From: a virus
DNA: 64,000 bases
IMG/VR virus record: IMGVR_UViG_3300045996_003734
Location: 45,167-109,166 of that record
Reading direction: 5' to 3' (one strand)
Part shown: positions 1 to 64,000 of the stretch, piece after piece
How positions within the stretch are numbered: the stretch's first letter is position 1
Layout: each line of letters starts with the position of its first letter
Made by a program: the position numbers and the translations under genes
Notes under the pieces: generated by a model
Told to the model about the DNA's origin: nothing
The model's database searches: none
The model's input: only the letters and a program-made list of their open reading frames with translations

Positions 1-1502
1 GCGATGCCCGCCGCCGCGCCGAGGCTCTTGCCGGCGGTGGACCACGCACCGTTCCTAGCGGCTTCCGCGGCGAGGTTCGCGCCGATGCTCTTGCCGAGCG
101 AGATGGCCTTGTCCTTGCCGAGCCCAGCGACGTCGCCCGCGATCGAGCCCGCCGCCGACATGCCAGCGCCCTTTCCAAGGAAAGCCGCTCCCGCGAGGAT
201 CGGATGGTCCGCTGCGAACTCGAGTAAGCTGGTGAAGCCGTTGGTCAGGCGCGGCAGCAGCTGCGCCAGCTTCTCCATCGAGGCCATCATCTCGGGCTTC
301 GTGAAGGCCGTCTTGAACCGGTTCATGACGTCGGCCATCACGCGGTCCGGGTCCTTGGCGGCGCGCTTCTTGGCCTCGGCCTCGAGCTGGGCGGCGGTCA
401 GGCTCGTCTTGCCGGCCGCCTCGAGTGCCTGGTGGAAGGCGTCGAGCGCCGCCGCGGTCTTCTTCTTGGCGGTACCCTCGGTCTCGGCGAACACCTTCTG
501 GTAGGTCTTGCCGAAGTCGCTCACCAGCTTGAGCGTGTCGCCCTGGAACACCTTCGAGAGCGTCTCTTCCTTGCCGCCAGTCTTGGCCAGGATCTTGTCG
601 AGCGCGTCCTTCCGAGCGCCTCCGCCCTTCTCGGTGATCTTGATGCCAAGGTCCTTCTCGATGCTCTTCAGCTTGTCGGCGTTGCCGAAGGTCTCCATCA
701 GGCTGGTGACCGCCGTCAGGTTCTTCTTGAAGCTGCCGGTGACGTTGTCGCCGACGTTCAGCATACCGAGCACCTGCTGAAGGCCGGCCTTTCCCTCGAG
801 GCCCATCTGCTTCGCAGACGCGCCAACGATACCGAGCTTGGCGCCGAGGTCGTCGATGTTCGCGCCGCCCTTGCTCGAGAGCTCGATGACGGAGGCCAGC
901 GCGTCCTGCATCTCGTTGCCGGCGATGCCGAACTTCTCGTTGAGGGTTCCAGCGATCGCGGTCAGCGTGTTGACGCTCTTGCCGCTGGCGTTCGCTGCGA
1001 TGGCGATGGCGTCGAGCGCGTCGGCAGAGAACTGCGCGTCCCCCGTCTCGTCGTAGAGCGCGGCGTAGGCGCCGGCGAGCTCGTTGACGTCGCGCTTCCA
1101 ACGCTTCGCCGCGCCCTCCACGTCCTTCTGGACGTCGGTCCACTCGACCGCCTTGCCTGTGCCCGTGCTGATGGCGAAGGCGAGGTCCTTGTAAATGCCG
1201 ACCAGCTCGGTGCCGCTCTTGGCGCCGGCGGCCACGGAGAGCGCGCCGCCGAGCGTGGCCGCCTGCCCGATGGTGTTCTTCAGCTCCTTGCCGAGGTCCG
1301 CAAGCGTGTCCTTGGCCGCGCCGAAGCCCTTCTTGATCGAGCCTAGTGCCGGGTGGAGCTTCCGCTCGGCCTTCTCGCCGGCCTCGCCCACTCCCTCGAT
1401 TTCGTGGCCGAGCTCGGCCGCTTTCTTCTCGATCTCCTTGAGCATCGAGAGGAAGCCGCCGGCGGCGAGCTCGAGCCGGACCTTGGCGTCTTTCTCAGAC
1501 AT
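1..1502 (-). CDS. Tape measure protein, copy A (3' end cut by window edge)
   Basis: N-terminal 500 residues of a tail tape measure protein; the C-terminus lies beyond base 1. The ATG at 1502 overlaps the stop of the chaperone long form by 8 bp, as in the second copy at 63781. The protein starts MSEKDAKVRLELAAGG, then has Ala/Gly-rich helical stretches (GTELVGIYKDLAFAIS, IAGTLNEKFGIAGNEMQDAL) typical of TP901/Mu-type tape measures, and a long hydrophobic AADHPILAGAAF segment. It aligns without gaps to 62280-63781. Differences are mostly synonymous, so both versions look selected as protein. Most likely an allelic variant of the same gene caught at the contig start rather than a second gene in the genome. 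Confidence 0.85.
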   Translation of the reverse strand, partial: MSEKDAKVRLELAAGGFLSMLKEIEKKAAELGHEIEGVGEAGEKAERKLHPALGSIKKGFGAAKDTLADLGKELKNTIGQAATLGGALSVAAGAKSGTELVGIYKDLAFAISTGTGKAVEWTDVQKDVEGAAKRWKRDVNELAGAYAALYDETGDAQFSADALDAIAIAANASGKSVNTLTAIAGTLNEKFGIAGNEMQDALASVIELSSKGGANIDDLGAKLGIVGASAKQMGLEGKAGLQQVLGMLNVGDNVTGSFKKNLTAVTSLMETFGNADKLKSIEKDLGIKITEKGGGARKDALDKILAKTGGKEETLSKVFQGDTLKLVSDFGKTYQKVFAETEGTAKKKTAAALDAFHQALEAAGKTSLTAAQLEAEAKKRAAKDPDRVMADVMNRFKTAFTKPEMMASMEKLAQLLPRLTNGFTSLLEFAADHPILAGAAFLGKGAGMSAAGSIAGDVAGLGKDKAISLGKSIGANLAAEAARNGAWSTAGKSLGAAAGI

Positions 1503-2192
1503 CGTCCTTCCCCAGGTCGTTCAGGATTCTGCGCCACTCGGGGTCGGCGTTGTCGCCGCGCACGATGGCTGCGAGTTCGTTGAACTTCAGGGTTCCGGCG
1601 TCGAGGTCTCGGCAGATTGCAACCAGGACGGCGCCGTCGGTGAGCGCAAAGCTTCCCGCGCCATACGTATGATGCAGCTGGGCTGCTCGTGCCCAACGAT
1701 ACCGAGTAAAGGGAGGATGCTGCGTCGCTTCGCCACCTCGCTCAGCATGCGCCAGAAGGCGTCGTCGGTGGTGACGGGCTCGCGCGGATCGATGAGCGCC
1801 TTGTACGCGTTGATGCGCTCCTGAATGTCCTTCAGGCCGCCCTCGTCCCATGCCGCCAGCTCGGCGTAGTTCATGAGCTGGCCGTGCGGCGCGTCGAAGG
1901 TGCGGATGGCTCGAGCGAGCAGGCACACCTGCTCCATGTCGTCGAACAAGGCCTTGTCGCGGTCGGGGTCTAGCGCCTTTTTCGAGGCGAACCAAAGGCG
2001 CGCCTGCGTGCGGGCCTCGACCTCGTCGTCCGGGACGGGCACCCAGACGCGCACCTTTTTCTCCTCGACCTTCCCCAGTTCGTTGCGCCGACGGATCTTG
2101 TCTTCGAAGAGCAGCCGGCCCGACTCGTGGCGGACCAGCTCGAGCTCTTCCCATGATGCACCGCCGAACGCAGGGATCGCAGCGCCCGCCAT
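1495..2192 (-). CDS. Tail assembly chaperone, long form by -1 frameshift
   Basis: The zero frame is read for 162 codons to TTA at 1709-1707, then -1 slippage on CCCTTTA moves ribosomes to a frame open to the TGA at 1495. This adds about 70 residues and gives a product of about 232. The added part reads sensibly (LTDGAVLVAICRDLDAG, ending GKDDV) and its stop overlaps the tape measure ATG. This copies the gpG/gpGT arrangement of long-tailed phages, where the T extension recruits the tail tube protein. In the second copy (63774-64000) the -1 frame is also kept open despite sequence divergence, which supports real use. Confidence 0.7.
1587..2192 (-). CDS. Tail assembly chaperone, short form
   Basis: 201 residues, encoded between tail tube and tape measure, the place of the gpG-type chaperone in lambda, P2 and Mu-like phages. 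It would bind the tape measure protein and keep it soluble while the tube polymerises. The protein is mixed-charge and soluble, with no membrane segment. The ATG at 2192 overlaps the tube stop codon by one base. A CCCTTTA slippery heptamer at codons 161-162 makes a second, extended product. Function is inferred from position and from the frameshift architecture rather than from strong motif similarity. Confidence 0.75.
   Translation of the reverse strand: MAGAAIPAFGGASWEELELVRHESGRLLFEDKIRRRNELGKVEEKKVRVWVPVPDDEVEARTQARLWFASKKALDPDRDKALFDDMEQVCLLARAIRTFDAPHGQLMNYAELAAWDEGGLKDIQERINAYKALIDPREPVTTDDAFWRMLSEVAKRRSILPLLGIVGHEQPSCIIRMAREALRSPTAPSWLQSAETSTPEP
1592..1718. repeat. Exact 127-bp repeat shared with 63874-64000
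   Basis: Bases 1592-1718 and 63874-64000 are identical over all 127 positions. The base before each copy differs (g versus t) and the second copy runs to the window edge. 127 is a common largest k-mer of de Bruijn assemblers, so this may be the overlap by which the contig closes on itself. If so, the unit genome is about 62,282 bp. Confidence 0.9.
1707..1713 (-). promoter_or_regulatory. Programmed -1 ribosomal frameshift site CCCTTTA
   Basis: On the minus strand the zero-frame codons are CTC CCT TTA, so the heptamer C CCT TTA fits X XXY YYZ exactly, and after slippage reads CCC TTT. It lies about 40 codons before the zero-frame stop at 1587, and the -1 frame stays open to the tape measure start. 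The same heptamer recurs at 63989-63995. Confidence 0.75.
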
Positions 2193-2578
2193 CAGACGGG
2201 GTCGCCCTGCGCCTTACCAACGAGGCTCACGCTGAACTCGATGGCGTTATCGACGTTGGCGACGATCTGCGGCTTCGTGAACCGACCGGTGCAGGTGAAC
2301 ACCAGGCCCGGCACCTTGAGGCGAAGGTTCTGGACCTTGCGCTTGCGGTAGCTCGTCATGTAGTCGCGCTCGAAACCTTCGTTCGAGATCAGCGACTTGA
2401 AGCTCACGGTGCAGCTGCGCATGCCGTGGGTCGAGCCCGCGGGGTTCATGCGCAGCGTCGCGAGGACTTTTTCCCCGTCTTCGAACGCGAACGTCACGTC
2501 CGCACAGTCGACGAGGTCGCCGGCGCCGAGAGCGACCTGGCCTTTTGGGTAGTCGAGAAAGTCGGAATTATCGGCCAT
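2192..2578 (-). CDS. Tail tube protein
   Basis: 128 residues directly downstream of the sheath gene and upstream of the chaperone, the conserved place of the contractile tail tube. The protein has alternating beta-strand character (QVALGAGDLVDCADVTFAF, GLVFTCTGRFTKPQ) and no membrane segment, as expected for a small tube subunit of 110-170 residues. It is separated from the sheath stop by only 4 bases, so the two are probably cotranslated at the high levels needed for assembly. Assigned mainly on size and synteny. Confidence 0.7.
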   Translation of the reverse strand: MADNSDFLDYPKGQVALGAGDLVDCADVTFAFEDGEKVLATLRMNPAGSTHGMRSCTVSFKSLISNEGFERDYMTSYRKRKVQNLRLKVPGLVFTCTGRFTKPQIVANVDNAIEFSVSLVGKAQGDPV

Positions 2579-2582
2579 TTGC

Positions 2583-4103
2583 TCAGCCCACCTTCGCCAC
2601 GACTAGGGAAATCTTAGCGAGAATCTTGAACGCTTTTGCCGGAATGAAGATGTCCAGCTGGTTCTCGTCGGCGCCATCGACCTCGCAAATCAGCGTGCCG
2701 TCGTCCACGGTGCTCTGGAACTTCACGCCGTCGATGACGCCCTTCGGCACGTGGAAGTTGAGCGTGCGCCGAATCACCCAGGCTTTGGCGTCGCGCTCCT
2801 CGATGACTCCCGCGGGGTTGGGGTCGTCGCCTTCTTTGCGGTTCTTCGCGATCTTTACTTGCCCGTCGGGGCTCATGAACTCCTGCGGGAGGCCGATGCG
2901 GAGGTCCTTGCTGTAGTCGTACAGCGCGTCGACCTCGTTCACGTCGAACACCCGACGGTCCTGGTTGCCGAGCGTGTCGATCGAGTGCGTCGTGACCGAG
3001 CGCAGGATAATGGGCGCGCCGCTCGCCGAGTAGCCGACGATGGACACGCCGTTGTTGAGCGCGTCGATGACCTCGGGATCCGAGGGCTGATCGCCGTTAA
3101 CGTCAGCGGAGCCGCGGACCCGCTTGAGCGGCTGAAGAACGCGATTAGCGTTGCTCTCCTTTGCACGCCGACGCATGCGATCGCCGGCCTCTGCGGCCGC
3201 GATTTCGCAGGGCAGGGACTCGTCGCTGACGCTAAGAACGTGCTGGAGGTTAGTGTGGTTGCGCGCGATGGCGCCGGTCTTGGCCTGGGCGATGCTGCCG
3301 GTTGAACCGTACACCGCTTGCTGCAGCCGGGAGTTGAAGCCCGTCACGTTCGCGTCGATGTGCGTCGCCACCCGCGCCGCGTTCGTGGAGCCGCCGGACG
3401 CCTGCGCATCGGCGTTGCTCAGGCAAGGGACGATGAAGTCGTACTCCTTCGAGAGCGCCGCGAGCGCGGCCGTCATATCGACTTCAACCGTGCCGCCCGT
3501 GAGAGTGGCGCCGCTGGGCGTGAGAGTAGCGCCGGTGCCGGTGAGCTGCTTTACACGCAAGCGAATGTCGTTGCCGGCCGTCCCCTTGCTCCGCGCGAGC
3601 AGGTTCATAGCGCCCGCCGTCCCTGCACTGGCAACGCAGAAGAGGTCCGTTCCCTTCTGATTGATGCGCGGGAAGTTGTTGTCACGCGCTGCCGTCGCAG
3701 CCTCGCCCACGTTCCAGAACACGTCGACCGAGACGCCCTGAATCCAAACGCGCCAGGAGCAATTGCTCGTGGGAGTGCCGGCAAAGGTCAACGTGCCGCT
3801 CGCGGCGACGCCCGCCGATTCCGTGCAGCACACCAGGTCCACGAGCGCCTGCGGATGGTTCTCGACGAACGACTGGAACGCGAAGTAGCCGAGGCAGCGC
3901 CCAGCCGCGACCTCGACGTCCTCCTTCGAGTAGACGGTGCGAGCTTCGTTGACGGGCAGGTCACCACCCGACGTTGCTGGCGGCGAGATGATGACCGCGC
4001 GAAGGCCGGCCACGCCGGGGCTTGAGGCGCCGCGCAAGAGCGCAACGGAGAGCGCGAGGCCGGGCCTCGGATTGCTCGGATCTACGGCGAGCGGGGCGAC
4101 CAT
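2583..4103 (-). CDS. Tail sheath protein
   Basis: 506 residues, the contractile sheath around the tail tube. The C-terminal third carries the usual sheath pattern: a YDYSKDLRIGLPQEFMSPDG segment followed by a strand-rich domain with KAWVIRRTLNFHVPKGV, where sheath subunits link to their neighbours. Central insertions (GTAGNDIRLRVKQL and a threonine/glycine-rich strand) suit a Mu gpL-like sheath, and the length is normal. The gene starts at an ATG overlapping the stop of the preceding gene at 4103. With the tube it establishes a myovirus tail. Confidence 0.85.
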   Translation of the reverse strand: MVAPLAVDPSNPRPGLALSVALLRGASSPGVAGLRAVIISPPATSGGDLPVNEARTVYSKEDVEVAAGRCLGYFAFQSFVENHPQALVDLVCCTESAGVAASGTLTFAGTPTSNCSWRVWIQGVSVDVFWNVGEAATAARDNNFPRINQKGTDLFCVASAGTAGAMNLLARSKGTAGNDIRLRVKQLTGTGATLTPSGATLTGGTVEVDMTAALAALSKEYDFIVPCLSNADAQASGGSTNAARVATHIDANVTGFNSRLQQAVYGSTGSIAQAKTGAIARNHTNLQHVLSVSDESLPCEIAAAEAGDRMRRRAKESNANRVLQPLKRVRGSADVNGDQPSDPEVIDALNNGVSIVGYSASGAPIILRSVTTHSIDTLGNQDRRVFDVNEVDALYDYSKDLRIGLPQEFMSPDGQVKIAKNRKEGDDPNPAGVIEERDAKAWVIRRTLNFHVPKGVIDGVKFQSTVDDGTLICEVDGADENQLDIFIPAKAFKILAKISLVVAKVG

Positions 4104-4546
4104 TACTTGTTCTTCTTCCTGCCCTCAGGCTTGGGCTCCGCCTCGGCAGGCGGGGTGATTTCGGGCTCGGGCTCGGGAGCTGGCTCGGGCTCGGGCTCGG
4201 GCTCGGGCGCGGGCTCGGGAGCTGGCGCGGGCGGAGGGAAACGCTCTGCCTCGCGGGCTTCCTCGAGCTGGAGCCACGCCAGCCAGTCCTCGCGGGTGCG
4301 CTCGACCAGGTCGCGGTGCTTCAGCGCATTCCGCAGCTCGCGGTCGTACCGCGCGCAGAAGGCGGCCGTGAGCGGGACGACACACTCGGTGTCCCAAACG
4401 ATCGCCTCAGCGCCCTCGGCGCGCTCCGCCGCCGTCGCGACGCGAGCGCCAAAGCTGCTGCCGTTGGCGTCCCAGCGCGACACGAGCCGCCCCTCGACGG
4501 ACGAGACGTAGCGCGCGAATTCGATGGCGGGAGCTTCGTCGGGCAT
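4103..4546 (-). CDS. Hypothetical tail-region protein with acidic Glu-Pro repeat tail
   Basis: 147 residues with no recognised domain. The first ~95 residues are mixed-charge and helical. Residues ~103-140 are a low-complexity run of alternating Glu and Pro (EPEPEPEPAPEPEPE), then a short basic end, KPEGRKKNK. It sits between the terminator-like protein and the sheath, where Mu-like phages keep small joining proteins. The stop overlaps the sheath ATG. Pro-Glu tails often act as flexible, extended linkers, but nothing shows its role here. Confidence 0.7.
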   Translation of the reverse strand: MPDEAPAIEFARYVSSVEGRLVSRWDANGSSFGARVATAAERAEGAEAIVWDTECVVPLTAAFCARYDRELRNALKHRDLVERTREDWLAWLQLEEAREAERFPPPAPAPEPAPEPEPEPEPAPEPEPEITPPAEAEPKPEGRKKNK

Positions 4547-4574
4547 TGAGCCCGACTGGTCTAAACGCCGGGCC

Positions 4575-5528
4575 CTACGGTGACCCGTTCGGAGGCATCG
4601 GGTCGGTCACATCGGGCAGCTTGATGGGCGGCGAAATCGCCGGCCCCTCTCCGTTGGTCCCGGTGAGGTTCTGCATGCGCGTGCGGAGCCAGTCGTTGTA
4701 CTCGGTGGTCTGCCGTCGGTGCTGGAGCGTGACGGTGCAGCCGATACGCACGAGATCGATGTAGCTGGTGGGCGTGACGCCGAACACACGCGCGTCGAGC
4801 ACCTCGGCGCCAGGCTCGTTTGCGAGCCGCAGACCGCGCGCGCTCATGGTGTCGAAGAGCGTCTCGATGACGTCGGTGCGCAGCACGTCGCCTTCCATTT
4901 GCCGCTGTGCCTGGGTGTCGAGCCTGCCGGTGACGAGGAAGAGCGACCACGTGTGCCGGTAGAGAAACTTGCCGCGGCCGGTGCGCGCGAGACGCGAAAC
5001 GCCCTGCGCCGCCATCGGGCCGTCGAGCGGGCCGGTGCTTTCCCAGCAAAGGCAGACGCCAGGGAACTGCGACATTTGCGCGCGCAGGAACTGCTCGAAG
5101 GTCCCCTGCTCGAAGCGCTTGTAGGTCACGAGCTGCTGGATGGCGCCGACGCCCAGCTTGGCGATGCCACCGGTCAGCCCCGCCGGCGACACGCTTTCGA
5201 GCTCGATGCCCAGCTGCGGCAGCGACCAGCTGTACTGCGTCCCCGGACTGGTGTTGCCGACCGAGCCGCCTTGCAGCGACTCAACCGGCACGAGCACGCC
5301 GGTATTTGTGACCGGCCAGTCACCCCGCTCGTTAGCGGGGTTTTTCGTGACGAACACGGTGGCCTCTTCCAGCAAACCGCCGCGCACGATCGGAACCGCG
5401 CACGCGCCAAAGGGCAAGGTGCCGGTCGGGCCGTCCGACTTCACGAGCAGTTCGCCGGCAGCGACCGTTCCCATCAACGGCGCAAGGGCGGCCTGAATCG
5501 CTCGGCCGTTGGCGATGCTGTCACTCAT
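4575..5528 (-). CDS. Putative tail terminator / neck protein (Mu gp37-like position)
   Basis: 317 residues between the tail completion proteins and the sheath. It is soluble and strand-rich, with a central helical block (QFLRAQMSQFPGVCLCWES) followed by a strand region with RHTWSLFLVTGR and SYIDLVRIGCTVTLQHRR, a layout seen in neck or terminator proteins that measure and close the tail. The C-terminus is Pro-rich. Assignment rests on position and on being the only mid-sized gene left for that job; no diagnostic motif is visible. Confidence 0.45.
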   Translation of the reverse strand: MSDSIANGRAIQAALAPLMGTVAAGELLVKSDGPTGTLPFGACAVPIVRGGLLEEATVFVTKNPANERGDWPVTNTGVLVPVESLQGGSVGNTSPGTQYSWSLPQLGIELESVSPAGLTGGIAKLGVGAIQQLVTYKRFEQGTFEQFLRAQMSQFPGVCLCWESTGPLDGPMAAQGVSRLARTGRGKFLYRHTWSLFLVTGRLDTQAQRQMEGDVLRTDVIETLFDTMSARGLRLANEPGAEVLDARVFGVTPTSYIDLVRIGCTVTLQHRRQTTEYNDWLRTRMQNLTGTNGEGPAISPPIKLPDVTDPMPPNGSP

Positions 5529-5728
5529 GAGGGCTGGTCGGGATGGTGCCAGGTGCCGGCGGCCTTGGCCCTCGACTCTGGCGCCTCGACCTCGCTCATG
5601 CCGCCGCGCCCGTTGCCGACGAGCAGCAGCGTTCGCCCGTCCGGGCCCGGGTCGCCCAGCGTGCGCGCCTGCAGGTGCCGGCCCTCCTTGTCGACGTAGA
5701 CGACGCGCAGCGGGTGCTTCCCGCTCAT
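5525..5728 (-). CDS. Small hypothetical neck-region protein
   Basis: 67 residues, coupled at both ends: its ATG overlaps the stop of the gene upstream and its TGA overlaps the ATG of the 317-residue gene. The N-terminal half looks like a small beta barrel (RVVYVDKEGRHLQART, RTLLLVGNGRGG); the C-terminal half is disordered. Mu-like phages have a comparable short gene (gp38/DUF2635) near the sheath, but identity with it is only a guess. Confidence 0.55.
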   Translation of the reverse strand: MSGKHPLRVVYVDKEGRHLQARTLGDPGPDGRTLLLVGNGRGGMSEVEAPESRAKAAGTWHHPDQPS

Positions 5729-6153
5729 GGCGGCATCTGCGACAGGATGAGCTCCGCGGCCTCGTCCAAGATCGGACCCTCGAAGGGACCGAGGTTGTAG
5801 AAGTCGCGCAGGGGTATCTTTCGCCGGGGCTCGGGACTCACGTGGTAGACGTCATAGCTAACCAGCGACATGGCTTCTGCAAAGGTGTCGCTCCACGCTG
5901 GCGAGACGCTTCCCGCCATCATCCCGGAATCCTGTAGGATTTTTGCGCCGGCTCCGCTCTTCCGGCGGTTGGCCAGCGTCGAATCTTCGAGCCCCCTCCA
6001 GCCGGGACCCTCCGCCTCGAAGACGTCCGCGACGCCGGCGACGAGCAGCTCGGCGATGACCGGAAGCATGCCCGGCAACGCCTGCGCCTTGGCCTGCAGC
6101 GGCCGGAGCACGGTCGAGAGGTTGTGCTCGACCTTCAGCTCGAAGAACGACAC
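5725..6153 (-). CDS. Virion morphogenesis / tail completion protein (Mu gpG-like)
   Basis: 142 residues. The protein has the Mu gpG / P2 gpS pattern: an N-terminal helix pair (VLRPLQAKAQALPGMLPVIAELLVAGVADVF), then a segment with LANRRKSGAGAKILQDSGMMAGSV near residues 85-105, matching the family pattern W..L...T...K......L..SG.L..S. Such proteins join the tail terminus to the head during assembly. It follows the gp36-like gene, as in Mu-like phages. Confidence 0.65.
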   Translation of the reverse strand: MSFFELKVEHNLSTVLRPLQAKAQALPGMLPVIAELLVAGVADVFEAEGPGWRGLEDSTLANRRKSGAGAKILQDSGMMAGSVSPAWSDTFAEAMSLVSYDVYHVSPEPRRKIPLRDFYNLGPFEGPILDEAAELILSQMPP

Positions 6154-6627
6154 TCAGTAGCCCCCCGGTCGGGGCCGCCTCGCGTTCGGGGCGAACATGA
6201 ACTGCGGGCAGTCCGCGCTCGCGATGCGGCCGCGCACGTTCGGGTTGCGCCCCGCTTTCGCTTCGCCAACCGAGCGGAGCTGCCCTTGCACGATGAGCTC
6301 GAGCATCTTCAGCGCGTCGGTGCGGTGCGACGCGTACGGGGCGCCCTGCCCGCACCACTGCGGCTTGCCCTGCATGCCCTCGTACATGGCGATCGCGCAG
6401 AGCTGGCTCTTGACCGCGTCGTCCTCGGCGACGAGCGCTTCTCGCTGCTCGCGCGCCGGCCAAGCCTTCATGAGCACCGCCTCGCCCAGGCGCGTGGCCA
6501 CGACGCAGGCGACTGCAAGCCGAGGTCCCGGCTCGAGTCGCCCAGCGTCTGAGAACACCTGCGCAACGAATTGCGGCGGGTAGCGCTCCTCCAGGTCGAG
6601 CTGCGTAATGAGCGCCGGTGCGGGCAC
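6154..6627 (-). CDS. Head-tail joining protein, Mu gp36-like (DUF1320)
   Basis: 157 residues starting MPAPALITQLDLEERYPPQFV, the typical opening of gp36/DUF1320 proteins (an aspartate or glutamate-rich helix near residue 10, then paired helices AVACVVATRLGEAVLMKAW). The family forms part of the connector ring between portal and tail. The last ~25 residues are basic and Gly/Pro-rich. The stop abuts the start of the tail completion gene. Confidence 0.65.
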   Translation of the reverse strand: MPAPALITQLDLEERYPPQFVAQVFSDAGRLEPGPRLAVACVVATRLGEAVLMKAWPAREQREALVAEDDAVKSQLCAIAMYEGMQGKPQWCGQGAPYASHRTDALKMLELIVQGQLRSVGEAKAGRNPNVRGRIASADCPQFMFAPNARRPRPGGY

Positions 6628-6635
6628 CGGTCACC

Positions 6636-7232
6636 TCAGGAGTGGAGGAAGCCGCTCTGCTCGAGGTCTGCGAGCGTCTCCTTCGAGACGCGGTACACGA
6701 CCGCCTGCAGCCCGAGCTCCTGCTGAAGCTCGGCCACGTCGTCGTCCGACTTGGTGACGATGAGCACGTCGCCGGCCTTCGCGTGGAGGCGGCCGCCCTT
6801 GCCGACGCCCGCCACACCCGAGGCGATGGTGACGCACTCGTTCAGCTGGCGCGCGTTCTCGGGTAGGCCGGCGATGGCCGTGCCGGCATTCTTGGCAGCC
6901 GTGGTCGCCGCGGCCAGCGCGGCGGTCAGCTCCCCGACCTGCTGCTCGAGCGACTTGCGAGCTCCACGCTCGCGGTCGAGCTCGCCCTGCAAGCCGTTGG
7001 CGCGAGCCTCCGCCTGCGAGAGCTTCACTGCGAGCTCGCCCGTCTTTTGCTCGAGCTTGGCCTCCGCCTGCTGGCGGATGCGGGTCTCGTCGTTCGGGGG
7101 CGGGGCTACGCTCGCGGCCCCTGCGCCGGTCGCGGCCCCGCCCTCGGCAGTCGCGCTCTCGCCCTTCGCCGCGCCGGCACCCGGATCGAGGACCTCGGTA
7201 CCGCCCGCGGCTTGGTTCTTCGCCTTCGACAT
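6636..7232 (-). CDS. Hypothetical capsid-neck protein with coiled coil
   Basis: 198 residues from the ATG at 7232, chosen because GAGAAAG lies 7 nt upstream; an upstream GTG at 7253 is less likely. An Ala/Gly-rich disordered start (~50 residues) precedes a strong coiled coil at about 50-125 (QQAEAKLEQKTGELAVKL, LEQQVGELTAALAAATT), then a C-terminal alpha/beta domain with AKAGDVLIVTKSDDDVAEL and a final helix. It lies between capsid and gp36-like gene. Many phages have an unassigned head protein here. Function unknown. Confidence 0.65.
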   Translation of the reverse strand: MSKAKNQAAGGTEVLDPGAGAAKGESATAEGGAATGAGAASVAPPPNDETRIRQQAEAKLEQKTGELAVKLSQAEARANGLQGELDRERGARKSLEQQVGELTAALAAATTAAKNAGTAIAGLPENARQLNECVTIASGVAGVGKGGRLHAKAGDVLIVTKSDDDVAELQQELGLQAVVYRVSKETLADLEQSGFLHS

Positions 7233-7257
7233 TTGCGTCTTTCTCTCGAGCACCCTC

Positions 7258-8388
7258 TCAGGTGCTGAGCACGTCCTTGATGAGGCCGCCGGCGATGTTC
7301 GTCCCGAAGAACGTGGTCTCGCCGAAGCCGGCTTCGAACATGGTGCCGCCGTTGATGCCGCGGCCCTGCGGGATGTACTCGTTCGTCACGACGCCGGTGC
7401 CGCTGCGGCCCTTGGCGCGGAACGTCCAGCTGGTGGCGGTGCGCTTGCCGTCGCGCGGTAGACCCGGCGCCGGGTTCGACACCAGGACGACGTCGTCGCC
7501 GAGGATGTACTGCAGCGCGCCGCCAGCCGCCGGGATACGGCGGGCCGGGCAGATGTGAATGGTCGGCATGCCGACGATGTTGAGCTGCTGGTACCCCTGC
7601 ACGTCCGCAGCCTGGGCGATCTCCGGCTTGGGGCCGGCGGTGCCCATCGTGGTGTTGATGTACGCGCGCACGTTGTTGTCGGACAGGAACCAGTACGCGA
7701 CGTCGGGGTTCATGCCGATGTCGGTGATGGGCTGCGCCGACGCGAGGATGCGGGCGTGGATGTCCGCGCGAGGGTCCTTGGTCGAGCCGTTGTCCCACTT
7801 GAAGTTCGTGGTCAGCGACGTGCGGTTGTTGGCGTTCCAGTTGTTGAGGGTCGTGAGCGCACCGAACACGCGGATCTCGCGCGACAGGTACAGCTTGTTC
7901 ATGACCATCTCGCCGCTGGCCGCGCGCACGTCGTAGGCGTCGACCGCCTCGTTCTGCGCGCCCCACGGGATGAACGTCGCCAGACCGTGCTCGAAGGTCT
8001 GGTACTGCGTGGTCGCGCTGGCGTGCGCGATCTCGTTGATGGCGCCTTGCCGGCCCACCTCAGTGGGCACGTACTCGAACATGTTCTCGAGCGCGAAGTC
8101 GCGGCGGTTGCCCTTCTCCTTGTCGACCAGCACCACCGGGGAAAACAGGTCCGCGCAGTAGGCGAAGGGGCTGTAGCCGCCGAGGTAGGTGTCGAGCTCG
8201 CGCGCCTGGTCCCCGACCTCTGCCGGCGTCACGGCCATGAGCACGCGGGTGCCGGCCGCGCCGACGCCATCCACGTTTTCGGTCAAGGTGAAGAAGCGAT
8301 GGCCAGGAGGCGCACCGTTCTGATTCGAGAGAGTGTCGATGGCGAGCGGAAGCCCGTTGAAACTGGGCTGTCGGAGGGCTGCGTTCAT
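7258..8388 (-). CDS. Major capsid protein
   Basis: 376 residues, located after protease/scaffold and decoration genes, in capsid position. An HK97-fold reading fits: N-terminal arm, spine helix region (GRQGAINEIAHASATTQYQ), P-domain strands (VGMPTIHICPARRIPA) and late A-domain strands (ATSWTFRAKGRSGTGVVTNEY). Low lysine, soluble, no membrane segment. The 48 bases upstream (8389-8436) contain no gene, leaving room for a strong ribosome site as expected for the most abundant virion protein. Confidence 0.8.
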   Translation of the reverse strand: MNAALRQPSFNGLPLAIDTLSNQNGAPPGHRFFTLTENVDGVGAAGTRVLMAVTPAEVGDQARELDTYLGGYSPFAYCADLFSPVVLVDKEKGNRRDFALENMFEYVPTEVGRQGAINEIAHASATTQYQTFEHGLATFIPWGAQNEAVDAYDVRAASGEMVMNKLYLSREIRVFGALTTLNNWNANNRTSLTTNFKWDNGSTKDPRADIHARILASAQPITDIGMNPDVAYWFLSDNNVRAYINTTMGTAGPKPEIAQAADVQGYQQLNIVGMPTIHICPARRIPAAGGALQYILGDDVVLVSNPAPGLPRDGKRTATSWTFRAKGRSGTGVVTNEYIPQGRGINGGTMFEAGFGETTFFGTNIAGGLIKDVLST

Positions 8389-8436
8389 GATGAGGTGCGT
8401 TCCTTCAGAGGGTGACGAGCGAGAGAGCGAAGCGCC

Positions 8437-8823
8437 TCACGGCGCGATGAAGCGGCCCTTCCAGAGCTCGAGCTCGAAGAGCCCGTCAGCGCCGGCACAC
8501 GCCGACATGGCGCGACCCCAGATCGCACTCGCCGTGACAGCGGTAGCGAAGCGACCGTCGGTCCCGCATTGAACGAGTGCGTGGAGCGCGATAGCGGCCG
8601 AGCCTTTGGCCGTGACCTTGCCCTCGGTTTGCATCGAGCGGGTGCCGTTTTGCGGCAGGTCTTCGGTCGTCACGCCGCCAGGCAAGCTGGTGACCGCGGT
8701 GGGCAGGATGACTTCGTCCTGACCAACGCCGGGGATGACGCCAAGGCCCTTGCCGATGGCTGCGTTTACGTTCTTGGCCGTTCGGAAGTACGAGGGGCTG
8801 GTGATTTCTCTCGGAGTCGGCAT
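8437..8823 (-). CDS. Head decoration protein (DUF2190/gpD-like)
   Basis: 128 residues between scaffold and capsid genes, where head decoration or stabilising proteins of the gpD/DUF2190 type lie. It is small, Gly/Ala/Thr-rich and beta-prone: TEGKVTAKGSAAIALHALVQCG and TAVTASAIWGRAMSACAG resemble the repeated strand-turn pattern of such proteins. Begins MPTPREITSPSYFRTAKNVN. It would bind the expanded capsid exterior and reinforce it. Confidence 0.6.
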   Translation of the reverse strand: MPTPREITSPSYFRTAKNVNAAIGKGLGVIPGVGQDEVILPTAVTSLPGGVTTEDLPQNGTRSMQTEGKVTAKGSAAIALHALVQCGTDGRFATAVTASAIWGRAMSACAGADGLFELELWKGRFIAP

Positions 8824-8881
8824 GGCTTTCCTCGGGTCGCTGTCAGTTCAAAATGGGAAGCGGTGGGTGTGGGCGCGGCGC

Positions 8882-9634
8882 TCAGAGCGCCAGCTGGCCC
8901 GTGCGGATGAAGCCGCTCGCGGCGCGGACCTGCGTCTGCAGCGGCAGGTCCTTGAAGCCGGGCGTCTTGTCCTTGTGAAACGCCGCGCACTTCTCGATTT
9001 CGTTGCGACCGGGGTAGGCCGCGAACAGCTGAACGTGCGCAGGCGGCGCGCCCGGGGCCCCGACGGCAGGAGCCGACGCCGGCGCGGGAGCGGCGGGCAC
9101 CACGACGCCGTTGAGCAGCTGGACGCCGTTCTGTCCGGCGACGAGGCTCTGCGAGAGCAGCGCCTTCGCTGCGTCGGGCCTCGGCAGGGGGTACTGCGCG
9201 TAGAACGCCGCGAGCTTGGTCTCCCGCTCCTTGGGGTCGTCCACGTTGCAGGCGAGTCGCGAGGTGAGGAGCAGCGGCTTGAACTTCGCCGCGGTGTCGC
9301 CGCTCAGGCCCATCGATGCGGCGATCTGCTCGACCTCCACCTCGGCCTCTTTCTTGTCCGCCGCGCCCAAGCGGTCGCGAGCGGCAGTCAAGCCGGCTAG
9401 GTACTCGTCGGCCTTCTTGGCCTTCTCGATGGTCTTGGCCGCGTCGCCGAGCAGCGCGGTCATGTCGTCAGACTCGAAGAGCCCGAGCAGCTGATCGAGC
9501 GTGTCGCCCTTGACCTTGGCCTTCTCGGCGGCAGCGAGCAGCACCGGCTCGGAGTCGCGGCAGTTGAACAGGTCGGCAAGCTTGCCGAGCAGGGCGGTCG
9601 CGAGAGCGGGAGCAGGGGCAGCGGGTGCGGTCAT
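8882..9634 (-). CDS. Nested in-frame scaffold protein (internal start of protease gene)
   Basis: The ATG at 9634 is in frame inside the protease gene and opens a 250-residue product, MTAPAAPAPALATALLGKLADL onward, covering the helical scaffold half. A GAGGA box sits 7 nt upstream, a better ribosome site than at most starts here. This mirrors Mu Z and lambda Nu3, scaffolds made from an internal start so that scaffold outnumbers protease. Inferred from the Shine-Dalgarno match and family precedent. Confidence 0.55.
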   Translation of the reverse strand: MTAPAAPAPALATALLGKLADLFNCRDSEPVLLAAAEKAKVKGDTLDQLLGLFESDDMTALLGDAAKTIEKAKKADEYLAGLTAARDRLGAADKKEAEVEVEQIAASMGLSGDTAAKFKPLLLTSRLACNVDDPKERETKLAAFYAQYPLPRPDAAKALLSQSLVAGQNGVQLLNGVVVPAAPAPASAPAVGAPGAPPAHVQLFAAYPGRNEIEKCAAFHKDKTPGFKDLPLQTQVRAASGFIRTGQLAL

Positions 9635-10510
9635 GGTGTTGTCCTCGGGGGCCGTTGGCGGCGAAGTGCTCGGGTCTGCAACGCCCATGACGAGCTGACC
9701 CGCCGTCGTGAGAATTTCGTCCGAGCTCGCGAGCACGCGCAGACCGAGCAGGCGGCGCACCGAGTCCACGAGGTAGCCAAAGCCATCGGGGAACGCGGCC
9801 GACGTCATGCCGTTCGCGACCGCGTTGCGCAGCGTCTCGATCTCTACGGCGACCTCCGCCGCGGCGGCGTCTCCCGGCAAGCCGAGCAGATCGCGCAGGC
9901 CCACGAGCGCCTCCTCAGCGCTGTCGGCCTTGCCGTAAACGCTCACGCTGGCGGCGATCGGCGCCATGCCCTTGATGAAAGGGTGATTGGTGAAGGCGAT
10001 GCTGGTGAGCAGCGCGCCGATCGGCTTGCCCGTTGCCGCGTCCTTCGCGCTCGGCCACACGGCTACGCTGGTCGACAGGTAGCCGCCCGCGCGAATCTGC
10101 TCTCGCGCCTGGTCGCTGAGCAGCGTGAGCGCCCACAGCTCGGCGCCGTTCTCGCCCTCGCGCAGCTGCAGCTCCGTCGCCCACGCCGGAGCCGGAGCGC
10201 CCGTGGAAGGCAGCGTACCCTCGGTCGGCGCCATCTCGCTCGCGTGTTCGTAGTCGTACGGCACAACGCGCTGCGTGCCGACGCCGTCGGGCCCCGGGCT
10301 GTACCAGGGGTTCGCGTGGAAGTTCGCGATGATTTGTTCGAACGACTTCCGCGTGAATTCGACGACGCGGCCGCTCGGGTGGCCCTCCCACTTGCCCTCG
10401 CGGGCGACCTGGATCCAGACGGCGCCGTCGTTCGCGACCTGCTCCGCGCTGAGCTTTACGGGTACGCCGAAGGCGCGGAGATGGAGCTTGGTGTCATTCT
10501 TGCGAGCCAC
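8882..10510 (-). CDS. Capsid maturation protease fused to scaffold (Mu I-like)
   Basis: 542 residues. The first ~200 match the Mu gpI protease family: WIQVAREGKWEGHP near residue 30, then DYEHASEMAP near 85, a catalytic-type His in the family, and LLTSIAFTNHPFIKGMAP near 170, the conserved end of the protease domain. Next is an acidic helical linker (~200-290), then an Ala-rich helical scaffold part from residue ~293 with long coiled coils. In Mu the protease and its in-frame scaffold product organise the procapsid and are then removed. The scaffold also has its own start at 9634. Confidence 0.75.
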   Translation of the reverse strand: MARKNDTKLHLRAFGVPVKLSAEQVANDGAVWIQVAREGKWEGHPSGRVVEFTRKSFEQIIANFHANPWYSPGPDGVGTQRVVPYDYEHASEMAPTEGTLPSTGAPAPAWATELQLREGENGAELWALTLLSDQAREQIRAGGYLSTSVAVWPSAKDAATGKPIGALLTSIAFTNHPFIKGMAPIAASVSVYGKADSAEEALVGLRDLLGLPGDAAAAEVAVEIETLRNAVANGMTSAAFPDGFGYLVDSVRRLLGLRVLASSDEILTTAGQLVMGVADPSTSPPTAPEDNTMTAPAAPAPALATALLGKLADLFNCRDSEPVLLAAAEKAKVKGDTLDQLLGLFESDDMTALLGDAAKTIEKAKKADEYLAGLTAARDRLGAADKKEAEVEVEQIAASMGLSGDTAAKFKPLLLTSRLACNVDDPKERETKLAAFYAQYPLPRPDAAKALLSQSLVAGQNGVQLLNGVVVPAAPAPASAPAVGAPGAPPAHVQLFAAYPGRNEIEKCAAFHKDKTPGFKDLPLQTQVRAASGFIRTGQLAL

Positions 10511-10545
10511 GCGGGCAGCTTGGCCCGCACGTGGTCGCCCTGACC

Positions 10546-10860
10546 CTAGCCGCCGACGAGCTCGTCGGGCTGCCCCGCGCGGCGCCGCACGAGCTTGCCG
10601 TCCACGATGGTGACGACCTCGTCGCGGTCTTCACGCGTCAGCGCGTCGTCCACCGCGGCGTCGTTCTCCTTGCCGGCCTTCGTGCGGATGAGCTCGTTCG
10701 CGCGAGCCATCACCTCGGTGGGCTTGGCGACCAGGCGGAAGAACAGGCGCACGCCGTCGGGCGTGAGGCCTCCGGTGCGCTGGTACTCGGCGAGCTGCCG
10801 CGCAGCGGCCTCCACGTCATCGCGTGGAGGCGCGCCCTTCGGGAGCAGCGGGGCCGTCAT
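10546..10860 (-). CDS. Small hypothetical head-region protein
   Basis: 104 residues, starting ATG at 10860 across the stop of the minor head protein (ATGA-type overlap). Helical and charged throughout, with RLFFRLVAKPTEVMARANEL in the middle and VVTIVDGKLVRRRAG near the end. No Cys and no membrane segment. I do not recognise it. The position between MuF-like protein and protease suggests a head-assembly accessory role or none that is essential. Confidence 0.65.
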   Translation of the reverse strand: MTAPLLPKGAPPRDDVEAAARQLAEYQRTGGLTPDGVRLFFRLVAKPTEVMARANELIRTKAGKENDAAVDDALTREDRDEVVTIVDGKLVRRRAGQPDELVGG

Positions 10861-13616
10861 CCGGCCCCCAGCATTCGCGCCTGAACCTTTGCCAACTCCT
10901 TAAGCATTTCTTCCTTCTGCTCGGCCGTCAAGCCGAGCTCCCGCACCCACTCCGACACACCCTCCGCCCCGCTACCGCTCGAGCGAAGAAGCGCCGCTCT
11001 TTCGTGCGCTTTCGCCATCAGCTCCAGCGCCTCCTCCGAGCCGATGCCCTTCAGCTTTTGGAGCCGGTACCGGATGGCGTTGATCTCTCCGGAGTACGCC
11101 ATGCCCGCGTCCGAGAGCTTCAGCTTCGGTACCAGCTGGCGCATCACGCGGCGCGCCGTGAGCTCGGTCCCGATCTCCTCGACCACCACGCTGTGCGGGG
11201 TGACGTCGTGGAGGTTGCTGCCCGAGAGGCTGTGCACCTCCTCGTGCACCATGATGCGCAGGCCGTCGAGCTCCTTCCGGATCTCGGGCGTGAGCGTCTT
11301 GATGGGTCCGGAAGAGATGCGCTGCATCGCGCGCCGCGCGCGGTCGACGACGTCGGGCGAGTAGGTGACCTTGGCCGTGCCTGGCTCGAACATCGCCTCG
11401 AAGCCGTGCACCGCCACGTCCTCGCCCGAGACGGTCATGTCGCCGAGCACCGCGTCGCGCGCCTGCGGCACCGTCTCCCGCACCAGGTCGCGGAGCGCAA
11501 GGCGCGCCTCGGCGCCGTTGGCGAGCTGCCCGCTTGCCGTCCGCTCGAGCGCGGCGTTGAAGCGTCCGGGCAGCGCCGCGCGGCGCTCGGCCGTTGCGGC
11601 CTGCTGCATCGCAGCGCGCGCAGCCTCGAGCTTGCGCTGCGCCTCGGCCTCCGCGGCGGCCTTCGCGAAGTGGTCGGCAACCCGGTCCCGCTTCGCCGCG
11701 CTCTTCTTGAAGTACGCCTTGATTTCCTCGTACTTCGGATCCCCCGGGGCGACGTCGGCAGACATCGGGATGAGCCCGCCGTCCCCGTTCCCTCGCGCTC
11801 GCAGGAAGGCCTTGCCGACCTGCTCGCCGTCCACCTCGAGCATCGCCAGGTCGCGCACCCGAGGCAGCGCGTCCACCGCCTCGGCGGGGATGTGCGGGAA
11901 CGCCTTTTTGAACTGGCCCTTGAGGTTCTTGAGCTGGGTTGGGTTCGTGTCGAAGCCAGCGCGCGCCCAGACGTATTGGCCGTCCCACGCGGCCTCGAGC
12001 TTGATCTTTTTGACGCCCAGCTTCTCGTACTGCTCGAGCTGGTTGACGAGGATCCGGCTGCCGATGCCCGAGCCTTGGTGCTCCTTCGCCACCCGCAGGT
12101 AGCCGTGGTGCACCACCATGTCGCCGTTCTTCTCGAGCTTGTAGTCGCGCTGAACGGTGGCGACGTACTTCCCCTCACGGTCGACGATGCGCGCCTTGAG
12201 GTCGATGGCGTTGGACGTCGCGCTGATGCGGAAGTCGTCTAGCCGGTGCCCGTCGTCGAACGTCGCGGGCGAAACGAGGGCTTGGTACTCCTCGGGTGAG
12301 AGCGCCCGGCCAAAGCCCTTCTGGCTGACCGCGTGCAGGTGCTTCAGCTCGCTCGCCTCGAGCTCGATGGCGGCCGCCGTGAATTGGGCGTGGGTCGCTG
12401 GCGCAGCGGCGACCGGCAGCGGCACTGGAGGCAGCCGGATGGGCGGCGCCGGCGGCGCTGTGGACGGCGTGGGCAGCTCGATTGCGGGCGGCGGCACGGG
12501 GCGCGGGGGCGGAGCACGCACCGGCACAGGCGGGCGCTGCGGTGCCGGCGGCGGGGCGAGCGCGGCGGCCGGCACGCTGATGAGCTGGCTGGTGCCGGAC
12601 TCGAAGCCGGGGTCCGGCAAGCCTTTGGGGACCGGGCCCACCTCGATGCCCATGCGCTTGAGCCACGCCAGCGTGCGCGCGATGACGCGGCAGCGGCAGT
12701 TGAAGCCGAAAGGCGGGTAGGCCAGCTTCCAGAACGGGTGATTCGCCGGGAGCACGATGCCGTGCGCGCGCTTGTGCGTCTCGCGCTGGCGCGCGTCGGT
12801 GACGCCTCGGATCTGCCAGTACGGCAGCGCGGCCAGCACGGCGGGTTGGCTCATCTCGGCGCGCCGCCCGCTCGCCACGGCGCTCATGCTGTTCGTGCGG
12901 AAGATGGTCTCGACGTGGCTCGGGTTGTCTGGCGTCCAGCCCGCCGTCTTCAGGCGCTCCTTGGCGAACTTGCGGAAGTCTCGGAGGTTGGCGCCCTTCG
13001 GTGTGCTGCCGGGGGTGCCGGGCCGCCTGCCCTGCCCGTCGCGCAGCTGGCGGACGAGCTCGGCCTTGGTGGCGTTGAGCAGCTCCTCCTTGGCCATGCC
13101 GGCGACGGTGAAGGCCTGCTTCCGCGCACCCTCCTGCATCGCGCGAAACGCCGCCGGCGGCACGACCTTGCGCTGCTCGAACTGCGCGATCGCGGTCTCG
13201 CCCGGGAGGTGCACCAGGCCCGGCCGGCGCCGCACCGCGAACGTTGCCGGCGCCAGCTCCACGTCGTGCTCGCGCTCCCACTGCGAGTCGAGCGCACCGA
13301 GCATCAAGCCCCGCAGAATGGTCTGCTCTATCTCCTTCGCGAACGCGCCCACGTCGATGCGCGCGCGCTCGAGCGCGCTTCGAATTTCGAACTCCGTTTC
13401 GCTGTCGCCGATAGCCTCGAGGACGGCCTCTCCCCAGGCGGCCGTGATCCGAGTTGCCGCAGCCACGCCGTCTTCGACGAGCGCCTCCGGAGAACCGTTC
13501 GGGCTGTCGGGTTGCTCGGCGCAGCAGACGTGCTCGCCCAGCAAGTCCTGAGCGTTGAGCGAGGCGTAGAACCGCTCGAGCTCGAGGAGCTCCGCGCGCG
13601 CCTGCTCCGCGTTCAT
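10857..13616 (-). CDS. Minor head protein (MuF/SPP1 gp7-like) fused to GNAT-like and HExxH metallopeptidase-like domains
   Basis: 919 residues, two to three times the size of a plain MuF protein. Residues ~1-330 are the MuF/SPP1-gp7 head protein: YWQIRGVTDARQRETHKRAHG, then HPFW and PPFGFNCRCRV (Cys near 306). A Pro-rich linker of ~55 residues follows (APPPAPQRPPVPVRAPPPRP). Residues ~440-570 look like a GNAT acetyltransferase, with HQGSGIGSR at ~513-521 as acetyl-CoA loop and an upstream GDMVVHHGYLRV strand. After an Ala/Glu-rich coiled coil, residues 791-795 are HEEVH, an HExxH zinc-protease motif, followed by EEIGTELTARRV that could give the third ligand. MuF proteins enter the capsid, so the added domains may be delivered to the host at infection. 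Confidence 0.8.
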   Translation of the reverse strand: MNAEQARAELLELERFYASLNAQDLLGEHVCCAEQPDSPNGSPEALVEDGVAAATRITAAWGEAVLEAIGDSETEFEIRSALERARIDVGAFAKEIEQTILRGLMLGALDSQWEREHDVELAPATFAVRRRPGLVHLPGETAIAQFEQRKVVPPAAFRAMQEGARKQAFTVAGMAKEELLNATKAELVRQLRDGQGRRPGTPGSTPKGANLRDFRKFAKERLKTAGWTPDNPSHVETIFRTNSMSAVASGRRAEMSQPAVLAALPYWQIRGVTDARQRETHKRAHGIVLPANHPFWKLAYPPFGFNCRCRVIARTLAWLKRMGIEVGPVPKGLPDPGFESGTSQLISVPAAALAPPPAPQRPPVPVRAPPPRPVPPPAIELPTPSTAPPAPPIRLPPVPLPVAAAPATHAQFTAAAIELEASELKHLHAVSQKGFGRALSPEEYQALVSPATFDDGHRLDDFRISATSNAIDLKARIVDREGKYVATVQRDYKLEKNGDMVVHHGYLRVAKEHQGSGIGSRILVNQLEQYEKLGVKKIKLEAAWDGQYVWARAGFDTNPTQLKNLKGQFKKAFPHIPAEAVDALPRVRDLAMLEVDGEQVGKAFLRARGNGDGGLIPMSADVAPGDPKYEEIKAYFKKSAAKRDRVADHFAKAAAEAEAQRKLEAARAAMQQAATAERRAALPGRFNAALERTASGQLANGAEARLALRDLVRETVPQARDAVLGDMTVSGEDVAVHGFEAMFEPGTAKVTYSPDVVDRARRAMQRISSGPIKTLTPEIRKELDGLRIMVHEEVHSLSGSNLHDVTPHSVVVEEIGTELTARRVMRQLVPKLKLSDAGMAYSGEINAIRYRLQKLKGIGSEEALELMAKAHERAALLRSSGSGAEGVSEWVRELGLTAEQKEEMLKELAKVQARMLGAG

Positions 13617-15217
13617 CGCCCGCCGATGGTCGTGAGCAGCTTCAGCACGTGCGCGGCGCGAACGAGCTGCAGGGGGTCCCGGTCGGTGAACGTGTCTTGG
13701 TCAGGCAGGCCTTGGCCGTCATCGCCAAGGGGCGACGCGCCGCCGGCCCCGCTCTGCTGTCCGAATCCACCACCACCGCCGCCGCCGCCGGGCGACCCGA
13801 AGCCGCCCGCGGGCTGCGGCGCCTGCTGCACCACCAGGTCCTCGGGTTGCGGCTCGGCAAAGCCCACGCGCTCGTACACCTCCGAACGCTTGAGCGGGAT
13901 GCCCAGGCCGAACACCTTCGCGGTGCGCTCGATCTCCTGCCCACGCGTCGGCGTCACTTCGTACTTGAGCTCGATGCGGGGCGCGTGATCGAGCGCCTCC
14001 GCGCCGAAGTTCAGGACGATGATGTCCGCGCCGAGCTGCTCGGTGAGCAGGTCGGAGATGTCCCAGCCGTCCGCCGCGTACACGCTAGACTGCTCGTCCT
14101 GCCCGACCTCGTCGCCGGCGGAGCCGAGCGCGCCCGGCTTAGCGTCGTTCGTGCGCGTGGTCCCGGAGACCAGCTTGCTGATCTCGTCGTTGCATTCCGC
14201 CGCGACTTCCTTGTGGATGGTGCCGGAGTTGTGGTCGGGAGTCTCGAGCTGCAGCTTGACGCCGGGCGGCATCACGCCGGTGGCGTTCGCTCCGAGCGCG
14301 TCGGCGGAGATGGCCGCCTCGTCCAGCGTCTCCTGCTGGATCTGACCGTCCTCAGCCCAGACGATGCGCCAAGGCTTGCCGAACACCTCCAGCAGAATCA
14401 GGCGTTCTCGCCACGAGAAGCGCTTGAAGAAGCTGAAGTACATGCCGCGCGGACCGAAGCCCTCGCGCTCTGGGTAGTCGTTGAACTGCTGCGGCGTGAA
14501 GCTGATGAACTTGAACGGGATCTGCCGCAGCTCGAGCCCGCGCCGCTCGAAGGCGCCACCGGCGAAGCTGTCGTCACGCACGCGCAGCTCGCGCTCGGGG
14601 CCGAAGCTCAGCCGCCGCGGATGAATCCAGTTCAGGCTGTCGATGCGCCACTTGACCGTGCTGCCGGCGGGGTTCTCGCGCCAGACCTTCTCGAGCGCGG
14701 CGCGCCCGTGGCACTGCGCCCAGTTGAGCCTGCGCACCTGCTGGCGCCAATTTGGGATCCAGGCGAGCTGCTGGCGGACGACGTCGGCGTAGAGCTTGGC
14801 CTTGCTTGGGTCGATGCCGTCGCCGGAGGCCGCGATCACGTTGGGCTTGATGCTGGCGAGGGCTCGCACCCGCTTGCCCACCGCCGACGTGAAGTGCGGG
14901 TCGATGGCCAGCGTCTCGTACTGGAGGTCGGTGAGGTCCCGCATGTAACCGAGCTCCGCCGAGCGGACGGCTTGCTCGATGAACTCGGGGGTGAGGGAGC
15001 GGCCGTAGTACCGGCGGTTTTGCTCGGTGAGGGGGAGCTCCCCGCCGAACATCGATTCCTGCAGGTTTTGCCGGGCGACGAACTGATTGCCCGCAGCGTC
15101 GAAGCGGAGGCGGATGCCCTGGCGGGCAGCGCGCTCGATGGCGGCGATGCGCTGGCGTTCCTCGAGCGGGGCTCGCTGGAGGATACCCTGCCGGGTGTGC
15201 AACGGCGCCAGCTTCAC
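13613..15217 (-). CDS. Portal protein (Mu gp29-like, DUF935)
   Basis: 534 residues from a GTG at 15217 that overlaps the previous stop (GTGA). The sequence reads as a DUF935 portal: LTPEFIEQAVRSAELGYMRD, LQYETLAIDPHFTSAVGKRV near 110, RFSWRERLILLEVFGKPWRI near 270 and LNFGAEALDHAPRIELKYEV near 420. A Gly-rich low-complexity run (GGGGGGGGFGQ) lies in the C-terminal ~90 residues. It forms the dodecameric DNA entry ring. The stop overlaps the minor head protein start, as in Mu, where gp29 and gp30 are adjacent. Confidence 0.85.
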   Translation of the reverse strand: MKLAPLHTRQGILQRAPLEERQRIAAIERAARQGIRLRFDAAGNQFVARQNLQESMFGGELPLTEQNRRYYGRSLTPEFIEQAVRSAELGYMRDLTDLQYETLAIDPHFTSAVGKRVRALASIKPNVIAASGDGIDPSKAKLYADVVRQQLAWIPNWRQQVRRLNWAQCHGRAALEKVWRENPAGSTVKWRIDSLNWIHPRRLSFGPERELRVRDDSFAGGAFERRGLELRQIPFKFISFTPQQFNDYPEREGFGPRGMYFSFFKRFSWRERLILLEVFGKPWRIVWAEDGQIQQETLDEAAISADALGANATGVMPPGVKLQLETPDHNSGTIHKEVAAECNDEISKLVSGTTRTNDAKPGALGSAGDEVGQDEQSSVYAADGWDISDLLTEQLGADIIVLNFGAEALDHAPRIELKYEVTPTRGQEIERTAKVFGLGIPLKRSEVYERVGFAEPQPEDLVVQQAPQPAGGFGSPGGGGGGGGFGQQSGAGGASPLGDDGQGLPDQDTFTDRDPLQLVRAAHVLKLLTTIGGR

Positions 15218-15555
15218 GAGCCGCGCCTCCACCACCGACGCGCAGGCGCCGGCGGCGGCGCGGCCTGCGCCGCTCGCGCCGCCTGCTCGTACTGCGCTCG
15301 CGCCCCGAGCTCCGCCGTGCGCAGCTGCGCGAGCTCGCTCTCGACCTGGGCCGCAAGCACCTCGATGCGTGAACACCACCGCTCAGTCAGCGCCCAAAGG
15401 AAGGCCGAGCGAACGGCGCCCAGCGGGCCGCCTGCCTTCGCTTCCGCCGCCCGCCACGTCGCTGCAGTCCGGCGCAGCTCGCCCACGAGGCGCTCGGCAA
15501 GCTCTCGCCTACCGGTTGCCAAGCCAAGGGAATGAGCCAGCTGGGTCGCGTCCAC
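15214..15555 (-). CDS. Hypothetical helical protein before portal
   Basis: 113 residues, almost wholly helical and Ala/Arg/Glu-rich, with a run near residues 60-95 (RIEVLAAQVESELAQLRTAEL) that could form a coiled coil, and a basic, Trp-rich end (PARRWWRRGS). It is translationally coupled to the portal. No known domain. It could be a capsid internal or assembly factor. Confidence 0.6.
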   Translation of the reverse strand: MDATQLAHSLGLATGRRELAERLVGELRRTAATWRAAEAKAGGPLGAVRSAFLWALTERWCSRIEVLAAQVESELAQLRTAELGARAQYEQAARAAQAAPPPAPARRWWRRGS

Positions 15556-15593
15556 GCTGGACGATGTCAGCCCAGGCGCGACCTGGCCCCGCG

Positions 15594-18104
15594 TCAGGAG
15601 TCTTCCACGGTCGGGTCGCGCTCGAGCTCGGTCACCCGGACGGTGAGATGGGCGTCGGCGCCGAGCGTGTTTGTGACGCTGAGGCGCAGGTTGTTGCCGC
15701 TAATCGAGGCGTTAACGGTCAGGTTCACGGAGTCGCCCGAGGTGAACAAGCTGGACTGCACGGGCGTGCTCGCGGCGCCGCTTCCGGAGCGCTGGGTCTC
15801 AACGTGCACGATCTTCGTGCCTCGGTCGCCGGACGCATCCTCGGCCAGGACCTTCACGCGGAAGAGGTAGCGGGTGGACGGCAGGAGCGGCACGTCGATG
15901 TTGGCCGTGGTGCCGGCGCTCGCCACGTCCACGCTCGACAGCGAGCCGACCAAGCCGCCGATTCCGTCGTTCTCGATGGCCGCGGCTCCGATCTTGGTGT
16001 TCGTGCCGCCGTCGCTGAACGGCGAGCCGTTCCCCGAGATTCGCGTCTCCGCGATGCGCGTGCCGTCAGCGGAGCCTTCGATCTCGATGCCGTTCTGGGT
16101 GTTGCCGGTGACGACGCTGCCGCCGCCGATGAAGGCTCGGTCTCCGCGGATCTGGATGCCGTCGTCGGTGTTGTCGCGTGCCGTGACGCCGAGGAGGGAG
16201 GCGTCGTCGGCGCCGGCCGCAATGAGGAAGCCGTCGGCGTTGCCGTAGCTCGTGGTGCCGACGACCTTGTTTCGCAGCCCGTTCAGGATGACGCCGCGCG
16301 AGCAAGCGGTGAGCGAGCCACCTTGCACGACCGCGTCCGGCGCGTTCAGGTCGATGCCGCTCGAGAGGCCCGCGGACCCCGTCCCTGTCGCGTCGAAGCC
16401 CTTTACCTCGCAGAACACGGCCGTCGGCTCAGTGGTCAGCCCGGCCACGGCGCAGGCCTCCGCCGTGCAGTCGGTGACCTTCGTGCGGGGCCCGCGGATG
16501 CGGAAGCCGGAGCCCACCGCGGTGAAGGCGTTGCAGTCCGTCAGCCGCGTGAGGTCCGCCTCGCTGTCGACCAGGAAGGCCTCGTCGCCGGTGTCCTCGA
16601 CGTCGACCCCGATCACCTTGTTGCGCTTACCGTAGACGGTCACGCCGAGGAGCATGTCCTTCACGTAGCCGCCCTCGACCGTGACGTGGTCGGCCGCGAT
16701 GTAGACGCCTAGCGAGGTGGCGCCGTCGTTGCCGCGGCAGTTGAAGTTGCTGAGGTGCGCCCTGTGCCCGCCGAAGCCGACGCCGGGGTCGCCCATCACA
16801 CCCTCGCGGAAGCGGATGTAGTGCCCGTCGGGCGGCCCGTCGCTGGTCCAGACGTTCGTCACTTCGCACGGTCCCCGGATGTCCAAGCCGGCTTGCTCGG
16901 TCAGCGTCGTGTCGAGGCCCCAATGGCGCAGGTCGAGGTGCGCCAGGGACATCGAGCCGTTGCCGTTGCCGACGTTTTTCATGTCGATGCAGTCGGCGCC
17001 GGTGTGGTGGATGTACAGGTGGGAGAGGTCCACGCGCTTCTTGTCGCCGCCCTGCAGCCCCAGGCCGTAGCCGTAGCAGTTCTTGATCTCGACGCGGTGG
17101 ATGCGCAGACCGTCGCAGCCGCCCGTCCCCGTACGGAGACCGTGGACGGACGAGGTGTTGCCCGAGCCCGGGTTCACGAGCTGGCTGTTGCCGTCGAGAG
17201 TGAGGTCGCTGATCTCGATCTCGGTCGCGCCGTCGATGTTGAACAGGTTGGCGTTCGCGCCGTTCGCCGCGCGGATGATGGTCTTTCCCCGCCCTGCTCC
17301 GCGAAGCGTGACGTTGGCCAACCCGGTTAGCGAGAGGCACACGTCATCGATCGCGGACTCGTTCACCAGGTACGCGGCGCCGAGCCCGTCGGGCACGTAG
17401 ACCAGGCCCGCTCCAGCGGTGTTTGCGGCCGCGAGCGCCGCCTGAAGGGCCACGCGGTTGGCCGCCGCGAGCGCCGCCGGCGACGCTCCGTACGTGCCGA
17501 GCTTCACGTTGAAGTAGGCGAATAGGTCGCGCACCGCGATGCCGCCGTCCTTCAGCTCCTTGCCGTTGGCGCTCTGGAAGACCGGCACGCGGTCGACCAC
17601 GGCCGAGGCCGGCCCGAGCACGTCACCACCGCCCGGAGGCACCACGTCCACGTCGTCGTTCTGGTTGTCAGCCCAGCCGCCCGCCGAGTACTGCGTGCCC
17701 TCGGTGGCGATAATCTTGCGGCGGCCGAGCGCGCTCCGAACGCACACCAGGCGCTCGAACACGAAGTCCGCGCTCGGTCGGTCGTTCCGGTCGAGGCCTC
17801 CGTTCACGAGGCAGCGCACCACCCAGGAGGCCGCACCGGTGGCGGGAACGTTGAGCGAGACCGCCGTCGCCGGCGTCGCCGCGTCCACCTTCTGCCCCGT
17901 GCTCGAGCCGACCAGCGTGAGCAGCGCGGCCCCCTTGCTGGCCCTCGGCGACTTGTCGTCGCTGGCGCTGTACACCTCGTACGTCACCCGCCGCACTACG
18001 CCGGTGAGCGCCTCGAGCTGGAGCACGAGCGACGCGCCGCTCACCGTGTCGTAGCCACGCGCCGAGCTCGGGCTACCTTGGATGGTGAAACGGGCGAGGT
18101 TCAC
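15594..18104 (-). CDS. Tailspike / right-handed beta-helix protein (pectate-lyase-like)
   Basis: About 836 residues from a GTG at 18104; the true start is uncertain because the frame stays open into the terminase gene and no strong ribosome site is seen. The centre (residues ~230-690) is a right-handed beta-helix: repeated rungs with N/D-G turns such as GLANVTLRGAGRGKTIIRAA, IEISDLTLDGNSQLV, DLSHLYIHHTGADCIDMK. A strand-rich C-terminal domain follows. Such spikes bind and often cleave surface polysaccharide. It is placed between terminase and portal, far from the other fibre genes at 44-53 kb. Confidence 0.75.
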   Translation of the reverse strand: MNLARFTIQGSPSSARGYDTVSGASLVLQLEALTGVVRRVTYEVYSASDDKSPRASKGAALLTLVGSSTGQKVDAATPATAVSLNVPATGAASWVVRCLVNGGLDRNDRPSADFVFERLVCVRSALGRRKIIATEGTQYSAGGWADNQNDDVDVVPPGGGDVLGPASAVVDRVPVFQSANGKELKDGGIAVRDLFAYFNVKLGTYGASPAALAAANRVALQAALAAANTAGAGLVYVPDGLGAAYLVNESAIDDVCLSLTGLANVTLRGAGRGKTIIRAANGANANLFNIDGATEIEISDLTLDGNSQLVNPGSGNTSSVHGLRTGTGGCDGLRIHRVEIKNCYGYGLGLQGGDKKRVDLSHLYIHHTGADCIDMKNVGNGNGSMSLAHLDLRHWGLDTTLTEQAGLDIRGPCEVTNVWTSDGPPDGHYIRFREGVMGDPGVGFGGHRAHLSNFNCRGNDGATSLGVYIAADHVTVEGGYVKDMLLGVTVYGKRNKVIGVDVEDTGDEAFLVDSEADLTRLTDCNAFTAVGSGFRIRGPRTKVTDCTAEACAVAGLTTEPTAVFCEVKGFDATGTGSAGLSSGIDLNAPDAVVQGGSLTACSRGVILNGLRNKVVGTTSYGNADGFLIAAGADDASLLGVTARDNTDDGIQIRGDRAFIGGGSVVTGNTQNGIEIEGSADGTRIAETRISGNGSPFSDGGTNTKIGAAAIENDGIGGLVGSLSSVDVASAGTTANIDVPLLPSTRYLFRVKVLAEDASGDRGTKIVHVETQRSGSGAASTPVQSSLFTSGDSVNLTVNASISGNNLRLSVTNTLGADAHLTVRVTELERDPTVEDS

Positions 18105-18142
18105 GGGCTCGGTATGCGAGCCGGGGGCCGCTCTGACCCTCG

Positions 18143-19690
18143 CTAGTAGCCGCCGGTCGCGACGCCCTTCCGCGCCCCCCGCGCCGGCACCTTGGGCTTG
18201 CTCGCCGGCTGCTTGTCCGCGAAGTCCCAGTTGTGCACGGTCGAGTCCACCTGGTCGTCCTCGGCGCCGTCCACGCCCGTAAACCGCTCGTGCTCCTTGA
18301 GGTACGGGCCGATCCACTTGCCCTCATCCCAGCACTCGAGTTCGCGTAGCAGTTTCTGCAACGCCACCGAGTCCAGGGTGGGGTCGTGGTCGAGCGGGAC
18401 CTGGAAGCGCCCTTGCCCCCAAGCGGCAGCGGCGGCTTGCGCGGCTGAGAACTTGTCGACGGTGCGCGGCACTTCCACGAGCCGGAGCTTCGGATTCAGG
18501 CGGCGGAGGTTCTGTGCGACGCTCTGCCCCTGCCCGCCCTGGGTCTCGATGACGATGGGCACGCCCGGCCAGCTCGCCTGCAGCACCGCCAGCACGCGCA
18601 CGACGTCCGGCGTCTCGAGCTGCATGCGGTAGCAGCGCAGCACCTGGCCGTAGAGCATGCCGGTCAGCACCACGCCCTCGGGGCTTTCCCAGGGCGCTCG
18701 CCAGTAGCAGCAGATGGTGATGGCTGTGTGGTCGGCGCTCGTCTTGGCGGTGCCGGCGGCGTCCACGGCGATGACGATTTGCCGGCCCTGCCGGATGGCC
18801 TGCCCCATGTAGCGGCGCGGCTCGCCGAAGACCGAGCCCCCCTTGGGCCGCGGCCGCTGCATGTACTGCGACCACCAGTTGTACTCCCCGACGACAGCGC
18901 GGATTTGAAGCAGCGCCTTCAGGTCGTAGCGCGCCTCCCAGAGCGGCTTGCCGTGCTCGTCGATGGCCGGCAGCGAGACGAACTCGAACGCCGGCATGTT
19001 CTCCGGGTCCTCCTCGCAGCGCTTCCGGATGCGCGCGAGCAGGTCGTCGTCGTTCCACCTCTGATGAAAGACGATGACGGATGCGCCCGGCTCGCGACGG
19101 GTGAACTGGTCGCCGATGAAGCTCTGCCAGACGGCTTCGCGCACCGTCTCGCTCTCGGCCTCCGCGCGGTTCTTAAAGGCGTCGTCGTTGAGCAGGAGGT
19201 CGAGGCCCTTGGAAACCAGGCCGCCGTCGCGCCCCACAGCGACGAACCCCCCGCCGCCCGCCGTCTGCCAGTGCCGCACGCTCGCGCTCGGGTCCCACTT
19301 CTTGCCGGGGCCGGAGCGCTGGAAGTCCACGCCCGCGTCGACCGCGCGCTGCCGCGCGATGCGGCTCTGGTCGTCCGCTACGTCCTGGCTGTAGGTCGAG
19401 TAGACGACGCGCTTGGAGGGCTTGTACTTGAGAAACCGCGCGGCCCCGTGGAAGACGATCTCGGACTTGCCGTGCCGCGGCGGCGCCTCCACCCCGGCGT
19501 AAACCTCCTCGCCCGCTTGGATGCGGTCGAAGAGGTCACACATGCGCGAGAGCGCGATGGGCGATGCGTAGCGCGGCGAAGCCCACGGGATGAACTCGAG
19601 CAGCTCCGTGCGGCCGCGAATCTCTTGGGTCCGGCGCCGCGCCAGCGCCCGCTGGTACGCCTCACTTTTTTGGTGCTGCTGGAGGTCCAA
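18143..19690 (-). CDS. terL: Terminase large subunit
   Basis: 515 residues. The ATPase part has a Walker A at residues 69-76 (APPRHGKS), the APxxxGKS form of myophage terminases, and HQRWNDDDLLARI downstream. The nuclease half opens with VIAVDAAGTAKTSADHTAI near residue 305, giving the first catalytic Asp of the RNase H-like fold, and has VIETQGGQGQSVAQNL near 380. It pumps DNA into the procapsid through the portal. The start overlaps the small subunit gene by 29 bases. Confidence 0.9.
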   Translation of the reverse strand: MDLQQHQKSEAYQRALARRRTQEIRGRTELLEFIPWASPRYASPIALSRMCDLFDRIQAGEEVYAGVEAPPRHGKSEIVFHGAARFLKYKPSKRVVYSTYSQDVADDQSRIARQRAVDAGVDFQRSGPGKKWDPSASVRHWQTAGGGGFVAVGRDGGLVSKGLDLLLNDDAFKNRAEAESETVREAVWQSFIGDQFTRREPGASVIVFHQRWNDDDLLARIRKRCEEDPENMPAFEFVSLPAIDEHGKPLWEARYDLKALLQIRAVVGEYNWWSQYMQRPRPKGGSVFGEPRRYMGQAIRQGRQIVIAVDAAGTAKTSADHTAITICCYWRAPWESPEGVVLTGMLYGQVLRCYRMQLETPDVVRVLAVLQASWPGVPIVIETQGGQGQSVAQNLRRLNPKLRLVEVPRTVDKFSAAQAAAAAWGQGRFQVPLDHDPTLDSVALQKLLRELECWDEGKWIGPYLKEHERFTGVDGAEDDQVDSTVHNWDFADKQPASKPKVPARGARKGVATGGY

Positions 19691-20270
19691 ACCGCTCGGG
19701 CCTCTGACCCGTATCTCCGTAGGCTATGACCTCTTCCTCGGTCCAACCCTCGAAGGGGTCCGGTGCCTTGACCACGATGTTTTGGCGGAGCTCGCCCATG
19801 TGCTCGAGCAGCGTGCGCGCCGCCTGCACGCGGTCGCTCTCGTTCTCCTGGAGCACCTGGAGCAGTCGGAGCCTCGCAATGCTCACCAGCTTCTCCCGCT
19901 GCCCGGTGGTGTAGTCCACCAGCCTCGAGGCCTCGGCCGAGTAGTGCTGGACGGTCTTGACGCTCATCATCCACGCCGGCGAGCTCCACCGCTTCGCTAG
20001 CACCTTCGCCATGCTGGCCCGCCACTCTCCGGAGGCCATCAGCTGCGCGATTTCGAAGATGCGACCGCGCTTGATCTCTTGGGGCGTGAGCACCGGGGCG
20101 TTGGGGTCGGTCGGGATGTCCGCGGGCGTGAGAGGCGGCAAGTCGTCGGGGTCCTGCTCCTGCTCGCGCTCTGCCTTGGCGGCCTTGCGCTTCGACTTCT
20201 TCGCAGCCTTGCGCTTGGACGATGGAGCACGAGATCCATTCGGCGCCGTATCTGAGGGTCCAGCCGTCAC
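19662..20270 (-). CDS. terS: Terminase small subunit
   Basis: About 202 residues from a GTG at 20270 with GGGGGC eight to ten bases upstream; a TTG at 20276 is an alternative. The N-terminus is very basic (SKRKAAKKSKRKAAKAER). Next comes a helical segment with an HTH-like pattern (EIKRGRIFEIAQLMASGEW, MSVKTVQHYSAEASRLV) suited to binding the packaging site, then an oligomerisation helix and a short C-terminal tail ending PPAAPKK. Directly upstream of terL. Function assigned on gene order and HTH character. Confidence 0.65.
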   Translation of the reverse strand: MTAGPSDTAPNGSRAPSSKRKAAKKSKRKAAKAEREQEQDPDDLPPLTPADIPTDPNAPVLTPQEIKRGRIFEIAQLMASGEWRASMAKVLAKRWSSPAWMMSVKTVQHYSAEASRLVDYTTGQREKLVSIARLRLLQVLQENESDRVQAARTLLEHMGELRQNIVVKAPDPFEGWTEEEVIAYGDTGQRPERFGPPAAPKK

Positions 20271-20323
20271 GCCCAACAGCCCCCGCTTGACGCCGTGACA
20301 GAGGGGCCCTCTGCTGGGCGGTT

Positions 20324-20740
20324 ATGATCCGAGCGATTTGTACAATCTTGGTACTTCTTACAGTCGCCTGCAGCTCTGACGACGACGCGCAAGCGTGCGC
20401 CCTCGAGCATCGGGACGGCACGTACCTGCTTAAGATGACCGAGCGCTCTGGAAACTGCGGCGCCGTCCCCGACTCGGTCACCCGCCAGAATCCCACGCTC
20501 AACTCGATCGGTAACGGTTGCGCCCTCGATGCCGACGACGACCTGAGCGCCGACAAATGTTCTCTCTCTCGTTCGGCCACTTGCCCCACCGAGGACGGCG
20601 GCACAATTAGCTTGGTGGGGGTCGTCAAGGAGCAGGATGGCGGAGCGAAGCTTACCGGTCTGCTCACCGTGACCTTGCGCGATGACGCCGGCAGCACGCT
20701 CTGCATGGGCACCTACGACGCCACGTACACGCGGCAGTAG
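20324..20740 (+). CDS. Small lipoprotein, accessory gene next to terminase
   Basis: 138 residues read against the flanking operons. The N-terminus is a lipoprotein signal: MIRAICTILVLLTVAC with lipobox LTVAC, Cys at 16, then SSDDD. The mature part has six further Cys, probably disulfide paired, and strands such as GGTISLVGVVKEQDGG, with no recognised domain. Export as a lipoprotein fits a prophage-expressed gene (moron) altering the host envelope, for example superinfection exclusion; this is inference. It lies alone between converging minus-strand blocks. Confidence 0.7.
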   Translation: MIRAICTILVLLTVACSSDDDAQACALEHRDGTYLLKMTERSGNCGAVPDSVTRQNPTLNSIGNGCALDADDDLSADKCSLSRSATCPTEDGGTISLVGVVKEQDGGAKLTGLLTVTLRDDAGSTLCMGTYDATYTRQ

Positions 20741-20748
20741 CGACCTCC

Positions 20749-20765
20749 CGCGCGCGTCGCGCGCG
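20749..20765. terminator. GC hairpin between convergent genes
   Basis: CGCGCGCG T CGCGCGCG just after the lipoprotein stop forms a very GC-rich hairpin. No T-run follows, so it would be a weak or Rho-assisted terminator at best. Simple CG alternation also makes chance likely. Confidence 0.3.
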
Positions 20766-20787
20766 TGACCTGGGGGGCATTGGGTGT

Positions 20788-21081
20788 TCAACCGACGCTC
20801 CGTCTCCGGTAGTCGTTCTGGGGCTTGCAGAGGTGAAACAGCGTGCAGTGTGGGCATTTGTAGGGCGTGACCTTGTTCCGGCCCTGGCCGCGCATGACGC
20901 GGGCGGCGTGCTTCGCGTTGGCCCGGGTCGAGTACGTGCGCTTGTCGGTGCAGGCGCGGGCCTCGAAGCTGGAGACGCCGCGGGCTTGCATGTCGAGCCG
21001 GCGTTGAGCCGCGCGCGCCGTGGGGAGCTGAGCCACTAGCGGGTACCCGCTAGTGGCGGTTCGAAGCCGCATGCGGGGCAA
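20788..21081 (-). CDS. Small zinc-ribbon protein
   Basis: Up to 97 residues. Start uncertain: ATGs at 21081, 21072 and 20991 are all in frame, and the last gives a 67-residue protein starting MQARG. The conserved-looking part is C-terminal: TDKRTYSTRANAKHAARVMRG, then KCPHCTLFHLCKP, a CxxC...H..C metal site. Small phage proteins of this pattern are common and may bind DNA or RNA polymerase, but the function is unknown. The gene begins inside the 26-bp palindrome region at the end of its neighbour. Confidence 0.55.
   Translation of the reverse strand: MPRMRLRTATSGYPLVAQLPTARAAQRRLDMQARGVSSFEARACTDKRTYSTRANAKHAARVMRGQGRNKVTPYKCPHCTLFHLCKPQNDYRRRSVG
21032..21057. repeat. 26-bp perfect palindrome
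   Basis: A perfect palindrome centred on a GGTACC (KpnI-type) core, half-site GCCACTAGCGGGT. It overlaps the stop codon of the 21036-21308 gene. A transcript would fold into a 13-bp stem with no proper loop; as DNA it could be a dimeric protein site. Confidence 0.6.
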
Positions 21082-21308
21082 CGGGGGTTGCCCTTGAAGT
21101 CGTGGCTTCGTGTGCCGTCAGCGCAGCGTGGCCACACTCCGAACGCCAGGTAGCGGTCCCTGTCGGCGAATCGCCTCAGGAGCCCCTGCATGAGCAACCC
21201 GCGAAGCGAGCCCGGCTCCGACATGGCGAACCGCGGCGGCACCTGAACAACCGGCGAGAGAAAGATGGCGCGCGCTTTCTGCCGGAAGCGGCGCAGCTTG
21301 GAGCCCAT
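21036..21308 (-). CDS. Small protein with C-terminal zinc ribbon
   Basis: 90 residues. Basic N-terminus (MGSKLRRFRQKARAIF), a helix-rich middle, then CADGT...NPRCPACGFEP, a single CxxC knuckle plus one more Cys. The ATG overlaps the stop of the 21308-22111 gene. No family recognised. It belongs to a run of small metal-binding proteins in the early leftward operon. Confidence 0.6.
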   Translation of the reverse strand: MGSKLRRFRQKARAIFLSPVVQVPPRFAMSEPGSLRGLLMQGLLRRFADRDRYLAFGVWPRCADGTRSHDFKGNPRCPACGFEPPLAGTR

Positions 21309-22111
21309 CAGGCCGTCGCCCCCAGCTCCAGTTGCTTCTCGTCAGCCCGTAGCGCGCGCGCCTCGATGATTTCGCCGGTGTCGAGCCGGGTGACCTCGAC
21401 CACCCCGAGCTTGTAGTTGGTCTTCTGCTCACACTCGACGGCGCGCTCTTCGATGGCTTGGCCGGAGGCGACCACCAGCCGGATGAACTCCTTTTGGCAT
21501 TCCGCGATTTGCGCGCGCTTTTCGCGCATCAGGTTCTTGAGCTCCGTCTCGAGCCGCTCGCGCTCGAGCAGCTTGCCGGCGGCGGCTTGCGCGGCCTTGT
21601 GGGACTGCTCGGGCGTGAGGGCGCAGGGCAGCGTGCGTTCGATTCGGATCTTCTTGATGGCTTGCTTGGTCACGGCGTCGCTCCTCGCCCAGCAAAGGGC
21701 CTCGTAGGTCAGCAGCCCGGCGTCCTCAGCAGCCGCCAGGGTTTGAATGGTGAAGTTGCGGCTCCAGCCGAGGCGCTTCGAGGCGATGGCCAAGAGCTCG
21801 TCGGGGGAGCTGCACTCGATGACGGCGGCGAGCTGCGAGGCGCGGGGGGCCCAGCAGGGGTCCGCGCAGGCCTCCCTGCCCTTCGTCGGTGCCCGAGGCT
21901 CGGTCGTGAAGTCCTCGTCCGGAGCGTGGTGCCGGAGCCAGTGCAGCGTCGACCGCAGGTCGTCCTCGGTGGCTTCCGGGAACTGGCGGCGTAGCGAGCC
22001 GAACAGGTAGGCCTGGCTCTTCTTGCGCTTCGCCACCTCGCGGATGGTCCCGCCGATGTTTCGAGCCGCCTTGGTGCAGACGTCGAGCGCGAAGTCGCGG
22101 AGAGCCCTCAG
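21308..22111 (-). CDS. Hypothetical protein of replication region, probable CTG start
   Basis: 267 residues if translation starts at CTG 22111. No ATG, GTG or TTG lies near, the CTG overlaps the previous stop (CTGA), and GGAGG sits 5 nt upstream. Residues 1-110 are helical and basic (AARNIGGTIREVAKRKKSQAY) with a winged-helix feel (WSRNFTIQTLAAAEDAGLLTYEAL near 115). Residues 150-220 are a coiled coil (LLERERLETELKNLMREKRAQ). The end is strand-rich. It follows the initiator-like gene and may be a replication accessory factor; no family recognised. Confidence 0.55.
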   Translation of the reverse strand: MRALRDFALDVCTKAARNIGGTIREVAKRKKSQAYLFGSLRRQFPEATEDDLRSTLHWLRHHAPDEDFTTEPRAPTKGREACADPCWAPRASQLAAVIECSSPDELLAIASKRLGWSRNFTIQTLAAAEDAGLLTYEALCWARSDAVTKQAIKKIRIERTLPCALTPEQSHKAAQAAAGKLLERERLETELKNLMREKRAQIAECQKEFIRLVVASGQAIEERAVECEQKTNYKLGVVEVTRLDTGEIIEARALRADEKQLELGATA

Positions 22112-22425
22112 CGGAGCCTCCGCAGGGCGGTCCGGAGTGAGCTGAGGTTGAAGTCGGAGCGCCCCCCGTTCGAGCCGTCCAGGATGTCGAGGGCGAGCTG
22201 CTGAGCCTCCGGGCCATGCTTCCCGTCCAGCGCCGCGTCGGCGAGGTCGAGCAGCTCCTGTCGCTCCTTGCGGAGCTTCTCCCGCTCGACGAGCTCTTGC
22301 TCGCGCTGGATGGCGGCTTGGCGCTCCGGGCTCAGCGTGGCACCCATCGCGCGCTCGACGTGGGCAAGCGCTTCGGCGTCGTAGCCGGCGCGCTTCATTG
22401 CTTCCGCGTTTCGATTCAGGTTCAA
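22108..22425 (-). CDS. Hypothetical coiled-coil protein
   Basis: 105 residues, overlapping the initiator-like gene's stop at its start and the next gene's CTG at its end. Residues ~25-60 are highly charged and helical (RQAAIQREQELVEREKLRKE), a likely coiled coil; the remainder is helical with DLADAALDGKHGPEAQ. Unknown function, probably working with the adjacent replication genes given the tight coupling. Confidence 0.6.
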   Translation of the reverse strand: MNLNRNAEAMKRAGYDAEALAHVERAMGATLSPERQAAIQREQELVEREKLRKERQELLDLADAALDGKHGPEAQQLALDILDGSNGGRSDFNLSSLRTALRRLR

Positions 22426-23552
22426 GATTCACCTACAGCGGCTAGGGTTGGCAGGACGGCACCGAGCAGCGCGGGGCCGCTCTTGGGGCCGCCCGAACGG
22501 TTGGGGTCGGGCTTCAGGCCGCTCTTGGCGCGGGCAATGCGCTCGAGCTGGTGCGGGGAAAGTTGGGTCTCGCGGGCGCCGGCCTGCTCGCGCCGAATGA
22601 CCTCCACGGACAGCGCGCCCAGGCTCCGAGGCTTGCCTCCGTCCGCGCGCCACCACGGCGACTTGGTCACCCCGCGCACGGCGGTCAGCAGCTCGTCGGG
22701 CTCGAAGCCGGCCGCGAGCAGCGCCACGACGGCTCGCACCCCGGAGTCCTTGGCGTACGGCAGCAAGCGCGCCGAGCCGCGCATCCCGTTCGCTTCGTGC
22801 ACGGCCTGCGCAACCGCTTGGACCTCCGGCCAGGTCTCCGGCGTGAGCCACTCGGCCATATGCCGGTTCCGTTCGGTGTACGCGGCTCGAGCGGCGATCG
22901 GCATGCGCATCGCCTCGGCCGGGTTTCGCGGCGTCTCGCCGACGAATGGCTGATCGGCAACCTCGACCGGTGCCGCCGGCGGTGGTGCTTCTTCGCGCGG
23001 TCGCGCGATCTCCGGCACGGCTGGCTTTGTACGGCTAGGCACAGCTGAGCTGGAGTGACCAACCGTGACCGGCTGTGACCGGTCGTGACGTTCGGTCACG
23101 GGCAGTGACTCGGCGTCACGAATCGTGACGGGTTGTGACGAGGTCTCCAGGACCGTGGCCACGACGGCCACCAGCTCGGCCGGCACGCCGGGCATCTCGG
23201 CCGCGCGGAGGGCTGCAGCGCGACGAGCGCGACTCTCGCGCTGGCGCTGCGCGTCGCTCTGCTTCGCCTCCTGCGCCCGAATGAAGTTCGGGACGAAGAG
23301 GACGCCGTCCGTCACCGCGACCACCTTGCGCTCGAGCAGCTTCGCCATGCCCGTGCGCGCGTGCTCGAGCGGGAGGTCGGCGAGAGCGGCTAACGCCTCG
23401 GCCGGCTCGAGGCCTTCGAGGTCCAGGACGCCGGCGCGGTCGACCTCCAAAAGCAGGGCGTGGAGGCACATGCGGCCGTCCCAGCCGAGCAGCTTCGTGG
23501 TGACGGTCTTGCGCGTGTAGACGCGAACGTAGCGTTCGTCTTCGAAGTTCAA
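22422..23552 (-). CDS. Putative replication initiator / replisome organiser
   Basis: About 376 residues from a TTG at 23552 (TTGA overlap with the nuclease stop). The N-terminal ~110 residues look like a phage replication-protein winged helix: ERYVRVYTRKTVTTKLLGWD, LPLEHARTGMAKLLERKVV, VLFVPNFIRAQEAKQSDAQR. A long disordered linker (130-215) coincides with the DNA carrying nine phased GTGAC boxes. The C-terminal part is helical (ANGMRGSARLLPYAKDSGVR) and resembles the helper-binding end of such proteins. Lambda O likewise holds its origin iterons inside its own gene. Function inferred from architecture and context. Confidence 0.55.
   Translation of the reverse strand: MNFEDERYVRVYTRKTVTTKLLGWDGRMCLHALLLEVDRAGVLDLEGLEPAEALAALADLPLEHARTGMAKLLERKVVAVTDGVLFVPNFIRAQEAKQSDAQRQRESRARRAAALRAAEMPGVPAELVAVVATVLETSSQPVTIRDAESLPVTERHDRSQPVTVGHSSSAVPSRTKPAVPEIARPREEAPPPAAPVEVADQPFVGETPRNPAEAMRMPIAARAAYTERNRHMAEWLTPETWPEVQAVAQAVHEANGMRGSARLLPYAKDSGVRAVVALLAAGFEPDELLTAVRGVTKSPWWRADGGKPRSLGALSVEVIRREQAGARETQLSPHQLERIARAKSGLKPDPNRSGGPKSGPALLGAVLPTLAAVGES
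23055..23139. repeat. Nine GTGAC boxes at exact 10-bp spacing (candidate origin iterons)
   Basis: GTGAC occurs at 23055, 23065, 23075, 23085, 23105, 23125 and 23135, and its inverse GTCAC at 23095 and 23115, each exactly 10 bp after the last. The period is not a multiple of three, so it cannot come from a repeated peptide. All boxes face nearly the same side of the helix. The array lies in the linker-coding part of the initiator-like gene, the position of the lambda origin in gene O. Confidence 0.7.
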
Positions 23553-23902
23553 ACCCAGGACTCCACGGCCGCGAAGGCCTCGACGACGTTGCGAACCACG
23601 GCGTAACGAACCCCGAGCCGCTCTGCCTTGGCCTGCCAAAGCTTCTGGCTAGGGAGCTGCCTGCCCTCTGCCGTCTTCACCTCGAGGCCGCCGAGGCGGC
23701 CGCCGGGGAGCACCAGGAGGATGTCCGGCGTGCCGGCAGGCGCCCCCTTGATCACGCGTCGCCGCGTGCGCACGGTGGCGCTGATGACCTGCGTCCCGCT
23801 GTTCGCCCGCCACGCCCAGATGCCTCGGAGGGCGAGCGCGCGGATGATGGCGGTGACGCGCGGGGACTCCTTGCCCCGTGCCCGGCGCCGATGCCTAAGC
23901 AC
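23549..23902 (-). CDS. VRR-NUC domain nuclease
   Basis: 117 residues matching the VRR-NUC family of PD-(D/E)xK nucleases: GTPDILLVLPGG with Asp60, GLEVKTAEG with Glu74 and Lys76, then LPSQKLWQ with a conserved Gln near 86 and GVRYAVVRNVVEA at the end. The N-terminal 15 residues are basic. Phage members of this family are structure-specific nucleases that cut branched DNA in replication or recombination. It lies directly upstream of the initiator-like gene and is coupled to it. Confidence 0.8.
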   Translation of the reverse strand: MLRHRRRARGKESPRVTAIIRALALRGIWAWRANSGTQVISATVRTRRRVIKGAPAGTPDILLVLPGGRLGGLEVKTAEGRQLPSQKLWQAKAERLGVRYAVVRNVVEAFAAVESWV

Positions 23903-24419
23903 TGGTCACCTGCCGTCGGGCCGTCTTGGCCTGGTAGGTCGGGCGGCTCTCGAGCGCGGCGTGCAGGACCTCGCAGCTCTCGGCGCGCTTGTAGATGGTC
24001 AGGATGCTGATCTGCAGGGCGCGCGCGGCTCCCGTGATCGTCCCCTCAGCCAAGACGGCCGCGGCCATCTCCTCGCTGGTGATTCCCCGCGCCTTGTACT
24101 GGTACGTGGGCTTGTCGCACTCCGGGCAGGCGGCGACCGAGCGGAGGAAACCGTGTTCGCAGCGGGGCGTCAGGTAGAAGCGCTCCCGACCCACGAGTCG
24201 CCCCGACCGGTGCGACGGCTTCGACCGGTCGCGGTAGAAGTCCGACACGGACGTCTTGCACTCGATCAACGTGGACGTGCCGCGCGCCGTCCAGCCAAGC
24301 GCGTCCGGTGAGAGATTGGCGCAGAACGCCGAGCACTCGGTGACGACCACGACGCTCTTGCGAGTGTGAGTGAGCCAGCGAGCGGCGCGCTGGACGAGCT
24401 CAGCGTGCGTCTCAGCCAT
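23895..24419 (-). CDS. PD-(D/E)xK-type nuclease-like protein with zinc knuckle and HTH
   Basis: 174 residues. STLIECKTSVSDFYRDRSKP near 49-68 gives the Glu53-x-Lys55 core and following SDF..DR of a known phage nuclease-like family, and GRERFYLTP follows as usual. A Cys/His knuckle (CEHG...CPEC) occurs at ~87-101. The C-terminal ~55 residues contain a helix-turn-helix-like segment (GTITGAARALQISILTIYK). It overlaps the VRR-NUC gene by 8 bases. It may be a DNA-targeted endonuclease; activity is untested. Confidence 0.6.
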   Translation of the reverse strand: MAETHAELVQRAARWLTHTRKSVVVVTECSAFCANLSPDALGWTARGTSTLIECKTSVSDFYRDRSKPSHRSGRLVGRERFYLTPRCEHGFLRSVAACPECDKPTYQYKARGITSEEMAAAVLAEGTITGAARALQISILTIYKRAESCEVLHAALESRPTYQAKTARRQVTSA

Positions 24420-24606
24420 GGGTCACCTGCTTGCGCGGACGACCCACGGGGCGCCCGGTGGGGACGTACGCTTGGCGCCTGAGGTCCCGCTCGCGCCGCT
24501 CCGTCTCCCGACCGACGAGGGTAACGCTGCCTAGCGGCTGCGTCGGCGCGGCCGGGCCGGTGCCGAGGCAGTCCAGGCAGTCGCAGCAGAGAGGGTGCTC
24601 AGCCAC
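24412..24606 (-). CDS. Small Cys-cluster basic protein
   Basis: 64 residues from a GTG at 24606 that overlaps the previous stop region. The start has a Cys cluster (CCDCLDCLG); the C-terminus is very basic (RRERDLRRQAYVPTGRPVGRPRK) and contains two GRP turns like AT-hook DNA-binding tails. Unknown function; probably binds DNA. Small size makes the call tentative, but gene packing supports it. Confidence 0.5.
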   Translation of the reverse strand: MAEHPLCCDCLDCLGTGPAAPTQPLGSVTLVGRETERRERDLRRQAYVPTGRPVGRPRKQVTHG

Positions 24607-24787
24607 GGCCGGCCTCCTGCGCTTCCGCCCGCGCCTGCGCGGCCTTGCCCTTGGCGTACCGCTCCGCCTGGCACCCTTCGCACAGGCCGAGCAAGGCGTG
24701 GACGCCGTCGACCAGGTCCGTGCACTTCTTCGAGCAGCGCTCGCAGAGGTAGGTGACGGTGGGGCTCCGCTTACCGGCCACGGCCAC
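24599..24787 (-). CDS. Small zinc-finger protein (two CxxC)
   Basis: 62 residues with CERC...C at ~15-22 and CEGC at ~36-39, spaced like a treble-clef or zinc ribbon, followed by an Ala/Lys-rich helix. One of several tiny Cys proteins made from consecutive overlapping genes here. Function unknown. Confidence 0.55.
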   Translation of the reverse strand: MAVAGKRSPTVTYLCERCSKKCTDLVDGVHALLGLCEGCQAERYAKGKAAQARAEAQEAGRG

Positions 24788-25067
24788 CTCCGCTCGCGTG
24801 CGCGCGCCCGTGCTTCAACCCCTGTTCGTAGGCGAGCAGCTGCCCGGCCTCCGGCTCCCAACCGCAGGCGGTGCAGCGGTAGCGGTGGGACTGCTCGCCC
24901 GTCGGGACGAGTTCGTGCAGCAGGCACGCCTGGGTCCTGGCGTGCTGGGCCTTGATGGCCTCGAAGCGAGCCCTGGCCTCGTCGCGGGACATGCCCGTCA
25001 GCGCACCGACAATCGCCGCGCCGTCGTACGTGCCGTCTGGGTTTTGGAACCGGCGCGGGTCAGCCAC
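24771..25067 (-). CDS. Small protein with RYRCTACGW zinc ribbon
   Basis: 98 residues. N-terminal helical region (GALTGMSRDEARARFEAIKA), then CLLHE...RCTACGWEP, which can form a C/H..CxxC metal site, and a Gly/His/Arg-rich end. Coupled to genes on both sides. No known family; likely nucleic-acid-binding. Confidence 0.55.
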   Translation of the reverse strand: MADPRRFQNPDGTYDGAAIVGALTGMSRDEARARFEAIKAQHARTQACLLHELVPTGEQSHRYRCTACGWEPEAGQLLAYEQGLKHGRAHASGGGRGR

Positions 25068-25281
25068 GGCCGCCCTCCCGCTCCAAGGCCTCGGCCACGT
25101 CCGCCATGGCCGCCAGGCGCTCGGCCCAGACGCGAGCGTTCGCCGGCGACAGGTCGAGCCCGGCGCCGTTGCTGAACTCGAGGATCACCTTGCCCGGCTC
25201 CGCCGACAGGTGGGCTGGCATTACGGACGGCCGAGCGGCCGCGCCTTGCCGATGGGCGGCCAGCTGAATGACCTTACCCAT
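25060..25281 (-). CDS. Small hypothetical protein
   Basis: 73 residues directly downstream of the integrase, overlapping it by 8 bases. KVILEFSNGAGLDLSPANARVW suggests a beta hairpin followed by a helix with WAERLAAMADVAEAL. The pattern, with SPANARVWAERL, resembles small phage proteins of unknown function in lysogeny regions. Confidence 0.55.
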   Translation of the reverse strand: MGKVIQLAAHRQGAAARPSVMPAHLSAEPGKVILEFSNGAGLDLSPANARVWAERLAAMADVAEALEREGGRG

Positions 25282-26815
25282 GGCGACGGGCCTCCTCCGC
25301 GATCTCCGCGACCGCCCCGTCCACGTCTCCGGCCAGGACCTTCTCGAGTGCGCGCGCTACCGCGAGGCCGGGCCGAAGTGGTAGGCTCGGGTCAACATCG
25401 GCCAACCGCTCCAGGCGGTGGACCCGGAGCAGGTTGTCGCGACGAGCCCCAAAAGGATCGTCTAACGAATCGTCTAGACCGCCCGCCGAGGCGACCGAGG
25501 GCCGACTCTCGCCCTCCGAATCAGCGCCAGAAACGGCATTTGGGGACCCTGCGCCGCCGGCGGGAGAATTCGAATCCCTCCCTCTCCGCAGCAGTTCCTC
25601 CGGTGAAACCGCAGATTCACCGGAGGCGTTAGACGATTCATAGACGAATCGCTGCAGGCTCTCCGGCAGAGGCGCGAACGGATCGCCGATGCTGGCGCCC
25701 AGCGCCTGGTGTCCGCGGCGGATGTAGATCTGCGTGGTCTTGAAGTCGGAGTGCCCAGCTCGCTCGCGAATCATGTTGTCCGTGTCTCCCCGCATGGCCA
25801 TGTAGGTGATGCCCGTTGCTCGCAGGTCGTGGAAGCGCAGCGCGCGCACACCCTTGCGGTTCTTCTTGTGGAGCGCCGGCCGGTCCACGCCGGCCGTAAG
25901 TAGGTCCTCACGGAGCACGTCGTACGGTCGCTCGACGATCTCGAACACCGACTCTCGACTGCGCCGCCGGTACATGGCCTCGAGCATGGGCCTTAGGAGC
26001 GGCTCGATGCTGAAGTGACGGGAGCGGCCTGTCTTCGTGTACTCGTGAAAGACTTGGGCCTTCGAGTCGAAGGACCGGTTCACGCGGACCATGCCGTGCG
26101 CTACGTCCACCCCGAGGCGCCAGAGCAGCGCGAGCACCTCACCCGGCCGGCAGCAGCAGTAGACGGCCACGGCGTAGAGGGCGCGCCGCTCTCGCGGCAC
26201 CTCCGGGCACGCTAGCAGCTTCTGGAGCTCGACCGGGAAGAGCCACTGCAGCTCCACCTCGCCCGGCGGGTCCGGCGGCACTACGCCCTCGGCAGGGTTT
26301 CGGGACAGCAGACGGAGCTCGCGCTTCTTGGAGTGCGCCAGGTCGCGGAACATCTTGGAGGCCACGGCCCAGCAGTTCTGGGCGGTCTTGGCGCTGAACG
26401 TGACCTCGCCGTCCTGGGCCTTCTCGTCCAACCACTGCACGAGGTCCCGGAGGTCGTCCGTCGTCACCTCGTCCACGTGCTTCTTGCCGATGATGGGGCT
26501 GATGTGGAGCCGGTACCGGTAGAGGTCCGAGCGCAGGGACTTCTTGCTCGAGCGCGACGGGATCCAGAGACGCTCGAAGTATTCGTCGCACGTCGGGCGC
26601 GTGCTGATAGGCGTCTTATCCTGCGGGGGCGACCAGACCTTGCCCTTAGCCGCCAGGCTCAGCTTGCGGGCAACCTCGCGCGCGTCGTCGTCCGACAACG
26701 CCGGATCGATCGGGATGTACGGCCGGACCGTCTTCCCCTCCGCGTTCTTGGCTGTGATGCGCGCGTACAGCGTGGTCGCGTTGACGCGCCAGATTGTGCC
26801 CTTGGTCTTGGTCAT
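25274..26815 (-). CDS. int: Tyrosine-type integrase with long C-terminal tail
   Basis: 513 residues. An N-terminal arm-binding region (~1-70), a SAM-like core-binding domain (~75-190, with YRYRLHISPIIGKKHVDEVT), then the catalytic domain: Arg near 223 in CRPGEVLALLW, HDLR near 328-331, a His in AGHSDFKTTQIY near 353 and the nucleophile Tyr364. About 149 residues follow the Tyr, Gly/Ser/Asp-rich then helical, far more than in most integrases. It would integrate and excise the phage genome. The adjacent 108-residue gene looks like its excisionase. Confidence 0.85.
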   Translation of the reverse strand: MTKTKGTIWRVNATTLYARITAKNAEGKTVRPYIPIDPALSDDDAREVARKLSLAAKGKVWSPPQDKTPISTRPTCDEYFERLWIPSRSSKKSLRSDLYRYRLHISPIIGKKHVDEVTTDDLRDLVQWLDEKAQDGEVTFSAKTAQNCWAVASKMFRDLAHSKKRELRLLSRNPAEGVVPPDPPGEVELQWLFPVELQKLLACPEVPRERRALYAVAVYCCCRPGEVLALLWRLGVDVAHGMVRVNRSFDSKAQVFHEYTKTGRSRHFSIEPLLRPMLEAMYRRRSRESVFEIVERPYDVLREDLLTAGVDRPALHKKNRKGVRALRFHDLRATGITYMAMRGDTDNMIRERAGHSDFKTTQIYIRRGHQALGASIGDPFAPLPESLQRFVYESSNASGESAVSPEELLRRGRDSNSPAGGAGSPNAVSGADSEGESRPSVASAGGLDDSLDDPFGARRDNLLRVHRLERLADVDPSLPLRPGLAVARALEKVLAGDVDGAVAEIAEEARRHG

Positions 26816-27141
26816 CAGACCGCCTCCCGGAAGCCGCGGCGAAGGAGCGCCGCCTCGATGGGGTCGATGGTCGGAGCGGGCGGTGGCGCGGAAGCGGGCG
26901 CGACCCGCAGCACTGGCTCGACGCGAGCCTGCTCGATGTAGCGGTGCATGGCCGCGCGCTCCACGAGCACCCGGCCCGCGCGCTTGAACCCCGGCAGCGT
27001 GCCCTGGCGGACCAGCCGGCAGTGGGTCTGCTTGGGCAGCGGCGACGTGTCCTGGTCGTAGTACCGGGGCCCGTCATTCTGCTCGAGTCGGTCGGCGACC
27101 GCGTCGGCGAGCTGGTGGAGGAGGGCGCGGAGGTCGCTCAC
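26815..27141 (-). CDS. Excisionase-like / HTH DNA-binding protein
   Basis: 108 residues from a GTG at 27141 (GTGA overlap with the previous stop). The centre reads as a MerR/excisionase-like winged helix: LPKQTHCRLVRQGTLPGFKR followed by RVLVERAAMHRYIEQ. The last codons touch the integrase ATG, so both are cotranslated, as for xis-int pairs. It would bend attachment-site DNA and favour excision. Role inferred from fold pattern and position. Confidence 0.6.
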   Translation of the reverse strand: MSDLRALLHQLADAVADRLEQNDGPRYYDQDTSPLPKQTHCRLVRQGTLPGFKRAGRVLVERAAMHRYIEQARVEPVLRVAPASAPPPAPTIDPIEAALLRRGFREAV

Positions 27142-27356
27142 CCTTCGACCTCCATGTACTCGAACCCGCACCCAAGGCAGGTCACGTCGGTGATGCCGTC
27201 CCTGTAGCAGCGGCTTATCTGCACGTGCTCGCAGGTGACGAACGGGCCGCGCAGCCGGAACGCCTTACGCTTCGGCTTGGCCGCCAGTCCGAGCTGCGCG
27301 TCCAGACGCCGCTCCACCTCGGCGTGGTCGACGTAGTCCAACGGCATCGGTTGCAT
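27138..27356 (-). CDS. Small protein with Cys pair
   Basis: 72 residues from the ATG at 27356, which overlaps the upstream stop as TGATG. A basic middle (KPKRKAFRLRGPF) is followed by a metal-site-like array CEHV...CYRD...CLGCGF. Function unknown; lies upstream of the excisionase-like gene. Confidence 0.55.
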   Translation of the reverse strand: MQPMPLDYVDHAEVERRLDAQLGLAAKPKRKAFRLRGPFVTCEHVQISRCYRDGITDVTCLGCGFEYMEVEG

Positions 27357-27508
27357 CACGAGGTGCTCTCCTGCTCTGCGCGCTTGAGCCGCTCCTCGGC
27401 CTCGCGCTGGTAGTTGCTCATCGCCTGGTCGAGGTGGATGCGGCCGCTCTTGGTCCAGTAGGCCCAGAGCTCCCGGCACACCGCGACGCGCTGCTCGTCG
27501 GTCAGCAT
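27356..27508 (-). CDS. Very small helical protein
   Basis: 50 residues: MLTDEQRVAVCRELWAYWTK, then a charged helix ending EQESTS. The stop TGA overlaps the next ATG (TGATG), and the start is within a few bases of the upstream gene's end, so it fills a gap between coupled genes. Two helices of amphipathic pattern, no known family. Confidence 0.5.
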   Translation of the reverse strand: MLTDEQRVAVCRELWAYWTKSGRIHLDQAMSNYQREAEERLKRAEQESTS

Positions 27509-27747
27509 TGCGGGTCCCCCGTTAGGAGCCAGGCGAGCACGCGCTTCGGCAGCTCTACCCGCTCGCGCTTGTTCTCGGGCCCGTCCCCGACGGTGAGCAC
27601 GATCGCTGCGGGCCAGCCCGAGCCGTCAGCGCGCCGCACCTCGCGGATGCTTCGGGTCGACGTGTGCCCGAACGGGTTCGCGTCGTCGCAGACCCAGCCG
27701 TCCAGCTCGAACGGCCCGGCGCTCGGAGCGGCAGCCGTTGCAGACAC
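27502..27747 (-). CDS. Hypothetical protein overlapping a zinc-ribbon gene
   Basis: About 81 residues if started at GTG 27747; the reading is convincing only from FELDGWVCDDANPFGHTSTR onward, with strands IREVRRADG and AAIVLTVGDG. The frame overlaps the zinc-ribbon gene by some 120 bases, more than is usual here. Either the real start is later and non-standard, or the two frames are one protein split by a frameshift. Confidence 0.4.
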   Translation of the reverse strand: MSATAAAPSAGPFELDGWVCDDANPFGHTSTRSIREVRRADGSGWPAAIVLTVGDGPENKRERVELPKRVLAWLLTGDPQC

Positions 27748-27871
27748 GGGAACGACAGCCGGGGTTGGCGAAGTGGTAGTCCGTGAGCGGCCACCACTCG
27801 TCGCAGCGGTTGCAGCAACGCTCAATGATGCCGTCTTCGGCGGGTCGATCGGGGACGCGCTCCCAGAGCAT
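27626..27871 (-). CDS. Zinc-ribbon protein (HNH-associated type)
   Basis: 81 residues. CCNRCDEWWPLTDYHF then CRSRVCNGCRSER follow the C..C...P.TDF......C..C pattern found at the start of many phage HNH-type proteins. After Cys ~48 the sequence turns Arg-rich and looks non-native, while the neighbouring frame begins to look coding. The true product may therefore shift frame around residue 55. Confidence 0.45.
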   Translation of the reverse strand: MLWERVPDRPAEDGIIERCCNRCDEWWPLTDYHFANPGCRSRVCNGCRSERRAVRAGRLGLRRREPVRAHVDPKHPRGAAR

Positions 27872-27884
27872 GATCGCCTCCGCA

Positions 27885-28604
27885 CTAGGCCGCCCTCCGC
27901 GCCACGCCCTCGGCTGCCCCACCCCGAGCGGCATCGTCCCAAGCCTGAACGCAATGACGCCGGAGGGCGTCAGATTCAGTGCAGGGGCGCAGCGGGGCAG
28001 GCTGCGGCGCGCAGCGGAATGCCACAGCATCGGGCAAAAAAAAGGGCGCCGCGCGGTCGATTCGAACGACCTCATTCCCCGCTTCACCGGCCGGCATGGC
28101 GGGGACCCGGCTCAACAGACCGGTGACCTTCCCACAGGTCGAGCGCGCGTCTTGTGGTGCTAAGTGCGAGGTGGCCAGTTCCAGCAGCCTGGCTTCGGCG
28201 TCTCGCTGAAGGGAACGTCCGTGTTGAAGAACTGTCCCGTCGGGTTCAGGATGCAAAGGCCCACGCTGTCGTTGGGCCCGAAATTCACCTGCGTCACCAC
28301 CGCCGCTCTCGGCGCCGGCAGGTACTCGCCGCCCGGCGTTCCGTAGCTCTGGTAGTGCACGATCCGTCCCACGCTCGGTTTCTGGTCCATTGGTTTCTCC
28401 GTTCAGCTCGAGCACGCACAGCGCCTCGAGAGCAGTCATGCGGGCGCGGCCGAGCTCGAGGTCACGCAGCGTCCGGACGCCGATGCCGAGCTCGTGGGCG
28501 GCGCGCTCCTGCGACCAGCCGCGGGCAACGCGGGCTCGACGGAGGCGACCGGCAGCCGCCCGCCTCGCCCCACCCCGCAGGGTGAACAGCTTTCCCTCAG
28601 ACAT
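27885..28604 (-). CDS. HTH protein (XRE-like); 3' end of the frame doubtful
   Basis: The ATG at 28604 opens a clear XRE-type helix-turn-helix: RLRRARVARGWSQERAAHELGIG then RTLRDLELGRARMTALEAL, residues ~20-65. That part ends near 28390, where another gene starts. The frame stays open to 27885, but the added ~165 residues overlap a well-formed gene and the tRNA-like element and look like non-coding GC-rich frame. The true protein may be only ~75 residues, ended by a frameshift or error. It would be a regulator of the lysogeny operon. Confidence 0.45.
   Translation of the reverse strand: MSEGKLFTLRGGARRAAAGRLRRARVARGWSQERAAHELGIGVRTLRDLELGRARMTALEALCVLELNGETNGPETERGTDRALPELRNAGRRVPAGAESGGGDAGEFRAQRQRGPLHPEPDGTVLQHGRSLQRDAEARLLELATSHLAPQDARSTCGKVTGLLSRVPAMPAGEAGNEVVRIDRAAPFFLPDAVAFRCAPQPAPLRPCTESDALRRHCVQAWDDAARGGAAEGVARRAA
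28047..28149 (-). tRNA. tRNA-like gene, anticodon GTT (Asn-like), long variable arm
   Basis: Read on the minus strand: a D-arm GACC/GGTC with loop TGTGGGAA, an anticodon stem CCGGT/GCCGG with loop CTGTTGA (T33, anticodon GTT), and a perfect 5-bp T-stem GGTCG/CGACC with loop TTCGAAT. The 35-nt variable region holds a 7-bp stem, TCCCCGC/GCGGGGA. Only 5 of 7 acceptor pairs form and the 3' end reads CCC. Eight Ts follow, like a terminator. It occupies the gap between 28160 and the next downstream genes, 1.2 kb from the integrase. It may be a phage tRNA, a decayed tRNA, or attP carrying part of a host tRNA. Confidence 0.45.
28160..28390 (-). CDS. Small conserved phage protein (IVHYxSYG family)
   Basis: 76 residues beginning MDQKPSVGRIVHYQSYGTPG. 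The layout RIVHY.S.GTPGGEY...RAAVVTEV...VGLCILNPTGQFFN...W.WP is one I have seen in many small phage proteins of unknown function; it folds as a small beta barrel by appearance. The ATG lies inside the open frame of the HTH gene. Function unknown. Confidence 0.7.
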   Translation of the reverse strand: MDQKPSVGRIVHYQSYGTPGGEYLPAPRAAVVTQVNFGPNDSVGLCILNPTGQFFNTDVPFSETPKPGCWNWPPRT

Positions 28605-28914
28605 GGTCACCTTGAAGCAAGCGCTCGCGGACGTGCTCGACCGCTGCCGCGAAGCGCTCGTCCTGGAGCCGAGCCCGAGCGGCGCGCAGCAGGGCGGTAG
28701 CCGCCCCGCCCGTCCGACCGAGGGCCACGGCCACCTCGGCATCGCTCATGACGGTGTGGTCGTGGAGCAGCAGAGCGGCGACGTGGCGAGCGAAGCCGAG
28801 GCTCCGGGCGATGCGAGGGCCGCGGAGGTCGACGACGGCGATCCCGAAGTGCTCAGCAGCCCGCTCGATGATGAGCGGAGCCGGGAGCAGACGGAGGGCT
28901 GGTGCGGCTCCCAT
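28597..28914 (-). CDS. DnaA domain IV-like DNA-binding protein
   Basis: 105 residues resembling the C-terminal DNA-binding domain of DnaA without its ATPase: LIIERAAEHFGIAVVDLRGP is the first helix region, SLGFARHVAALLLHDHT the second, and MSDAEVAVALGRTGGAATALLRAARARL matches the basic-loop/HTH signature region, though with few basic residues. Standalone DnaA-C proteins in phages could bind DnaA boxes or compete with host DnaA. The stop overlaps the start of the HTH gene. Confidence 0.6.
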   Translation of the reverse strand: MGAAPALRLLPAPLIIERAAEHFGIAVVDLRGPRIARSLGFARHVAALLLHDHTVMSDAEVAVALGRTGGAATALLRAARARLQDERFAAAVEHVRERLLQGDHV

Positions 28915-29094
28915 TCAGCCCTCCCCGCGGTTGGAGAAGCCCTTGAAGACGGCCGGCTTCACCTCGACCAGCTCCCGGAGCGGCTGCTCGAGCACGCGAG
29001 CGCCTTGGGCCTTGGCCACCTGGGCCTCACGGGCGAACACCAGCGCGAAGCGGTGCTCTCCGGCTACCTCGGTTTCGGCGAGCCAGGACTGCAT
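28915..29094 (-). CDS. Small hypothetical protein
   Basis: 59 residues filling the space between two coupled genes. The ATG at 29094 directly follows the upstream TAA and the TGA overlaps nothing but lies one base before the next ATG. Reads MQSWLAETEVAGEHRFALV then a helix with EAQVAKAQGARVLEQPLREL. No known family. Confidence 0.5.
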   Translation of the reverse strand: MQSWLAETEVAGEHRFALVFAREAQVAKAQGARVLEQPLRELVEVKPAVFKGFSNRGEG

Positions 29095-29367
29095 TTAGGC
29101 CGCCTCTTTGCGGTCGCAGACCCGGAGGTAGCGGATGAACTCCCGCCGCAAGCGCCCGCTCCGGAGGACGGCTCGGAGGTTCAGCGGGGCGGTGCCGGCC
29201 ACCCAGGCCTGCATCGTTCGGAGGCTGACGCGGCACCAGCGCGCGGCATCGGACTGCGACGCGCCCGCCTTGGCGATGGCGTAGCGCAGCGCATGCGCAG
29301 AATGCTGCGTAACCTGTTGCTCCGACCAGGTTACCCCGATGTGCGGGATGACCGTACGCTTGGCCAT
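29095..29367 (-). CDS. Small HTH regulator
   Basis: 90 residues from the ATG at 29367. A helix-turn-helix of YdaS/XRE type is visible at ~30-65: ALRYAIAKAGASQSDAARWCR then SLRTMQAWVAGTAPLNLRAV. The C-terminus is basic. It follows the Cro-like gene in the leftward lysogeny/early operon and could be a CII-like or second repressor. Confidence 0.6.
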   Translation of the reverse strand: MAKRTVIPHIGVTWSEQQVTQHSAHALRYAIAKAGASQSDAARWCRVSLRTMQAWVAGTAPLNLRAVLRSGRLRREFIRYLRVCDRKEAA

Positions 29368-29368
29368 G

Positions 29369-29608
29369 TTAGGCAGCCCCCTTGTCCGGCTCCCGCTCGG
29401 AAGCAGCCGGCTCACTCCACCACGCCGGATCGATTGGAACCTCCGGATCGTCCTTCAGCTTTTGACTGTTCTCGGTCGTCGGCGCCGTGCCGCCGCGCGC
29501 GAGCCTCGACAGTCTCGGTTGAGAGATACCAGTGCGGCTCGCGAGCCGTTTCTGGACCCCTCGGGTTTGGAAGGCTTTTGCCAACGTTTGAGAGGCCCGC
29601 GAATGCAT
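29369..29608 (-). CDS. Cro-like repressor
   Basis: 79 residues, first gene of the leftward early operon and divergent from the CI-like gene only 13 bp away. The HTH is at ~8-45: LAKAFQTRGVQKRLASRTGIS with recognition part QPRLSRLARGG. The start ATGCATTCGCGG is itself an operator-like box. If both divergent ATGs are used, transcripts would be near leaderless; a downstream TTG start is possible. It would compete with the CI-like protein for the same boxes. Confidence 0.65.
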   Translation of the reverse strand: MHSRASQTLAKAFQTRGVQKRLASRTGISQPRLSRLARGGTAPTTENSQKLKDDPEVPIDPAWWSEPAASEREPDKGAA

Positions 29609-29640
29609 CAGCGTCGCAAGTATGCACTCGCGGATATATC
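29597..29640. promoter_or_regulatory. Divergent operator region, inverted ATGCRYTCGCGG boxes
   Basis: ATGCATTCGCGG (minus, 29597-29608) and ATGCACTCGCGG (plus, 29622-29633) face each other across 13 bp between the Cro-like and CI-like starts. The same box recurs at 30389-30400 (ATGCGTTCGCGG, minus) in the early promoter. A TATATC follows at 29635-29640 as a possible -10 for the CI-like gene. Repeated boxes at both control regions suggest repressor operators. Confidence 0.55.
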
Positions 29641-30320
29641 CGTCAACGCAAAAACGGACTACTTGCGTGGAGGCCCCGGAATTTGGAGCATTCGGCGTGC
29701 CCGCTCACCCAGGCCCGTTGAAGGCCAAGCCACCGAAGACACGACCCGCGGGGTGGACCGATGGTCAGTGGCAGTTTCCCAAGCGTCTCGAGGCGCTTGG
29801 CGTCGAGTGTGGCTGGGACCCGGCGGAGGTGCAGCGAATCGCCCAGGTCTCGCAGGCCACCGTCTCGCGTTGGCTGGCATACAAGTCGAAGCAGCCAGAT
29901 CCGCTTGCGGTGAAGCGATTGGAGATAGCTGCAAAACGGCCGCCAGGCTGGCTCTTGCGCGAGCCCGACGAGGGAACAACAGCTGCAGCGTCGGGCGTTT
30001 CCACGCAACTCGCGCTGCGGCTTGTCCGAGCAGGCCTGAGCAACGACTTGCTAACTCTCTCGGATGAGGAGCTAGGGGCAGTGGAACGGTTTCGACCTGA
30101 GTTGAGAAAGGCGATCTTGGGGATCGTCCACGTGTACGACGTGCCGCTTGAGCGCGCCGCCGCTTTGGCGGACATCGCCGTGGGCGCTGAGCCATCGATG
30201 GTGGGGCATCCGTCGGGAGACGCGCCTTTCTGGTTTGAGCGAATGGCTAGACGGGTGCCGCCGAGAAAGGAAAGCGGCAGCTTTCCGTCGTCGGGCTCGA
30301 TAAAAATTCCGAAGCGATAA
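29622..30320 (+). CDS. CI-like phage repressor
   Basis: 232 residues from ATG 29622, or 217 from a GTG at 29667, which would leave room for an upstream promoter. An HTH lies at ~55-95: WDPAEVQRIAQVSQATVSRWLAYKSK. Residues 125-175 are helical with LLTLSDEELGAVERFRPELR. The C-terminus is Ser/Pro/Lys-rich. No LexA-type Ser/Lys autoprotease motif is evident, so induction may not be by RecA-driven self-cleavage. It is transcribed away from the Cro-like gene and toward the early rightward operon. Confidence 0.6.
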   Translation: MHSRIYPSTQKRTTCVEAPEFGAFGVPAHPGPLKAKPPKTRPAGWTDGQWQFPKRLEALGVECGWDPAEVQRIAQVSQATVSRWLAYKSKQPDPLAVKRLEIAAKRPPGWLLREPDEGTTAAASGVSTQLALRLVRAGLSNDLLTLSDEELGAVERFRPELRKAILGIVHVYDVPLERAAALADIAVGAEPSMVGHPSGDAPFWFERMARRVPPRKESGSFPSSGSIKIPKR

Positions 30321-30370
30321 CTTAGCAACTACGAGCGGTTATCCGAGGTCGCGCCGCTGCGCACAGTTCT

Positions 30371-30411
30371 ATGCGCTTGCGCATTCATCCGCGAACGCAT
30401 ATATCCAAGCC
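30371..30411 (+). promoter_or_regulatory. Early rightward promoter with operators, possibly leaderless
   Basis: TTGCGC (30377-30382) and TATATC (30400-30405) are spaced 17 bp, a good -35/-10 pair. A 14-bp palindrome ATGCGCTTGCGCAT (30371-30384) covers the -35, and an ATGCGTTCGCGG box (minus, 30389-30400) fills the spacer and touches the -10, so the repressor could block polymerase directly. The expected start of transcription, about 7 bp after the -10, falls on the ATG at 30412. Confidence 0.5.
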
Positions 30412-30705
30412 ATGCACAGCGCGCTCGACCCCGCCGCCCTCAGGAAGCTCGCCACGGTCTACGCCGACCGGAAGAGCACCGCTCACCGCCCGATCCACGC
30501 TGCCGTGACAGCGGTGCTCCGGGGCGCCTGCCAGAGCCCGGTGGTCGAGCTCGGCGTGGAGAACCTGCTCGCCCACTACGACGGCAAGGCCGACCTCTGC
30601 GACGTCGAGCGCGCTGAGCGGTACCTGGTCGAGTGCTGGGCTGAATGCGCCCCGCCTGCCCCCGCCGCCGCGCTGCCCTCGGTGGCGTGCGGCTCGCTTA
30701 ACTGA
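30412..30705 (+). CDS. First early gene, hypothetical
   Basis: 97 residues beginning MHSALDPAALRKLATVYADR. Helical, with SVTA-like and RPIHAAVTAVLRGACQSPVV segments and DVERAERYLVECWAEC near the end; no known motif. It is the first product of the rightward early operon and probably leaderless. Its start codon context is directly under the operators at 30371-30400. Confidence 0.6.
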   Translation: MHSALDPAALRKLATVYADRKSTAHRPIHAAVTAVLRGACQSPVVELGVENLLAHYDGKADLCDVERAERYLVECWAECAPPAPAAALPSVACGSLN

Positions 30706-30724
30706 GCTCTCCGGCCTTCGAGGC

Positions 30725-30793
30725 CTCGAGTGGGTGTCGCTCCGGGGAGTCAACCCTCCCCCCGACCTGACCTCGGAGCGACACCCACTCGAG
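30725..30793. repeat. 20-bp perfect inverted repeat in early-operon intergenic space
   Basis: The arms CTCGAGTGGGTGTCGCTCCG (30725-30744) and its exact reverse complement (30774-30793) flank a 29-nt loop with a C-run. In RNA this is a 20-bp stem, extended by G-U and G-C pairs. No T-run follows. It lies between the 97-residue gene and the next start at 30833. Confidence 0.75.
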
Positions 30794-30832
30794 TCCGCGC
30801 AAGCGACTCGACCAACCAGGAGCTGCAATCCC

Positions 30833-31060
30833 GTGACCATCAACCTGCACAACTGCCGAATCCTCCTCGCGCTCACGCCCGAGCAGTTCGAGAGGCTCAT
30901 CGAGGCCACTCGTGACGGCGCCGCCATCGTAACCACGGCGGAGCCCGTACCGCCGAACGACCCGCCGTCGAGCACCTTCCCCGCTGCTCCGGCCGCAACC
31001 GCCGAGAGCTCGGAGCCCGCCCTCCGCAACGTCGTCCCCCTCCGTCGGGTGGCAGCGTGA
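30833..31060 (+). CDS. Small hypothetical early protein
   Basis: 75 residues from GTG 30833, with AGGAG about 10 nt upstream. LLALTPEQFERLIEATRDGAA is an amphipathic helix pair; the rest is Pro/Ala-rich and disordered, ending basic (VVPLRRVAA). Its stop overlaps the next GTG start. Lies directly behind the 20-bp inverted repeat, which may control it. Function unknown. Confidence 0.55.
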   Translation: MTINLHNCRILLALTPEQFERLIEATRDGAAIVTTAEPVPPNDPPSSTFPAAPAATAESSEPALRNVVPLRRVAA

Positions 31061-31335
31061 GCACCCGCTACTCGCAGGTGCACGCGCGCTCGGTAGCCGT
31101 AAAGCCCGAGCCCGCTGCCTCTCCAAAGGAGGCGATCATCAAGCTTCTCGACACGGAGACGCTGGTCACCGAGGCCATCGAGAACCTCGTCCGAGGACCC
31201 GAAAGCCTCGAGTGCCGCGACGGCGCCGACGCGCTGCTTGGTGACGCCATGCGCCGCATTGCGCAGGCCCGCGCCATCCTCCACGAGCTGCGCCGCGCCG
31301 CGTGCGGGCAGCCCACGATCGCGAGTGTCGGCTGA
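31057..31335 (+). CDS. Small hypothetical early protein
   Basis: 92 residues from GTG 31057 (GTGA overlap). Helical: KEAIIKLLDTETLVTEAIENL and LLGDAMRRIAQARAILHELR. No known motif. Its stop overlaps the ATG of the next gene (TGATG). Confidence 0.55.
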   Translation: MSTRYSQVHARSVAVKPEPAASPKEAIIKLLDTETLVTEAIENLVRGPESLECRDGADALLGDAMRRIAQARAILHELRRAACGQPTIASVG

Positions 31336-31646
31336 TGGCCGGCCGGTGCAACTGCTGCGCGCGCCCCGTGGCCATCACGGAGGCGAGTCGCTTCCGAACG
31401 GTCGTGTACCGGGACCCGCGCTCGGATGCGCCGTACCTGTATCTCGCGATGTTCGAGTGCCTTTGCCAGAACACGCTCGCGGTCGTGCTGTGGGAGGACG
31501 AGGCGACTGCTCTCGAGTCGCACGAGGCAGACGTGGCCGAAGCCGCCCGCGCCGCCGCCTACGAACGCGACGAGGCGCCGTACGACCGCGCCGTTTCTCG
31601 CGGCTTCTTTTCGCTCACTCACGAGCTCGCCAGTCGCGGGCTGTAG
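31335..31646 (+). CDS. Small Cys-rich early protein
   Basis: 103 residues. Begins MAGRCNCCARPVAIT, with a second Cys pair FECLCQN near 45, a possible zinc site built from two knuckles around RFRTVVYRDPRSDAPYLYL. The C-terminal part is helical. Unknown function; perhaps interacts with the recombination genes that follow. Confidence 0.55.
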   Translation: MAGRCNCCARPVAITEASRFRTVVYRDPRSDAPYLYLAMFECLCQNTLAVVLWEDEATALESHEADVAEAARAAAYERDEAPYDRAVSRGFFSLTHELASRGL

Positions 31647-31676
31647 GGCGCGCTGCGCCCAGAAGGTTGGGGACTC

Positions 31677-32801
31677 ATGCAATCGACTCTTTTGATTCCT
31701 GTGGGGCGCGCCAAGGGCGAGCCGATCGCTTCGTGCTCGCTCGAGAACCTGGACTGGACCATCAACTTCATCGCGAAGAAGCTGCGGGAAGAGCCGACCG
31801 GCAGGTTTGCAGCCGACAACCGGCGCTGGCTCGACGAGGCGCAGCGCGTCTTCGGCGAGCGCAGCGAGGGCGTGGTGGTCGAGGGCCCGACGGCTGGTGC
31901 CGCGCCGGCCGCCATAACGCAGCCGCGCCCGCACGCCCCCCTCGCTACGCAGCTGGTAAATGTGCCCGTCGGGGCCATTCGCGAGGCCGCGGCCGCCACC
32001 ACGGCACTGGTCAAGGCGCGCGAGCTTGGGCACCTCATCTCCCCCGCCCCGGCCGTGGGCAACCTCCCGGAAGGCTGCGCGATCAACGTCTCCGCCGTCG
32101 TCGTCGACATCGACCGCGAGACGTACGCGATGAGCGGCACGAGCGAGCGCGGGCTCAGCAAGGTGGCCCTCGACAAGATCGCCAGCGCGCTCGGCGTCGA
32201 CTGGGACCCGCAACTCTCGCAGCGGCTCGATGACGGCTCGCACCCGCACTACTGCCACTTCCAGGCCGTCGGCCGCGTGCGCAACTTCGACGGCACGTGG
32301 CGCACCATCCAGGCTCACAAGGAGCTCGACCTCCGCGACGGCTCCGCGCTTATCGAAGACATCCTGGCGCGGGAGGCGAAGAAGCAGCAGGAGCAGGGCA
32401 ACAGCTACAAGGGCGACGGCGGCAAGAAGGAGATCGCGGGCAAGCGTCTGCACATCCTGTCGCTGTGCGAGACCGAGGCTCGGCTCCGCGCGGTGCGCTC
32501 GATGGGCCTCCGCACCGGCTACACCCGGGAGGAGCTCGCCAAGCCGTTCGTGATCGCGCAGATCTCCTTTGACGGCTACAGCGAGGACCCGGAAGCGCGG
32601 GCGCAATTCCGCGAGGGCATCATGGCCAATTTCCTCGGCGGATCGCGGGCCCTCTACGGCAAGCCTCCCGTGAAGGAGCTGCAGCAGCACGCCCCGCCGC
32701 CCCCGCTTAGCGCGTACGGCGACGCGGGCGACGAAGACGACGGGCCGCCCAACTACGGCTTCAGCGAGCCCCGGCGCACAGGAACGGGAGGGCCGTACTG
32801 A
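31677..32801 (+). CDS. Putative single-strand annealing protein (Erf/Rad52-like)
   Basis: 374 residues upstream of an SbcD/SbcC pair. Residues ~5-45 resemble an IPxGKxKGxPL...L.W motif (LLIPVGRAKGEPIASCSLEN) found in some phage nucleases and recombinases. Residues ~145-300 carry the annealing-protein pattern: LSKVALDKIASALGVDWDPQ, KELDLRDG, then LSLCETEARLRAVRSMGLRT, like the ETxA..RALR helix of Erf/Rad52 proteins. The tail is disordered and acidic. With the nuclease pair it would form a phage recombination module. Motif-level call; a profile search would settle it. Confidence 0.45.
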   Translation: MQSTLLIPVGRAKGEPIASCSLENLDWTINFIAKKLREEPTGRFAADNRRWLDEAQRVFGERSEGVVVEGPTAGAAPAAITQPRPHAPLATQLVNVPVGAIREAAAATTALVKARELGHLISPAPAVGNLPEGCAINVSAVVVDIDRETYAMSGTSERGLSKVALDKIASALGVDWDPQLSQRLDDGSHPHYCHFQAVGRVRNFDGTWRTIQAHKELDLRDGSALIEDILAREAKKQQEQGNSYKGDGGKKEIAGKRLHILSLCETEARLRAVRSMGLRTGYTREELAKPFVIAQISFDGYSEDPEARAQFREGIMANFLGGSRALYGKPPVKELQQHAPPPPLSAYGDAGDEDDGPPNYGFSEPRRTGTGGPY

Positions 32802-33943
32802 TGCGCCTTCTCGCCTCCGGCGACAACCACTTCGCCGAGCACCTGCGCTTCGACGAGTGCATCAAGGTCCACGCCTCGATGGTCGAGCAGGCGCGCGACG
32901 TGAAAGCCGACGTCTTCTTGGACAGCGGCGACGTCTTCGACGCTGCGAGCACCCCGCGCGAGCGACAGGCCGTCGCTGAGTGGATCGTGGCGATGGCCGA
33001 GGTTTGCCCGGTCGTATTTGCGAAGGGCAACCACGACCGCCCCCTCGACGTCGCGCTCATGCGCCGCTTGTCGACGAAGCACCCGGTGATCGTCGAGGAG
33101 GGCGCCGCCGTCCACCACGTCGCCGGGGCTGCAATCGCGGTGATGGCGTGGCCCGAGCGCGCCCACCTGCTCGCGGCGCTGGGTAGCGCGGCGGCTGCGG
33201 ACCTCGGCATGCGAGAGGCGCTCCAGGGCGTGCTGCGCGGCCTCGGCCAGCAGCTCGAGCAGCACGACGGGCCGCGCGTCCTGCTCGGTCATTTCATGGT
33301 CGACGGCTCCGTCGCGAGCACCGGTCAGCCCTTGCTCGGAATGCCGATCAACGTGGGCCTGGCCGACCTGGCGCTGGCGCGCGCTCACCTGACGGTCATG
33401 GGCCACATCCACAAGGCCCAGAGCTGGGAGCTCGAGACGGGGCCCGCCATCTACACGGGCTCGCCTTTCCGGACGGACTTCGGCCAGCTCGAGCGCAAGA
33501 GCATCCTGTTCGCCGAGTTCGACGGGCAGCGACTGCTCCGCACGGAGGAGCTGGAGACGCCGTGCACGCCGATGGTGCACATGGACGGGTCGCTTGAGCG
33601 CGTCGCGGGCAGAGCGTTCTTCGCGGTAGGGCCCCACGCCGACGTGCGTGGCGCCGAGATCCGACTGCGATACAGCGTCGCGCCAGAGGATCGCGACACC
33701 GTCCGCCACCTTGCCGACGAGGCGAAGAGCGAGCTGATTGCTCGCGGCGCGCACAGCGTGAAGGTCGAAGAGGTCGTGATCGCAGAGCGCCGCGCGCGCG
33801 CTCCGGAGGTCGCGAAGGCGACGAGTGTGCAGGACAAGCTGGACGCGCACTGGCTCTCGCTCGGGTACGACCCGGGGGGGCAGCGCGGGGAGCTGCATGT
33901 GATGGCCGCGGAGTTGGAGCAGGAGGTGGCGAATGCGTCTTGA
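32801..33943 (+). CDS. SbcD/Mre11-like nuclease (T4 gp47-like)
   Basis: 380 residues with all calcineurin-type phosphoesterase motifs: GDNH at 7-10, GDVFD at 43-47, GNHD at 76-79, GHFM near 165 and GHIHK near 205, followed by the SPFRTDFGQLE capping segment. It is the manganese nuclease partner of the following ATPase, degrading or trimming DNA ends and hairpins. The start overlaps the upstream stop (TGATG) and its end overlaps the sbcC-like gene by 11 bases. Confidence 0.85.
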   Translation: MRLLASGDNHFAEHLRFDECIKVHASMVEQARDVKADVFLDSGDVFDAASTPRERQAVAEWIVAMAEVCPVVFAKGNHDRPLDVALMRRLSTKHPVIVEEGAAVHHVAGAAIAVMAWPERAHLLAALGSAAAADLGMREALQGVLRGLGQQLEQHDGPRVLLGHFMVDGSVASTGQPLLGMPINVGLADLALARAHLTVMGHIHKAQSWELETGPAIYTGSPFRTDFGQLERKSILFAEFDGQRLLRTEELETPCTPMVHMDGSLERVAGRAFFAVGPHADVRGAEIRLRYSVAPEDRDTVRHLADEAKSELIARGAHSVKVEEVVIAERRARAPEVAKATSVQDKLDAHWLSLGYDPGGQRGELHVMAAELEQEVANAS

Positions 33944-36362
33944 AAAAGCCGTGTGGCACAACATGGGCCCGCACCGGGATTGGACCCTCGACCTGACGGA
34001 GCTGGACCCCTCGGCGAAGCTGGTGGCGCTGGTCGGCAAGAACGGCCGCGGCAAGAGCTTCAGCTTGGAGAGCGCGGTGGCCGGCGCCTGCTACGGCAGC
34101 ATGCCCACGCAAGGCTCTGTGGTGAAGCGCGCCACGGCGGCGGACAGCTACCTCGAAAGCACGCTCGTGCACGCCGGAGCGCGGTACCGCATCCGCCACT
34201 TGGCGAACGCCTCCACCGGCAAGGGCGAGGTGCTCTGCCAGGTGGACGACGGCACGGGCCGTTTCGTGCCGGCCTACGAGGGAGGCACCGGCATCAAGCT
34301 CTTCAAGGCGGAAGCCGCTCGTCGGCTGCCAGATCCGGACGTGCTCTTCGCGAGCATCTTCGCCGCCCAGCAGAGCGAGGGCTTCGTGAAGATGAGCTCC
34401 GGAGACCGCATCGGAGTCATTCTCCGAGTGCTCGGGGTGGCGAAGTTCGAGCGCATGGCTGAGGCCGCGCGGAAGCGGAAGGCCGCCGCCGCTGACCAGC
34501 TCGCCGCGCTCGGGCGACGCATCGCCGACATTCGAGGCGGCAGCAAGGGCGTCGCCGCGTGCGAGGCCGACCTCGCTGTAGCGACCGAGGCCGTGGCGGA
34601 ACTGCGGCGCGCAGCCAGCGAGGCGGAGACCGCGGTGACCGATGGCAAGGAGCGGGACGCCGAGGTCCGCGTGCTCACGGCCCAGCGTGACGCGGCCGTG
34701 CGCGAGCTCGCGGCGCTCCAGCAGCAGCTCGGAGAGGCCTCGCGCCAGCTGGCCGACACGGCCGTGAAGGTGCGGAACAACCGCGCCGTTCTCGCCGACG
34801 CCGAGAACATCCGCAAGGCCGCGGCATCGGTGGTCCAGCTCGAGCACCAGCTCCAGGGGCACGAGCTGGCGCTGGCGAAGACCCAGGCCGAGCTCGACGG
34901 GATGCGTGCTCGGGGTCGCGACGCCGCGACGGCAATCGAAGCCGCGTCGACTCGCGCCAACCGCGCTCGGGCGCGCGCGGCCGACGCACCGAAAGTGCAA
35001 GCCGCGAAGGAGGCTCTGCCCGGACTGCGGGACGCGCTCGACGAGGCTGAAGCGGAGGTCACGCGAGCAACCGCCAAGTTCGAAGAGGTGCAGAGCGCTC
35101 ACGTGGCCGGATCTGGCGAGCGCATCACGGCGCTGCGCCGCCATATCAGCACGGCGCGCACGCTGGCTCACGACCGCGCGGACCACGAGCGGATCCATCA
35201 GACCCTGGGTGATGCCATCGAAGGGGACGACGCGGCGGTGCTCGCGGCGCAGCAGACCCCGACGCTTGTGCAGGAAGCGAGCAGCCGCGTGGGGGATGCT
35301 CGCGTGAACGCGCAGCACGCGCGAGCGGCCCTCTTCGCGGCGGAGAAGCTCGCCGCCCGAAGCGCTGAGGTCGACTCCGCCGAGCAAGAGCTCCGCGAGG
35401 CGACCGCCGAGGTGCAACGGCTTCTCGGCCAGGGGCAGATCGTGACCGAGCGCGCTGAGGACAAGGTCGTAGAGCTGACCAACGCCATCGCCGCGAACCA
35501 GCAGATGCAGGCCGCCCTCCGCCCCCTCGCCTCCAAAGTCGCCCCGCTCGACAACGCTGAGGCACGGCTGGCGGCGCTCCTGCCGGTGATCGAGCAGCAG
35601 GGCGCAGACGTTGCTCGGCTGGAGGCCGCCATCGCCGCGCTGCCGGCGCTCGACGTCGTGCCCGTGCGCCCGAACCTCCCCGCCCTCCAAGCCTCCCTGG
35701 AGAGCGCGCAGCAAGCCCTCCGCGTCGCCGAGGGCACCGTTTCCCGGGCGCAGGCGGCGCTCGATCGCGCCCGCGAGGTGGAAGCGCAGGTGGCTGGCCT
35801 CGAGGCGGAGGCGGCCACCACGCAGACCGTCCTGGAGCGCGCCAGCCGGCTCGCCCTCGACCTCGGCCGCGACGGCATTCAGAGCGCCGAGGTCGACTCC
35901 GCCGGCCCCGAGCTGACCGAGCTCATCAACGACTTGCTCCACACCTGCCAAGGCCCCCGCTTCACCGTCTCGGTCGAGACGCAGCGAGCCTCGGCCGACG
36001 GCAAGAAGACGATCGAAGAATGCAACATCCGCGTCATCGACACCGTCGCCGGTACCGACAAGGAGATCGCGGAGCACTCCGGCGGAGAGCGCGTGATCCT
36101 CGGGGAAGCGGTGAGCCTCGCCCTCACCATGCTCGCCTGCCGCCGCGCCGGGTGGGAGCGCCCTACCCTCATCCGCGACGAGAGCGCCGCCGCCCTGGAC
36201 CCCGGGAACGCCCGGGCGTGGGTAGCCATGATGCGCCGCGCGGTCGAGCTCACAGGCGCCGACCGCCTGCTCTTCGTGAGCCACAGCCCCGACGTGGTGG
36301 AGATGGCCGACGCTCAGATCGAAGTGGGCGCGCCGAGCGCGACGGAAGCGAGGGCAGCGTGA
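33933..36362 (+). CDS. SbcC/Rad50-like ATPase (T4 gp46-like), no zinc hook visible
   Basis: 809 residues. Walker A GKNGRGKS at 35-42, a long Ala/Glu-rich coiled-coil middle (~170-620), ABC signature SGGE near 715 and Walker B LIRDESAAALDP near 748, then LLFVSHSPDVVEMAD with a switch His. Shorter than bacterial SbcC (about 1050). Rad50-family apices normally carry a CxxC zinc hook; I find no CxxC in the coiled coil. It would clamp DNA and drive the SbcD-like nuclease. Confidence 0.85.
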   Translation: MRLEKAVWHNMGPHRDWTLDLTELDPSAKLVALVGKNGRGKSFSLESAVAGACYGSMPTQGSVVKRATAADSYLESTLVHAGARYRIRHLANASTGKGEVLCQVDDGTGRFVPAYEGGTGIKLFKAEAARRLPDPDVLFASIFAAQQSEGFVKMSSGDRIGVILRVLGVAKFERMAEAARKRKAAAADQLAALGRRIADIRGGSKGVAACEADLAVATEAVAELRRAASEAETAVTDGKERDAEVRVLTAQRDAAVRELAALQQQLGEASRQLADTAVKVRNNRAVLADAENIRKAAASVVQLEHQLQGHELALAKTQAELDGMRARGRDAATAIEAASTRANRARARAADAPKVQAAKEALPGLRDALDEAEAEVTRATAKFEEVQSAHVAGSGERITALRRHISTARTLAHDRADHERIHQTLGDAIEGDDAAVLAAQQTPTLVQEASSRVGDARVNAQHARAALFAAEKLAARSAEVDSAEQELREATAEVQRLLGQGQIVTERAEDKVVELTNAIAANQQMQAALRPLASKVAPLDNAEARLAALLPVIEQQGADVARLEAAIAALPALDVVPVRPNLPALQASLESAQQALRVAEGTVSRAQAALDRAREVEAQVAGLEAEAATTQTVLERASRLALDLGRDGIQSAEVDSAGPELTELINDLLHTCQGPRFTVSVETQRASADGKKTIEECNIRVIDTVAGTDKEIAEHSGGERVILGEAVSLALTMLACRRAGWERPTLIRDESAAALDPGNARAWVAMMRRAVELTGADRLLFVSHSPDVVEMADAQIEVGAPSATEARAA

Positions 36363-36724
36363 GCGCGCTCTCCAATCGCCTTAAGTGCGCCGTCCACCCG
36401 GGCCTTCCCAACCCCGTGACCCGCGTGCCGTTCGGGCAGGAGTCCCGGAGCAAGGAAGAGGTGGGCCTCCTCGAGGCAGAGCTGCAGGTGGTCGTGGCCG
36501 TCGTGGCTGCCGACTTCACCCAGGTGGGCCCGGTATCTCGTGAGGACATCGACCGCATCGTGGCCTGCGAGGCCACCAACTACATGGCTCGGCTCGAGCG
36601 CAGCGGTTGGGTGGAGGTGGTGGGCGTGCTCCCGCGGTCCACCAGCAAGCTCTACCGGGCAACGTCGAAGGCTCGGAGGGTGCTTGGGCTCGAGGGTTGG
36701 TCGCTGCTCCGGGAGGTCGCGTGA
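36359..36724 (+). CDS. Small winged-helix-like protein
   Basis: 121 residues from a GTG overlapping the upstream stop. VAADFTQVGPVSREDIDRIV, NYMARLERSGWVEVVG and STSKLYRATSKARRVLGLEG have the strand-helix-wing look of a winged-helix domain. It could be a DNA-binding regulator coupled to the recombination genes; no family recognised. Confidence 0.5.
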   Translation: MSALSNRLKCAVHPGLPNPVTRVPFGQESRSKEEVGLLEAELQVVVAVVAADFTQVGPVSREDIDRIVACEATNYMARLERSGWVEVVGVLPRSTSKLYRATSKARRVLGLEGWSLLREVA

Positions 36725-36921
36725 TGCACGAGTCAGAAGAAGACGGCACGGGTCGAAGTCGCCTGCTCACGAACACCTGCAATCGGTGCGGGCGCCACAC
36801 CGACTCGGTGCGCGTGTTCCCGCCGACGCAGTTCAGCCCAGCTCAAGCCTACACGCCCCGCTTTTGCCGGGGCTGCGAAGACGTTGTTTCGAATCAGCGG
36901 GGCGAGGGGTCTCGTGGCTAA
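36724..36921 (+). CDS. Small zinc-ribbon protein
   Basis: 65 residues from ATG 36724 (TGATG overlap). CNRCGRH at ~19-25 and CRGCE at ~48-52 form a clear two-knuckle zinc ribbon. Unknown role, one of several such proteins in the early region. Confidence 0.6.
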   Translation: MHESEEDGTGRSRLLTNTCNRCGRHTDSVRVFPPTQFSPAQAYTPRFCRGCEDVVSNQRGEGSRG

Positions 36922-37192
36922 CCGCCCCTCCCTCGACCGTCTCGCCGAGCTCGAGACGCTAGCGCCCGACGAGGACTGCCCGCCGGACGCTCGCTTCTCG
37001 GTACCTGCCTCGGACCTGCGCGACCTGCTGGCGCTGATTCCGATGGTGCGAGCCGCCGACCGCGTCGCGGCTGCTGCGAGCGTAGTCAAAGTTCACGCTG
37101 TAACCCTGCGCCAGGAAGAGCTCGCCGCCGAGCTGCTCGGCGCCCTGCTGGAGTACGATCCGCAGATCGTTCTGGGGGCGAGTCGTGGCTGA
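36914..37192 (+). CDS. Small hypothetical protein
   Basis: 92 residues from GTG 36914, overlapping both neighbours by 8 bases. SVPASDLRDLLALIPMVRAAD and ELAAELLGALLEYDP are amphipathic helices; the N-terminus is acidic. No recognised motif. Confidence 0.55.
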   Translation: MANRPSLDRLAELETLAPDEDCPPDARFSVPASDLRDLLALIPMVRAADRVAAAASVVKVHAVTLRQEELAAELLGALLEYDPQIVLGASRG

Positions 37193-37505
37193 GAGCACCC
37201 CCGACATGTTCGCTATCGGCTCGCTCCGCTGGCCTGGCCTCTCCAAGGTCGCCGAGGAGTCCGGAGAGGTGGTGCAGGTCATCGGGAAGCTCATGGGCAC
37301 CGGGGGAGAGCCGGCGCACTGGGACGGCTCGGACCTCCGCGTGCGCTTGCAGGAAGAGCTGGGCGACCTGCTCGCGGCCGTCGACTACGTGCTGCGAGTC
37401 AACCCGTACGCGCTGAACGAGCTCGAGGTGGCCGTGCGGCGCAGCCAGAAACTGGAGACGTTCTTGCGGTGGCACCGCCAGCAAGGAGGCCCCGATGCCG
37501 GGTGA
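37185..37505 (+). CDS. MazG-like nucleotide pyrophosphohydrolase
   Basis: 106 residues with the MazG metal-binding helices: EESGEVVQVIGK at 24-35 and LQEELGDLLAAVDYV at 55-69 (ExxE and ExxD-type acidic pairs). Length fits single-domain phage MazG proteins, which hydrolyse NTPs or alarmone-type nucleotides and can shape host physiology during infection. Start GTG 37185 overlaps the upstream stop. Confidence 0.75.
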   Translation: MAESTPDMFAIGSLRWPGLSKVAEESGEVVQVIGKLMGTGGEPAHWDGSDLRVRLQEELGDLLAAVDYVLRVNPYALNELEVAVRRSQKLETFLRWHRQQGGPDAG

Positions 37506-38010
37506 CGCTCGCTACTCGCGCTGGATCCACACGCAGCCGTGCGCGGTCTGCGACACGACGTTGCAGGTCGAAGGCCACCACTCGCTCTACGGCACCACGT
37601 ACAGCCCGGAGGACGCGCGGCCGACGAAGGCCATCGAGGGCGCCCGCAAGGGCATGGCCCAGAAAAGCCACGACTACTTCCTCATCCCGCTGTGCTTGAA
37701 GCACCACGAGCCCGGCATCCACCAGCTGGGGAACTACTTCGAGGGCTGGTCCCGCGCGGAGGCCAACGCTTGGGAGGAGGAGCAGGTCGGCATCCACCGG
37801 AACCGCTACGCCATGCAAGCCCCCGCACCTGCGGCGGCTCCCGCGCGCGCCACCCGCCCCGTCAAAGCCACCAGCTCCCTCGAGCGGGAGCGCGTGCTCG
37901 AGCAGATCGAAACCTGGGCAGGAGCCCGACGCCTGAAAGCCGAGGAGCACCAGCTCATCCACGACTTGGTCAACGACTTGAGGGCGGAGTCGCCCGGGAA
38001 GCAATTCTGA
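37495..38010 (+). CDS. HNH-like / DUF968-type nuclease
   Basis: 171 residues. CAVCDTTLQVEGHHSLYG at 16-33 and DYFLIPLCLKHHEPGIHQLG near 59-78 give the CxxC...HH...C..HH layout of the Ref/DUF968 family of phage HNH-like nucleases, in which the second block is the catalytic part. The C-terminal ~60 residues are a charged helix pair. It would cut DNA during recombination or replication. Confidence 0.65.
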   Translation: MPGDARYSRWIHTQPCAVCDTTLQVEGHHSLYGTTYSPEDARPTKAIEGARKGMAQKSHDYFLIPLCLKHHEPGIHQLGNYFEGWSRAEANAWEEEQVGIHRNRYAMQAPAPAAAPARATRPVKATSSLERERVLEQIETWAGARRLKAEEHQLIHDLVNDLRAESPGKQF

Positions 38011-38603
38011 TGGCTAGCCTCTTCAACCGCCACATCGCGAAGCTCTTGCCGTCGCTGACCTGGCGCCACTTCGGCGTCGGCGCGCTACAGGCCTACCTGT
38101 CCGAGGACGGACGGCTCGAGCAGCGGCTCCACATCTGGCACCCGAGCCTGATTCGGTCGGGCATCCAAGGGCGCGGGGACTGCCACAACCACCGCTTTTC
38201 GTTCGTTTCGCAGGTGCTTTGCGGCGCCATCGTGAACGAACAGTGGGACCTCCGAGCCTTTGAGGCCGGCGACTACGCACTCTACGAGGTCGAGCACGCT
38301 CGTGCCGCGCTGCAGCGCACCGGCGCTTTCGACTGCGACTACCGCCTGGTCGCCCGCTGTCACGCCGCACCCATCGGCCGGACCTGGACCCACGCGGGCG
38401 GCTCCTACGAATTCGAGCGTGGCGCCTTTCACCGCACAAGCTGCCTCGGTCTGACCGTCACGCTGGTCACCAAATTCGACCAGCAGGAGGAGCGAGCGCG
38501 CATCCTGTGCCCGCACGGTGAGCGCCTCGTGCAGGCCTTCGGCGGTCCCAAGCCTGATGTCCAGGCGGTGCTGCGCGACGCGCAGGAGGCTCTTTGCCGA
38601 TGA
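38010..38603 (+). CDS. Cupin-like hypothetical protein
   Basis: 197 residues from ATG 38010, which shares the final A of the upstream stop codon. CHNHRFSFVSQVLCGAIVNEQW near 58-79 resembles the HxH...G strand of cupin-type metal sites, and a later GGSYEFERGAFHRTSC near 140 could supply another His; LTVTLVTKF follows as a strand. This is a beta-barrel-like protein of unknown activity. The frame continuing from 37539 upstream is spurious. Confidence 0.5.
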   Translation: MASLFNRHIAKLLPSLTWRHFGVGALQAYLSEDGRLEQRLHIWHPSLIRSGIQGRGDCHNHRFSFVSQVLCGAIVNEQWDLRAFEAGDYALYEVEHARAALQRTGAFDCDYRLVARCHAAPIGRTWTHAGGSYEFERGAFHRTSCLGLTVTLVTKFDQQEERARILCPHGERLVQAFGGPKPDVQAVLRDAQEALCR

Positions 38604-38782
38604 AGCGCACCTATCCTCGCTGGGCCTGCACCCACACTCGCTTCGCTTGGGAGGGCTCTCCGTACGAGGCTTGTCCGGGCTGCCGCAACCAGGTGCGCCG
38701 CTTCTTCCGGCATTGGTCGGCCCTCACCCTGGCCGTCGGCATCGCGTTCTTGGTGCTCTGCGCCGCGGCAGGTGCCAGGTGA
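38600..38782 (+). CDS. Small membrane protein with zinc knuckle
   Basis: 60 residues from ATG 38600 (overlap with stop at 38603). C..H (CTHT) and CPGC near 10-28 could bind zinc; residues ~38-58 are one transmembrane helix (ALTLAVGIAFLVLCAAAGA). Topology and role unknown; could be an accessory membrane factor. Confidence 0.5.
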   Translation: MKRTYPRWACTHTRFAWEGSPYEACPGCRNQVRRFFRHWSALTLAVGIAFLVLCAAAGAR

Positions 38783-39408
38783 GCGGCGACCCCAAAAAGG
38801 CTGTGATTGAAGAGTCCGGCAAGTGCATCGGCTGGGTCTGCGTGGCCTGCAGCCGGCTGCACACCACGGCCATTTACCTCGCGAAGGACGAGGAAGCAGC
38901 GGCCGCGGCGCTTGATGCCGCAACACGATGCTGCGTCACACCGCTGTGCGCGTGCGGAGCGGAGGCCAAGGTCTACGCCAAGCTGTGCTCGAAGTGCTGG
39001 CGCGCCGAGCAGGACGCGAAGGACGACGCCCGCTGGGAAGCGGCGCCGAAGAAGACAATCGCGGAGTACCTGGCGGAGCACCCGGACGGCTTCCTCTCGG
39101 ACGGTGACGAGAAGTTTTGGCCGGTCAGCGACTACATCGACGATGAGGCTTATCTTCGGCACCCACGCGTGTGGTTTTGCGAGCCGAGGCGCGGAATCAA
39201 GCTCGACGCCGACGACATCACCGAATCGTGGGCGGACGACCGGCACGAGGACGCCCGAGACGATCTCGACCTGAAGGGCCTCCAAGAGCTGCTCGACAGG
39301 TGGTGCGCGGAGCAGGTGACCACCAGCTGGTACGTCGACGGCAGCGCGCTGGACCCCGCGGAGGTCGAGCGACTCCGCGAGGACGCAGCCGCACCGGAGG
39401 CCACGTGA
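38779..39408 (+). CDS. Hypothetical Cys-rich protein
   Basis: 209 residues from GTG 38779 (GTGA overlap). Residues 15-80 contain four Cys pairs (CVAC, CC...CAC, CSKC), probably two zinc sites. The C-terminal 120 residues are acidic and aromatic, with KFWPVSDYIDDEAYLRHPRVW and an Asp/Glu-rich tract. No known family. Confidence 0.55.
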   Translation: MSGDPKKAVIEESGKCIGWVCVACSRLHTTAIYLAKDEEAAAAALDAATRCCVTPLCACGAEAKVYAKLCSKCWRAEQDAKDDARWEAAPKKTIAEYLAEHPDGFLSDGDEKFWPVSDYIDDEAYLRHPRVWFCEPRRGIKLDADDITESWADDRHEDARDDLDLKGLQELLDRWCAEQVTTSWYVDGSALDPAEVERLREDAAAPEAT

Positions 39409-39599
39409 CCGCCATCGGCAAGGTGCACGAGCTCGACGCCTCGGGCCTCTTCGACAGCAACCACCGCCACGCGGGGCTAGTCGTCGTCACCATCACCTGC
39501 ACTCACGAGCAGGCCGAAGCGTGGGGGCTCCTTTGGGGCCATCACGTCCAGGCGCTCCCATTCATCCCACCTGCCGAGCGCGGCTCGGAGAAGCGCTGA
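39405..39599 (+). CDS. Small hypothetical protein
   Basis: 64 residues from GTG 39405 (GTGA overlap). LVVVTITCTHEQAEAWGLLWG is a strand followed by a helix. Nothing known; kept because it fits the overlapping gene chain exactly. Confidence 0.5.
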   Translation: MTAIGKVHELDASGLFDSNHRHAGLVVVTITCTHEQAEAWGLLWGHHVQALPFIPPAERGSEKR

Positions 39600-39601
39600 T
39601 C

Positions 39602-39829
39602 ATGCCCGACGAAACCGAGACTGACGAGACGAGAGGAACGACCGTGATGCACAAGGAAACCGGAGCCGTGGCCACGTTCGAGACGAAGACCGATGCGGAC
39701 GCCGCCGGCTACACCGTGCCGCTCTCGCAGGACCAATACGACATGGCCCTGCACATGAACCGCAAGCAGCGCCGCGCGTGGGCGGCGCAGCAGCGGGGCG
39801 CGAAGAAGCCGAAAGCGGTGGCGTCTTGA
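39602..39829 (+). CDS. Small hypothetical protein
   Basis: 75 residues from ATG 39602. The start is acidic (MPDETETDETRGTT), the middle has YDMALHMNRKQRRAW and the end is basic. MNRKQRR motifs also occur at the start or end of other phage small proteins, but I cannot name a family. Confidence 0.5.
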   Translation: MPDETETDETRGTTVMHKETGAVATFETKTDADAAGYTVPLSQDQYDMALHMNRKQRRAWAAQQRGAKKPKAVAS

Positions 39830-41604
39830 GCTCGGCTCTGGCCGTTTCCGAGGCCGTCGTCGACTACCCCCTGGCCGCAATTCTCGACCCGACGATCAAA
39901 AACTACCGCACCAACTTCCGCGGCATCGAAGAGCTGGAGGCCTCCGTCCGAGAGTCGGGCATTCGGGTGCCGCTCGTGCTCCGCCCCTCCCCCCTCACGC
40001 CCGACGCGCACGAGCTCGCAATCGGCGCGCGCCGACGCGAGGCTGCCCGACGAGCGGGCCTCGAGACGGTGCCCGTCATCATCCGCGAGCTCACGGACGA
40101 GGAGGTGCACACCGAACGCGCGATAGAGAACCTGCAGCGCGTTGACCCCGACCCCTTGGACGAGGCCGACGGCTTCGCTGCGATGGTCAAGCTCGGTTGG
40201 TCGGAGGGGTTGATCGCGACCCGGCTCGGCAAGCCGACTCGCTACGTGGTCGAGCGCCTCGCGCTCTGTAACCTCTGCGAGGAGGGCCGCAAGGCACTCA
40301 CCGAGGGGCACATGCTGGTGGGCGTCGCCATCGAGGTCGCCAAGCTCGCGCCGTCGCTGCAGCCCGAAGCGGTGAAGGAGGTCGGCTCGCACTGGGCAGG
40401 CAGCCTCTACACCGTCGCCGACGCTCGAGACGCCATCAGCAAGCGCATCATGCTTCGGCTCGACCGAGCCCCGTTCGCGCTCGACGACCCAGCACTGGTC
40501 CCCGAGGTGGGCCCCTGCACCACCTGCCGGAAGCGCACGGGCACCCAGGCGGAGCTGTTCGCCGGCTTCGATGCGGACCTCTGCACCGACAGCGCCTGCC
40601 ACAAGGGCAAGCTGGATGCGCTCTGGAAGCTCCGCGTGAAGACCGCCAAGGCCGACGGCGTCACGGTGCTGAGCAAGAAGGACGGGGCGGAGGCGCTCAA
40701 GAGCGCGCGCGCCAACTACGGCTCGGGAGCTTTCGTGCGCCTCGACGAAGAGGTGTACCTCGGAGCCAAGAGGCCCAAGTCCCTCAAGGCAGCGTTCGGG
40801 AAGGAGCTGCCGCCCGTCACGCTCGCTCGCGACGAGGACAGCGGGACACCGGTGGAGCTCGTGCCCCGCAAAGCTGTGGAGGCGCTCCTGAAGGCGCACA
40901 GCCCTGCGCGGGGCGGCACGGACCAGTCACCCAAGGCCGACGCGAAAGCCAAAGCCGAGCGCGAGGCCGAGCGCGTCAAAGCCGAGGTAAACCGCCGCGC
41001 GATGACCGCGATCGTGGAGGCTGCCGACGCCGCCACCCGCAAGGGTAAGGCGCCCCGCGCGCTGCTCCGCCTGGCCGTCCGTGGCGCCCTGGACTCGGTC
41101 TGGACGGACGTCACCAAGAAGGTGGCCGACCGCCGAGGTCTGCCGCTCACCGACGAAGCGCAGGGCACCACCAGGAAAGGGGCGAAGCGCCAGCTCGAGC
41201 GCCTAACTCCAGCCGTGCGCATCGAGCGGCTGCTGGAGACGCTCGATGAGGGAGCGCTGTTCGCCCTGCTGCTCGAGCTCGCGATGGGCCGCTCCGTGCC
41301 GGGCAAGTGGAGCGAGGGGTCGGACTGCTACGTCGACCTCTGCGCGGAGCTGGGTGTCGACACGAAGGCTCTCGAGAAAGCCGTGAAGGCGGAGCGGAAA
41401 GAGAAGGCGCAGGCCAAGACCCCTCCCCGCCCGGAGCACCCCGCCACCGGGCAGGTGGTCCACTACATCGACCCCACCGGCCTCAGAAAGACGGGCGTGG
41501 CTTGCGGCGGCAAGGTCGGAGACGGCAAGGGTATCGTTACCGACGACGCCGCGAGGGTCACCTGCAAGAGCTGCGGGCGGACCGCCCGCCTCGAGATCGA
41601 CTAG
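39826..41604 (+). CDS. ParB-like protein with C-terminal zinc ribbon
   Basis: 592 residues from a TTG at 39826 that overlaps the upstream stop. The N-terminal ~105 residues are a ParB/Srx domain: GIRVPLVLRP, then GARRREAARRAGLETVPVII and ERAIENLQRVDP. An HTH-like region follows (GLIATRLGKPTRYVVERLAL). A Cys cluster CTTCRKR...C...C lies near 225-265, and the C-terminus has a zinc ribbon (CGGKV...CKSCGR). ParB-like phage proteins of this size may be CTP-dependent DNA-binding or nuclease-type proteins; segregation partner ParA is absent from the window. Confidence 0.7.
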   Translation: MSSALAVSEAVVDYPLAAILDPTIKNYRTNFRGIEELEASVRESGIRVPLVLRPSPLTPDAHELAIGARRREAARRAGLETVPVIIRELTDEEVHTERAIENLQRVDPDPLDEADGFAAMVKLGWSEGLIATRLGKPTRYVVERLALCNLCEEGRKALTEGHMLVGVAIEVAKLAPSLQPEAVKEVGSHWAGSLYTVADARDAISKRIMLRLDRAPFALDDPALVPEVGPCTTCRKRTGTQAELFAGFDADLCTDSACHKGKLDALWKLRVKTAKADGVTVLSKKDGAEALKSARANYGSGAFVRLDEEVYLGAKRPKSLKAAFGKELPPVTLARDEDSGTPVELVPRKAVEALLKAHSPARGGTDQSPKADAKAKAEREAERVKAEVNRRAMTAIVEAADAATRKGKAPRALLRLAVRGALDSVWTDVTKKVADRRGLPLTDEAQGTTRKGAKRQLERLTPAVRIERLLETLDEGALFALLLELAMGRSVPGKWSEGSDCYVDLCAELGVDTKALEKAVKAERKEKAQAKTPPRPEHPATGQVVHYIDPTGLRKTGVACGGKVGDGKGIVTDDAARVTCKSCGRTARLEID

Positions 41605-42002
41605 GCGCCTTTTCCGCCGTCCCCGCTTATAAATTCCTGGAGGAGTTGTCTCGCGTTCCGCGCGATAGCGAGCGAGCTATTCAGCTGCGCAGACGTAAGG
41701 GGGCGCGTGGCGTCGTAGTCCGCGTGCTTCCGAAGCGTCAGCAATTGTCTGCCGTGATTCGCAAGCTTGGGTGCCTTGCCTGGCTGAAAAGCGAGCTCGT
41801 TCCACAGCTTCCCATGCGCTGACGACTCCTTCGTCGAGACGTCGAGCCCCTTCGATTGGGCGTAGTCACGAGCGGCGTTGTACGTCGCGTAATACGCTCT
41901 GCCGACGGCGGTACGTCTCTTGGCCTCGCTCTGCTCGGTGTCAGCCTGAGTCGCGAGGTCTTCCGCGAGCTGTAAAAAGTCAGCCCACGGGAATGAGCTC
42001 AC
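41601..42002 (-). CDS. HEPN-domain protein (UPF0332-like)
   Basis: 133 residues from GTG 42002 with a GGAG box 6 nt before. It shows the UPF0332-type HEPN pattern: GRAYYATYNAARDYAQSKG near 33-51, SAHGKLWNEL near 61-70, and LRKHADYDA near 95-103. HEPN proteins are often RNases or regulators of toxin, CRISPR or anti-phage systems, usually with an MNT-type partner. No MNT signature is visible in the two cotranscribed genes. Its 3' end meets the ParB-like gene's end head to head. Confidence 0.7.
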   Translation of the reverse strand: MSSFPWADFLQLAEDLATQADTEQSEAKRRTAVGRAYYATYNAARDYAQSKGLDVSTKESSAHGKLWNELAFQPGKAPKLANHGRQLLTLRKHADYDATRPLTSAQLNSSLAIARNARQLLQEFISGDGGKGA

Positions 42003-42516
42003 GCCCCACTCCCATGGCGCCTCGAACGTGCGGTGGCAGCTGCAGCCACTCCTGGTCGATAACAGCTTCGACCGACGCCCACGCCTGCGCGTCGTCTTCG
42101 CGCATCACGACGTTCACCATAAGGAATGCGTCCTCGGCATCGTCGTCGGGGTTCTTCACCACCTCCAACAATGTTTGGTAGCCGGGCAACGCTGCCTCGA
42201 CCGCACTCAGGATGTCGTCCACACCTTCACGCACGTCCTGCTTTGCGAGAAAAGACGATACGTCGCCCTTCATCGTCGGCGCTAAAGCACGGGTCTTGAT
42301 CGTTGTACCACCGGCGTCCGCCGTGAAAGGCTCGGGCCCGCTAGCGCCCGTCTCCGCCCGGCAGATCATCGCGCTCATGGTGGTGCTGTCCGGCCGATAA
42401 ACGTGCAGGGAGGGCACGTCCGCGCCTGCGGCAGGCCCGAAACGGCGGTCCCTGGCGACGGCCACAACCGCGCCTCCGCTCACCGTAATCGCTGCGCATA
42501 CCGTGAAAGCCCACAT
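41980..42516 (-). CDS. Hypothetical protein of HEPN cassette
   Basis: 178 residues, ATG at 42516 with GAGGGG nine bases upstream. Begins with a hydrophobic stretch (AFTVCAAITVSGGAVVAVA) that may be a signal or membrane anchor. The C-terminal half is more conserved-looking: VREGVDDILSAVEAALPGYQ, EDAFLMVNVVMREDDAQAW, EWLQLPPHVRGA. It overlaps the HEPN gene by 23 bases. I do not recognise the family. Confidence 0.6.
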   Translation of the reverse strand: MWAFTVCAAITVSGGAVVAVARDRRFGPAAGADVPSLHVYRPDSTTMSAMICRAETGASGPEPFTADAGGTTIKTRALAPTMKGDVSSFLAKQDVREGVDDILSAVEAALPGYQTLLEVVKNPDDDAEDAFLMVNVVMREDDAQAWASVEAVIDQEWLQLPPHVRGAMGVGRELIPVG

Positions 42517-42518
42517 GG

Positions 42519-43337
42519 TTAGTGCCCCTCGACGAGAACTTGCAAGGAGGCCTCTAGCTCAGCATGCCACGCCTGGGCTTGGCGAACAAAAACGGTCGCG
42601 TCATCCGCCAAAAAGCGAACTTGAGGCAGTTGCGGCCGGGTATTGATGTCCGTGCTGATAAAAAGCTTATCGCGAGGCTCCGCTCCGGGTAGCGTCACTT
42701 CAACTCTTCGGAGGGCTGCGATAGTGTTCAGTTCCTCGGTGTGTTCGTTGAAGGTGCGGCGGATATGTGTGGCCGCCCTCCAATCCCACTCGAAGAGCGA
42801 CTGGTCAAACGGGGCGCCGCGCGTCAGAAGCCGGGTGCTCAGCGCATCGAGTTCTTCGGGCGTCTTATTGGCGAACCCCTCGCGCACCAGCGCGATCCGG
42901 TGTGCCGGCTGGCCGACGATGGTCAAGCAGGCCCCGATGTAGCGGGATGCCTTTTCGCAGAACTGCGCGAACGGCTCCCCAGGGCTTCCAAGCAGCGGAG
43001 AGTACATCACGTCCGCGCTCTCCGAGGTCAGGCTAACCAGCCACTCCCCGCTCAGGGACGCAGCGCCCAAGCGTTGCACGGTTGCCCCCGTCGGCGTCAG
43101 TTCCATTATCGGCCGAGGCAGGAAGTCGTCTCCGAGGCGCGTAAGTAAGTCGCCGTAAGCCGCCGCCCGCACTTGTACGTGGCCCGAGTTGGCGAAAGCG
43201 CGAGCTAGGTAGCGTACGGGTATCTCGATCAAAGAGCGGTCCTCGCGGGTCCCACTACGAACGGTGCCCGCGGAAGTAAAGAGCAAAGCGCGTGCCGCCG
43301 CAGTAACCGCACGGGCGTTCAGTAAAGATTTGAACAC
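42519..43337 (-). CDS. Hypothetical protein of HEPN cassette (TIGR04255-like appearance)
   Basis: 272 residues, first gene of the cassette. The centre has alternating strands and helices: LSGEWLVSLTSESADVMY, FAQFCEKASRYIGACLTIVG, PAHRIALVREGF, then DKLFISTDINTRP near the end. This layout is reminiscent of TIGR04255-type proteins, which have been seen beside defence genes, but the resemblance is weak. The N-terminal ~45 residues contain a hydrophobic-basic segment and the true start could be later. Confidence 0.55.
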   Translation of the reverse strand: MFKSLLNARAVTAAARALLFTSAGTVRSGTREDRSLIEIPVRYLARAFANSGHVQVRAAAYGDLLTRLGDDFLPRPIMELTPTGATVQRLGAASLSGEWLVSLTSESADVMYSPLLGSPGEPFAQFCEKASRYIGACLTIVGQPAHRIALVREGFANKTPEELDALSTRLLTRGAPFDQSLFEWDWRAATHIRRTFNEHTEELNTIAALRRVEVTLPGAEPRDKLFISTDINTRPQLPQVRFLADDATVFVRQAQAWHAELEASLQVLVEGH

Positions 43338-43367
43338 GGCGCAGCGAAGCGCAAAGCTCTACGCCCG

Positions 43368-43670
43368 ATGCCCCGTCCGCCCAAGAAGCCGCACTGGCAG
43401 ACGCTGCTCCCCAAGCCCGAGTGGGCAGGTGGGCCGCCGCACGTGTCGCGGGAGGTCATCACGGACCGGGTCCTCGTCGGGCACAGCACGCCGACGGGCT
43501 CGGGGCAGCTTTGGCGCATCCGGCGGGTCGCAGCCGACGGCTCGAGCGAGCTCGTGACGATGGCCGGCGAGCCGTGGGAGGGGACGGGGACACAGGCAGC
43601 TCTGCGCGCCCAGGTGCTCGGGCAGGAAGACCCGGACGGTCGCTACATCCCCGAGAAGGTTGAAAGCTAG
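43368..43670 (+). CDS. Small protein, paralogue of 43986-44219
   Basis: 100 residues. It shares with the 77-residue protein downstream a core of W-RI/VRRV..DG..ELVT..GEPWEG followed by QA-rich helix and E-D. The N-terminus is Pro/Lys-rich (RPPKKPHWQTLLPKP). No known domain. Read in the opposite direction to the HEPN cassette that begins 31 bp away. Confidence 0.55.
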   Translation: MPRPPKKPHWQTLLPKPEWAGGPPHVSREVITDRVLVGHSTPTGSGQLWRIRRVAADGSSELVTMAGEPWEGTGTQAALRAQVLGQEDPDGRYIPEKVES

Positions 43671-43676
43671 CGGCGC

Positions 43677-43859
43677 CTACGAAGCCTTACCGAGGCGGGC
43701 GCGCACGGCTGAGGCACTGGGGCCCACCTCGTCGACCACCTCGCGAAGGCGGTCGGTGCTGATGCCGAGGGCCTCCGTCCAGTAGCGAACCTCGTAATCC
43801 TCGCTGAGATTGATGCGTGAAGAGTCCTGTGGGCTTCTCTTGGTCTTGTCGTCGGACAT
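43677..43859 (-). CDS. DUF3606 protein
   Basis: 60 residues from ATG 43859. MSDDKTKRSPQDSSRINLS then YEVRYWTEALGISTDRLRE and a final VGPSASAVRARLGK match DUF3606, a small helical family frequent in proteobacteria and typically of unknown function. It overlaps no gene and was probably picked up from a bacterial chromosome. Confidence 0.85.
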   Translation of the reverse strand: MSDDKTKRSPQDSSRINLSEDYEVRYWTEALGISTDRLREVVDEVGPSASAVRARLGKAS

Positions 43860-43985
43860 GCGACAGCCCCAGCACGACGCATGCCAGACGGCCATTGCGG
43901 CGGTTCCTCAACGTGACGAGGACGCAAACGCCACAAGCCCTTCGTTGGTTGTGCCGCGTGTAGCGAAGGCGTACGGCATTGGGCA

Positions 43986-44219
43986 ATGGTCCCCTCCTAT
44001 CGCCCGCCACCGAAGCCGGTGGTCCTCGCGTTTTGGCGCGTAGAGCGCGTGTTCGGTGACGGGCGCCGCGAACTCGTCACGCTGGGCGGTGAGCCTTGGG
44101 AGGGTGCGGAGGAGCAGGCTCTAGAGCGCGCGCGGGTCATGCAGGCTGAGGAGACCGACGTGAAGTTCGAGCTGCTGTCGGTCGTTAGGACGCAACTGGG
44201 CAGGCCGGCGTCCGAATAG
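43986..44219 (+). CDS. Small protein, paralogue of 43368-43670
   Basis: 77 residues. Same core as its neighbour (FWRVERVFGDGRRELVTLGG then EPWEG) but a shorter N-terminus. It lies past the DUF3606 gene. The 126 bp upstream (43860-43985) hold no gene and may carry a promoter for either direction. Confidence 0.5.
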   Translation: MVPSYRPPPKPVVLAFWRVERVFGDGRRELVTLGGEPWEGAEEQALERARVMQAEETDVKFELLSVVRTQLGRPASE

Positions 44220-44224
44220 GGGAA

Positions 44225-44279
44225 GCCAGCCCGCCGAAGGCTCACACCCAACCGTTTTCCTTGATGGCGGCGGGCTGGC
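44225..44279. terminator. Bidirectional terminator-like hairpin
   Basis: GCCAGCCCGCCG (44225-44236) pairs perfectly with CGGCGGGCTGGC (44268-44279), a 12-bp GC-rich stem with a 31-nt loop containing CCGTTTTCC. It lies between the ends of the plus-strand small gene and the minus-strand late operon. No T-run is at the stem base. Confidence 0.5.
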
Positions 44280-44280
44280 C

Positions 44281-44493
44281 CTACGTGTCCCGTGAGGGGT
44301 GGGCGAACTCGAACGCCACCGACTCAATGAGCACCCGGCCGTTGAGGGAGCACGCGTACCAGGCCTCCACGAGCCTAGCCAATCGCGCGCGATCGAGTTG
44401 GCAGAGCTCCCCGTGCAGGCGGGCGATGATGGCTGCCGTGGGGTCAGGCGGCTCGTTCCTGCGCCGGGTCGGCTCGTCGTCGAGGTCGACCAT
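44281..44493 (-). CDS. Small hypothetical protein at end of late operon
   Basis: 70 residues from ATG 44493 (TGATG overlap with the fibre gene). ARLHGELCQLDRARLARLVEAW is helical; nothing recognised. Last gene before the hairpin at 44225-44279, and only the first 70 codons of this frame look real. Confidence 0.55.
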   Translation of the reverse strand: MVDLDDEPTRRRNEPPDPTAAIIARLHGELCQLDRARLARLVEAWYACSLNGRVLIESVAFEFAHPSRDT

Positions 44494-46505
44494 CAGAGCG
44501 CCTCGCTGCGAGCGAGCACGTCCCCAAGGACGACGGTCTCGAACGACAGACCACGAATGACACTGGGGAGCGTCGTGGCAGTCGCAAACAGCTGGACGGC
44601 CGCGACACCATCGATCACCTGCAGAGCGCGCCCCACGCCGATCGCAGAGACGTAGCCGAAGCTGACGCCCGTCCCGTTGCCGAAGCCGAGGTTGACCGAG
44701 GTTCCCACACCGAGGCCGAGCCCAGCGAACGCCGCGAGACCTACCCCCGCCACGGTGGCGCCGCCGACGGCTACAGCGACGCCTCCCAGAGCTCCCACAG
44801 CAGGCGCCGACGCGATCGTGAGCCCATTTCCTGGCGCGACGGCACCCGAGTGAGCTGCGCCAACACCGGCCACGCTCTGCAGCGCCCAGGGAATGGCGAC
44901 GACAACGGCTGCGCCGGCAGCAACACCCGGGGCGCGCTGCGTCATTCGACCATCGGCGACGCCGACAGTCTGCCCGAGTCCCACGCCCGCGGCGGTGGCG
45001 AGGGCCACGCCGTTGCCTGGGGCCGCGGCCGCGCTCCCGCCGGCCATCACGCCCGTCTGCTGCTCGAGCATCCGAGCCACCGCGGCAGCGACGACCGAGC
45101 CCACGGCCACCCCAAGTGCGCGCTGAGTGGTCGCGCCGGCCGCGACGGCAAAGGCGCTCCCACCGACCGCGACGCCGTCCGCCAGCACGGTGCTCTGGGC
45201 TAAGGACGAACCGATGCCGCTCGCCCCGCCGGCAACGAAGCCGACGCCCGAGCACACCTCTCGAGAGGCACCCACGGCCACGCACGCAACGGCGCCCACG
45301 CCGACGCGGGCCTGAATGTCGCGGCCCACCCCAACGCCCAGAGCGGCGGTGAGCGCCGCGCCCGGAGCAGATTGAACCGCCACCGGGGCACCCACCGCCA
45401 CCAGCGCGGCAGGACCGACGCCGGCGGTGCGCTGCAGCGCCGAGCCGGCGCCGATGACCATGAAACCGCCCACGCCCACACCCGTGCCGCTCGCGACGAC
45501 AGGGGAGGAAGCGGAGGCGAAGAACGCAGCCGACCCGCGCCGAGCCGTCGTGGTGAACGTCTCAATCGGGCGCTCGTCCGTCGCCTGATACAGGCCCAGC
45601 ACGTCGTTGACGGCAGCGGGAGTACCAGCGAAGAACGTGCGCGGACGGCGCGCTTGCTCGTTCGTAGCGAGCCACTCTTGGTTGAAGACTCGCCGCCGCA
45701 AGGCGAAGAATGGAATCGCAGCGGCCACCACGGCGAACGCGAACGGTCGCCTCAGTGTCGTCGTGAACGTCTCGATCGGGCGCCCGTCCACGAGCTCGCG
45801 CTTGACCGAGGCTGTGTAGTCCGGCGTCCCGCCGCCGCCACCGCCGCCGCCGTCGTGGGACACGAGCAGCATGCCCCACTGCGCGGCGCCGCCGATGCCC
45901 CAGGTCACCGCCTGCGCACCAGCGGTGCCCGCGAGGCGCCAGACAGCACCCCCGTACTCGAAGGCACCAGACGCCACGCTGAACTCCGTCGTCCAGCCAG
46001 GGCTCGGAGGGGTGTGCACGGGGCTACCACCGTCGGCGTACACGTAAACCGACGTGATCTCGTCGCCCACTTGCGTCAGCGCGTCCGTCGTCGCCGTCGG
46101 AGCGTTCGTGTTCCCCGACGCCGTGACCGGGGTCCCGCGCACCGCGCCTGCGCCAGAAATCTCGACGATCGCTCCCGTCGTGTAGTGGCCGTCCGGGGTC
46201 CCCACTCCGCTGTATGTAATGGTGACCGTGTGAGCGGCGCCCGGCGGCACCACGGCTTCCCAAAGCTCAGCCTGGTTCAGGTTGTTGGGCGACTGGGTGC
46301 AGCGGCCCACCATCGTCGCTGCTGCACCGTTGATCGTGACCGCGCTGACGAGATGCGTCTGGACCGACGAGTAGTGGACCAGCAGGACGCGAACGGTGTT
46401 GCCCGGAGTGAAGTCCGACAGCGTGTTCGCGATTGTGTGCGGGCCAACCGTCGTGACGCCCGAGTGAGGCGCTGCGATGGCTTGGCCTTGGACGCGGGTT
46501 GCCAT
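44493..46505 (-). CDS. Tail fibre/adhesin with long Gly-Val-Ala repeat region
   Basis: 670 residues. The first ~225 form a strand-rich, Ig- or carbohydrate-binding-like domain (VRVLLVHYSSVQTHLVSAV, AAHTVTITYSGVG, WTTEFSVASGAFEYGGAVW), ending in an eight-glycine spacer. Residues ~320-650 are a degenerate repeat of about 20-24 residues built on GVGVG..A.A.GA/..Q...G, such as GVGAVACVAVGASREV and VAVGGSAFAVAAGATTQ. No catalytic motif. It would be a fibre whose repeated shaft carries a C-terminal tip; the composition is extremely hydrophobic for a soluble protein. Confidence 0.6.
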   Translation of the reverse strand: MATRVQGQAIAAPHSGVTTVGPHTIANTLSDFTPGNTVRVLLVHYSSVQTHLVSAVTINGAAATMVGRCTQSPNNLNQAELWEAVVPPGAAHTVTITYSGVGTPDGHYTTGAIVEISGAGAVRGTPVTASGNTNAPTATTDALTQVGDEITSVYVYADGGSPVHTPPSPGWTTEFSVASGAFEYGGAVWRLAGTAGAQAVTWGIGGAAQWGMLLVSHDGGGGGGGGTPDYTASVKRELVDGRPIETFTTTLRRPFAFAVVAAAIPFFALRRRVFNQEWLATNEQARRPRTFFAGTPAAVNDVLGLYQATDERPIETFTTTARRGSAAFFASASSPVVASGTGVGVGGFMVIGAGSALQRTAGVGPAALVAVGAPVAVQSAPGAALTAALGVGVGRDIQARVGVGAVACVAVGASREVCSGVGFVAGGASGIGSSLAQSTVLADGVAVGGSAFAVAAGATTQRALGVAVGSVVAAAVARMLEQQTGVMAGGSAAAAPGNGVALATAAGVGLGQTVGVADGRMTQRAPGVAAGAAVVVAIPWALQSVAGVGAAHSGAVAPGNGLTIASAPAVGALGGVAVAVGGATVAGVGLAAFAGLGLGVGTSVNLGFGNGTGVSFGYVSAIGVGRALQVIDGVAAVQLFATATTLPSVIRGLSFETVVLGDVLARSEAL

Positions 46506-46511
46506 GGCTCC

Positions 46512-47201
46512 TCAGAGAGACGGCGGGAGCGCCGGGACTATCGCGTCCAGCGCCAGCACGGAGTAGCCCGCGGCGGTCAGGTGGATCTGCGTGCCGTCGT
46601 AGTAGGTCGTGTCGCTAGGTGTCTGGAGCCTCGCGTCCGCGGCCGCGTCAGCGATGAGCGGGAATTTCGCGGGGTTGCCTTTGAGGAGCGCGATGAGCGC
46701 GAGCCGCGCCGCGTTGTACTGCGTGTTGTTGGACGGCGGGGAGGATGTCGTCTCGTAGAAAGCGGGCGAGGTCACCGCCATCGGCGTAAAGCCCGCTGCG
46801 ATTACAGCGTCGGCCCACAACGCGCTCTGGTCGTAGCAAGCCTGCGCGGCCGCGGAGGGGTTAGACAGCGTGAGCCCGTCTCCCCATTCGCCGCGGGTGT
46901 CCGCGAGGTAGTTGCAGGCCTCGAGCAGGACCGCGATGTTCAGCCGCCCGGGCATGTACTGGCTCGTCACCGTCGAGACGCGGGAGAGCAAGGTGACGAT
47001 ATCGCCGCCCATGAGCCCCTCGGCGACGTTCGCCGTCGGCTTTGCGGCTGCGATGAGGGCTCGCGGCGTCTGGCCTCCCGAGACGCCCGAGCCCTCCAAG
47101 ATCGAGTTGCCGTGGAGGATGACGTTGAGCAACTGCAGCGGCGCGGGCGGAGCCGCCACACGCCGGTAACCGCCGCGCCCAGAAAAGCGCGCGCCTGGCA
47201 C
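46512..47201 (-). CDS. SGNH/GDSL-type hydrolase, tail-associated
   Basis: 229 residues. Block I is HGNSILEGSG (residues 30-39, Ser33 in place of the usual GDS), a block III-like LEACNYLADTRGEWGDG occurs near 91-107, and block V DGTQIHLTAAGY near 206-217 provides the Asp/His pair. SGNH enzymes on phage tails remove acetyl groups from host surface polysaccharide. It lies among fibre genes. ALLEACNYLAD deviates from the family GxND, so activity should be checked. Confidence 0.65.
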   Translation of the reverse strand: MPGARFSGRGGYRRVAAPPAPLQLLNVILHGNSILEGSGVSGGQTPRALIAAAKPTANVAEGLMGGDIVTLLSRVSTVTSQYMPGRLNIAVLLEACNYLADTRGEWGDGLTLSNPSAAAQACYDQSALWADAVIAAGFTPMAVTSPAFYETTSSPPSNNTQYNAARLALIALLKGNPAKFPLIADAAADARLQTPSDTTYYDGTQIHLTAAGYSVLALDAIVPALPPSL

Positions 47202-47202
47202 G

Positions 47203-47694
47203 TTATCCGCCGTCGAGCTCGGCGAAGACCAGGGAGCCGGACCAGAGGGTCAGGCCCGTAGGAGCAGCGCGGAGCTTCACGGCTAGCGCAGCGCCGCCGC
47301 CCCCTGGGACAATCAAGCGTTTGCGTTCGGTGCGTTGCCAGAGGTAGCCCGTGAGGTTCCAGAACGCGTCGGGGATTTTTTCCGTGAACGCGCCGGCGCC
47401 CTCGGCCGAAGCCAGGACGCCCGACGTGCCTGCCGCGCCCGCAGTACCGCCGGTGATGTAGGAGTTGGCGTCGCTCGACTTGGTCTTTTCCGGAGTCGCC
47501 GAAACGAGCGTCGGGAATGCCGTCGCCTTGAACCCGATCGACACGCCGACCATCTCACCCGTCGTGGTGCCGCGCTGGTTGAGCTGCACCTCGATGAGCT
47601 CGATCACGCCAACGGCGGGAGGGTTCGCGAAGAGCAGCGTTTGTGCACCGCTGAGGGTCTGATCCGTGAACTTAACGATGTATTCGCGTGCCAT
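47203..47694 (-). CDS. Hypothetical tail fibre-region structural protein
   Basis: 163 residues, strand-rich: EYIVKFTDQTLSGAQTLLFA, VIELIEVQLNQRG, VGVSIGFKATAFPT and GLTLWSGSLVFAELDG. Gly/Ala/Thr-rich loops. The last 10 residues precede the SGNH gene by one base. Likely a small virion accessory or trimeric cap; unassigned. Confidence 0.55.
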   Translation of the reverse strand: MAREYIVKFTDQTLSGAQTLLFANPPAVGVIELIEVQLNQRGTTTGEMVGVSIGFKATAFPTLVSATPEKTKSSDANSYITGGTAGAAGTSGVLASAEGAGAFTEKIPDAFWNLTGYLWQRTERKRLIVPGGGGAALAVKLRAAPTGLTLWSGSLVFAELDGG

Positions 47695-47706
47695 GGGGCT
47701 GTTCCT

Positions 47707-48423
47707 TCAGCTCAGACGGATGAGCGTCGCGGTGGAAAGTTGGGGGTCCGTGTTCTGGTTCACCTGCAGGGGGACCACCTTGGTGGCGATGCCGCTGCCG
47801 AGAGACGAGATCGCGATCGATGCGCCGCCCTGCGTGGCCGAGACGGTGAAGCGGTCCGTGGTGAGGCCGGTCGAGCGCACCCAGTACACGGTGCCTTCGG
47901 TGACGCCGCCGGGGAGCGCGCCGCCCGACTCGATGTCGAAGAACGCGATGCGGTCGTCCGCCACGAGGCCGTGAGCGGGGACAAGAATGGTGTCCGCCGT
48001 GGCGTCGTCGCACATGAAGGCGCGAGCGCCGAAAGTCGCATCACCGAAGACGCCCCACGCGTGCATCTCGGTTGCGCCGGACGCCGCGAACCCGAGCGAC
48101 CAGTACGGAATCACCACCGTCGCGCCGTTGTCCGTGCGGATGCCGAGGCTCACCGCGGCCGCGAGGTTGATGACGCCGTTGCTCGCCGCGCCGAAGCCCG
48201 CACCGCGCGCACAAGCGCCGCGGGCGTAGCCCGTGTAAGCAGCCTCGCTGACCTGCTGGCTAGCAGGCGCCTCGCCCGGCCACGCCGTGTGGCCCGCGAA
48301 GTACAAGCTGCCGGCGGTAGCCGAGGGCTGAAGTCCGGACGCGTCCCCGACGTTGGCGGCCGCCACGTTCCGGAGCCACAGGTTGAGCATCTTGTTTTCG
48401 AACGGGGTGACGAGCATTCCCAT
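47707..48423 (-). CDS. Hypothetical tail fibre protein
   Basis: 238 residues from ATG 48423, chosen for an AAGGAT box upstream; the open frame further 5' is spurious. N-terminal motif MLVTPFENKMLNLWLRN, then Ala/Gly-rich loop-and-strand repeats and FFDIESGGALPGG, VYWVRSTGLTTDRFTV, a pattern seen at the base of phage fibres. No enzymatic residues seen. Confidence 0.6.
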   Translation of the reverse strand: MGMLVTPFENKMLNLWLRNVAAANVGDASGLQPSATAGSLYFAGHTAWPGEAPASQQVSEAAYTGYARGACARGAGFGAASNGVINLAAAVSLGIRTDNGATVVIPYWSLGFAASGATEMHAWGVFGDATFGARAFMCDDATADTILVPAHGLVADDRIAFFDIESGGALPGGVTEGTVYWVRSTGLTTDRFTVSATQGGASIAISSLGSGIATKVVPLQVNQNTDPQLSTATLIRLS

Positions 48424-48434
48424 GGCAGCGATCC

Positions 48435-48749
48435 TTACGGAGTTGGGTGCGGAACGACGTGGAGCTTGAACAGCCGGCAGCGTCGTGACCCGGGCTCGAG
48501 GACTGGCTCGATGATGTAGGCCCCGGCCTGCGCCACCTCCGCTCCGAGAGAGTCGAATTCGTGCCGGGCAACCACCTCGTACTGCGTCGCGCCGGAGAGC
48601 ACGGTGTCCCACGTGGTGGTCGTGCCGTCGGGCCTCGTGACGTGGAGAGTGCAGGCGACGATGCCGGCCATGTTCAGGCCGGTCGTGCCGGGGAGCAGGG
48701 TGACGCGCAACGCCTCTGGCCCCCTTGCGCCCTGCAGCAACGTGGTCAT
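48435..48749 (-). CDS. Ig-like virion accessory protein
   Basis: 104 residues, all beta: LRVTLLPGTTGLNMAGIVAC, LHVTRPDGTTTTWDTVLSG, QYEVVARHEF, AYIIEPVLEPG. Strand spacing suggests a single Ig-like or BppU-N-like domain, often found at baseplates. Start overlaps the upstream stop. Confidence 0.5.
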   Translation of the reverse strand: MTTLLQGARGPEALRVTLLPGTTGLNMAGIVACTLHVTRPDGTTTTWDTVLSGATQYEVVARHEFDSLGAEVAQAGAYIIEPVLEPGSRRCRLFKLHVVPHPTP

Positions 48750-49210
48750 CGCCGCCCCGGGTTCTCTGACACCGACTCCGCCGCGATGCGGCCCACGCAG
48801 GCCCCCCGCTCTGCGCCGTCGCGGAGCTCGCGGCAGATGTCTAGCTTGCGGTCGAATTCGCTGCGCTGAATGACGGTCTGCGTGGGGGGCGGCGCCGGCG
48901 TCGTGATCCGCACCATGAAGCCAGCGAAGCCGCCGGAGCCCAGCATGCCCAAGAACACCTTGACTGTCGTGGACGCGGCGAAAGCCTTTGCTCTCTTCGC
49001 CAGCAGCTCGAACTCCGTGAGGCGCTGGTCGAGCGCCAAAAAGGACCCCTCGAGCTTGCCGAGGCGCTCGCCCAGCCGCTGCTCGACGGCGATCGCCACC
49101 TGCTCGGCTTGGTGGGCAGCCCGAACGGCGCGCTCGAACTCGTCCCCATGGTCCTCAGAAGGCATGGGGAGGCGTCGGCCTGGGATTCCGGGAGCGTTCG
49201 GTGGTGCCAT
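48746..49210 (-). CDS. Membrane-anchored small protein of lysis region
   Basis: 154 residues. A helical, charged N-terminal half (RAVRAAHQAEQVAIAVEQRL, a coiled coil) precedes one membrane segment near 85-107 (TVKVFLGMLGSGGFAGFMV), then a Cys-containing tail (CRELRDGAERGACVG). It lies with the lysozyme gene, so holin or spanin-like roles are possible, but a single segment with a large cytosolic half fits neither cleanly. Confidence 0.5.
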   Translation of the reverse strand: MAPPNAPGIPGRRLPMPSEDHGDEFERAVRAAHQAEQVAIAVEQRLGERLGKLEGSFLALDQRLTEFELLAKRAKAFAASTTVKVFLGMLGSGGFAGFMVRITTPAPPPTQTVIQRSEFDRKLDICRELRDGAERGACVGRIAAESVSENPGRR

Positions 49211-49214
49211 GACG

Positions 49215-49481
49215 TCACTTCGCCACGGCAGCGATGGCGCAAACGAAGCTCACGAGGGCGGCAGCTACGCCGATGAGCGCGGGCAGCCACCGCTCTCGGC
49301 GCATGCTGACGACCTCCGCCTTCAGTGTCTTGTGCTCCTCGAACATCCGGAGGCTGATGTCGTGCGAGCGCTCGGCGTAGACCTTCGTCTGTCGAGCTTC
49401 GTCCTCGGTGCGAGAGCACGACGCGAGTATCAGCTCGAGCGTGTCTTTCCGGTCGGTCGGCGTCTTGTCGTCATCGCTCAT
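49215..49481 (-). CDS. Small membrane protein of lysis region, holin-like
   Basis: 88 residues from ATG 49481, overlapping the lysozyme stop by 11 bases. Charged helices (ILASCSRTEDEARQTKVYAE), then a C-terminal transmembrane helix WLPALIGVAAALVSFVCAIAAVAK. One membrane helix at the C-terminus, next to an endolysin, resembles class III holins (T4 T type has the opposite end) or a pinholin; inference only. Confidence 0.5.
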   Translation of the reverse strand: MSDDDKTPTDRKDTLELILASCSRTEDEARQTKVYAERSHDISLRMFEEHKTLKAEVVSMRRERWLPALIGVAAALVSFVCAIAAVAK

Positions 49482-50334
49482 TGGCGTACGGCTCCGATTC
49501 GGGGGCGAGCTCGCTGGGGTCGGTGTCGCTGGCGGCGTGCGAGGCGAGACGCGCGTGCTCACGCAGGTTCGCCCCCGCCATGCCGACGGCGTTCTGGATG
49601 CGCTCCCAGTGGCTGGCCTGGAGCTGCTCGAGCAAGTCCTCCAGCCCCTCGTCGCCGTCTTCTGGCGGCGGCGGAAGCGTGCTGTTCACGAGGTCCCGCG
49701 CCGTTGCGATGAGCGGCAGCTCGCCGAGCAGGCGGTTCTGGTCGAGGACAGGCGCCTGGCTGTCGTAGCCGCCCGCGCCGTCCGGGTCGTACGGGGCCAC
49801 TCGGTGCTGCCAGATCGTTGCGGCCGCCCCGCCCGGCGTCGCGGGCTTCGAGGCGCCCGTGTAGTGAGCCACCCAGAGCGGACGGTCGAGCAGCCACGCG
49901 GGCTTGCCCAGCATCCCGAACTCGCGCTGGGTGATGTACACCATGGCGTCGCCGTACTGCTCCACGAGATCGTCGAGGATGTGCTTCACGCCGTCCTGCC
50001 AAGCCGGCGAGACGTGGGCACCCGGCTTCGGGAGCGGGTCGGCCTCGACGTCCAGTGTGGGCACGATGTCGCCCGGGCCGATGTGCGCGGCGGCGAGCTG
50101 GTCACGAAAGACGGCCAGCTGATCTGCCGCGTCCTGGCTCGGTCTGAAGAAGTGATAGAGCCCCACCTTCAGCCCGGCGGACCGCGCTCGTCGCACGTGC
50201 TCGAGCGTGACGCGGTCCTTCATGAGCCCGTAGCTGCCGCGAATGATGGCGAAGCTCGACGTGAGCGCGAACGTCGCCCAGGGAAGCGACGCAGGGTTTT
50301 GATGGTGACTGACGTCGATTCCGTACTTCTTCAC
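49471..50334 (-). CDS. GH25 lysozyme (endolysin)
   Basis: 287 residues. GH25 features: KYGIDVSHHQ with Asp7 at strand 1, IIRGSYG, GLYHFFRPS, PTLDVEAD with Asp95 and Glu97 (catalytic pair), and IWQHR near 176. Residues 215-287 are an acidic, helical tail without cell-wall repeats. It cuts the beta-1,4 linkage between MurNAc and GlcNAc. No signal peptide, so release relies on a holin. Adjacent membrane-protein genes support a lysis cassette. Confidence 0.85.
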   Translation of the reverse strand: MKKYGIDVSHHQNPASLPWATFALTSSFAIIRGSYGLMKDRVTLEHVRRARSAGLKVGLYHFFRPSQDAADQLAVFRDQLAAAHIGPGDIVPTLDVEADPLPKPGAHVSPAWQDGVKHILDDLVEQYGDAMVYITQREFGMLGKPAWLLDRPLWVAHYTGASKPATPGGAAATIWQHRVAPYDPDGAGGYDSQAPVLDQNRLLGELPLIATARDLVNSTLPPPPEDGDEGLEDLLEQLQASHWERIQNAVGMAGANLREHARLASHAASDTDPSELAPESEPYANER

Positions 50335-50834
50335 GCCGCAGAGTCCTTCCGGGTGAGCTTCTCGATCTGCCCTGCGAGCCAGCGCTCGAAGGACTTGGGG
50401 TCTTTGCGGCAGCGCTCGAGCGTGGCCTGCACCTCGACGAGCACAGTGAAGCGGACACTCGAGTGCTCGTGCTGCTTTCGCTCCTGCAGCGCTTCGCGGC
50501 GGTCGAGCCGCGCTGGCTCGATGCCCACCTTCCGCACGGCCGTGCGCGCGTTGTAGACCTTGGCGTTGTCACGGCAGCGCGAGCACGTCTTGAACGCCTC
50601 GTCCTCCCGCTCGCCGCCGCACTTGCATCGGCCCTCGCGCGCATACTGAGCGCGGCGCTCGGCCAGCTGGAGGCGGGCGTGGGTGCGCGCCGCCAGCTGC
50701 GAAGCGGCGGCTGCCGTCTTGGCAGCGAAGAAGAACACGCCTCCCTTAGCGTCGCCCTTGCTGGCTACCGGCCTGCAGTCGGTGACCTTGCCCGTGCCGT
50801 CCACGGTGACGCGGAACCAGCTCCTCGTTTTCAT
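50331..50834 (-). CDS. Hypothetical protein with zinc ribbon
   Basis: 167 residues. The middle has CKCGGERED and CSRCRDN (near 71-92), a CxC...CxxC zinc ribbon flanked by basic helices; the C-terminus is a long charged helix. It overlaps the lysozyme ATG. A nucleic-acid-binding protein here is unexpected among lysis genes; role unknown. Confidence 0.55.
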   Translation of the reverse strand: MKTRSWFRVTVDGTGKVTDCRPVASKGDAKGGVFFFAAKTAAAASQLAARTHARLQLAERRAQYAREGRCKCGGEREDEAFKTCSRCRDNAKVYNARTAVRKVGIEPARLDRREALQERKQHEHSSVRFTVLVEVQATLERCRKDPKSFERWLAGQIEKLTRKDSAA

Positions 50835-51040
50835 CAGACGCCGCTTCCCGGCACCTTGCCGACACCGAGGTCAGGCCGGCGATAGGCTTGCTTCGAGAGG
50901 GCCACGACCGTCGCCCTCTCGACCGCCGACACCGGGTCACGGTGACCGAGCAGCGCGTTGATGAGCGCCTCCAGCGCCGTCTCCCCCACCTTCGCCGCGA
51001 GCTGGACTGCGGCCGTCTCGAGCGGCTCGGGGAGGTTCAC
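50834..51040 (-). CDS. Small hypothetical protein
   Basis: 68 residues from GTG 51040 (GTGA overlap with the membrane protein stop). LETAAVQLAAKVGETALEAL is an amphipathic helix; the rest is mixed. No recognised motif. The much longer upstream extension of this frame is not coding. Confidence 0.5.
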   Translation of the reverse strand: MNLPEPLETAAVQLAAKVGETALEALINALLGHRDPVSAVERATVVALSKQAYRRPDLGVGKVPGSGV

Positions 51041-51678
51041 TTGCACCGCTCCTCGACCCAACGGTCGCAGCGCTCGACGATGGCCCTGCAGCCCGGCGTC
51101 GCGTCGCACTTGTCGTCGGGCGTGTCGGGGAACTTGGCCTGCCGCTCCGCAGCGCAGCTCGCGTTGTGCAAAGCCAACGGGCCCGTCGCGAAGTCCTCGG
51201 TCGAGCAAGGCGCGAAGTCCCGGGCGCAGCCGGTCAGGTAGGGCCACGTCGACACCAGTGCCGCGGGCACGAACAGGTAGAGGACCGGCAGCGTCGGCGG
51301 CCCCTTGATGCGTCCGACCGCGCCCGTGTACGGCAGCCACGGGGCGGCCTTCGCAAACTCGTGCGCTAGGGCAGCCAACGCTCCGAACAGCGCACCCTTG
51401 ACCGCGTGCGTGACGTCGGCTCCCGAGACTAAGGCAGCGGCTGCAGCGCCGAGCAGCGCGCCGGGCAATGCCTGCCAGGACTTCGACAGCAGTAAGAGCA
51501 GCGGCGCGGGGTCGATCACCGGCACCGGCACGACGCTCGCGAATAGCTCCCAGGCTCGCGGGAAGGCCTTTCGAAGCAGGTAGACGCAGGCAAAAACGAG
51601 AGCCACGAGCAGGCCGCGAGGTAGCGCTGGGTCGATGGCGGTAAGCCACGCAAGCGCTTGCTGGAGTTGCGAGAGCAT
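51037..51678 (-). CDS. Multi-pass membrane protein of lysis region
   Basis: 213 residues with about four membrane stretches: RGLLVALVFACVYLL, VPVIDPAPLLLLLSKSW, LPGALLGAAAAALVSG and LPVLYLFVPAALVSTWPYL, then a C-terminal domain of ~60 residues with eight Cys, presumably outside the cytoplasm. It may be a holin or anti-holin; the Cys-rich tail is unusual for those. It is the first membrane protein of the lysis cassette. Confidence 0.55.
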   Translation of the reverse strand: MLSQLQQALAWLTAIDPALPRGLLVALVFACVYLLRKAFPRAWELFASVVPVPVIDPAPLLLLLSKSWQALPGALLGAAAAALVSGADVTHAVKGALFGALAALAHEFAKAAPWLPYTGAVGRIKGPPTLPVLYLFVPAALVSTWPYLTGCARDFAPCSTEDFATGPLALHNASCAAERQAKFPDTPDDKCDATPGCRAIVERCDRWVEERCK

Positions 51679-51714
51679 GCGCGCCAGCGTGGCGGCGACC
51701 CGGCCTCGTGACCC

Positions 51715-52074
51715 CTAGACGGGTTTCGGCGGCTCGATCAGCTCGCCCTCGACGGTGAGGTTCAGCGTCCCAAACCAACGATTATGGGCCACCTCCCGCA
51801 GAATCACCGTGAACGGCCCACCCTCTCGAGGCGTGAAGATGACCGCGCCCGGCGCCGCCCGGGTGTACTCGCGACGCACGTAGCTCGCTCGGCTGGGTCC
51901 CTGCACCTCGAGCAGGAGCGGCAGCATCACGCCTTCCGGCAGCGTCTTCGCGTAGCTCACCGTGAGCAGCAGCGGTCGCCCCGCGCTCACCTTGGCGCCC
52001 TGTTCCACCGCCAGCGTGATGCGCTTGTCCCGCACGTAAGCGGGCGACAGCTCGTCGAGAGTCGTCTCAGCCAT
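51715..52074 (-). CDS. Ig-like virion protein
   Basis: 119 residues, all beta with RPLLLTVSYAKTLPEGVMLP, MLPLLLEVQGPS, AVIFTPREGGPFTVILREVA and TLNLTVEGEL. Looks like one Ig-like domain. It overlaps the neighbouring 126-residue beta protein, and together they may decorate the fibre base. Confidence 0.5.
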   Translation of the reverse strand: MAETTLDELSPAYVRDKRITLAVEQGAKVSAGRPLLLTVSYAKTLPEGVMLPLLLEVQGPSRASYVRREYTRAAPGAVIFTPREGGPFTVILREVAHNRWFGTLNLTVEGELIEPPKPV

Positions 52075-52447
52075 TGCCCACGTCCAGCTGGATGTGCTCG
52101 TTCCCGCCGTCGGGGCGGCGGATACGGACGGTGTGGTGACCGACGCGGTCGGCCGTGAAGGTCACTCGGGACGAGTATCCGAGCGGGGACTCGAGCTTCG
52201 CGGCGGGAGCGTTGGGCGCCTCAGTCACCGCGGCCACGAACAGGCGACCTCCGAGCGCGGCATCCGCCGGCCCCACTACGCCGCCCACGACCGCCTGGAG
52301 CACCACGGGCACACCGACGGTCGCGACGTAGCGCTTCATGGGGCGCCCGGCGCGCGCGTTCAGCCGGCTGGGCCGCGCCGAGGTGGCGGGGTCCAGCCAA
52401 TCGCTCACGATGACGCCGCTGGTCACGCGCACGGTGAAGTCTGCCAC
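52067..52447 (-). CDS. Ig-like virion protein
   Basis: 126 residues: FTVRVTSGVIVSDWLDP, RYVATVGVPVVLQAVVGG, SRVTFTADRVGHHTVRIRRP. Beta-sandwich pattern similar to the 119-residue neighbour. No enzyme motif. Follows the beta-propeller fibre gene by zero bases. Confidence 0.5.
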   Translation of the reverse strand: MADFTVRVTSGVIVSDWLDPATSARPSRLNARAGRPMKRYVATVGVPVVLQAVVGGVVGPADAALGGRLFVAAVTEAPNAPAAKLESPLGYSSRVTFTADRVGHHTVRIRRPDGGNEHIQLDVGNG

Positions 52448-53563
52448 TCAGAAGCCCGACCCGATCGTGAGGTAGGTGGAGACGTCGTCGCCGTACACCA
52501 GCTGCCGACCGTTGGCCGCAAGCATCGCGTCGGCCGATGCCGGGAAGAATCCCGCCGCGAACTTCCACGAAGCGCCCGCGTCCTGGCTGTAGAGCATCAT
52601 GTTTCCGGACACGAAGCTCGAGCTCACGAAGAGGTAGACGGTGCGGCCGAACGCGACGGCCATCGTGTCCAAGCCCAGGCTGAAGGTGCCGCTGTTCGGC
52701 GGCAGCGTGAAGGCCTGATTGGTCCAAGTGATGCCGTCGGTCGACACCGCGACCGCAACCATGCCGGCGCCGCCGCCCTCGCCGATCGCCACGTACTTTT
52801 CGAGCTGCGGGACGTAGACCACGTTGGTCCAGGCCTGCGAGGAAGGCAGCGTCCGCTCGATCCAGTTGATGCCATCCACCGAGTGAATGAGCTTGTTCGT
52901 GGTCGTGCTCGAGGTGATCACGATCCCGCCGCTCGAGCCGTTGACCGGGCCGACCGCCATGCTGATGCGCGGGTTGTTATTGGGGACCGTCCGCGAGGTG
53001 AAGGTGAGCGCGTCCGCCGACGTCTCGACGACGCCGGTGCCCTCGTGGCCCGCGACCCAGAGTCCGAGTTGCGCCACCCATTTCAGGCACGCTACTGCCG
53101 TCGTGTTCGTCTGCGAGCTCACCGTGGTGGCCATCGTGGACGTGAAGCAGGTGGGAAACCGGACGTACTTCTTGTTGCTCGATGCTCCGGGCAGGCCGCC
53201 GACGAGCCCGACCCCAGCCGTGGGATTGAAGTCCGCTGCGCGTTTGCGCGGACGGAGCGCGCTGATCGATGCCGTGTTGATGATCGTGAGTGCGCCCGAG
53301 CTGCCGAGCAGCACCCTGGCGCGCGGGTTGCTGCCGTTCACGTCGACGGTCACCCACACGTCCGAGACGGAGTTGTAGAACGCCGCGAGTCCCGGCGCGG
53401 CTTGCGGTGGCCCCCAGTTTTTGAACGCCGCGACGTCCGTCCAGACCGCGCCATCGGCGGCTTGCGCCTGCTGTTCGTCCAGCTTGTTCAGGTCGCTGTG
53501 CGTGGGGACCTGATTGTTCACGAGCCCACCCGGCCAAATCAACGAAAACGGCCACTTTGCCAT
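52448..53563 (-). CDS. Tail fibre protein with BNR/beta-propeller-like repeats
   Basis: 371 residues from ATG 53563 (TGATG). After an N-terminal attachment segment (MAKWPFSLIWPGGLVNNQ), the protein carries repeats of WVAG...VETSADALTF, KLIHSVDGINWIERTL, VAVSTDGITWTNQAF and LYSQDAGASWKFAAG, that is S.DG..W blades of BNR/sialidase-type propellers. Such domains bind glycans or act as sialidases; catalytic residues are not identifiable by eye. Confidence 0.7.
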   Translation of the reverse strand: MAKWPFSLIWPGGLVNNQVPTHSDLNKLDEQQAQAADGAVWTDVAAFKNWGPPQAAPGLAAFYNSVSDVWVTVDVNGSNPRARVLLGSSGALTIINTASISALRPRKRAADFNPTAGVGLVGGLPGASSNKKYVRFPTCFTSTMATTVSSQTNTTAVACLKWVAQLGLWVAGHEGTGVVETSADALTFTSRTVPNNNPRISMAVGPVNGSSGGIVITSSTTTNKLIHSVDGINWIERTLPSSQAWTNVVYVPQLEKYVAIGEGGGAGMVAVAVSTDGITWTNQAFTLPPNSGTFSLGLDTMAVAFGRTVYLFVSSSFVSGNMMLYSQDAGASWKFAAGFFPASADAMLAANGRQLVYGDDVSTYLTIGSGF

Positions 53564-54291
53564 CAGCCTACTCCTCCGAATCCAATCGGGGTGACGCCCA
53601 CGTGCCACTGGCCGGGGGTTGCGTCGGCGCCGCTGTCGACGGCGATCGAGAAGTCAGTGGTGGACGGCAGCGCGTCGCGCAGCACGGCACGGGCGCGCTC
53701 GACGATCGCGAGCTCCGCGCTGGTCAGAGAGCCCGTGTGGCCGACCGCGAACAGTACTCGCACGACTTGGTCGGACGAGTACGCCGGACACTGCACGTGC
53801 CCTCGCTCGAGCACAAAGGGTGGCTCCTCGAGGTCGGTAGCGAGCGGCCCGAATACCCGCCCGTCCTGCACGGTGGCCGCCTGGTCGTGGGGCGACTCGA
53901 TGAGCGAGAAGCGCGCGTCCACCGCTTCAAGACGCTCGGCAAGGGTCGGCGTGTCGCTCGCTGCGCGCTTCGTCCACGCCTCGGTGACCACCAGCCGGCG
54001 CTGCGCCTCAGTGGCGTTCGTCTCGGGGATGATGCCGAGGATGCGCTCGTAGTAGGGCAGCAGGTCCGTCGCCAAGTGGGGGAAGGCCTGCAGCAGCGCG
54101 CGCCGGCAATGGCTCGCGCCAGCCGCCAGGCCCTTCGCTTCAGAGCGCCGCCACAGGCCCTCAATGCCGCGGTCGTTGGGCGCGCTGCCGCCCTCCCCGA
54201 CCGCGTTGCGGAGCGTCTCGTACGCGCGCTGCGTCGGCGTCGGGCCGCCGCCCACGCGAAACGGCAGCGGGTTGTAGCTGCCCAACGGCAT
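53563..54291 (-). CDS. Hypothetical baseplate-distal protein (tail protein I position)
   Basis: 242 residues from ATG 54291; upstream frame is spurious. It follows baseplate J and a 164-residue gene, where Mu and P2 have gp48/gpI. Starts MPLGSYNPLPFRVGG; then an Arg/Glu-rich helical section (RALLQAFPHLATDLLPYYE) and C-terminal strands. Plausible fibre-attachment protein, without clear family motif. Confidence 0.55.
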   Translation of the reverse strand: MPLGSYNPLPFRVGGGPTPTQRAYETLRNAVGEGGSAPNDRGIEGLWRRSEAKGLAAGASHCRRALLQAFPHLATDLLPYYERILGIIPETNATEAQRRLVVTEAWTKRAASDTPTLAERLEAVDARFSLIESPHDQAATVQDGRVFGPLATDLEEPPFVLERGHVQCPAYSSDQVVRVLFAVGHTGSLTSAELAIVERARAVLRDALPSTTDFSIAVDSGADATPGQWHVGVTPIGFGGVG

Positions 54292-54785
54292 CAGAACACC
54301 TCGAGCCAGAACGGATGGTCGACGCCCGTGCCCGCGGCGTCCCACAAGCGCACGTTGATCACGAGCGGGTTGCCGGCATCGCGCCACGCGTGCGCCTCAA
54401 TGCGCTGCGAGAACGAACTCAGGTCGCGGTGACAGGTCACCCGCGCCGCGAACAGGACCGTCGCGATGTCGACGGCCTCCTGGTCCTTGTAGTTGGCGGC
54501 GAAAGTGTAGGTGTACGCGCCGGCGCCGCTGCGCGCGAGCTCAGGGTGGAGCTGCGCGTTCTCGGGGTTCCACGCCTCGGCCTGGTGCGCGACGGCGAAC
54601 GCTCCCCCGGTGTAGCTGGCGATCACCGCAGCACGCGGGACGACGAGGTTCATGCCGGCAACCGCGTGGAATGCTGCGTTAAACTGCCGGTCGCCGATGT
54701 CGTTCTCCGGCTGCTCCACCGGGATGGTGTTGACGAATTTAGGCCCGAGCAGGCTGCGCAGGAAGCGAGTGGGGAAGCTGGACAT
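54291..54785 (-). CDS. Hypothetical baseplate protein
   Basis: 164 residues between J and the I-position gene. Begins MSSFPTRFLRSLLGPKFVNT; strand-rich later (NPLVINVRLWDAAG, DHPFWLEVF). Both ends overlap neighbours by one base. No family recognised; baseplate wedge or tail-fibre adaptor by position. Confidence 0.55.
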   Translation of the reverse strand: MSSFPTRFLRSLLGPKFVNTIPVEQPENDIGDRQFNAAFHAVAGMNLVVPRAAVIASYTGGAFAVAHQAEAWNPENAQLHPELARSGAGAYTYTFAANYKDQEAVDIATVLFAARVTCHRDLSSFSQRIEAHAWRDAGNPLVINVRLWDAAGTGVDHPFWLEVF

Positions 54786-56383
54786 CAGATCTCGTAGAGG
54801 CCGACGTGCCCGCAGACGAGCATGTTCGGGCCGAGCATGAGGTTGGTCGGATAGGTTGGGATGGTCTGCGAAATGTCGGCCAGCTCGCCGTCGGCGGACG
54901 AGCCACCGAGCGCCTCGATGACGCGCGTCGCGAGCAGTGCTCCCGCGCGGAAGGGCTGTTCCTCAACAGCGCTGGGGAACCGCCCGCCGCGTCCGCCGCG
55001 AACGTCCTCGTCGAGGTCGAAGAGCTGGCCAGGACCGAGCCCATCGAAGTACGCGGTGATTGCGTCCTGCACGAGTAGGGCGCGCGTGTTCTTCAGAGCC
55101 GGGCTTACGCGCTGTCCGACCTGCACCCCGCCGGCGGGCGGCGCGCTGAGTTGTACTCGGTAGACCGAGCCGCCGAGGTCGGTCACGGTTTCAGGCGATA
55201 GCTGTACGAAGCGCGACTCCGCTCGATGCCAAAGCATCATCTGCGGCGCTTGCGCTCCGCTCAACGCGGCGCCGGCCAGCTGAGCAGGCAGCGTCGCATC
55301 CGCTGGGCACGAGATCGTGAAGTCGGTATGGCTGGTCCAACCAACCACGCGCGGCGTGGTCGCGTGATACGAGGGGAAGGGCCGCGCATCGACGAAGCCA
55401 GCCGCGCTGCCCTTCTGCAGACTCAAGCGCAGGGCTACGTCGCAGTACTCGGGGTTCCATCCGGTGACGACCACGAACGCTCGGGACGGGAACACCGGCG
55501 AGAGCGGAGGCGTCAGGTAGCCGATCGCCGCCGCAAGCGTGCCGGGACTAGGCTGCCGCCCGAGCGGCCCAGTCGTCACGCGCTTCTGGGTGATGCAGAC
55601 CAGCGTCGAACCCGCGTAGAACGCACACGGGTAGACGAAGCCTTCGCCGATCGCGTTAGACGCCGCGCGCGCCCAGGCGCGCACGTGGGAGTCGTTGCCG
55701 CCACCAGGCCGGTGACGGATGATTCCCGCGATGCGCGCGGCTTGCTCGGCGTCCGTCTCGCGGTCCGTTCCGCCGGAAAAGTCCTGGGCGACCGTCGCCT
55801 GCGGTCCCATGTTGGGGTCGCGCGTGATCCAGGTGAGCTGCGCCCCCGCCGTCGGGTTGGTTCCGATGCCAACGCCAACGCACTGCAGGGTCACCTGCAG
55901 GACGCCCGTCCCATCGATGACGCCGCCCGTGATCGCCTGGTAGACGTTGCCCGCGCCGTCACGTGCCTTGTACGCGCTCGGGTCGCCGAGCGTCGTCGAG
56001 GCCAGGACGATCGTGTCGGGCACGCCCGGGACGTTCACCGCGCCGCTGCCGCCGGTCGCGTCCAGCTTCCTCTCGCCCCAAAGGCGTGCATGGTAGCCCT
56101 CGAGCCACTTCGTCGACGCGCGCTCGAGCCGAATCTGGTCAGCCAGCCAGAGCGCTTTGCGCTGCTCGCTCTGCCCGTAATCGTCGATGGCCTGTGCCGC
56201 TACGTACCAGCGCGAGCGCGGCTGCGTGGCACGCTGGATTTCGTCGAACGTGAACGGCTGCCCCGTCTCCGGATTCGTGAGCGAGCGGAGGCCTTCGCGG
56301 AAGTTCGCGAGCACGACGCGGTCACGGATGTGCCCGACCGGCAGCACAGCGAACTCCCGGTCTACGGGCGTGGCTAACGGCAT
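54785..56383 (-). CDS. Baseplate J-like protein
   Basis: 532 residues. In the family order: N-terminal helical part with REGLRSLTNPETGQPFTFDE, ...IDDYGQSEQRKALWLADQIR, then PNMGPQATVAQDFSGGTDRETDAEQAARI, the conserved core of baseplate J, followed by PGGGNDSHVRAWARA. Next is a region with AFVVVTGWNPEYCDVALRLSL and C-terminal strands. It builds the wedge ring. The open frame is longer than a typical J (~300-480). Confidence 0.8.
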   Translation of the reverse strand: MPLATPVDREFAVLPVGHIRDRVVLANFREGLRSLTNPETGQPFTFDEIQRATQPRSRWYVAAQAIDDYGQSEQRKALWLADQIRLERASTKWLEGYHARLWGERKLDATGGSGAVNVPGVPDTIVLASTTLGDPSAYKARDGAGNVYQAITGGVIDGTGVLQVTLQCVGVGIGTNPTAGAQLTWITRDPNMGPQATVAQDFSGGTDRETDAEQAARIAGIIRHRPGGGNDSHVRAWARAASNAIGEGFVYPCAFYAGSTLVCITQKRVTTGPLGRQPSPGTLAAAIGYLTPPLSPVFPSRAFVVVTGWNPEYCDVALRLSLQKGSAAGFVDARPFPSYHATTPRVVGWTSHTDFTISCPADATLPAQLAGAALSGAQAPQMMLWHRAESRFVQLSPETVTDLGGSVYRVQLSAPPAGGVQVGQRVSPALKNTRALLVQDAITAYFDGLGPGQLFDLDEDVRGGRGGRFPSAVEEQPFRAGALLATRVIEALGGSSADGELADISQTIPTYPTNLMLGPNMLVCGHVGLYEI

Positions 56384-56838
56384 CAGCCTACCGCCCTTCC
56401 CAGCAACTGATTCAGCGCCAGCGGCACCATGCGCGCCTGGTTTCGCGCGACGTTGAAGTAGTGCACCTGGATTTCCACGGTGTCGACGACCTCGACGTAC
56501 TCGAGGCGATCGAGCGAGATTTGCTTCGTGCTCGTCAGGTGGTCCAGCGCGAGCCGAACCTCTTCGCGGAAGAACGACTCGAGCTGCGGAGTGATGAGCT
56601 TCGCTTCTCGGAAGTTGTGCCCCACGTCCTCGACCGCGCTGCCGGAGGCCTTCGCCGTGCGCAGCGCCGTGAAGACGGCCGCATCCGTGGGGTCGAAGCC
56701 GCGCTCAATTGAGAGCAGCTCGCCCGTCGCAAAGTCGACGGGGTCGGCGAGCATGCCGATCGGCTCGCCGGTAGCCACGAAGTGGACCGGCGTGAAAAAG
56801 ACAGCTGGCGTTACACCTGCCTGCGGGAGCGACGTCAC
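56383..56838 (-). CDS. Baseplate wedge protein (Mu gp46 / gp25-like)
   Basis: 151 residues upstream of J, the position of Mu gp46 and T4 gp25. VDFATGELLSIERGFDPTDAAVF and LRTAKASGSAVEDVGHNF start it; TPQLESFFREEVRLALDHL and VVDTVEIQVHYFNVARNQARM end it with strands. It is a gp25-type lysozyme-like wedge fold by appearance. Stop overlaps J's start. Confidence 0.7.
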   Translation of the reverse strand: MTSLPQAGVTPAVFFTPVHFVATGEPIGMLADPVDFATGELLSIERGFDPTDAAVFTALRTAKASGSAVEDVGHNFREAKLITPQLESFFREEVRLALDHLTSTKQISLDRLEYVEVVDTVEIQVHYFNVARNQARMVPLALNQLLGRAVG

Positions 56839-56865
56839 CCTGCAGGCTACCTGCGAGGGCTCTTG

Positions 56866-57591
56866 CTAACCCGGGCAGCACATCCCCGTGTACAGAACGG
56901 GAGCGACGCATGCCTGAGGCACCGGGAAGGAGCCGACGCACGACGTGAAGACAGGCTTGTCTTGCGGGCAGGCCGCGTACGGCTTTCCCCAGTCGCGCCC
57001 AGCATCCCGCATGCATTGCAGGCAGCACCAGCTGCTTTCCCCGTCGCCAGCGGGCTGGTTCGCGGAGCCAACACAAGGGGGTCGTGGCGGAGCCGCCTCG
57101 TTGCGGCAGAGCCAGACCTTGGGCTGAGGAAACGTGGCGCCGCCGCAGAGTTGGGCAGGATTCGCGCCTGTGCGTTCTTCGCAGTTTACGCTCCAAGGAA
57201 CGGGCTCCGCCCCGCCCGCGCCGCCTCCACCCTTCCCGCCACTGCCTGCCGCGCTCCCCCCGACACCAGCACCGCCTGAGGCGCCGCCTCCTGGGCCGCT
57301 GCCACCCCGTCCCCCGGCGCCACCTGGGCGATCCGGCTCGCCGCCGACACCTGCACCACCGTCGACAACCGGCGGAGCGCCCGCATGTCCGGCGTCGCTC
57401 GGCGTAGTACCTTTTCCAGCACTGCCGCCGTCGCTCGGCTCGCCCGCGCTCGCGGTGCCCGCTACCGAAGGAGCCTCGCCGCCGGTGCTCGCTCCGCTCT
57501 CGCCGCCATCTTGCGGGTTTGGCGTCTTATCCTCACCCGAACATGCGATGCAGAGTGCGAGAGCGAGCAGAGTCCAGGCGTATTTGCCCAT
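56866..57591 (-). CDS. Lipoprotein with Gly-rich spacer and Cys-rich domain (accessory gene)
   Basis: 241 residues from ATG 57591. Signal MGKYAWTLLALALCIACSG with lipobox ALCIAC (Cys ~17). Then ~95 residues of Gly/Ser/Ala-rich linker (GGAGVGGEPDRPGGAGGRGG, GSGGKGGGGAGGAE) and a C-terminal domain of ~85 residues with twelve Cys, ending TGMCCPG. This architecture is typical of myxobacterial surface lipoproteins. It lies inside the baseplate operon, divergent from a Cys-rich membrane protein. Probably a host-derived moron active in lysogens; not a virion component by any sign. Confidence 0.7.
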   Translation of the reverse strand: MGKYAWTLLALALCIACSGEDKTPNPQDGGESGASTGGEAPSVAGTASAGEPSDGGSAGKGTTPSDAGHAGAPPVVDGGAGVGGEPDRPGGAGGRGGSGPGGGASGGAGVGGSAAGSGGKGGGGAGGAEPVPWSVNCEERTGANPAQLCGGATFPQPKVWLCRNEAAPPRPPCVGSANQPAGDGESSWCCLQCMRDAGRDWGKPYAACPQDKPVFTSCVGSFPVPQACVAPVLYTGMCCPG

Positions 57592-57621
57592 TCGACCCAC
57601 GCTAGCCATGCGCTCCCATCG

Positions 57622-57640
57622 CGTCAACGGGCGGTTGACG
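57622..57640. promoter_or_regulatory. Inverted TTGACG pair, divergent promoter region
   Basis: CGTCAAC and GTTGACG are separated by five bases, giving outward-pointing TTGACG -35 boxes. For the lipoprotein, a TAGCGT lies 17 bp on; for the plus-strand gene, TATTTC lies 15 bp on. The palindrome could alternatively bind a regulator shared by both genes. Confidence 0.45.
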
Positions 57641-57671
57641 GTGCCGCCACGAACCTATTTCCTGGGTGGTC

Positions 57672-58238
57672 ATGGCCAAGGGGAAAGGCGGCAACGTCGG
57701 TTGCCTAGGACTCTTCATCGTGATGCTGCCCTTCTGGTGGGCGTACGACAAGTGCACCGGCGGTGACGAGCGACGCGCTCAGGAGAAGATCGTGGCCGAG
57801 ACCCAGGAGGTCGCTCGCCAAGCAGCTGCCGCGGCGCAGGTTCGCCGCGTGGCGCAGGCGAGGGCCGAGCAGGAAGCGGCGCTGGCCGCTGCGAAGGTCG
57901 AAGTGCGCCGAGGCCAACTCGCCCAGCTTGCAGCGTGGAAGCCCTACCAACGATCGCAGGCGCTCGCGCAGTGCTTCAAGTCGGAGTGCCCTGACGGCGT
58001 TCCGGACGAAGCGGCGCTGCTCGAGTCGGCGAAGAGCGACGCCGAGCGGAAGCAGCTCAGCGCGATGAAGGGCCAACTCGAGAAGGCGCAGGAGCGCGCC
58101 GAGAAGGCTGCCTCTCGCTCAAGCGCCGCGCTTCGTTGCTGCGACGGTTCGCTCTCGCCCAAATGCACCTGCGGCGGCGGTCGCCGCGGTTGCTGCTCGA
58201 GGCACGGTGGCGTCTGCGGTTGCTCTGCCGACGACTAG
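57672..58238 (+). CDS. DUF3761-like Cys-rich protein with membrane anchor (accessory gene)
   Basis: 188 residues read against the baseplate operon. Residues ~8-26 are a membrane segment (GCLGLFIVMLPFWWAYDKC), followed by a long Ala/Arg/Glu coiled coil (~30-130) and a C-terminal motif RCCDGSLSP...RRGCCSRHGGVCGC, which resembles the DUF3761 tail (CxDG..S...GxCSxHGGV). After the TAG stop the same frame continues into collagen-like Gly-x-x triplets to about 58550. Together with the divergent lipoprotein it forms a transferred, surface-directed pair. Confidence 0.65.
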   Translation: MAKGKGGNVGCLGLFIVMLPFWWAYDKCTGGDERRAQEKIVAETQEVARQAAAAAQVRRVAQARAEQEAALAAAKVEVRRGQLAQLAAWKPYQRSQALAQCFKSECPDGVPDEAALLESAKSDAERKQLSAMKGQLEKAQERAEKAASRSSAALRCCDGSLSPKCTCGGGRRGCCSRHGGVCGCSADD

Positions 58239-58552
58239 GGATCGAGTGGACAGAACAGCGCGGGCAGTCCGGGCAACGACGGCAGCGACGGCACCGCGAG
58301 CCCGGGCAACCCGAACCCCGGCAGCGGCAGCGAGGGCAGGCCCGGGAGCGACGGGAGAGCCGGCAGCCCCGGGAGCGCCGGAAGGCTCGGCACGGCCAGC
58401 GAGGGCAGCGCGAATCCCGGCAGCGGCAGCGCGGGGAGCCCGGGCAGGGGCGGGAGCGCCGGCAGGCCCGGCAGCACTGGCAACACTGGCAGCGCGAGCC
58501 CCGGCAGGCCGAACCCCGGCAGCGGCAGCGGCGGGAAAGCGCAGCGGCTCAC
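58235..58552 (-). CDS. Leu-Pro repeat protein in baseplate operon
   Basis: 105 residues, nearly all of them repeats of LPGLP, LPALP, LPSLP and LPGFGLPGLA. Starts at GTG 58552 overlapping the previous stop (GTGA), the same coupling used elsewhere in this operon, which argues that it is translated. The opposite strand reads as Gly-Ser-Pro triplets. Poly(Leu-Pro) would form an extended polyproline-like helix or a membrane-active rod. Unusual and possibly spurious GC-rich frame. Confidence 0.45.
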   Translation of the reverse strand: MSRCAFPPLPLPGFGLPGLALPVLPVLPGLPALPPLPGLPALPLPGFALPSLAVPSLPALPGLPALPSLPGLPSLPLPGFGLPGLAVPSLPSLPGLPALFCPLDP

Positions 58553-58875
58553 GACACCGTTCCGGAGGCGCTACCGGTGGCGGTGGTCGTCCCGGTCTGC
58601 GCCGTTGCTGAGCCGATCGTCGACACGGCGATCCCGCTCGCCACCGTCGCCGACACGGTCGCGTTGTCCTTAATGTGCGAAATGATTTTCGCGATCGCGC
58701 GAGCCATCACCGCGAGCTGCTCGAGCGCTTTCGCCTTCGCCACTGGGTTTGCGTCGAGACTCGAGAGGTCGTTGCCCTCCACCAGCACGTCGAAGACCTC
58801 GCCTGCGGCACCGGTGCTCGTCGTCACGACTCCGGTCAGCGCGTTGATCACTATCGACCCTTCGACCATTGCCAT
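58549..58875 (-). CDS. Small baseplate-region protein
   Basis: 108 residues starting MAMVEGSIVINALTGVVTTS. Ser/Thr/Ala-rich, with one helix (KALEQLAVMARAIAKIISHI) and a Thr/Ser-rich tail of strands. It follows the spike gene and may be the small PAAR-like or spike-associated protein, though no PAAR Cys/His motif is visible. Confidence 0.55.
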   Translation of the reverse strand: MAMVEGSIVINALTGVVTTSTGAAGEVFDVLVEGNDLSSLDANPVAKAKALEQLAVMARAIAKIISHIKDNATVSATVASGIAVSTIGSATAQTGTTTATGSASGTVS

Positions 58876-58886
58876 AGCGAGAACTC

Positions 58887-59603
58887 CTAGAGAGGGCTCA
58901 CGAAAACGCTCGGGGAAGGCGGGGACGCGGGCCCAGCGAGCAGGGGGATGCCCGTCTCCGCCGAGGCACCGAGGTAGACGTTGCCCTTCAGCATGATCTT
59001 CGGCGCCTGCAGCGTGAACTCGCCCGGCTTGGCGCGGAGGAAGGTGTCCGAGTCGAGCAGCGCCACGAGGCCATCCTCCTTGGTGAGCGAGAGCTGGTAG
59101 CCCTCTCCGTGGGTGATGCTGATGCTCTCGTTCCCCTCGGTGGGGTCCACAATGATCGCGTGCGCCTTGGTCGGAACGCCGCCGACGAACGCGTAGGGTA
59201 CGTAGAGCGTCATGACGCTCTCCTGTGCCGCGTTGTCGTCGAAGCTCAGGAAGCCCCCGCCGTAGCTGCTGAGCCCCGTCGTGCCGACCTTCGGAGGCAA
59301 CGTCGTCTGCAGGCGCAGGTCGCGGGCAACCAGCGGAATCAGCCCACCACCCTTGCGCACGGCGATGCCCTCCGCGCCCACCTGCTTTCCGCCAAGGTCG
59401 GCCGGCGGCCGTGGGCGCCACACGACGGGTCCGGTGTACTGCTCCTTGTCCGTGAACTTCTCGCCGGCGCCTTCGCCGAGCGGGTCGTCTACGTCGCCGA
59501 CCGCGCCCTCCCCGCCCCACAGCACGGCGCTGTGCTCGCCCACGACGGTGGAGCCGAGGATCCGCACGAAGCTCAGCGCCCAGTCACTCAGGTGAGAAAC
59601 CAT
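58887..59603 (-). CDS. Baseplate spike protein (Mu gp45/gpV-like)
   Basis: 238 residues from ATG 59603. Helix-poor, strand-rich, with an OB-like N-terminal part (ALSFVRILGSTVVGEHSAVL) and a C-terminal section of beta prism-like strands (EGYQLSLTKEDGLVALLDSD, FLRAKPGEFTLQAPKIMLKG) as in gpV/gp45 puncturing spikes. It follows the hub gene with a TGATG overlap, matching the Mu order gp44-gp45. It pierces the outer membrane during contraction. Confidence 0.7.
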   Translation of the reverse strand: MVSHLSDWALSFVRILGSTVVGEHSAVLWGGEGAVGDVDDPLGEGAGEKFTDKEQYTGPVVWRPRPPADLGGKQVGAEGIAVRKGGGLIPLVARDLRLQTTLPPKVGTTGLSSYGGGFLSFDDNAAQESVMTLYVPYAFVGGVPTKAHAIIVDPTEGNESISITHGEGYQLSLTKEDGLVALLDSDTFLRAKPGEFTLQAPKIMLKGNVYLGASAETGIPLLAGPASPPSPSVFVSPL

Positions 59604-60742
59604 CAGAGAGCCCAAATCCCGCGACCACAGGCGGTCAGCGTGGTGGCGTGCGAGCGGTCCGCAGAGCCGGATTGCTTGCACTGGTACACGAGGTAGGGAC
59701 CGTTCGCGCCGCCAGCGATGTCCACGGACACGAAGGCGACGGTGTCGATTCCGTAGGCCACGCGCTGAGAGCCGGTCCAGTAGCTCAAACCGTCGGCCTC
59801 TAGCACCCACGAATCGGAGGCCAGTCGGCGCTTCATGAGCTCCCTTCGCGCGCGCGCGACGGCCTGCGACTGCGTGACAATTGACTCGTCGATGACCATC
59901 GCCGTGCGGTCGAGGAACGGGTCCACCCCAGCAAGCACCGGGTCCGAGGCCAGGAACTTGATTCGCGCTTTCGACTGGTCGCGCCCGCCCCCCACGCCGT
60001 ACACCCAGAGCTGCGTCGGCACGTCTTCGAAGTCTTCGGTCTTCGTCGCCGCGAGGAGGTTATTGGTGCGCGCAGCGATGCCTCGGTGCGCGGTCATGAA
60101 GTAGCTCGCGCTCTGCTCGTCGTTCGGCGCGCCGATCACGATGCGTCCGTCCGGCGCGTCCCACATCATCAAGTGGAAGCGCGAGAGATGCCGCTCGACG
60201 AAGGCCCACACGCTCTCCGGTGGGTGCGGCCGCGCCTCGTCTTCCTTCATGGCCGCGAGGTCGGGCGTGGCGGTGCCGCCCTTCCCCTTGCCCGTCACCA
60301 GGTCGCGCGCGAGGTCGGTGGCGAAGATGAAGTCGGCACTTGTGAGGCCCATGCGCGCGAAAGCCGCGAGCACTACTGCCTGCAGCGTTGTGTTGCTCAC
60401 TCCGATCTTGGGGTCGACCGCGGTGAACATCGCGTCCGCCAGCTTCGTGCGCACCACGACCTGGACGGTCCCGCCGGCGTCGGCCGACACGGCCAGGTTC
60501 CGCGTGAGCAGGCGCCCCGTGATGCGCGGCTTGTCGTTCACGCTCACCGAGAATTGCCCGCCGATCGCGAGCGCTTCGCGGATGGCCGACCACGTGCCGT
60601 CGTCGCCGAGCTCGAATCGCGCCGCGCTCGGCCCGGTGAGGTCGGTCAGGATCTCGTACTGCGTGGCGCGGTCGACGACGATGCTGAAGCCGCCGCCGCG
60701 GACGCTCTCGATGAGCACGGTGTCTCGAAGGCGTCGGGCCAT
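59603..60742 (-). CDS. Baseplate hub protein (Mu gp44 / P2 gpD-like)
   Basis: 379 residues. VVDRATQYEILTDLTGPSAA, GQFSVSVNDKPRITGRLLTR and LQAVVLAAFARMGLTSADFI resemble the N-terminal barrels of gp44 and late control D proteins; AVARARRELMKRRLASDSWV and VAYGIDTVAFVSVD lie in the later barrel. It forms the trimeric hub between tube and spike. Located between the gp43-like protein and the spike, as in Mu. Confidence 0.8.
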   Translation of the reverse strand: MARRLRDTVLIESVRGGGFSIVVDRATQYEILTDLTGPSAARFELGDDGTWSAIREALAIGGQFSVSVNDKPRITGRLLTRNLAVSADAGGTVQVVVRTKLADAMFTAVDPKIGVSNTTLQAVVLAAFARMGLTSADFIFATDLARDLVTGKGKGGTATPDLAAMKEDEARPHPPESVWAFVERHLSRFHLMMWDAPDGRIVIGAPNDEQSASYFMTAHRGIAARTNNLLAATKTEDFEDVPTQLWVYGVGGGRDQSKARIKFLASDPVLAGVDPFLDRTAMVIDESIVTQSQAVARARRELMKRRLASDSWVLEADGLSYWTGSQRVAYGIDTVAFVSVDIAGGANGPYLVYQCKQSGSADRSHATTLTACGRGIWAL

Positions 60743-60745
60743 GGG

Positions 60746-61768
60746 TTACTCCGCGAACACCTTCACGCTGGTCCCCTGCTCGATGTAGGAGAAGTCCTCG
60801 ACGTCGCTGTTAATCGACATAAGCTCGCGCGCGTTCTGTCGCAGCTCGGTGGCGATGAGCCAGATGGTGGTGCGACGCTGCGCGATGTAGCCGCGCGTCT
60901 TCGGGAGGGAGGCCAGCGCTTCCGCTTCCGCGTTGGCCGCGAGCTCAAGCAGGGCGAGGAGCTTGGCTCGAGCGCTCGCGCCCTCGGGGCCGTTCATCTG
61001 GTCCCGCCCCTCGTCGCCCGACGAGAAGGCGTTCATCAAAATCTTGCCCGCGCGCCGGAGCCGCTGGGCTTGCGCCGCGATGGCCTGCGCGAATTCGTTC
61101 GGCTGGTTGATCAGGTCCGCCAGACTGGCGGCGAGCTCGACGATGTTGGCCCCCGGGTCACCCAGGCCGCCGAAGTTGGAGACGCTCCGGAGGCTATCCG
61201 CGGCGGCCGCGCTCATGCCGTCCTGCTCAAGCGCGAACACAGCTTCCTCCGCGGCCCGCTTCACGTTGGCTTTGACGGCCACGGCCTCGAAGGCCTCGCG
61301 GTCAAGCGCGTCCTCGTTATCCTGCTTGAACGCGACGCTCAGCGACTCGCCACCGCGGTTTTCGTCCGAAGTGCCGCGGCGCTGCCAGGTGAGCGGCTTC
61401 ACTCGCAGCCCGCGCTTCCACGGCAGGTGCAGGGTCGCCGTCCTGCCGGTCTTGAACTGGCGCACGAGCGCCTCCAGCAGGTCCGGCCAAATCTGGATGC
61501 CCTGCGTGTCCAGCTCCGGCTCGCTGACGTCGTTGTTGAAGATGAAGCCCAGCGTGAAGACGTCCGGCATGGCCCCGGTCTCGTCGAGCTTGGCGCCCGG
61601 CTGCCAAGGGCGCACGCGCTCCACCACGCGCAAGCCGCCGTCCTCGCCCACCTCGCGTAGCGCGAGCAGCAGCGCGGTTTCCCCGTCGGCTTGGTACGAC
61701 GTCGGCCCGAGCAGGAGCCACGGATCGCCGTCCGTCTCCAGCGCGGTCGTGAGTTTCTCGCGAGCCAT
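60746..61768 (-). CDS. DNA circularisation / hub-associated protein (Mu gpN/gp43-like)
   Basis: 340 residues immediately after the tape measure. GWRSE-like basic region absent; the centre has SLADLINQPNEFAQAIAAQA, typical of gp43/Mu N proteins, and the C-terminus has ARELMSINSDVEDFSYIEQG followed by TSVKVFAE, a LysM-like end seen in these proteins. It links the tape measure to the baseplate hub and has been linked to DNA circularisation in Mu. Family call by position plus these segments. Confidence 0.65.
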   Translation of the reverse strand: MAREKLTTALETDGDPWLLLGPTSYQADGETALLLALREVGEDGGLRVVERVRPWQPGAKLDETGAMPDVFTLGFIFNNDVSEPELDTQGIQIWPDLLEALVRQFKTGRTATLHLPWKRGLRVKPLTWQRRGTSDENRGGESLSVAFKQDNEDALDREAFEAVAVKANVKRAAEEAVFALEQDGMSAAAADSLRSVSNFGGLGDPGANIVELAASLADLINQPNEFAQAIAAQAQRLRRAGKILMNAFSSGDEGRDQMNGPEGASARAKLLALLELAANAEAEALASLPKTRGYIAQRRTTIWLIATELRQNARELMSINSDVEDFSYIEQGTSVKVFAE

Positions 61769-61771
61769 TGG

Positions 61772-63781
61772 CTACTTTGGCGTGCTGCCGCTCTGGTTAC
61801 CCGGCGCCGGCGGCAGACCGTTGTTGCCGCCGCCTCCACCGCCTGGCGGCTTCACCTTGTCCATCGCCTTGGCCAAGCGCTCGGCGGCCTGCGCCGCGCG
61901 GTCGTGCGCCTGCGCGACCTTGTCGCCGCCCTTCGCTCCCTTGGACATGGCGACCTCGAGCTCACGGAGCTCCGCCTCAGCCTTCGCCAGCACGTTGGCC
62001 TGCACGTCGCCCTTCACCTCTCCGCCGCTGAAGAGGTGCGCGGCAGCGCCGAACGTGTCGTCCATGAAGCCCCCCACTCCCTCGCGGTTCTTCTTGGCGG
62101 CGTCGATACGCGCGCGCAGCGAGTCGGCCTCCTTGGCCATTCGCCCCTTGTCGCCGCTCGCTTTCGCAGCAGCGGCGCCAGCGCCGGCAGAGGCGAGGTC
62201 GCCCTGGTCCTTGGCCTTGTCCTCGTAGACGCTGTCGATGGCGGCCTTGCCGAGCTCGTACGCGACCGCGGCCGCAACGGCGATGCCGGCAGCAGCGCCG
62301 AGGTTCTTGCCAGCCGTCGACCACGCGCCATTCCTTGCCGCTTCGGCCGCCAAGTTTGCACCGATGCTCTTGCCGAGCGAGACGGCCTTGTCCTTGCCAA
62401 GGCCCGCGACGTCACCGGCAACCGAGCCGAGCGCCGACATGCCCGCGCCCTTTCCGACGAACGCCGCTCCAGCGAGGATTGGATGGTCTGCCGCGAACTC
62501 CAGCAACGTGGTGAAGCCGTTGGTCAGACGCGGGAGCAGCTGCGCCAGCTTCTCCATCGACGCCATCATCTCGGGCTTGGTGAACGCCGTTTTGAACCGG
62601 TTCATCACGTCGGCCATGACGCGGTCCGGGTCGGTCGCGGCGCGCTTCTTGGCCTCGGCCTCGAGCTGCGCCGCCGTCAGGCTCGTCTTCCCCGCTTCCT
62701 CCAGCGCCTTGTGGAAGGCGTCGAGCGCGGCCGCGGTCTTCTTCTTGGCGTTGCCCTCGGTCTCCGCGAACACCTTCTGATAGGTCTTCCCGAAGTCGCT
62801 CACCAGCTTGAGCGTGTCGCCCTGGAACACCTTCGAGAGCGTTTCTTCCTTGCCGCCCGTCTTGGCCAGGATCTTGTCGAGCGCGTCCTTGCGGGCGCCG
62901 CCGCCCTTGTCGGTGATTTTGACGCCGAGGTCCTTCTCGATGCTCTTGAGCTTGTCGGCGTTCCCGAAGGTCTCCATCAGGCCGGTAACGGCGGTCAGGT
63001 TCTTCTTGAAGCTGCCGGTGACGTTGTCACCGACGTTGAGCATGCCGAGCACCTGCTGCAGGCCGGCCTTGCCCTCGAGACCCATCTGCTTCGCCGAGGC
63101 ACCGACGATTCCCAGCTTGGCGCCGAGGTCGTCGATGTTGGCGCCGCCCTTGCTCGAGAGCTCAATGACGGACGCCAGCGCGTCCTGCATCTCGTTCCCC
63201 GCGATGCCGAACTTCTCGTTCAGCGTGCCGGCGATCGCGGTCAGCGTGTTGACGCTTTTCCCGCTGGCATTGGCCGCGATGGCGATGGCGTCCAGCGCAT
63301 CGGCCGAAAACTGCACGTCGCCCGTCTCGTCGTAGAGCGCGGCGTACGCGCCCGCGAGTTCATTCACGTCGCGCTTCCAGCGCTTCGCAGCACCCTCCAC
63401 GTCCTTCTGGACGTCGGTCCACGCTATCGCCTGACCCGTGCCCGTGCTGATGGCGAAGGCCAGGTCCTTGTAGATGGCGACGAGTTCGGTGCCGCTCTTG
63501 GCGCCGGCCGCCACGGAGAGGGCGCCGCCGAGCGTGGCGGCCTGCCCGATGGTGTTCTTCAGCTCCTTGCCGAGGTCCGCGAGCGTGTCCTTGGCCGCGC
63601 CTAGGCCTTTCTTTATCGAGCCGAGCGCGGGGTGCAGCTTGCGCTCGGCCTTCGCGCCCGACTCGCCGACGCCCTCGAGCTCTTTGCCAAGCGCGCCGGC
63701 CTCCTTCTCGATGTTCTTGAGCATCGAGAGAAACCCGCCGGCGGCGAGCTCAAGTCGGACCTTTGCGTCTTTCTCAGACAT
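61772..63781 (-). CDS. Tape measure protein, copy B (complete)
   Basis: 669 residues. N-terminal 500 residues match copy A almost exactly as protein. Membrane-like hydrophobic segments (FAADHPILAGAAFVGKGAGM and VAAAVAYELGKAAIDS) lie at ~430-530, and the C-terminus is Gly/Pro/Asn-rich (GGGGGGNNGLPPAPGNQ). At about 0.15 nm per residue it would set a tail of roughly 100 nm. Its ATG overlaps the chaperone long-form stop. This is the only complete tape measure in the window. Confidence 0.85.
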   Translation of the reverse strand: MSEKDAKVRLELAAGGFLSMLKNIEKEAGALGKELEGVGESGAKAERKLHPALGSIKKGLGAAKDTLADLGKELKNTIGQAATLGGALSVAAGAKSGTELVAIYKDLAFAISTGTGQAIAWTDVQKDVEGAAKRWKRDVNELAGAYAALYDETGDVQFSADALDAIAIAANASGKSVNTLTAIAGTLNEKFGIAGNEMQDALASVIELSSKGGANIDDLGAKLGIVGASAKQMGLEGKAGLQQVLGMLNVGDNVTGSFKKNLTAVTGLMETFGNADKLKSIEKDLGVKITDKGGGARKDALDKILAKTGGKEETLSKVFQGDTLKLVSDFGKTYQKVFAETEGNAKKKTAAALDAFHKALEEAGKTSLTAAQLEAEAKKRAATDPDRVMADVMNRFKTAFTKPEMMASMEKLAQLLPRLTNGFTTLLEFAADHPILAGAAFVGKGAGMSALGSVAGDVAGLGKDKAVSLGKSIGANLAAEAARNGAWSTAGKNLGAAAGIAVAAAVAYELGKAAIDSVYEDKAKDQGDLASAGAGAAAAKASGDKGRMAKEADSLRARIDAAKKNREGVGGFMDDTFGAAAHLFSGGEVKGDVQANVLAKAEAELRELEVAMSKGAKGGDKVAQAHDRAAQAAERLAKAMDKVKPPGGGGGGNNGLPPAPGNQSGSTPK

Positions 63782-64000
63782 CGGCGTCCTTCGTCAGCTC
63801 AGCCAACGCCTTCCGCCAATCGGGGTCGGCGTTGTCGCCGCGGATGATGGCTGCCAGCTCGGCGAGCTTCAGTGTTCCGGCGTCGAGGTCTCGGCAGATT
63901 GCAACCAGGACGGCGCCGTCGGTGAGCGCAAAGCTTCCCGCGCCATACGTATGATGCAGCTGGGCTGCTCGTGCCCAACGATACCGAGTAAAGGGAGGAT
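63774..64000 (-). CDS. 3' part of tail chaperone, second copy (cut by window edge)
   Basis: Reverse-strand continuation of the chaperone before copy B of the tape measure. The long-form frame ends at 63774 (DADV stop overlapping the tape measure ATG), the short form stops at 63869 and the slippery CCCTTTA lies at 63989-63995. Bases 63874-64000 are identical to 1592-1718; from 63873 down to 63782 the sequence differs and is one codon longer. Confidence 0.8.
   Translation of the reverse strand, partial: PPFTRYRWARAAQLHHTYGAGSFALTDGAVLVAICRDLDAGTLKLAELAAIIRGDNADPDWRKALAELTKDADV
63874..64000. repeat. Second copy of the 127-bp exact repeat
   Basis: Identical to 1592-1718 and ending at the last base of the window; it may continue beyond. 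See the first copy for the assembly interpretation. Confidence 0.9.

Follow-up and report, generated by a model that had tools for sequence, protein, structure and literature searches.

A MuF minor head protein carrying GNAT and zincin-like domains, with a linked small gene, as a candidate toxin of a Mu-headed phage

The product of P0001, a gene in the head module of a Mu-headed phage, is probably a polymorphic toxin of the MuF type whose enzymatic cargo is twofold, a GNAT and a zincin-like metallopeptidase. We assign this reading a probability of about 60%. The gene lies in a window of 64,000 nucleotides (the whole stretch of DNA analysed) taken from a 109-kb IMG/VR virus record. The observed basis consists of the domain make-up of the protein, the gene order, the conservation of the families, cargo swaps in sibling proteins and the linkage between zincin genes and relatives of the neighbouring small gene P0002. 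A tyrosine integrase gene in the window (Table 1) indicates that the phage is probably temperate.

Table 1 Features of P0001 and its surroundings (positions in the window; residues are those of P0001)
Feature	Position	Strand	Basis
Integrase, tyrosine type	25274-26815		
Terminase	18143-19690		weak Pfam Terminase matches, one just under cutoff
Portal protein, Mu-type	13613..15379	-	Pfam Portal_Mu, E 2.1e-48; directly upstream of P0001
P0001, 919-aa MuF-GNAT-zincin protein	10857..13616	-	single ORF; PHROG 220 match
MuF minor-head region, residues 1-345 (Phage_Mu_F at 233-312)	12582..13616	-	Pfam; siblings L026-L031
Pro/Ala-rich linker, residues 346-411	12384..12581	-	23 Pro in residues 351-400
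GNAT-fold domain with C-terminal extension, residues about 426-625	11742..12341	-	AF2, PDB folds, relatives
QGSGIG, residues 514-519, predicted acetyl-CoA pyrophosphate-binding loop (motif A)	12060..12077	-	canonical QxxGxG
EAAWDGQYVWARAGF, residues 541-555, GNAT motif B	11952..11996	-	four-sequence alignment
Ala-rich helical linker, residues 626-690	11547..11741	-	long helix in AF2 model
Zincin-like domain, residues 691-919	10860..11546	-	21-sequence family A7; AF2
R705, invariant Arg in N-terminal helix of zincin domain	11502..11504	-	A7 alignment
HEEVH, residues 791-795, predicted Zn ligands and general base	11232..11246	-	end of predicted helix
EEIGTE, residues 813-818, predicted glutamate helix	11163..11180	-	invariant in A7
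P0002, 104-aa acidic protein, candidate immunity protein/inhibitor	10546..10860	-	relatives behind zincin ORFs
Mu-like I protein, head maturation protease/scaffold	8882..10510	-	Pfam Mu-like_Pro, E 5.6e-17
Major head protein	7258..8388	-	PHROG 1005, E 5.8e-21

The 919-residue frame reported by the initial annotation was recovered with exactly the same coordinates and without interruption. It starts with ATG, and the corresponding plus-strand frame is broken by stop codons. The sequence details named in that annotation were also found in place, namely HPFW at residues 293-296, GFNCRCRV at 304-311, a Pro-rich linker at about 346-411, QGSGIG, and HEEVH followed by E813, E814, T817 and E818. The protein matches PHROG 220, 'minor head protein and DNA pilot', with an E value of 7.6e-45. 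The head genes are arranged in the order terminase, beta-helix protein, portal, P0001, P0002, Mu-like I protease/scaffold, cement-like protein and major head protein.

A 98%-identical copy of P0001 is present on another metagenome contig (L002). Comparison of the two yielded dN/dS values of 0.037 for the MuF part, 0.061 for the GNAT and 0.071 for the zincin, which corresponds to strong purifying selection and indicates that all three parts are maintained. The Pro/Ala-rich linker has more substitutions than any other part and is the fastest-changing one. Matches of P0001 to TolA (NCBIfam) and to Nup49/57 (PDB) were rejected as composition artefacts of the Ala-rich coil.

Two other loci of the window were noted in passing. 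The long beta-helix or tail-spike-like protein (15594-18317, minus strand) is encoded in an unusual place, between the terminase and portal genes. At 32801-36362 on the plus strand, neighbouring genes for a 380-aa and an SMC/AAA-like 809-aa protein resemble, by eye, a nuclease pair of the SbcD/SbcC type; Pfam matches of the 809-aa gene are weak.

The assignment as a MuF head protein, made before from motifs, is borne out by a Phage_Mu_F match above the cutoff (E 1.2e-11, 45.8 bits compared to 29.6) and by the portal gene next door. Sibling proteins on other viral contigs (L026-L031) have MuF parts that are 51-56% identical to that of P0001 and differ in what follows. Two of them (L026, L027) carry an ADP-ribosyltransferase (ART) with Pfam matches above the cutoff, L030 carries only a GNAT and L029 carries no cargo. 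Exchange of the C-terminal cargo behind a MuF part that stays conserved, as in these siblings, is a hallmark of polymorphic toxins. When genome contigs were searched with a MuF profile, only distant Nostoc loci were found.

Among the same siblings, L026 and L028/L031 contain a kinase-like domain (YVKFY..., ...NWD...IDNG), recognised by eye only and without a Pfam match. In L032 and L033, which are portal-MuF fusion frames of 1402 aa, about 250 residues interrupt the MuF motif as GFNC|RCR. The insert has intein-like ends (CFLPGT... and ...NGIYTSN|C), with a weak Pfam Intein_splicing match below the cutoff (E 0.011).

The GNAT-like domain proposed earlier holds by fold and by the motifs of its relatives, although its Pfam match stays under the curated cutoff (Acetyltransf_7, E 3.7e-4, 21.3 bits compared to 27). 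Such a cutoff is a detection threshold and not a defining feature, so that, together with the fold result, divergent membership in the superfamily is possible. In an AF2 model of residues 412-919, pLDDT was about 80 across the GNAT part, which is moderate confidence. The best 50 PDB matches in the fold search were all GNATs with probabilities of 0.85-1.00, which supports a GNAT fold; the best E value was only 2e-3, because more than half of the query was of low confidence. GNAT relatives were found in the MuF proteins L030, L005/L014 and L015, which share QxxGxG-like loops and the block AAWDGQYVWxxxGF, and L065 is a further relative. In an alignment of four GNAT sequences, G517 and G519 of QGSGIG are kept, and W544, G546, Q547, Y548, V549, W550, G554 and F555 of motif B are invariant (4/4). 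A profile search of genome contigs with the GNAT alignment gave no match. Divergent versions of the block (AAWDGQYVWP) were also seen in ORFs of about 1.3-1.6 thousand aa on three other viral contigs (L008, L009, L010).

The general acid of GNATs is usually a Tyr four residues before the GF of motif B, which is common but not universal in the superfamily. In P0001 and in its relatives this position is occupied by Trp (W550), and Y548, two residues upstream, is conserved as well. GNAT activity is thus not assured. Compared to the superfamily, the domain shares the fold, the acetyl-CoA loop and a motif B ending in GF, and differs in this Trp, in a conserved C-terminal extension and in its Pfam score.

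The Trp is one reason to consider that the C-terminal domains serve as inactive structural ballast or as binding modules of the head protein; another is that the C-terminal domain of phage Mu's own MuF protein is described as catalytically inactive in PMC5512222. We regard this as very improbable, since residues of catalytic type (HEExH, EExxTE, QxxGxG) are kept and the domains are under purifying selection. In addition, the siblings swap their cargo wholesale, ARTs included, on MuF parts that are about 50% identical, which indicates that the cargo is not needed for head assembly.

For the zincin-like domain, 2.9 million viral contigs were searched with a DNA pattern encoding HEExH (x hydrophobic) followed by ExxTE. 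This yielded 27 stretches, 26 of which are in frame and form one family; about 20 of these are distinct, counting the near-copy L002. In the alignment of 21 sequences, referred to as family A7, the residues H, E, E and H of HEExH are invariant, as required by the search pattern, and R705, E813, A821 and R822, which lie outside the pattern, are invariant or nearly so. The common motif after HEExH is EExxTExxAR. The third zinc ligand is predicted to be E814, corresponding to HExxH-X18-E, or E813. The X18 spacing of the window's protein is found in more than half of the family, with relatives ranging from X16 to X22.

The motifs alone are weak evidence. In composition-matched shuffles of P0001, a GNAT-type glycine motif arose in 85%, HExxH in 4%, and the combination of HExxH and a suitably placed E..xE after it in 0.2%. 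Homology evidence places both the GNAT and the zincin domain well above chance.

Nearly all family members are located C-terminally in MuF or portal proteins. A Pfam scan of 19 zincin-bearing frames detected Phage_Mu_F in 16, with 5 of these matches under the cutoff (E 2e-6 to 4e-4), and a portal profile in one; neither profile matched the frames of L052 and L064. One protein, L065, originates from an unrelated head module and contains MuF, zincin and GNAT in that order, the reverse of the cargo order in the window (E 2.6e-24 for the GNAT profile, 1.1e-9 for the MuF Pfam family). The pairing of GNAT and zincin is therefore not a one-off fusion. A MuF protein on another contig (L074:1180-3855) has two zincin-like domains of family A7. 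The HExxH regions of the more distant MuF proteins L039, L044, L045 and L046 were set aside, as homology to A7 was not established.

With 20 homologues as alignment, AF2 modelled the zincin domain at a pLDDT of 90.3 and a pTM of 0.89, whereas an earlier run without this alignment gave no usable zincin model. In the predicted layout, a helix at the N-terminus is followed by three short strands and then by the two helices that bear HEExH and the glutamates, as given for the polyvalent MPTases in Iyer 2017 (PMC5512222). A Foldseek search with the model gave no confident match among PDB or viral structures, for which reason the domain is termed zincin-like and zinc binding is a prediction. The weak viral fold matches were IrrE, SprT and peptidase entries. 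The domain resembles gluzincins (HExxH-X18-E, such as M1) in the HEEVH-X18-E of the window and in its best plausible PDB fold, the zinc aminopeptidase 1z1w (probability 0.60, TM 0.49), but differs in the variable spacing within A7, in its minimal size and in that no sequence or fold match was significant.

In sequence searches, the zincin had no match in Pfam, only weak single-member matches in PHROGs and only helical chance matches among PDB sequences. Searching about 50,700 phage records by tblastn with three family members returned none, the zincin core gave chance matches only against phages and plasmids at E values up to 10, and a single-protein scan recovered only the 98% copy. A PHROG 29394 match over the zincin region (E 0.024) concerns a family without known function and was rejected, as was one weak tblastn match of the C-terminal region to Microbacterium phage Blett gp10, a different 106-aa protein matched by chance. 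The zinc-protease-like domain of the initial annotation is upheld by family A7 and the modelled layout, but not by any significant Pfam, PDB or Foldseek match.

Two main rivals compete with the toxin reading: the zincin may process its own chain, or the cargo may act against defences without killing. In the first, the zincin would cut the polypeptide, e.g. in the Pro- or Ala-rich linkers, at head maturation or after entry and free the MuF part from the GNAT, and P0002 would block early cleavage. The long flexible linkers flanking the GNAT agree with this, and Iyer 2017 (PMC5512222) suggests autoproteolysis for C-terminal MPTases of phage polyvalent proteins, e.g. P1 DdrB. We nevertheless consider it unlikely. 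Several family members, L063 (512-aa frame) and L076 (524 aa) among them, consist of MuF and zincin with nothing further to free, and the phage has another protease, the Mu-like I protein, whose gene is the second one downstream of P0001. Furthermore, the MuF-GNAT proteins L030, L005 and L015 lack a zincin, which indicates that release of the GNAT does not need one.

The initial annotation overlooked the small gene P0002, which is coupled to P0001 by an overlap of its start with the P0001 stop codon (ATGA). P0002 had no family match in the libraries scanned, Pfam and PHROGs among them, and PADLOC found nothing, a result that is uninformative as to a role in anti-defence. Directly behind most zincin genes elsewhere, small acidic ORFs of 59-104 aa were observed, mostly with a pI of 4-5.5; most relatives are shorter than P0002 and more acidic. 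Pairwise BLAST joins many of these ORFs and P0002 in one family, and a profile built without P0002 finds it with an E value of 2.3e-5. L065 has a P0002 relative of its own. Members adjacent to the zincin gene were detected by the small-partner profile in at least 10 of 20 zincin loci, 9 of 10 positive loci having also been used in building the profile; some of the remaining loci have adjacent small ORFs too divergent for the family. Across 256 kb of control sequence from 23 loci, none of the profile's matches was significant. Because of the reuse of loci, the weight falls on four points: the ORFs are adjacent, they are similar in pairwise comparison, P0002 is recovered, and the controls are empty. 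In L074, the profile also matches upstream of the zincin gene (417-1241, E 6e-9).

No P0002 relatives were found in sibling head modules without a zincin, including that of the GNAT-only L030. Presence linked to the zincin, together with empty controls, looks like the pattern expected of an immunity gene, and no other contextual evidence speaks as strongly as P0002 for a zincin that has to be neutralised. It is equally conceivable that a small linked protein of this kind acts as a chaperone or inhibits assembly. In the second rival, GNAT and zincin would be non-killing tools against defences of the host or of rival phages, and P0002 would serve as a cofactor of packaging or as a chaperone. Iyer 2017 (PMC5512222) proposes that polyvalent domains counter defences, and the GNAT-only siblings have no linked immunity-like gene, so the GNAT may be non-toxic to its producer. 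The small acidic gene is tied to the zincin across divergent head modules, which is a better fit to toxin and immunity protein, and we consider a purely anti-defensive role quite unlikely, slightly more so than autoprocessing.

As a two-cargo toxin, P0001 would act in several steps. By analogy to MuF/SPP1 gp7, the MuF part probably docks at the portal region, bringing one or a few copies into the head, and the C-terminal GNAT and metallopeptidase would enter the next cell along with the DNA. In the infected cell, the zincin would most likely cleave one or more cellular proteins, while the GNAT may use a protein or a small molecule as substrate for acylation, possibly one that serves in defence or housekeeping. 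Judging by linkage, small size and acidity, the most likely role of the co-transcribed P0002 is to bind the zincin and keep it neutralised, both in the producing cell and in the lysogen. The initial annotation suggested that the protein is injected as an effector and that it acetylates and cleaves targets in the host, which is plausible and in line with published MuF toxins.

Phage heads of very different kinds carry the protease family and its small partner, and a functional assignment could therefore extend to head-protein extensions without a named domain. Two enzymatic cargos were combined more than once, which suggests joint action. We tentatively propose, at somewhat less than even odds, that the zincin toxin and small acidic immunity proteins are uncatalogued families forming a mobile cassette on MuF and portal proteins of phage heads, and that their combination with a GNAT, in either order and in at least two unrelated phages, makes up a two-enzyme virion-delivered effector. 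For the question of what MuF-linked cargo does at infection, P0001 and P0002 offer a concrete two-gene system.

Among known systems, Bxa and Apk2 are MuF toxins in which the C-terminal enzyme is swapped and an immunity gene lies alongside (PMC11699363), and MuF toxin genes are followed by a small ORF in 89% and have metallopeptidase domains in 20% (PMC5576092). P0001 resembles these MuF polymorphic toxins (Jamet 2017; Bxa, Apk2) in its MuF N-terminus, swapped C-terminal enzymatic cargo, position among head genes, small downstream ORF, here linked to the cargo, and temperate phage. It differs in having two enzymatic cargo domains per chain, in that toxicity is inferred, and in that the zincin and small-protein families of the window match no catalogued family. 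Polyvalent proteins (Iyer 2017, PMC5512222) are likewise multi-domain, with MuF as a hub domain, and GNAT and zincin-like cargo were predicted for them in 2017. The available part of that paper describes two polyvalent GNAT families, one usually beside an ART, and MuF-GNAT-zincin is not among the arrangements described there; the A7 zincin may or may not be one of its 12 MPTase clades. The initial annotation considered the domain combination new. This applies to the GNAT-zincin pairing, whose recurrence appears new, as do the zincin and small partner families, but not to MuF-cargo fusions (Iyer 2017; Jamet 2017) or to phage GNATs and zincins as such, which had been described before. Taken together, P0001 and P0002 probably pair an injected toxin with its immunity protein; the general type is known, but the families of the protease and of the candidate antidote lie outside the catalogues searched.

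Follow-up and report, generated by a model that had tools for sequence, protein, structure and literature searches.

Nine phased GTSAC boxes within a prophage initiator-like gene as a candidate intragenic replication origin

Some phages carry their replication origin inside the gene of the protein that initiates at it. In lambda and the Stx phages, iterons (four in lambda, six in Stx) and an AT-rich tract lie in the middle of gene O (PMC7466680), which bears out the precedent that the earlier note on this DNA had given for lambda. In phage SPP1, the origin oriL is located in gene 38, where direct repeats are bound by gp38 and accompanied by an AT-rich unwinding element (PMC6316719). In mycobacteriophages with repA, the origin has been placed within or beside this gene, and the nearby intergenic regions that were examined reportedly contained no repeats (PMC7157519). 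Outside phages, winged-helix plasmid Rep proteins bind iterons and are affected in their binding by a half-helical-turn insertion between them, and the DnaA-trio motifs, which adjoin the DnaA box nearest the unwinding element, offer a precedent for a short-repeat tract in strand opening (PMC10797057). For most phages known from sequence only, the origins are unmapped.

Here we describe a locus of this kind in a stretch of 64,000 nucleotides (the window), which comprises positions 45,167 to 109,166 of the 109,166-bp IMG/VR virus record IMGVR_UViG_3300045996_003734; coordinates refer to the window except where the record is named. At 23055..23139 (minus strand) of the window, nine GTSAC boxes form an array with a constant step of exactly 10 bp; according to direct reading, scans and the comparison of relatives, they are candidate initiator-binding sites. 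On the plus strand, GTGAC starts at 23055, 23065, 23075, 23085, 23105, 23125 and 23135 and GTCAC at 23095 and 23115, which confirms exactly the earlier count of seven GTGAC and two GTCAC boxes with starts 10 bp apart. In the sense of the gene, which lies on the minus strand, the array comprises seven GTCAC and two GTGAC boxes with the central bases CCGCGCCCC (C C G C G C C C C). Because GTSAC is palindromic save for its centre, the “orientation” of a box is a matter of the central base alone.

The array is exceptional in its surroundings. The window holds 160 GTSAC pentamers in total, a density from which about 2e-19 runs of nine are predicted, and the other GTSAC runs of the window reach two boxes at most at spacings of 7–13 bp. 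Codon shuffles of the gene (5,000) never gave a run of more than two, and the three-box pattern was found at the array locus and nowhere else in the record. When the complete record was scanned without bias for XX-N(0-2)-YY motifs of any kind with at least five copies at exactly 10 or 11 bp, only two loci emerged, namely this array (9 × GTNAC at 10 bp) and a TCNNGA array described below; on 20 local codon-block shuffles the scan yielded zero loci. The boxes occupy all three codon frames, 10 not being a multiple of 3, and encode a non-repetitive linker peptide (SSQPVTIRDAESLPVTERHDRSQPVTVGHS); together with the shuffles, this sustains the view that the array exists at the level of DNA and is not a peptide repeat. 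The idea that all boxes sit on one helical face holds approximately, but a helical repeat of 10.5 bp makes steps of exactly 10 bp drift by about 4 bp over the array, so that the sites would follow a slow spiral or the bound DNA would be slightly overwound. The minimum of the cumulative GC skew, proposed beforehand as a check at 23.1 kb, was found at the window's end instead, and skew therefore lends the origin reading no support.

The array lies about 410 bp inside a replication-initiator (replisome-organiser-like) gene at 22422..23552 (minus strand). Its probable start is a TTG at 23552, which is supported by the family and whose TTGA overlaps the stop of an upstream VRR-NUC-like gene; from this start, the protein has 376 rather than 405 amino acids. 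The segment 23196..23552 (minus strand) encodes the putative box-reading domain at the N-terminus, which is predicted to form a winged helix and to continue in a long basic helix. AlphaFold2 modelled it with a mean pLDDT of 83.6 and the order H-H-E-H-H-E-E-H-H, and its nearest viral folds include replisome organisers. In the PDB, the initiator had no sequence match and weak fold matches, none of them convincing. Taken alone, the window protein matched no PHROG and no Pfam family at the thresholds used: its N-terminal domain aligned with Phage_rep_org_N (PF09681) at E 0.014, below the cut-off, and it did not match the Phage_rep_O domain (PF04492) and is not a lambda O homologue. Among the 32 family members considered below, 13 match Phage_rep_org_N (best 2e-6).

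The gene neighbourhood in relatives points in the same direction. By coordinates, a DnaB gene follows on the same strand about 2 kb or less downstream in 15 of the 26 relatives' records, and six records contain an IstB/DnaC-like ATPase, which in five lies between the initiator and DnaB. Neither a DnaB nor a DnaC/IstB-like gene was found in the 109-kb record analysed here, and a host helicase would thus be needed. The earlier description of the gene as replication-initiator-like gains from the winged-helix model, the replisome-organiser folds, the downstream DnaB of relatives and the synteny with a RepA-like initiator in a sibling prophage (see below); these signs, indirect but consistent, indicate that the array-bearing gene encodes a DNA-binding replication initiator.

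Relatives were collected without reference to the array, five by a protein search and then 37 loci by an alignment search with the N-terminal domain, and phasing was counted in 32 non-redundant genes including that of the window. The same array, which the earlier note had suggested seeking in related phages, recurs as box pairs at 10 or 11 bp in 31 of the 32 genes, and the sole exception (L156) retains one box pair at 20 bp. In total, 146 GTNAC pairs at 10 or 11 bp were counted where codon shuffles predict 0.35 (at most 2 in any of 500), with pair distances peaking at 10, 20/21, 30/31 and 40/41 bp. Arrays contain up to 10 boxes, several relatives mix 10- and 11-bp steps, and some members, among them L136 and L144, carry A/T in place of the central C/G or alternate between 10 and 11 bp. 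When 31 relatives' loci were scanned without a preset motif, all phased runs (66/66) fell within the 600-bp linker stretch, which represents 11% of the DNA. The linker peptide varies among the relatives while the 10/11-bp phasing stays. A conserved linker with lost phasing had been named beforehand as the refuting case; the outcome was the opposite, with relatives losing the peptide and keeping the phasing. The family had no match in annotated phages and plasmids and none in genome_contigs. As a separate observation, the initiator genes of L146, L148 and L154 carry an insert of about 80 amino acids between N-terminal domain and array that looks GIY-YIG/T5orf172-like by eye.

The array is polar and is followed by a second repeat. 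Its last box in the coding direction, GTCAC-TC at 23053..23059 (minus strand), was recognised by comparing terminal boxes across the family: TC comes next in 28 of 30 and CC in the other two, and the central base is C in 25 of 30. Directly adjacent, at 23013..23052 (minus strand), lies a 5-bp repeat tract of 65% GC, a putative unwinding or single-strand element delineated by the lag-5 periodicity of the family. In the window, its units read CAGCT CAGCT GTGCC TAGCC GTACA AAGCC AGCCG TGCCG, and across the family (30 genes) units such as CTAGC, TGTGC, CGTGC and TGTAC occur. Lag-5 identity of the family tracts is 0.50 compared to 0.27 in codon shuffles (maximum 0.30 of 300), with periodicity peaks at lags 5, 10, 15 and 20. 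No AT-rich unwinding element was found beside the array: taken in 40-bp segments, the DNA between about 110 bp ahead of it and 300 bp past it has 62–83% GC, and the place of an AT-rich tract next to the repeats is taken by the 5-bp tract.

Phased boxes are not confined to this family. Four GTSAC boxes at exact 10 bp occur in at least 120 stretches of viral_contigs, and among the 61 non-redundant ORFs of at least 100 amino acids taken from the matches listed, the commonest PHROGs are replication initiation proteins, DnaD-like loaders, primosomal proteins and replisome organisers. GTWAC at 10/11/10 bp showed the same enrichment in initiator-type genes. As controls in all viral_contigs, GTSAC at 13 bp gave 36 matches and GASTC at 10 bp gave 26, and those control arrays that lie inside real ORFs are partly in replication initiators too, which makes GTNAC one of several box codes. 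A 12-bp spacing proved unsuitable as a control, as it is a multiple of 3 and 67 of 120 matches had near-identical spacers; these matches were mostly in-frame peptide repeats (e.g. GNVT), and they also revealed PF04492 O proteins with GTSAC boxes. Judging from these scans, genes for phage initiators seem to have arrays of short phased motifs as a general trait, and GTNAC is one code that is common among them.

This distribution bears on the strongest of the alternatives, that the array is an operator through which the protein represses or times transcription of its own gene while the origin lies elsewhere. Autoregulation is conceivable for a DNA-binding protein whose sites lie in the gene that encodes it, and so is a double role. 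However, an operator needs neither a position about 410 bp into the gene, nor up to 10 boxes as in the relatives, nor polarity, nor coupling to a 5-bp tract; the array is the sole GTSAC array in the record, and phased arrays concentrate in replication initiators and not in regulators. We therefore consider an operator without origin function improbable.

The sequence of the boxes tracks the type of initiator: GTSAC in the gene described here, TCNNGA in its sibling, GGAACC in r1t and CAACCAA-like boxes in Tuc2009. In E. coli K-12 Rac ydaU, we found no GTNAC array but a different motif, the linker (L310 4620-5477) containing TGTTCAAAC/GTTTGAAC boxes and ACAGATAAAGAT repeats; the Rac prophage carries an origin, oriJ (PMC3945230). 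No phased run was found in TP901-1 rep. Two further observations concern initiator genes. In L311, L313 and the enterobacterial “primosomal protein I / replication protein O” loci, a gene has two GTCAC arrays: one lies inside the sequence coding for the N-terminal domain, whereas the other occupies the linker and has ACAGAT/AAAGAT-type repeats after it. In the distant initiator genes L153, L156, L162, L313 and K-12 Rac ydaU, a CCCCC..TTACCCCCC..GGGGG-like element comes after the short repeats. Similar GTNAC boxes accompanying several initiator families might suggest that a shared host factor, or else a phage repressor, reads the boxes during replication instead of the initiator, but the change of box sequence with initiator type argues against another reader, and we regard this explanation as quite unlikely.

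The record itself provides an internal comparison, as it contains two related prophages in tandem (record 1-45166 and window 17000-62300) that share many blocks at 72–93% identity and differ at the initiator, the integrase and some other segments. The segment comprising initiator and array (22102..23548, minus strand) is non-homologous between the siblings while its flanks align at 79–91%; its counterpart in the left prophage is the non-homologous record segment 5829-7566, and one break of the alignment falls exactly at the start of the initiator. The left initiator has a different N-terminus, RIRTVKPEWLEDE..., which resembles mycobacteriophage “RepA-like replication initiator” genes at about 38% identity. 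It too contains an array in its own linker, consisting of five exact TCNNGA boxes (TCCGGA/TCGCGA) at 11 bp from record position 7119 and one degenerate sixth, followed by a 7-bp tandem repeat. Since the sibling has, at the corresponding position, a non-homologous initiator and a phased array that belongs to it, initiator and internal array look like a swappable cassette, and different initiators, each with an array, in otherwise similar prophages are as expected of a functional initiator–array pair.

The siblings also weigh on the proposal of a partition centromere of the parC/parS kind, at which a ParR/ParB-type protein would bind. Centromeres bound by ParR consist of repeats phased at about 10 bp that are bound on one face of the DNA, a spacing that the present array resembles, and a ParB-domain protein is encoded in the window at 39778-41604 (plus strand). 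Yet the siblings' ParB regions align at 82% while the initiator regions and arrays differ, so that the type of array follows the initiator and not ParB; moreover, the array accompanies initiator genes in dozens of phages, and the element carries an integrase. A centromere is accordingly very unlikely. Low complexity, a peptide repeat or chance, for which the poor conservation of the linker might speak, is ruled out for practical purposes by the occupied frames, the failing shuffles and the unrepeated peptide.

Two other features are shared by the siblings. A 105-amino-acid protein at 28597-28914 (minus strand) matches a DnaA domain-IV-like profile (Bac_DnaA_C) near the cut-off, has a close copy in the sibling (record 12007-12165, minus strand) and was not found in the 26 relatives' records; it could compete with or recruit host DnaA. 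At 58326 and 58425, six to seven GGNAG motifs follow one another every 9 bp, as they do in the copy of the sibling, and probably reflect a coding repeat, as 9 is a multiple of 3.

Repeated short sites within an initiator gene, as looked for in an intragenic origin, are present at this locus, and the earlier reading of the array as a phage origin or initiator-binding array appears best supported, the phasing being kept in relatives where the peptide is lost. We assign a probability of about 0.86 to the array being an intragenic replication origin or initiator-binding array of the lambda-O / SPP1-gene-38 type that lacks an AT-rich tract. What the sequences display directly is the array with its phasing, uniqueness, linker position and polarity, the pentamer tract, conservation that does not depend on the peptide, the exchange of the cassette and the genes that surround the initiator in relatives. 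In the mechanism that we propose, every turn of the helix would present one near-palindromic GTSAC box for binding by the N-terminal winged-helix domain, and the initiator would line up as an oligomer along one face towards the terminal GTCAC-TC box. The oligomer might then open the neighbouring 5-bp repeat tract or capture it as a single strand, and the C-terminal part of the initiator would recruit the replicative helicase, that of the host here and a phage-encoded one in many relatives, with origin activity as the presumed result.

More tentatively, these elements may represent a general grammar of temperate phages, in which a winged-helix initiator reads near-palindromic boxes, one per turn, in its own linker DNA, with a polar end box and tandem repeats of 5 to 8 bp that replace the AT-rich tract in strand opening; as one mobile cassette, it would give related prophages in one cell separate origins. 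We think this generalisation somewhat less probable than its contrary. The surveys do support a grammar of boxes plus short repeats shared across seemingly unrelated initiator families, the role of the tandem repeats as strand-opening site being a proposal. In practice, boxes at 10–11 bp with short tandem repeats in the linker of a winged-helix gene would point to candidate origin and initiator together, and this signature is usable for genes that lack a Pfam or PHROG assignment. It becomes testable how the strands part at a GC-rich origin that has no AT-rich tract, and the tandem siblings offer a natural test of whether the joint change of box code and initiator separates the replication of two prophages.

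Compared to known systems, the locus resembles lambda and the Stx phages in having putative binding iterons for its initiator midway along the initiator's own gene, and some PF04492 O proteins even have GTSAC boxes, at 12 bp. In contrast, the window protein falls outside PF04492, and its gene has nine 5-bp boxes at 10 bp, GC-rich DNA and a pentamer tract. With SPP1 it shares repeats inside a replisome-organiser gene, which in SPP1 are bound by the gene's product gp38; SPP1, however, has a loader and a helicase of its own, an AT-rich element and a further origin, oriR, whereas the present record has one GTSAC array and no helicase that we could find. As there is no AT-rich tract, we class the element neither as lambda- nor as SPP1-type but as a variant that probably works like one.

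The same layout is seen in two genes whose sequences we read directly. In r1t orf11, TC and then AGATA/AGAAT-type pentamers come after four GGAACC boxes spaced at 11 bp, and in Tuc2009 rep, which bears the annotation “contains origin of replication”, AGGAT/AGTAT pentamers come after CAACCAA-type boxes with 11-bp spacing. Both differ from the window's gene in box sequence, in having fewer boxes, in AT-rich DNA and in their Firmicute hosts, and the likeness is one of layout. Staphylococcus phage phi11 orf15 and Phage_rep_org_N / DnaD-like initiators have GTNAC at 10–11 bp in the linker after the N-terminal domain; phi11 orf15 (GTAAC/GTTAC) and the GTWAC initiators differ in a central A/T rather than C/G and in belonging to another host group. 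The mycobacteriophage RepA-like initiators are kin of the sibling prophage's initiator and not of the window's gene. One of them, Mycobacterium phage Phayonce gene 66 (L479 1498-2379), contains TCGCGA boxes about 10–11 bp apart and then four 8-bp tandem repeats, GGAACAGG, and is itself a candidate intragenic origin, in a phage group that is already characterised. The open-access literature that we searched did not mention the GTNAC / pentamer layout. Origins within initiator genes are known already, from lambda and SPP1; what sets the present element apart is the combination of helically spaced 5-bp boxes with a pentamer tract in GC-rich DNA.
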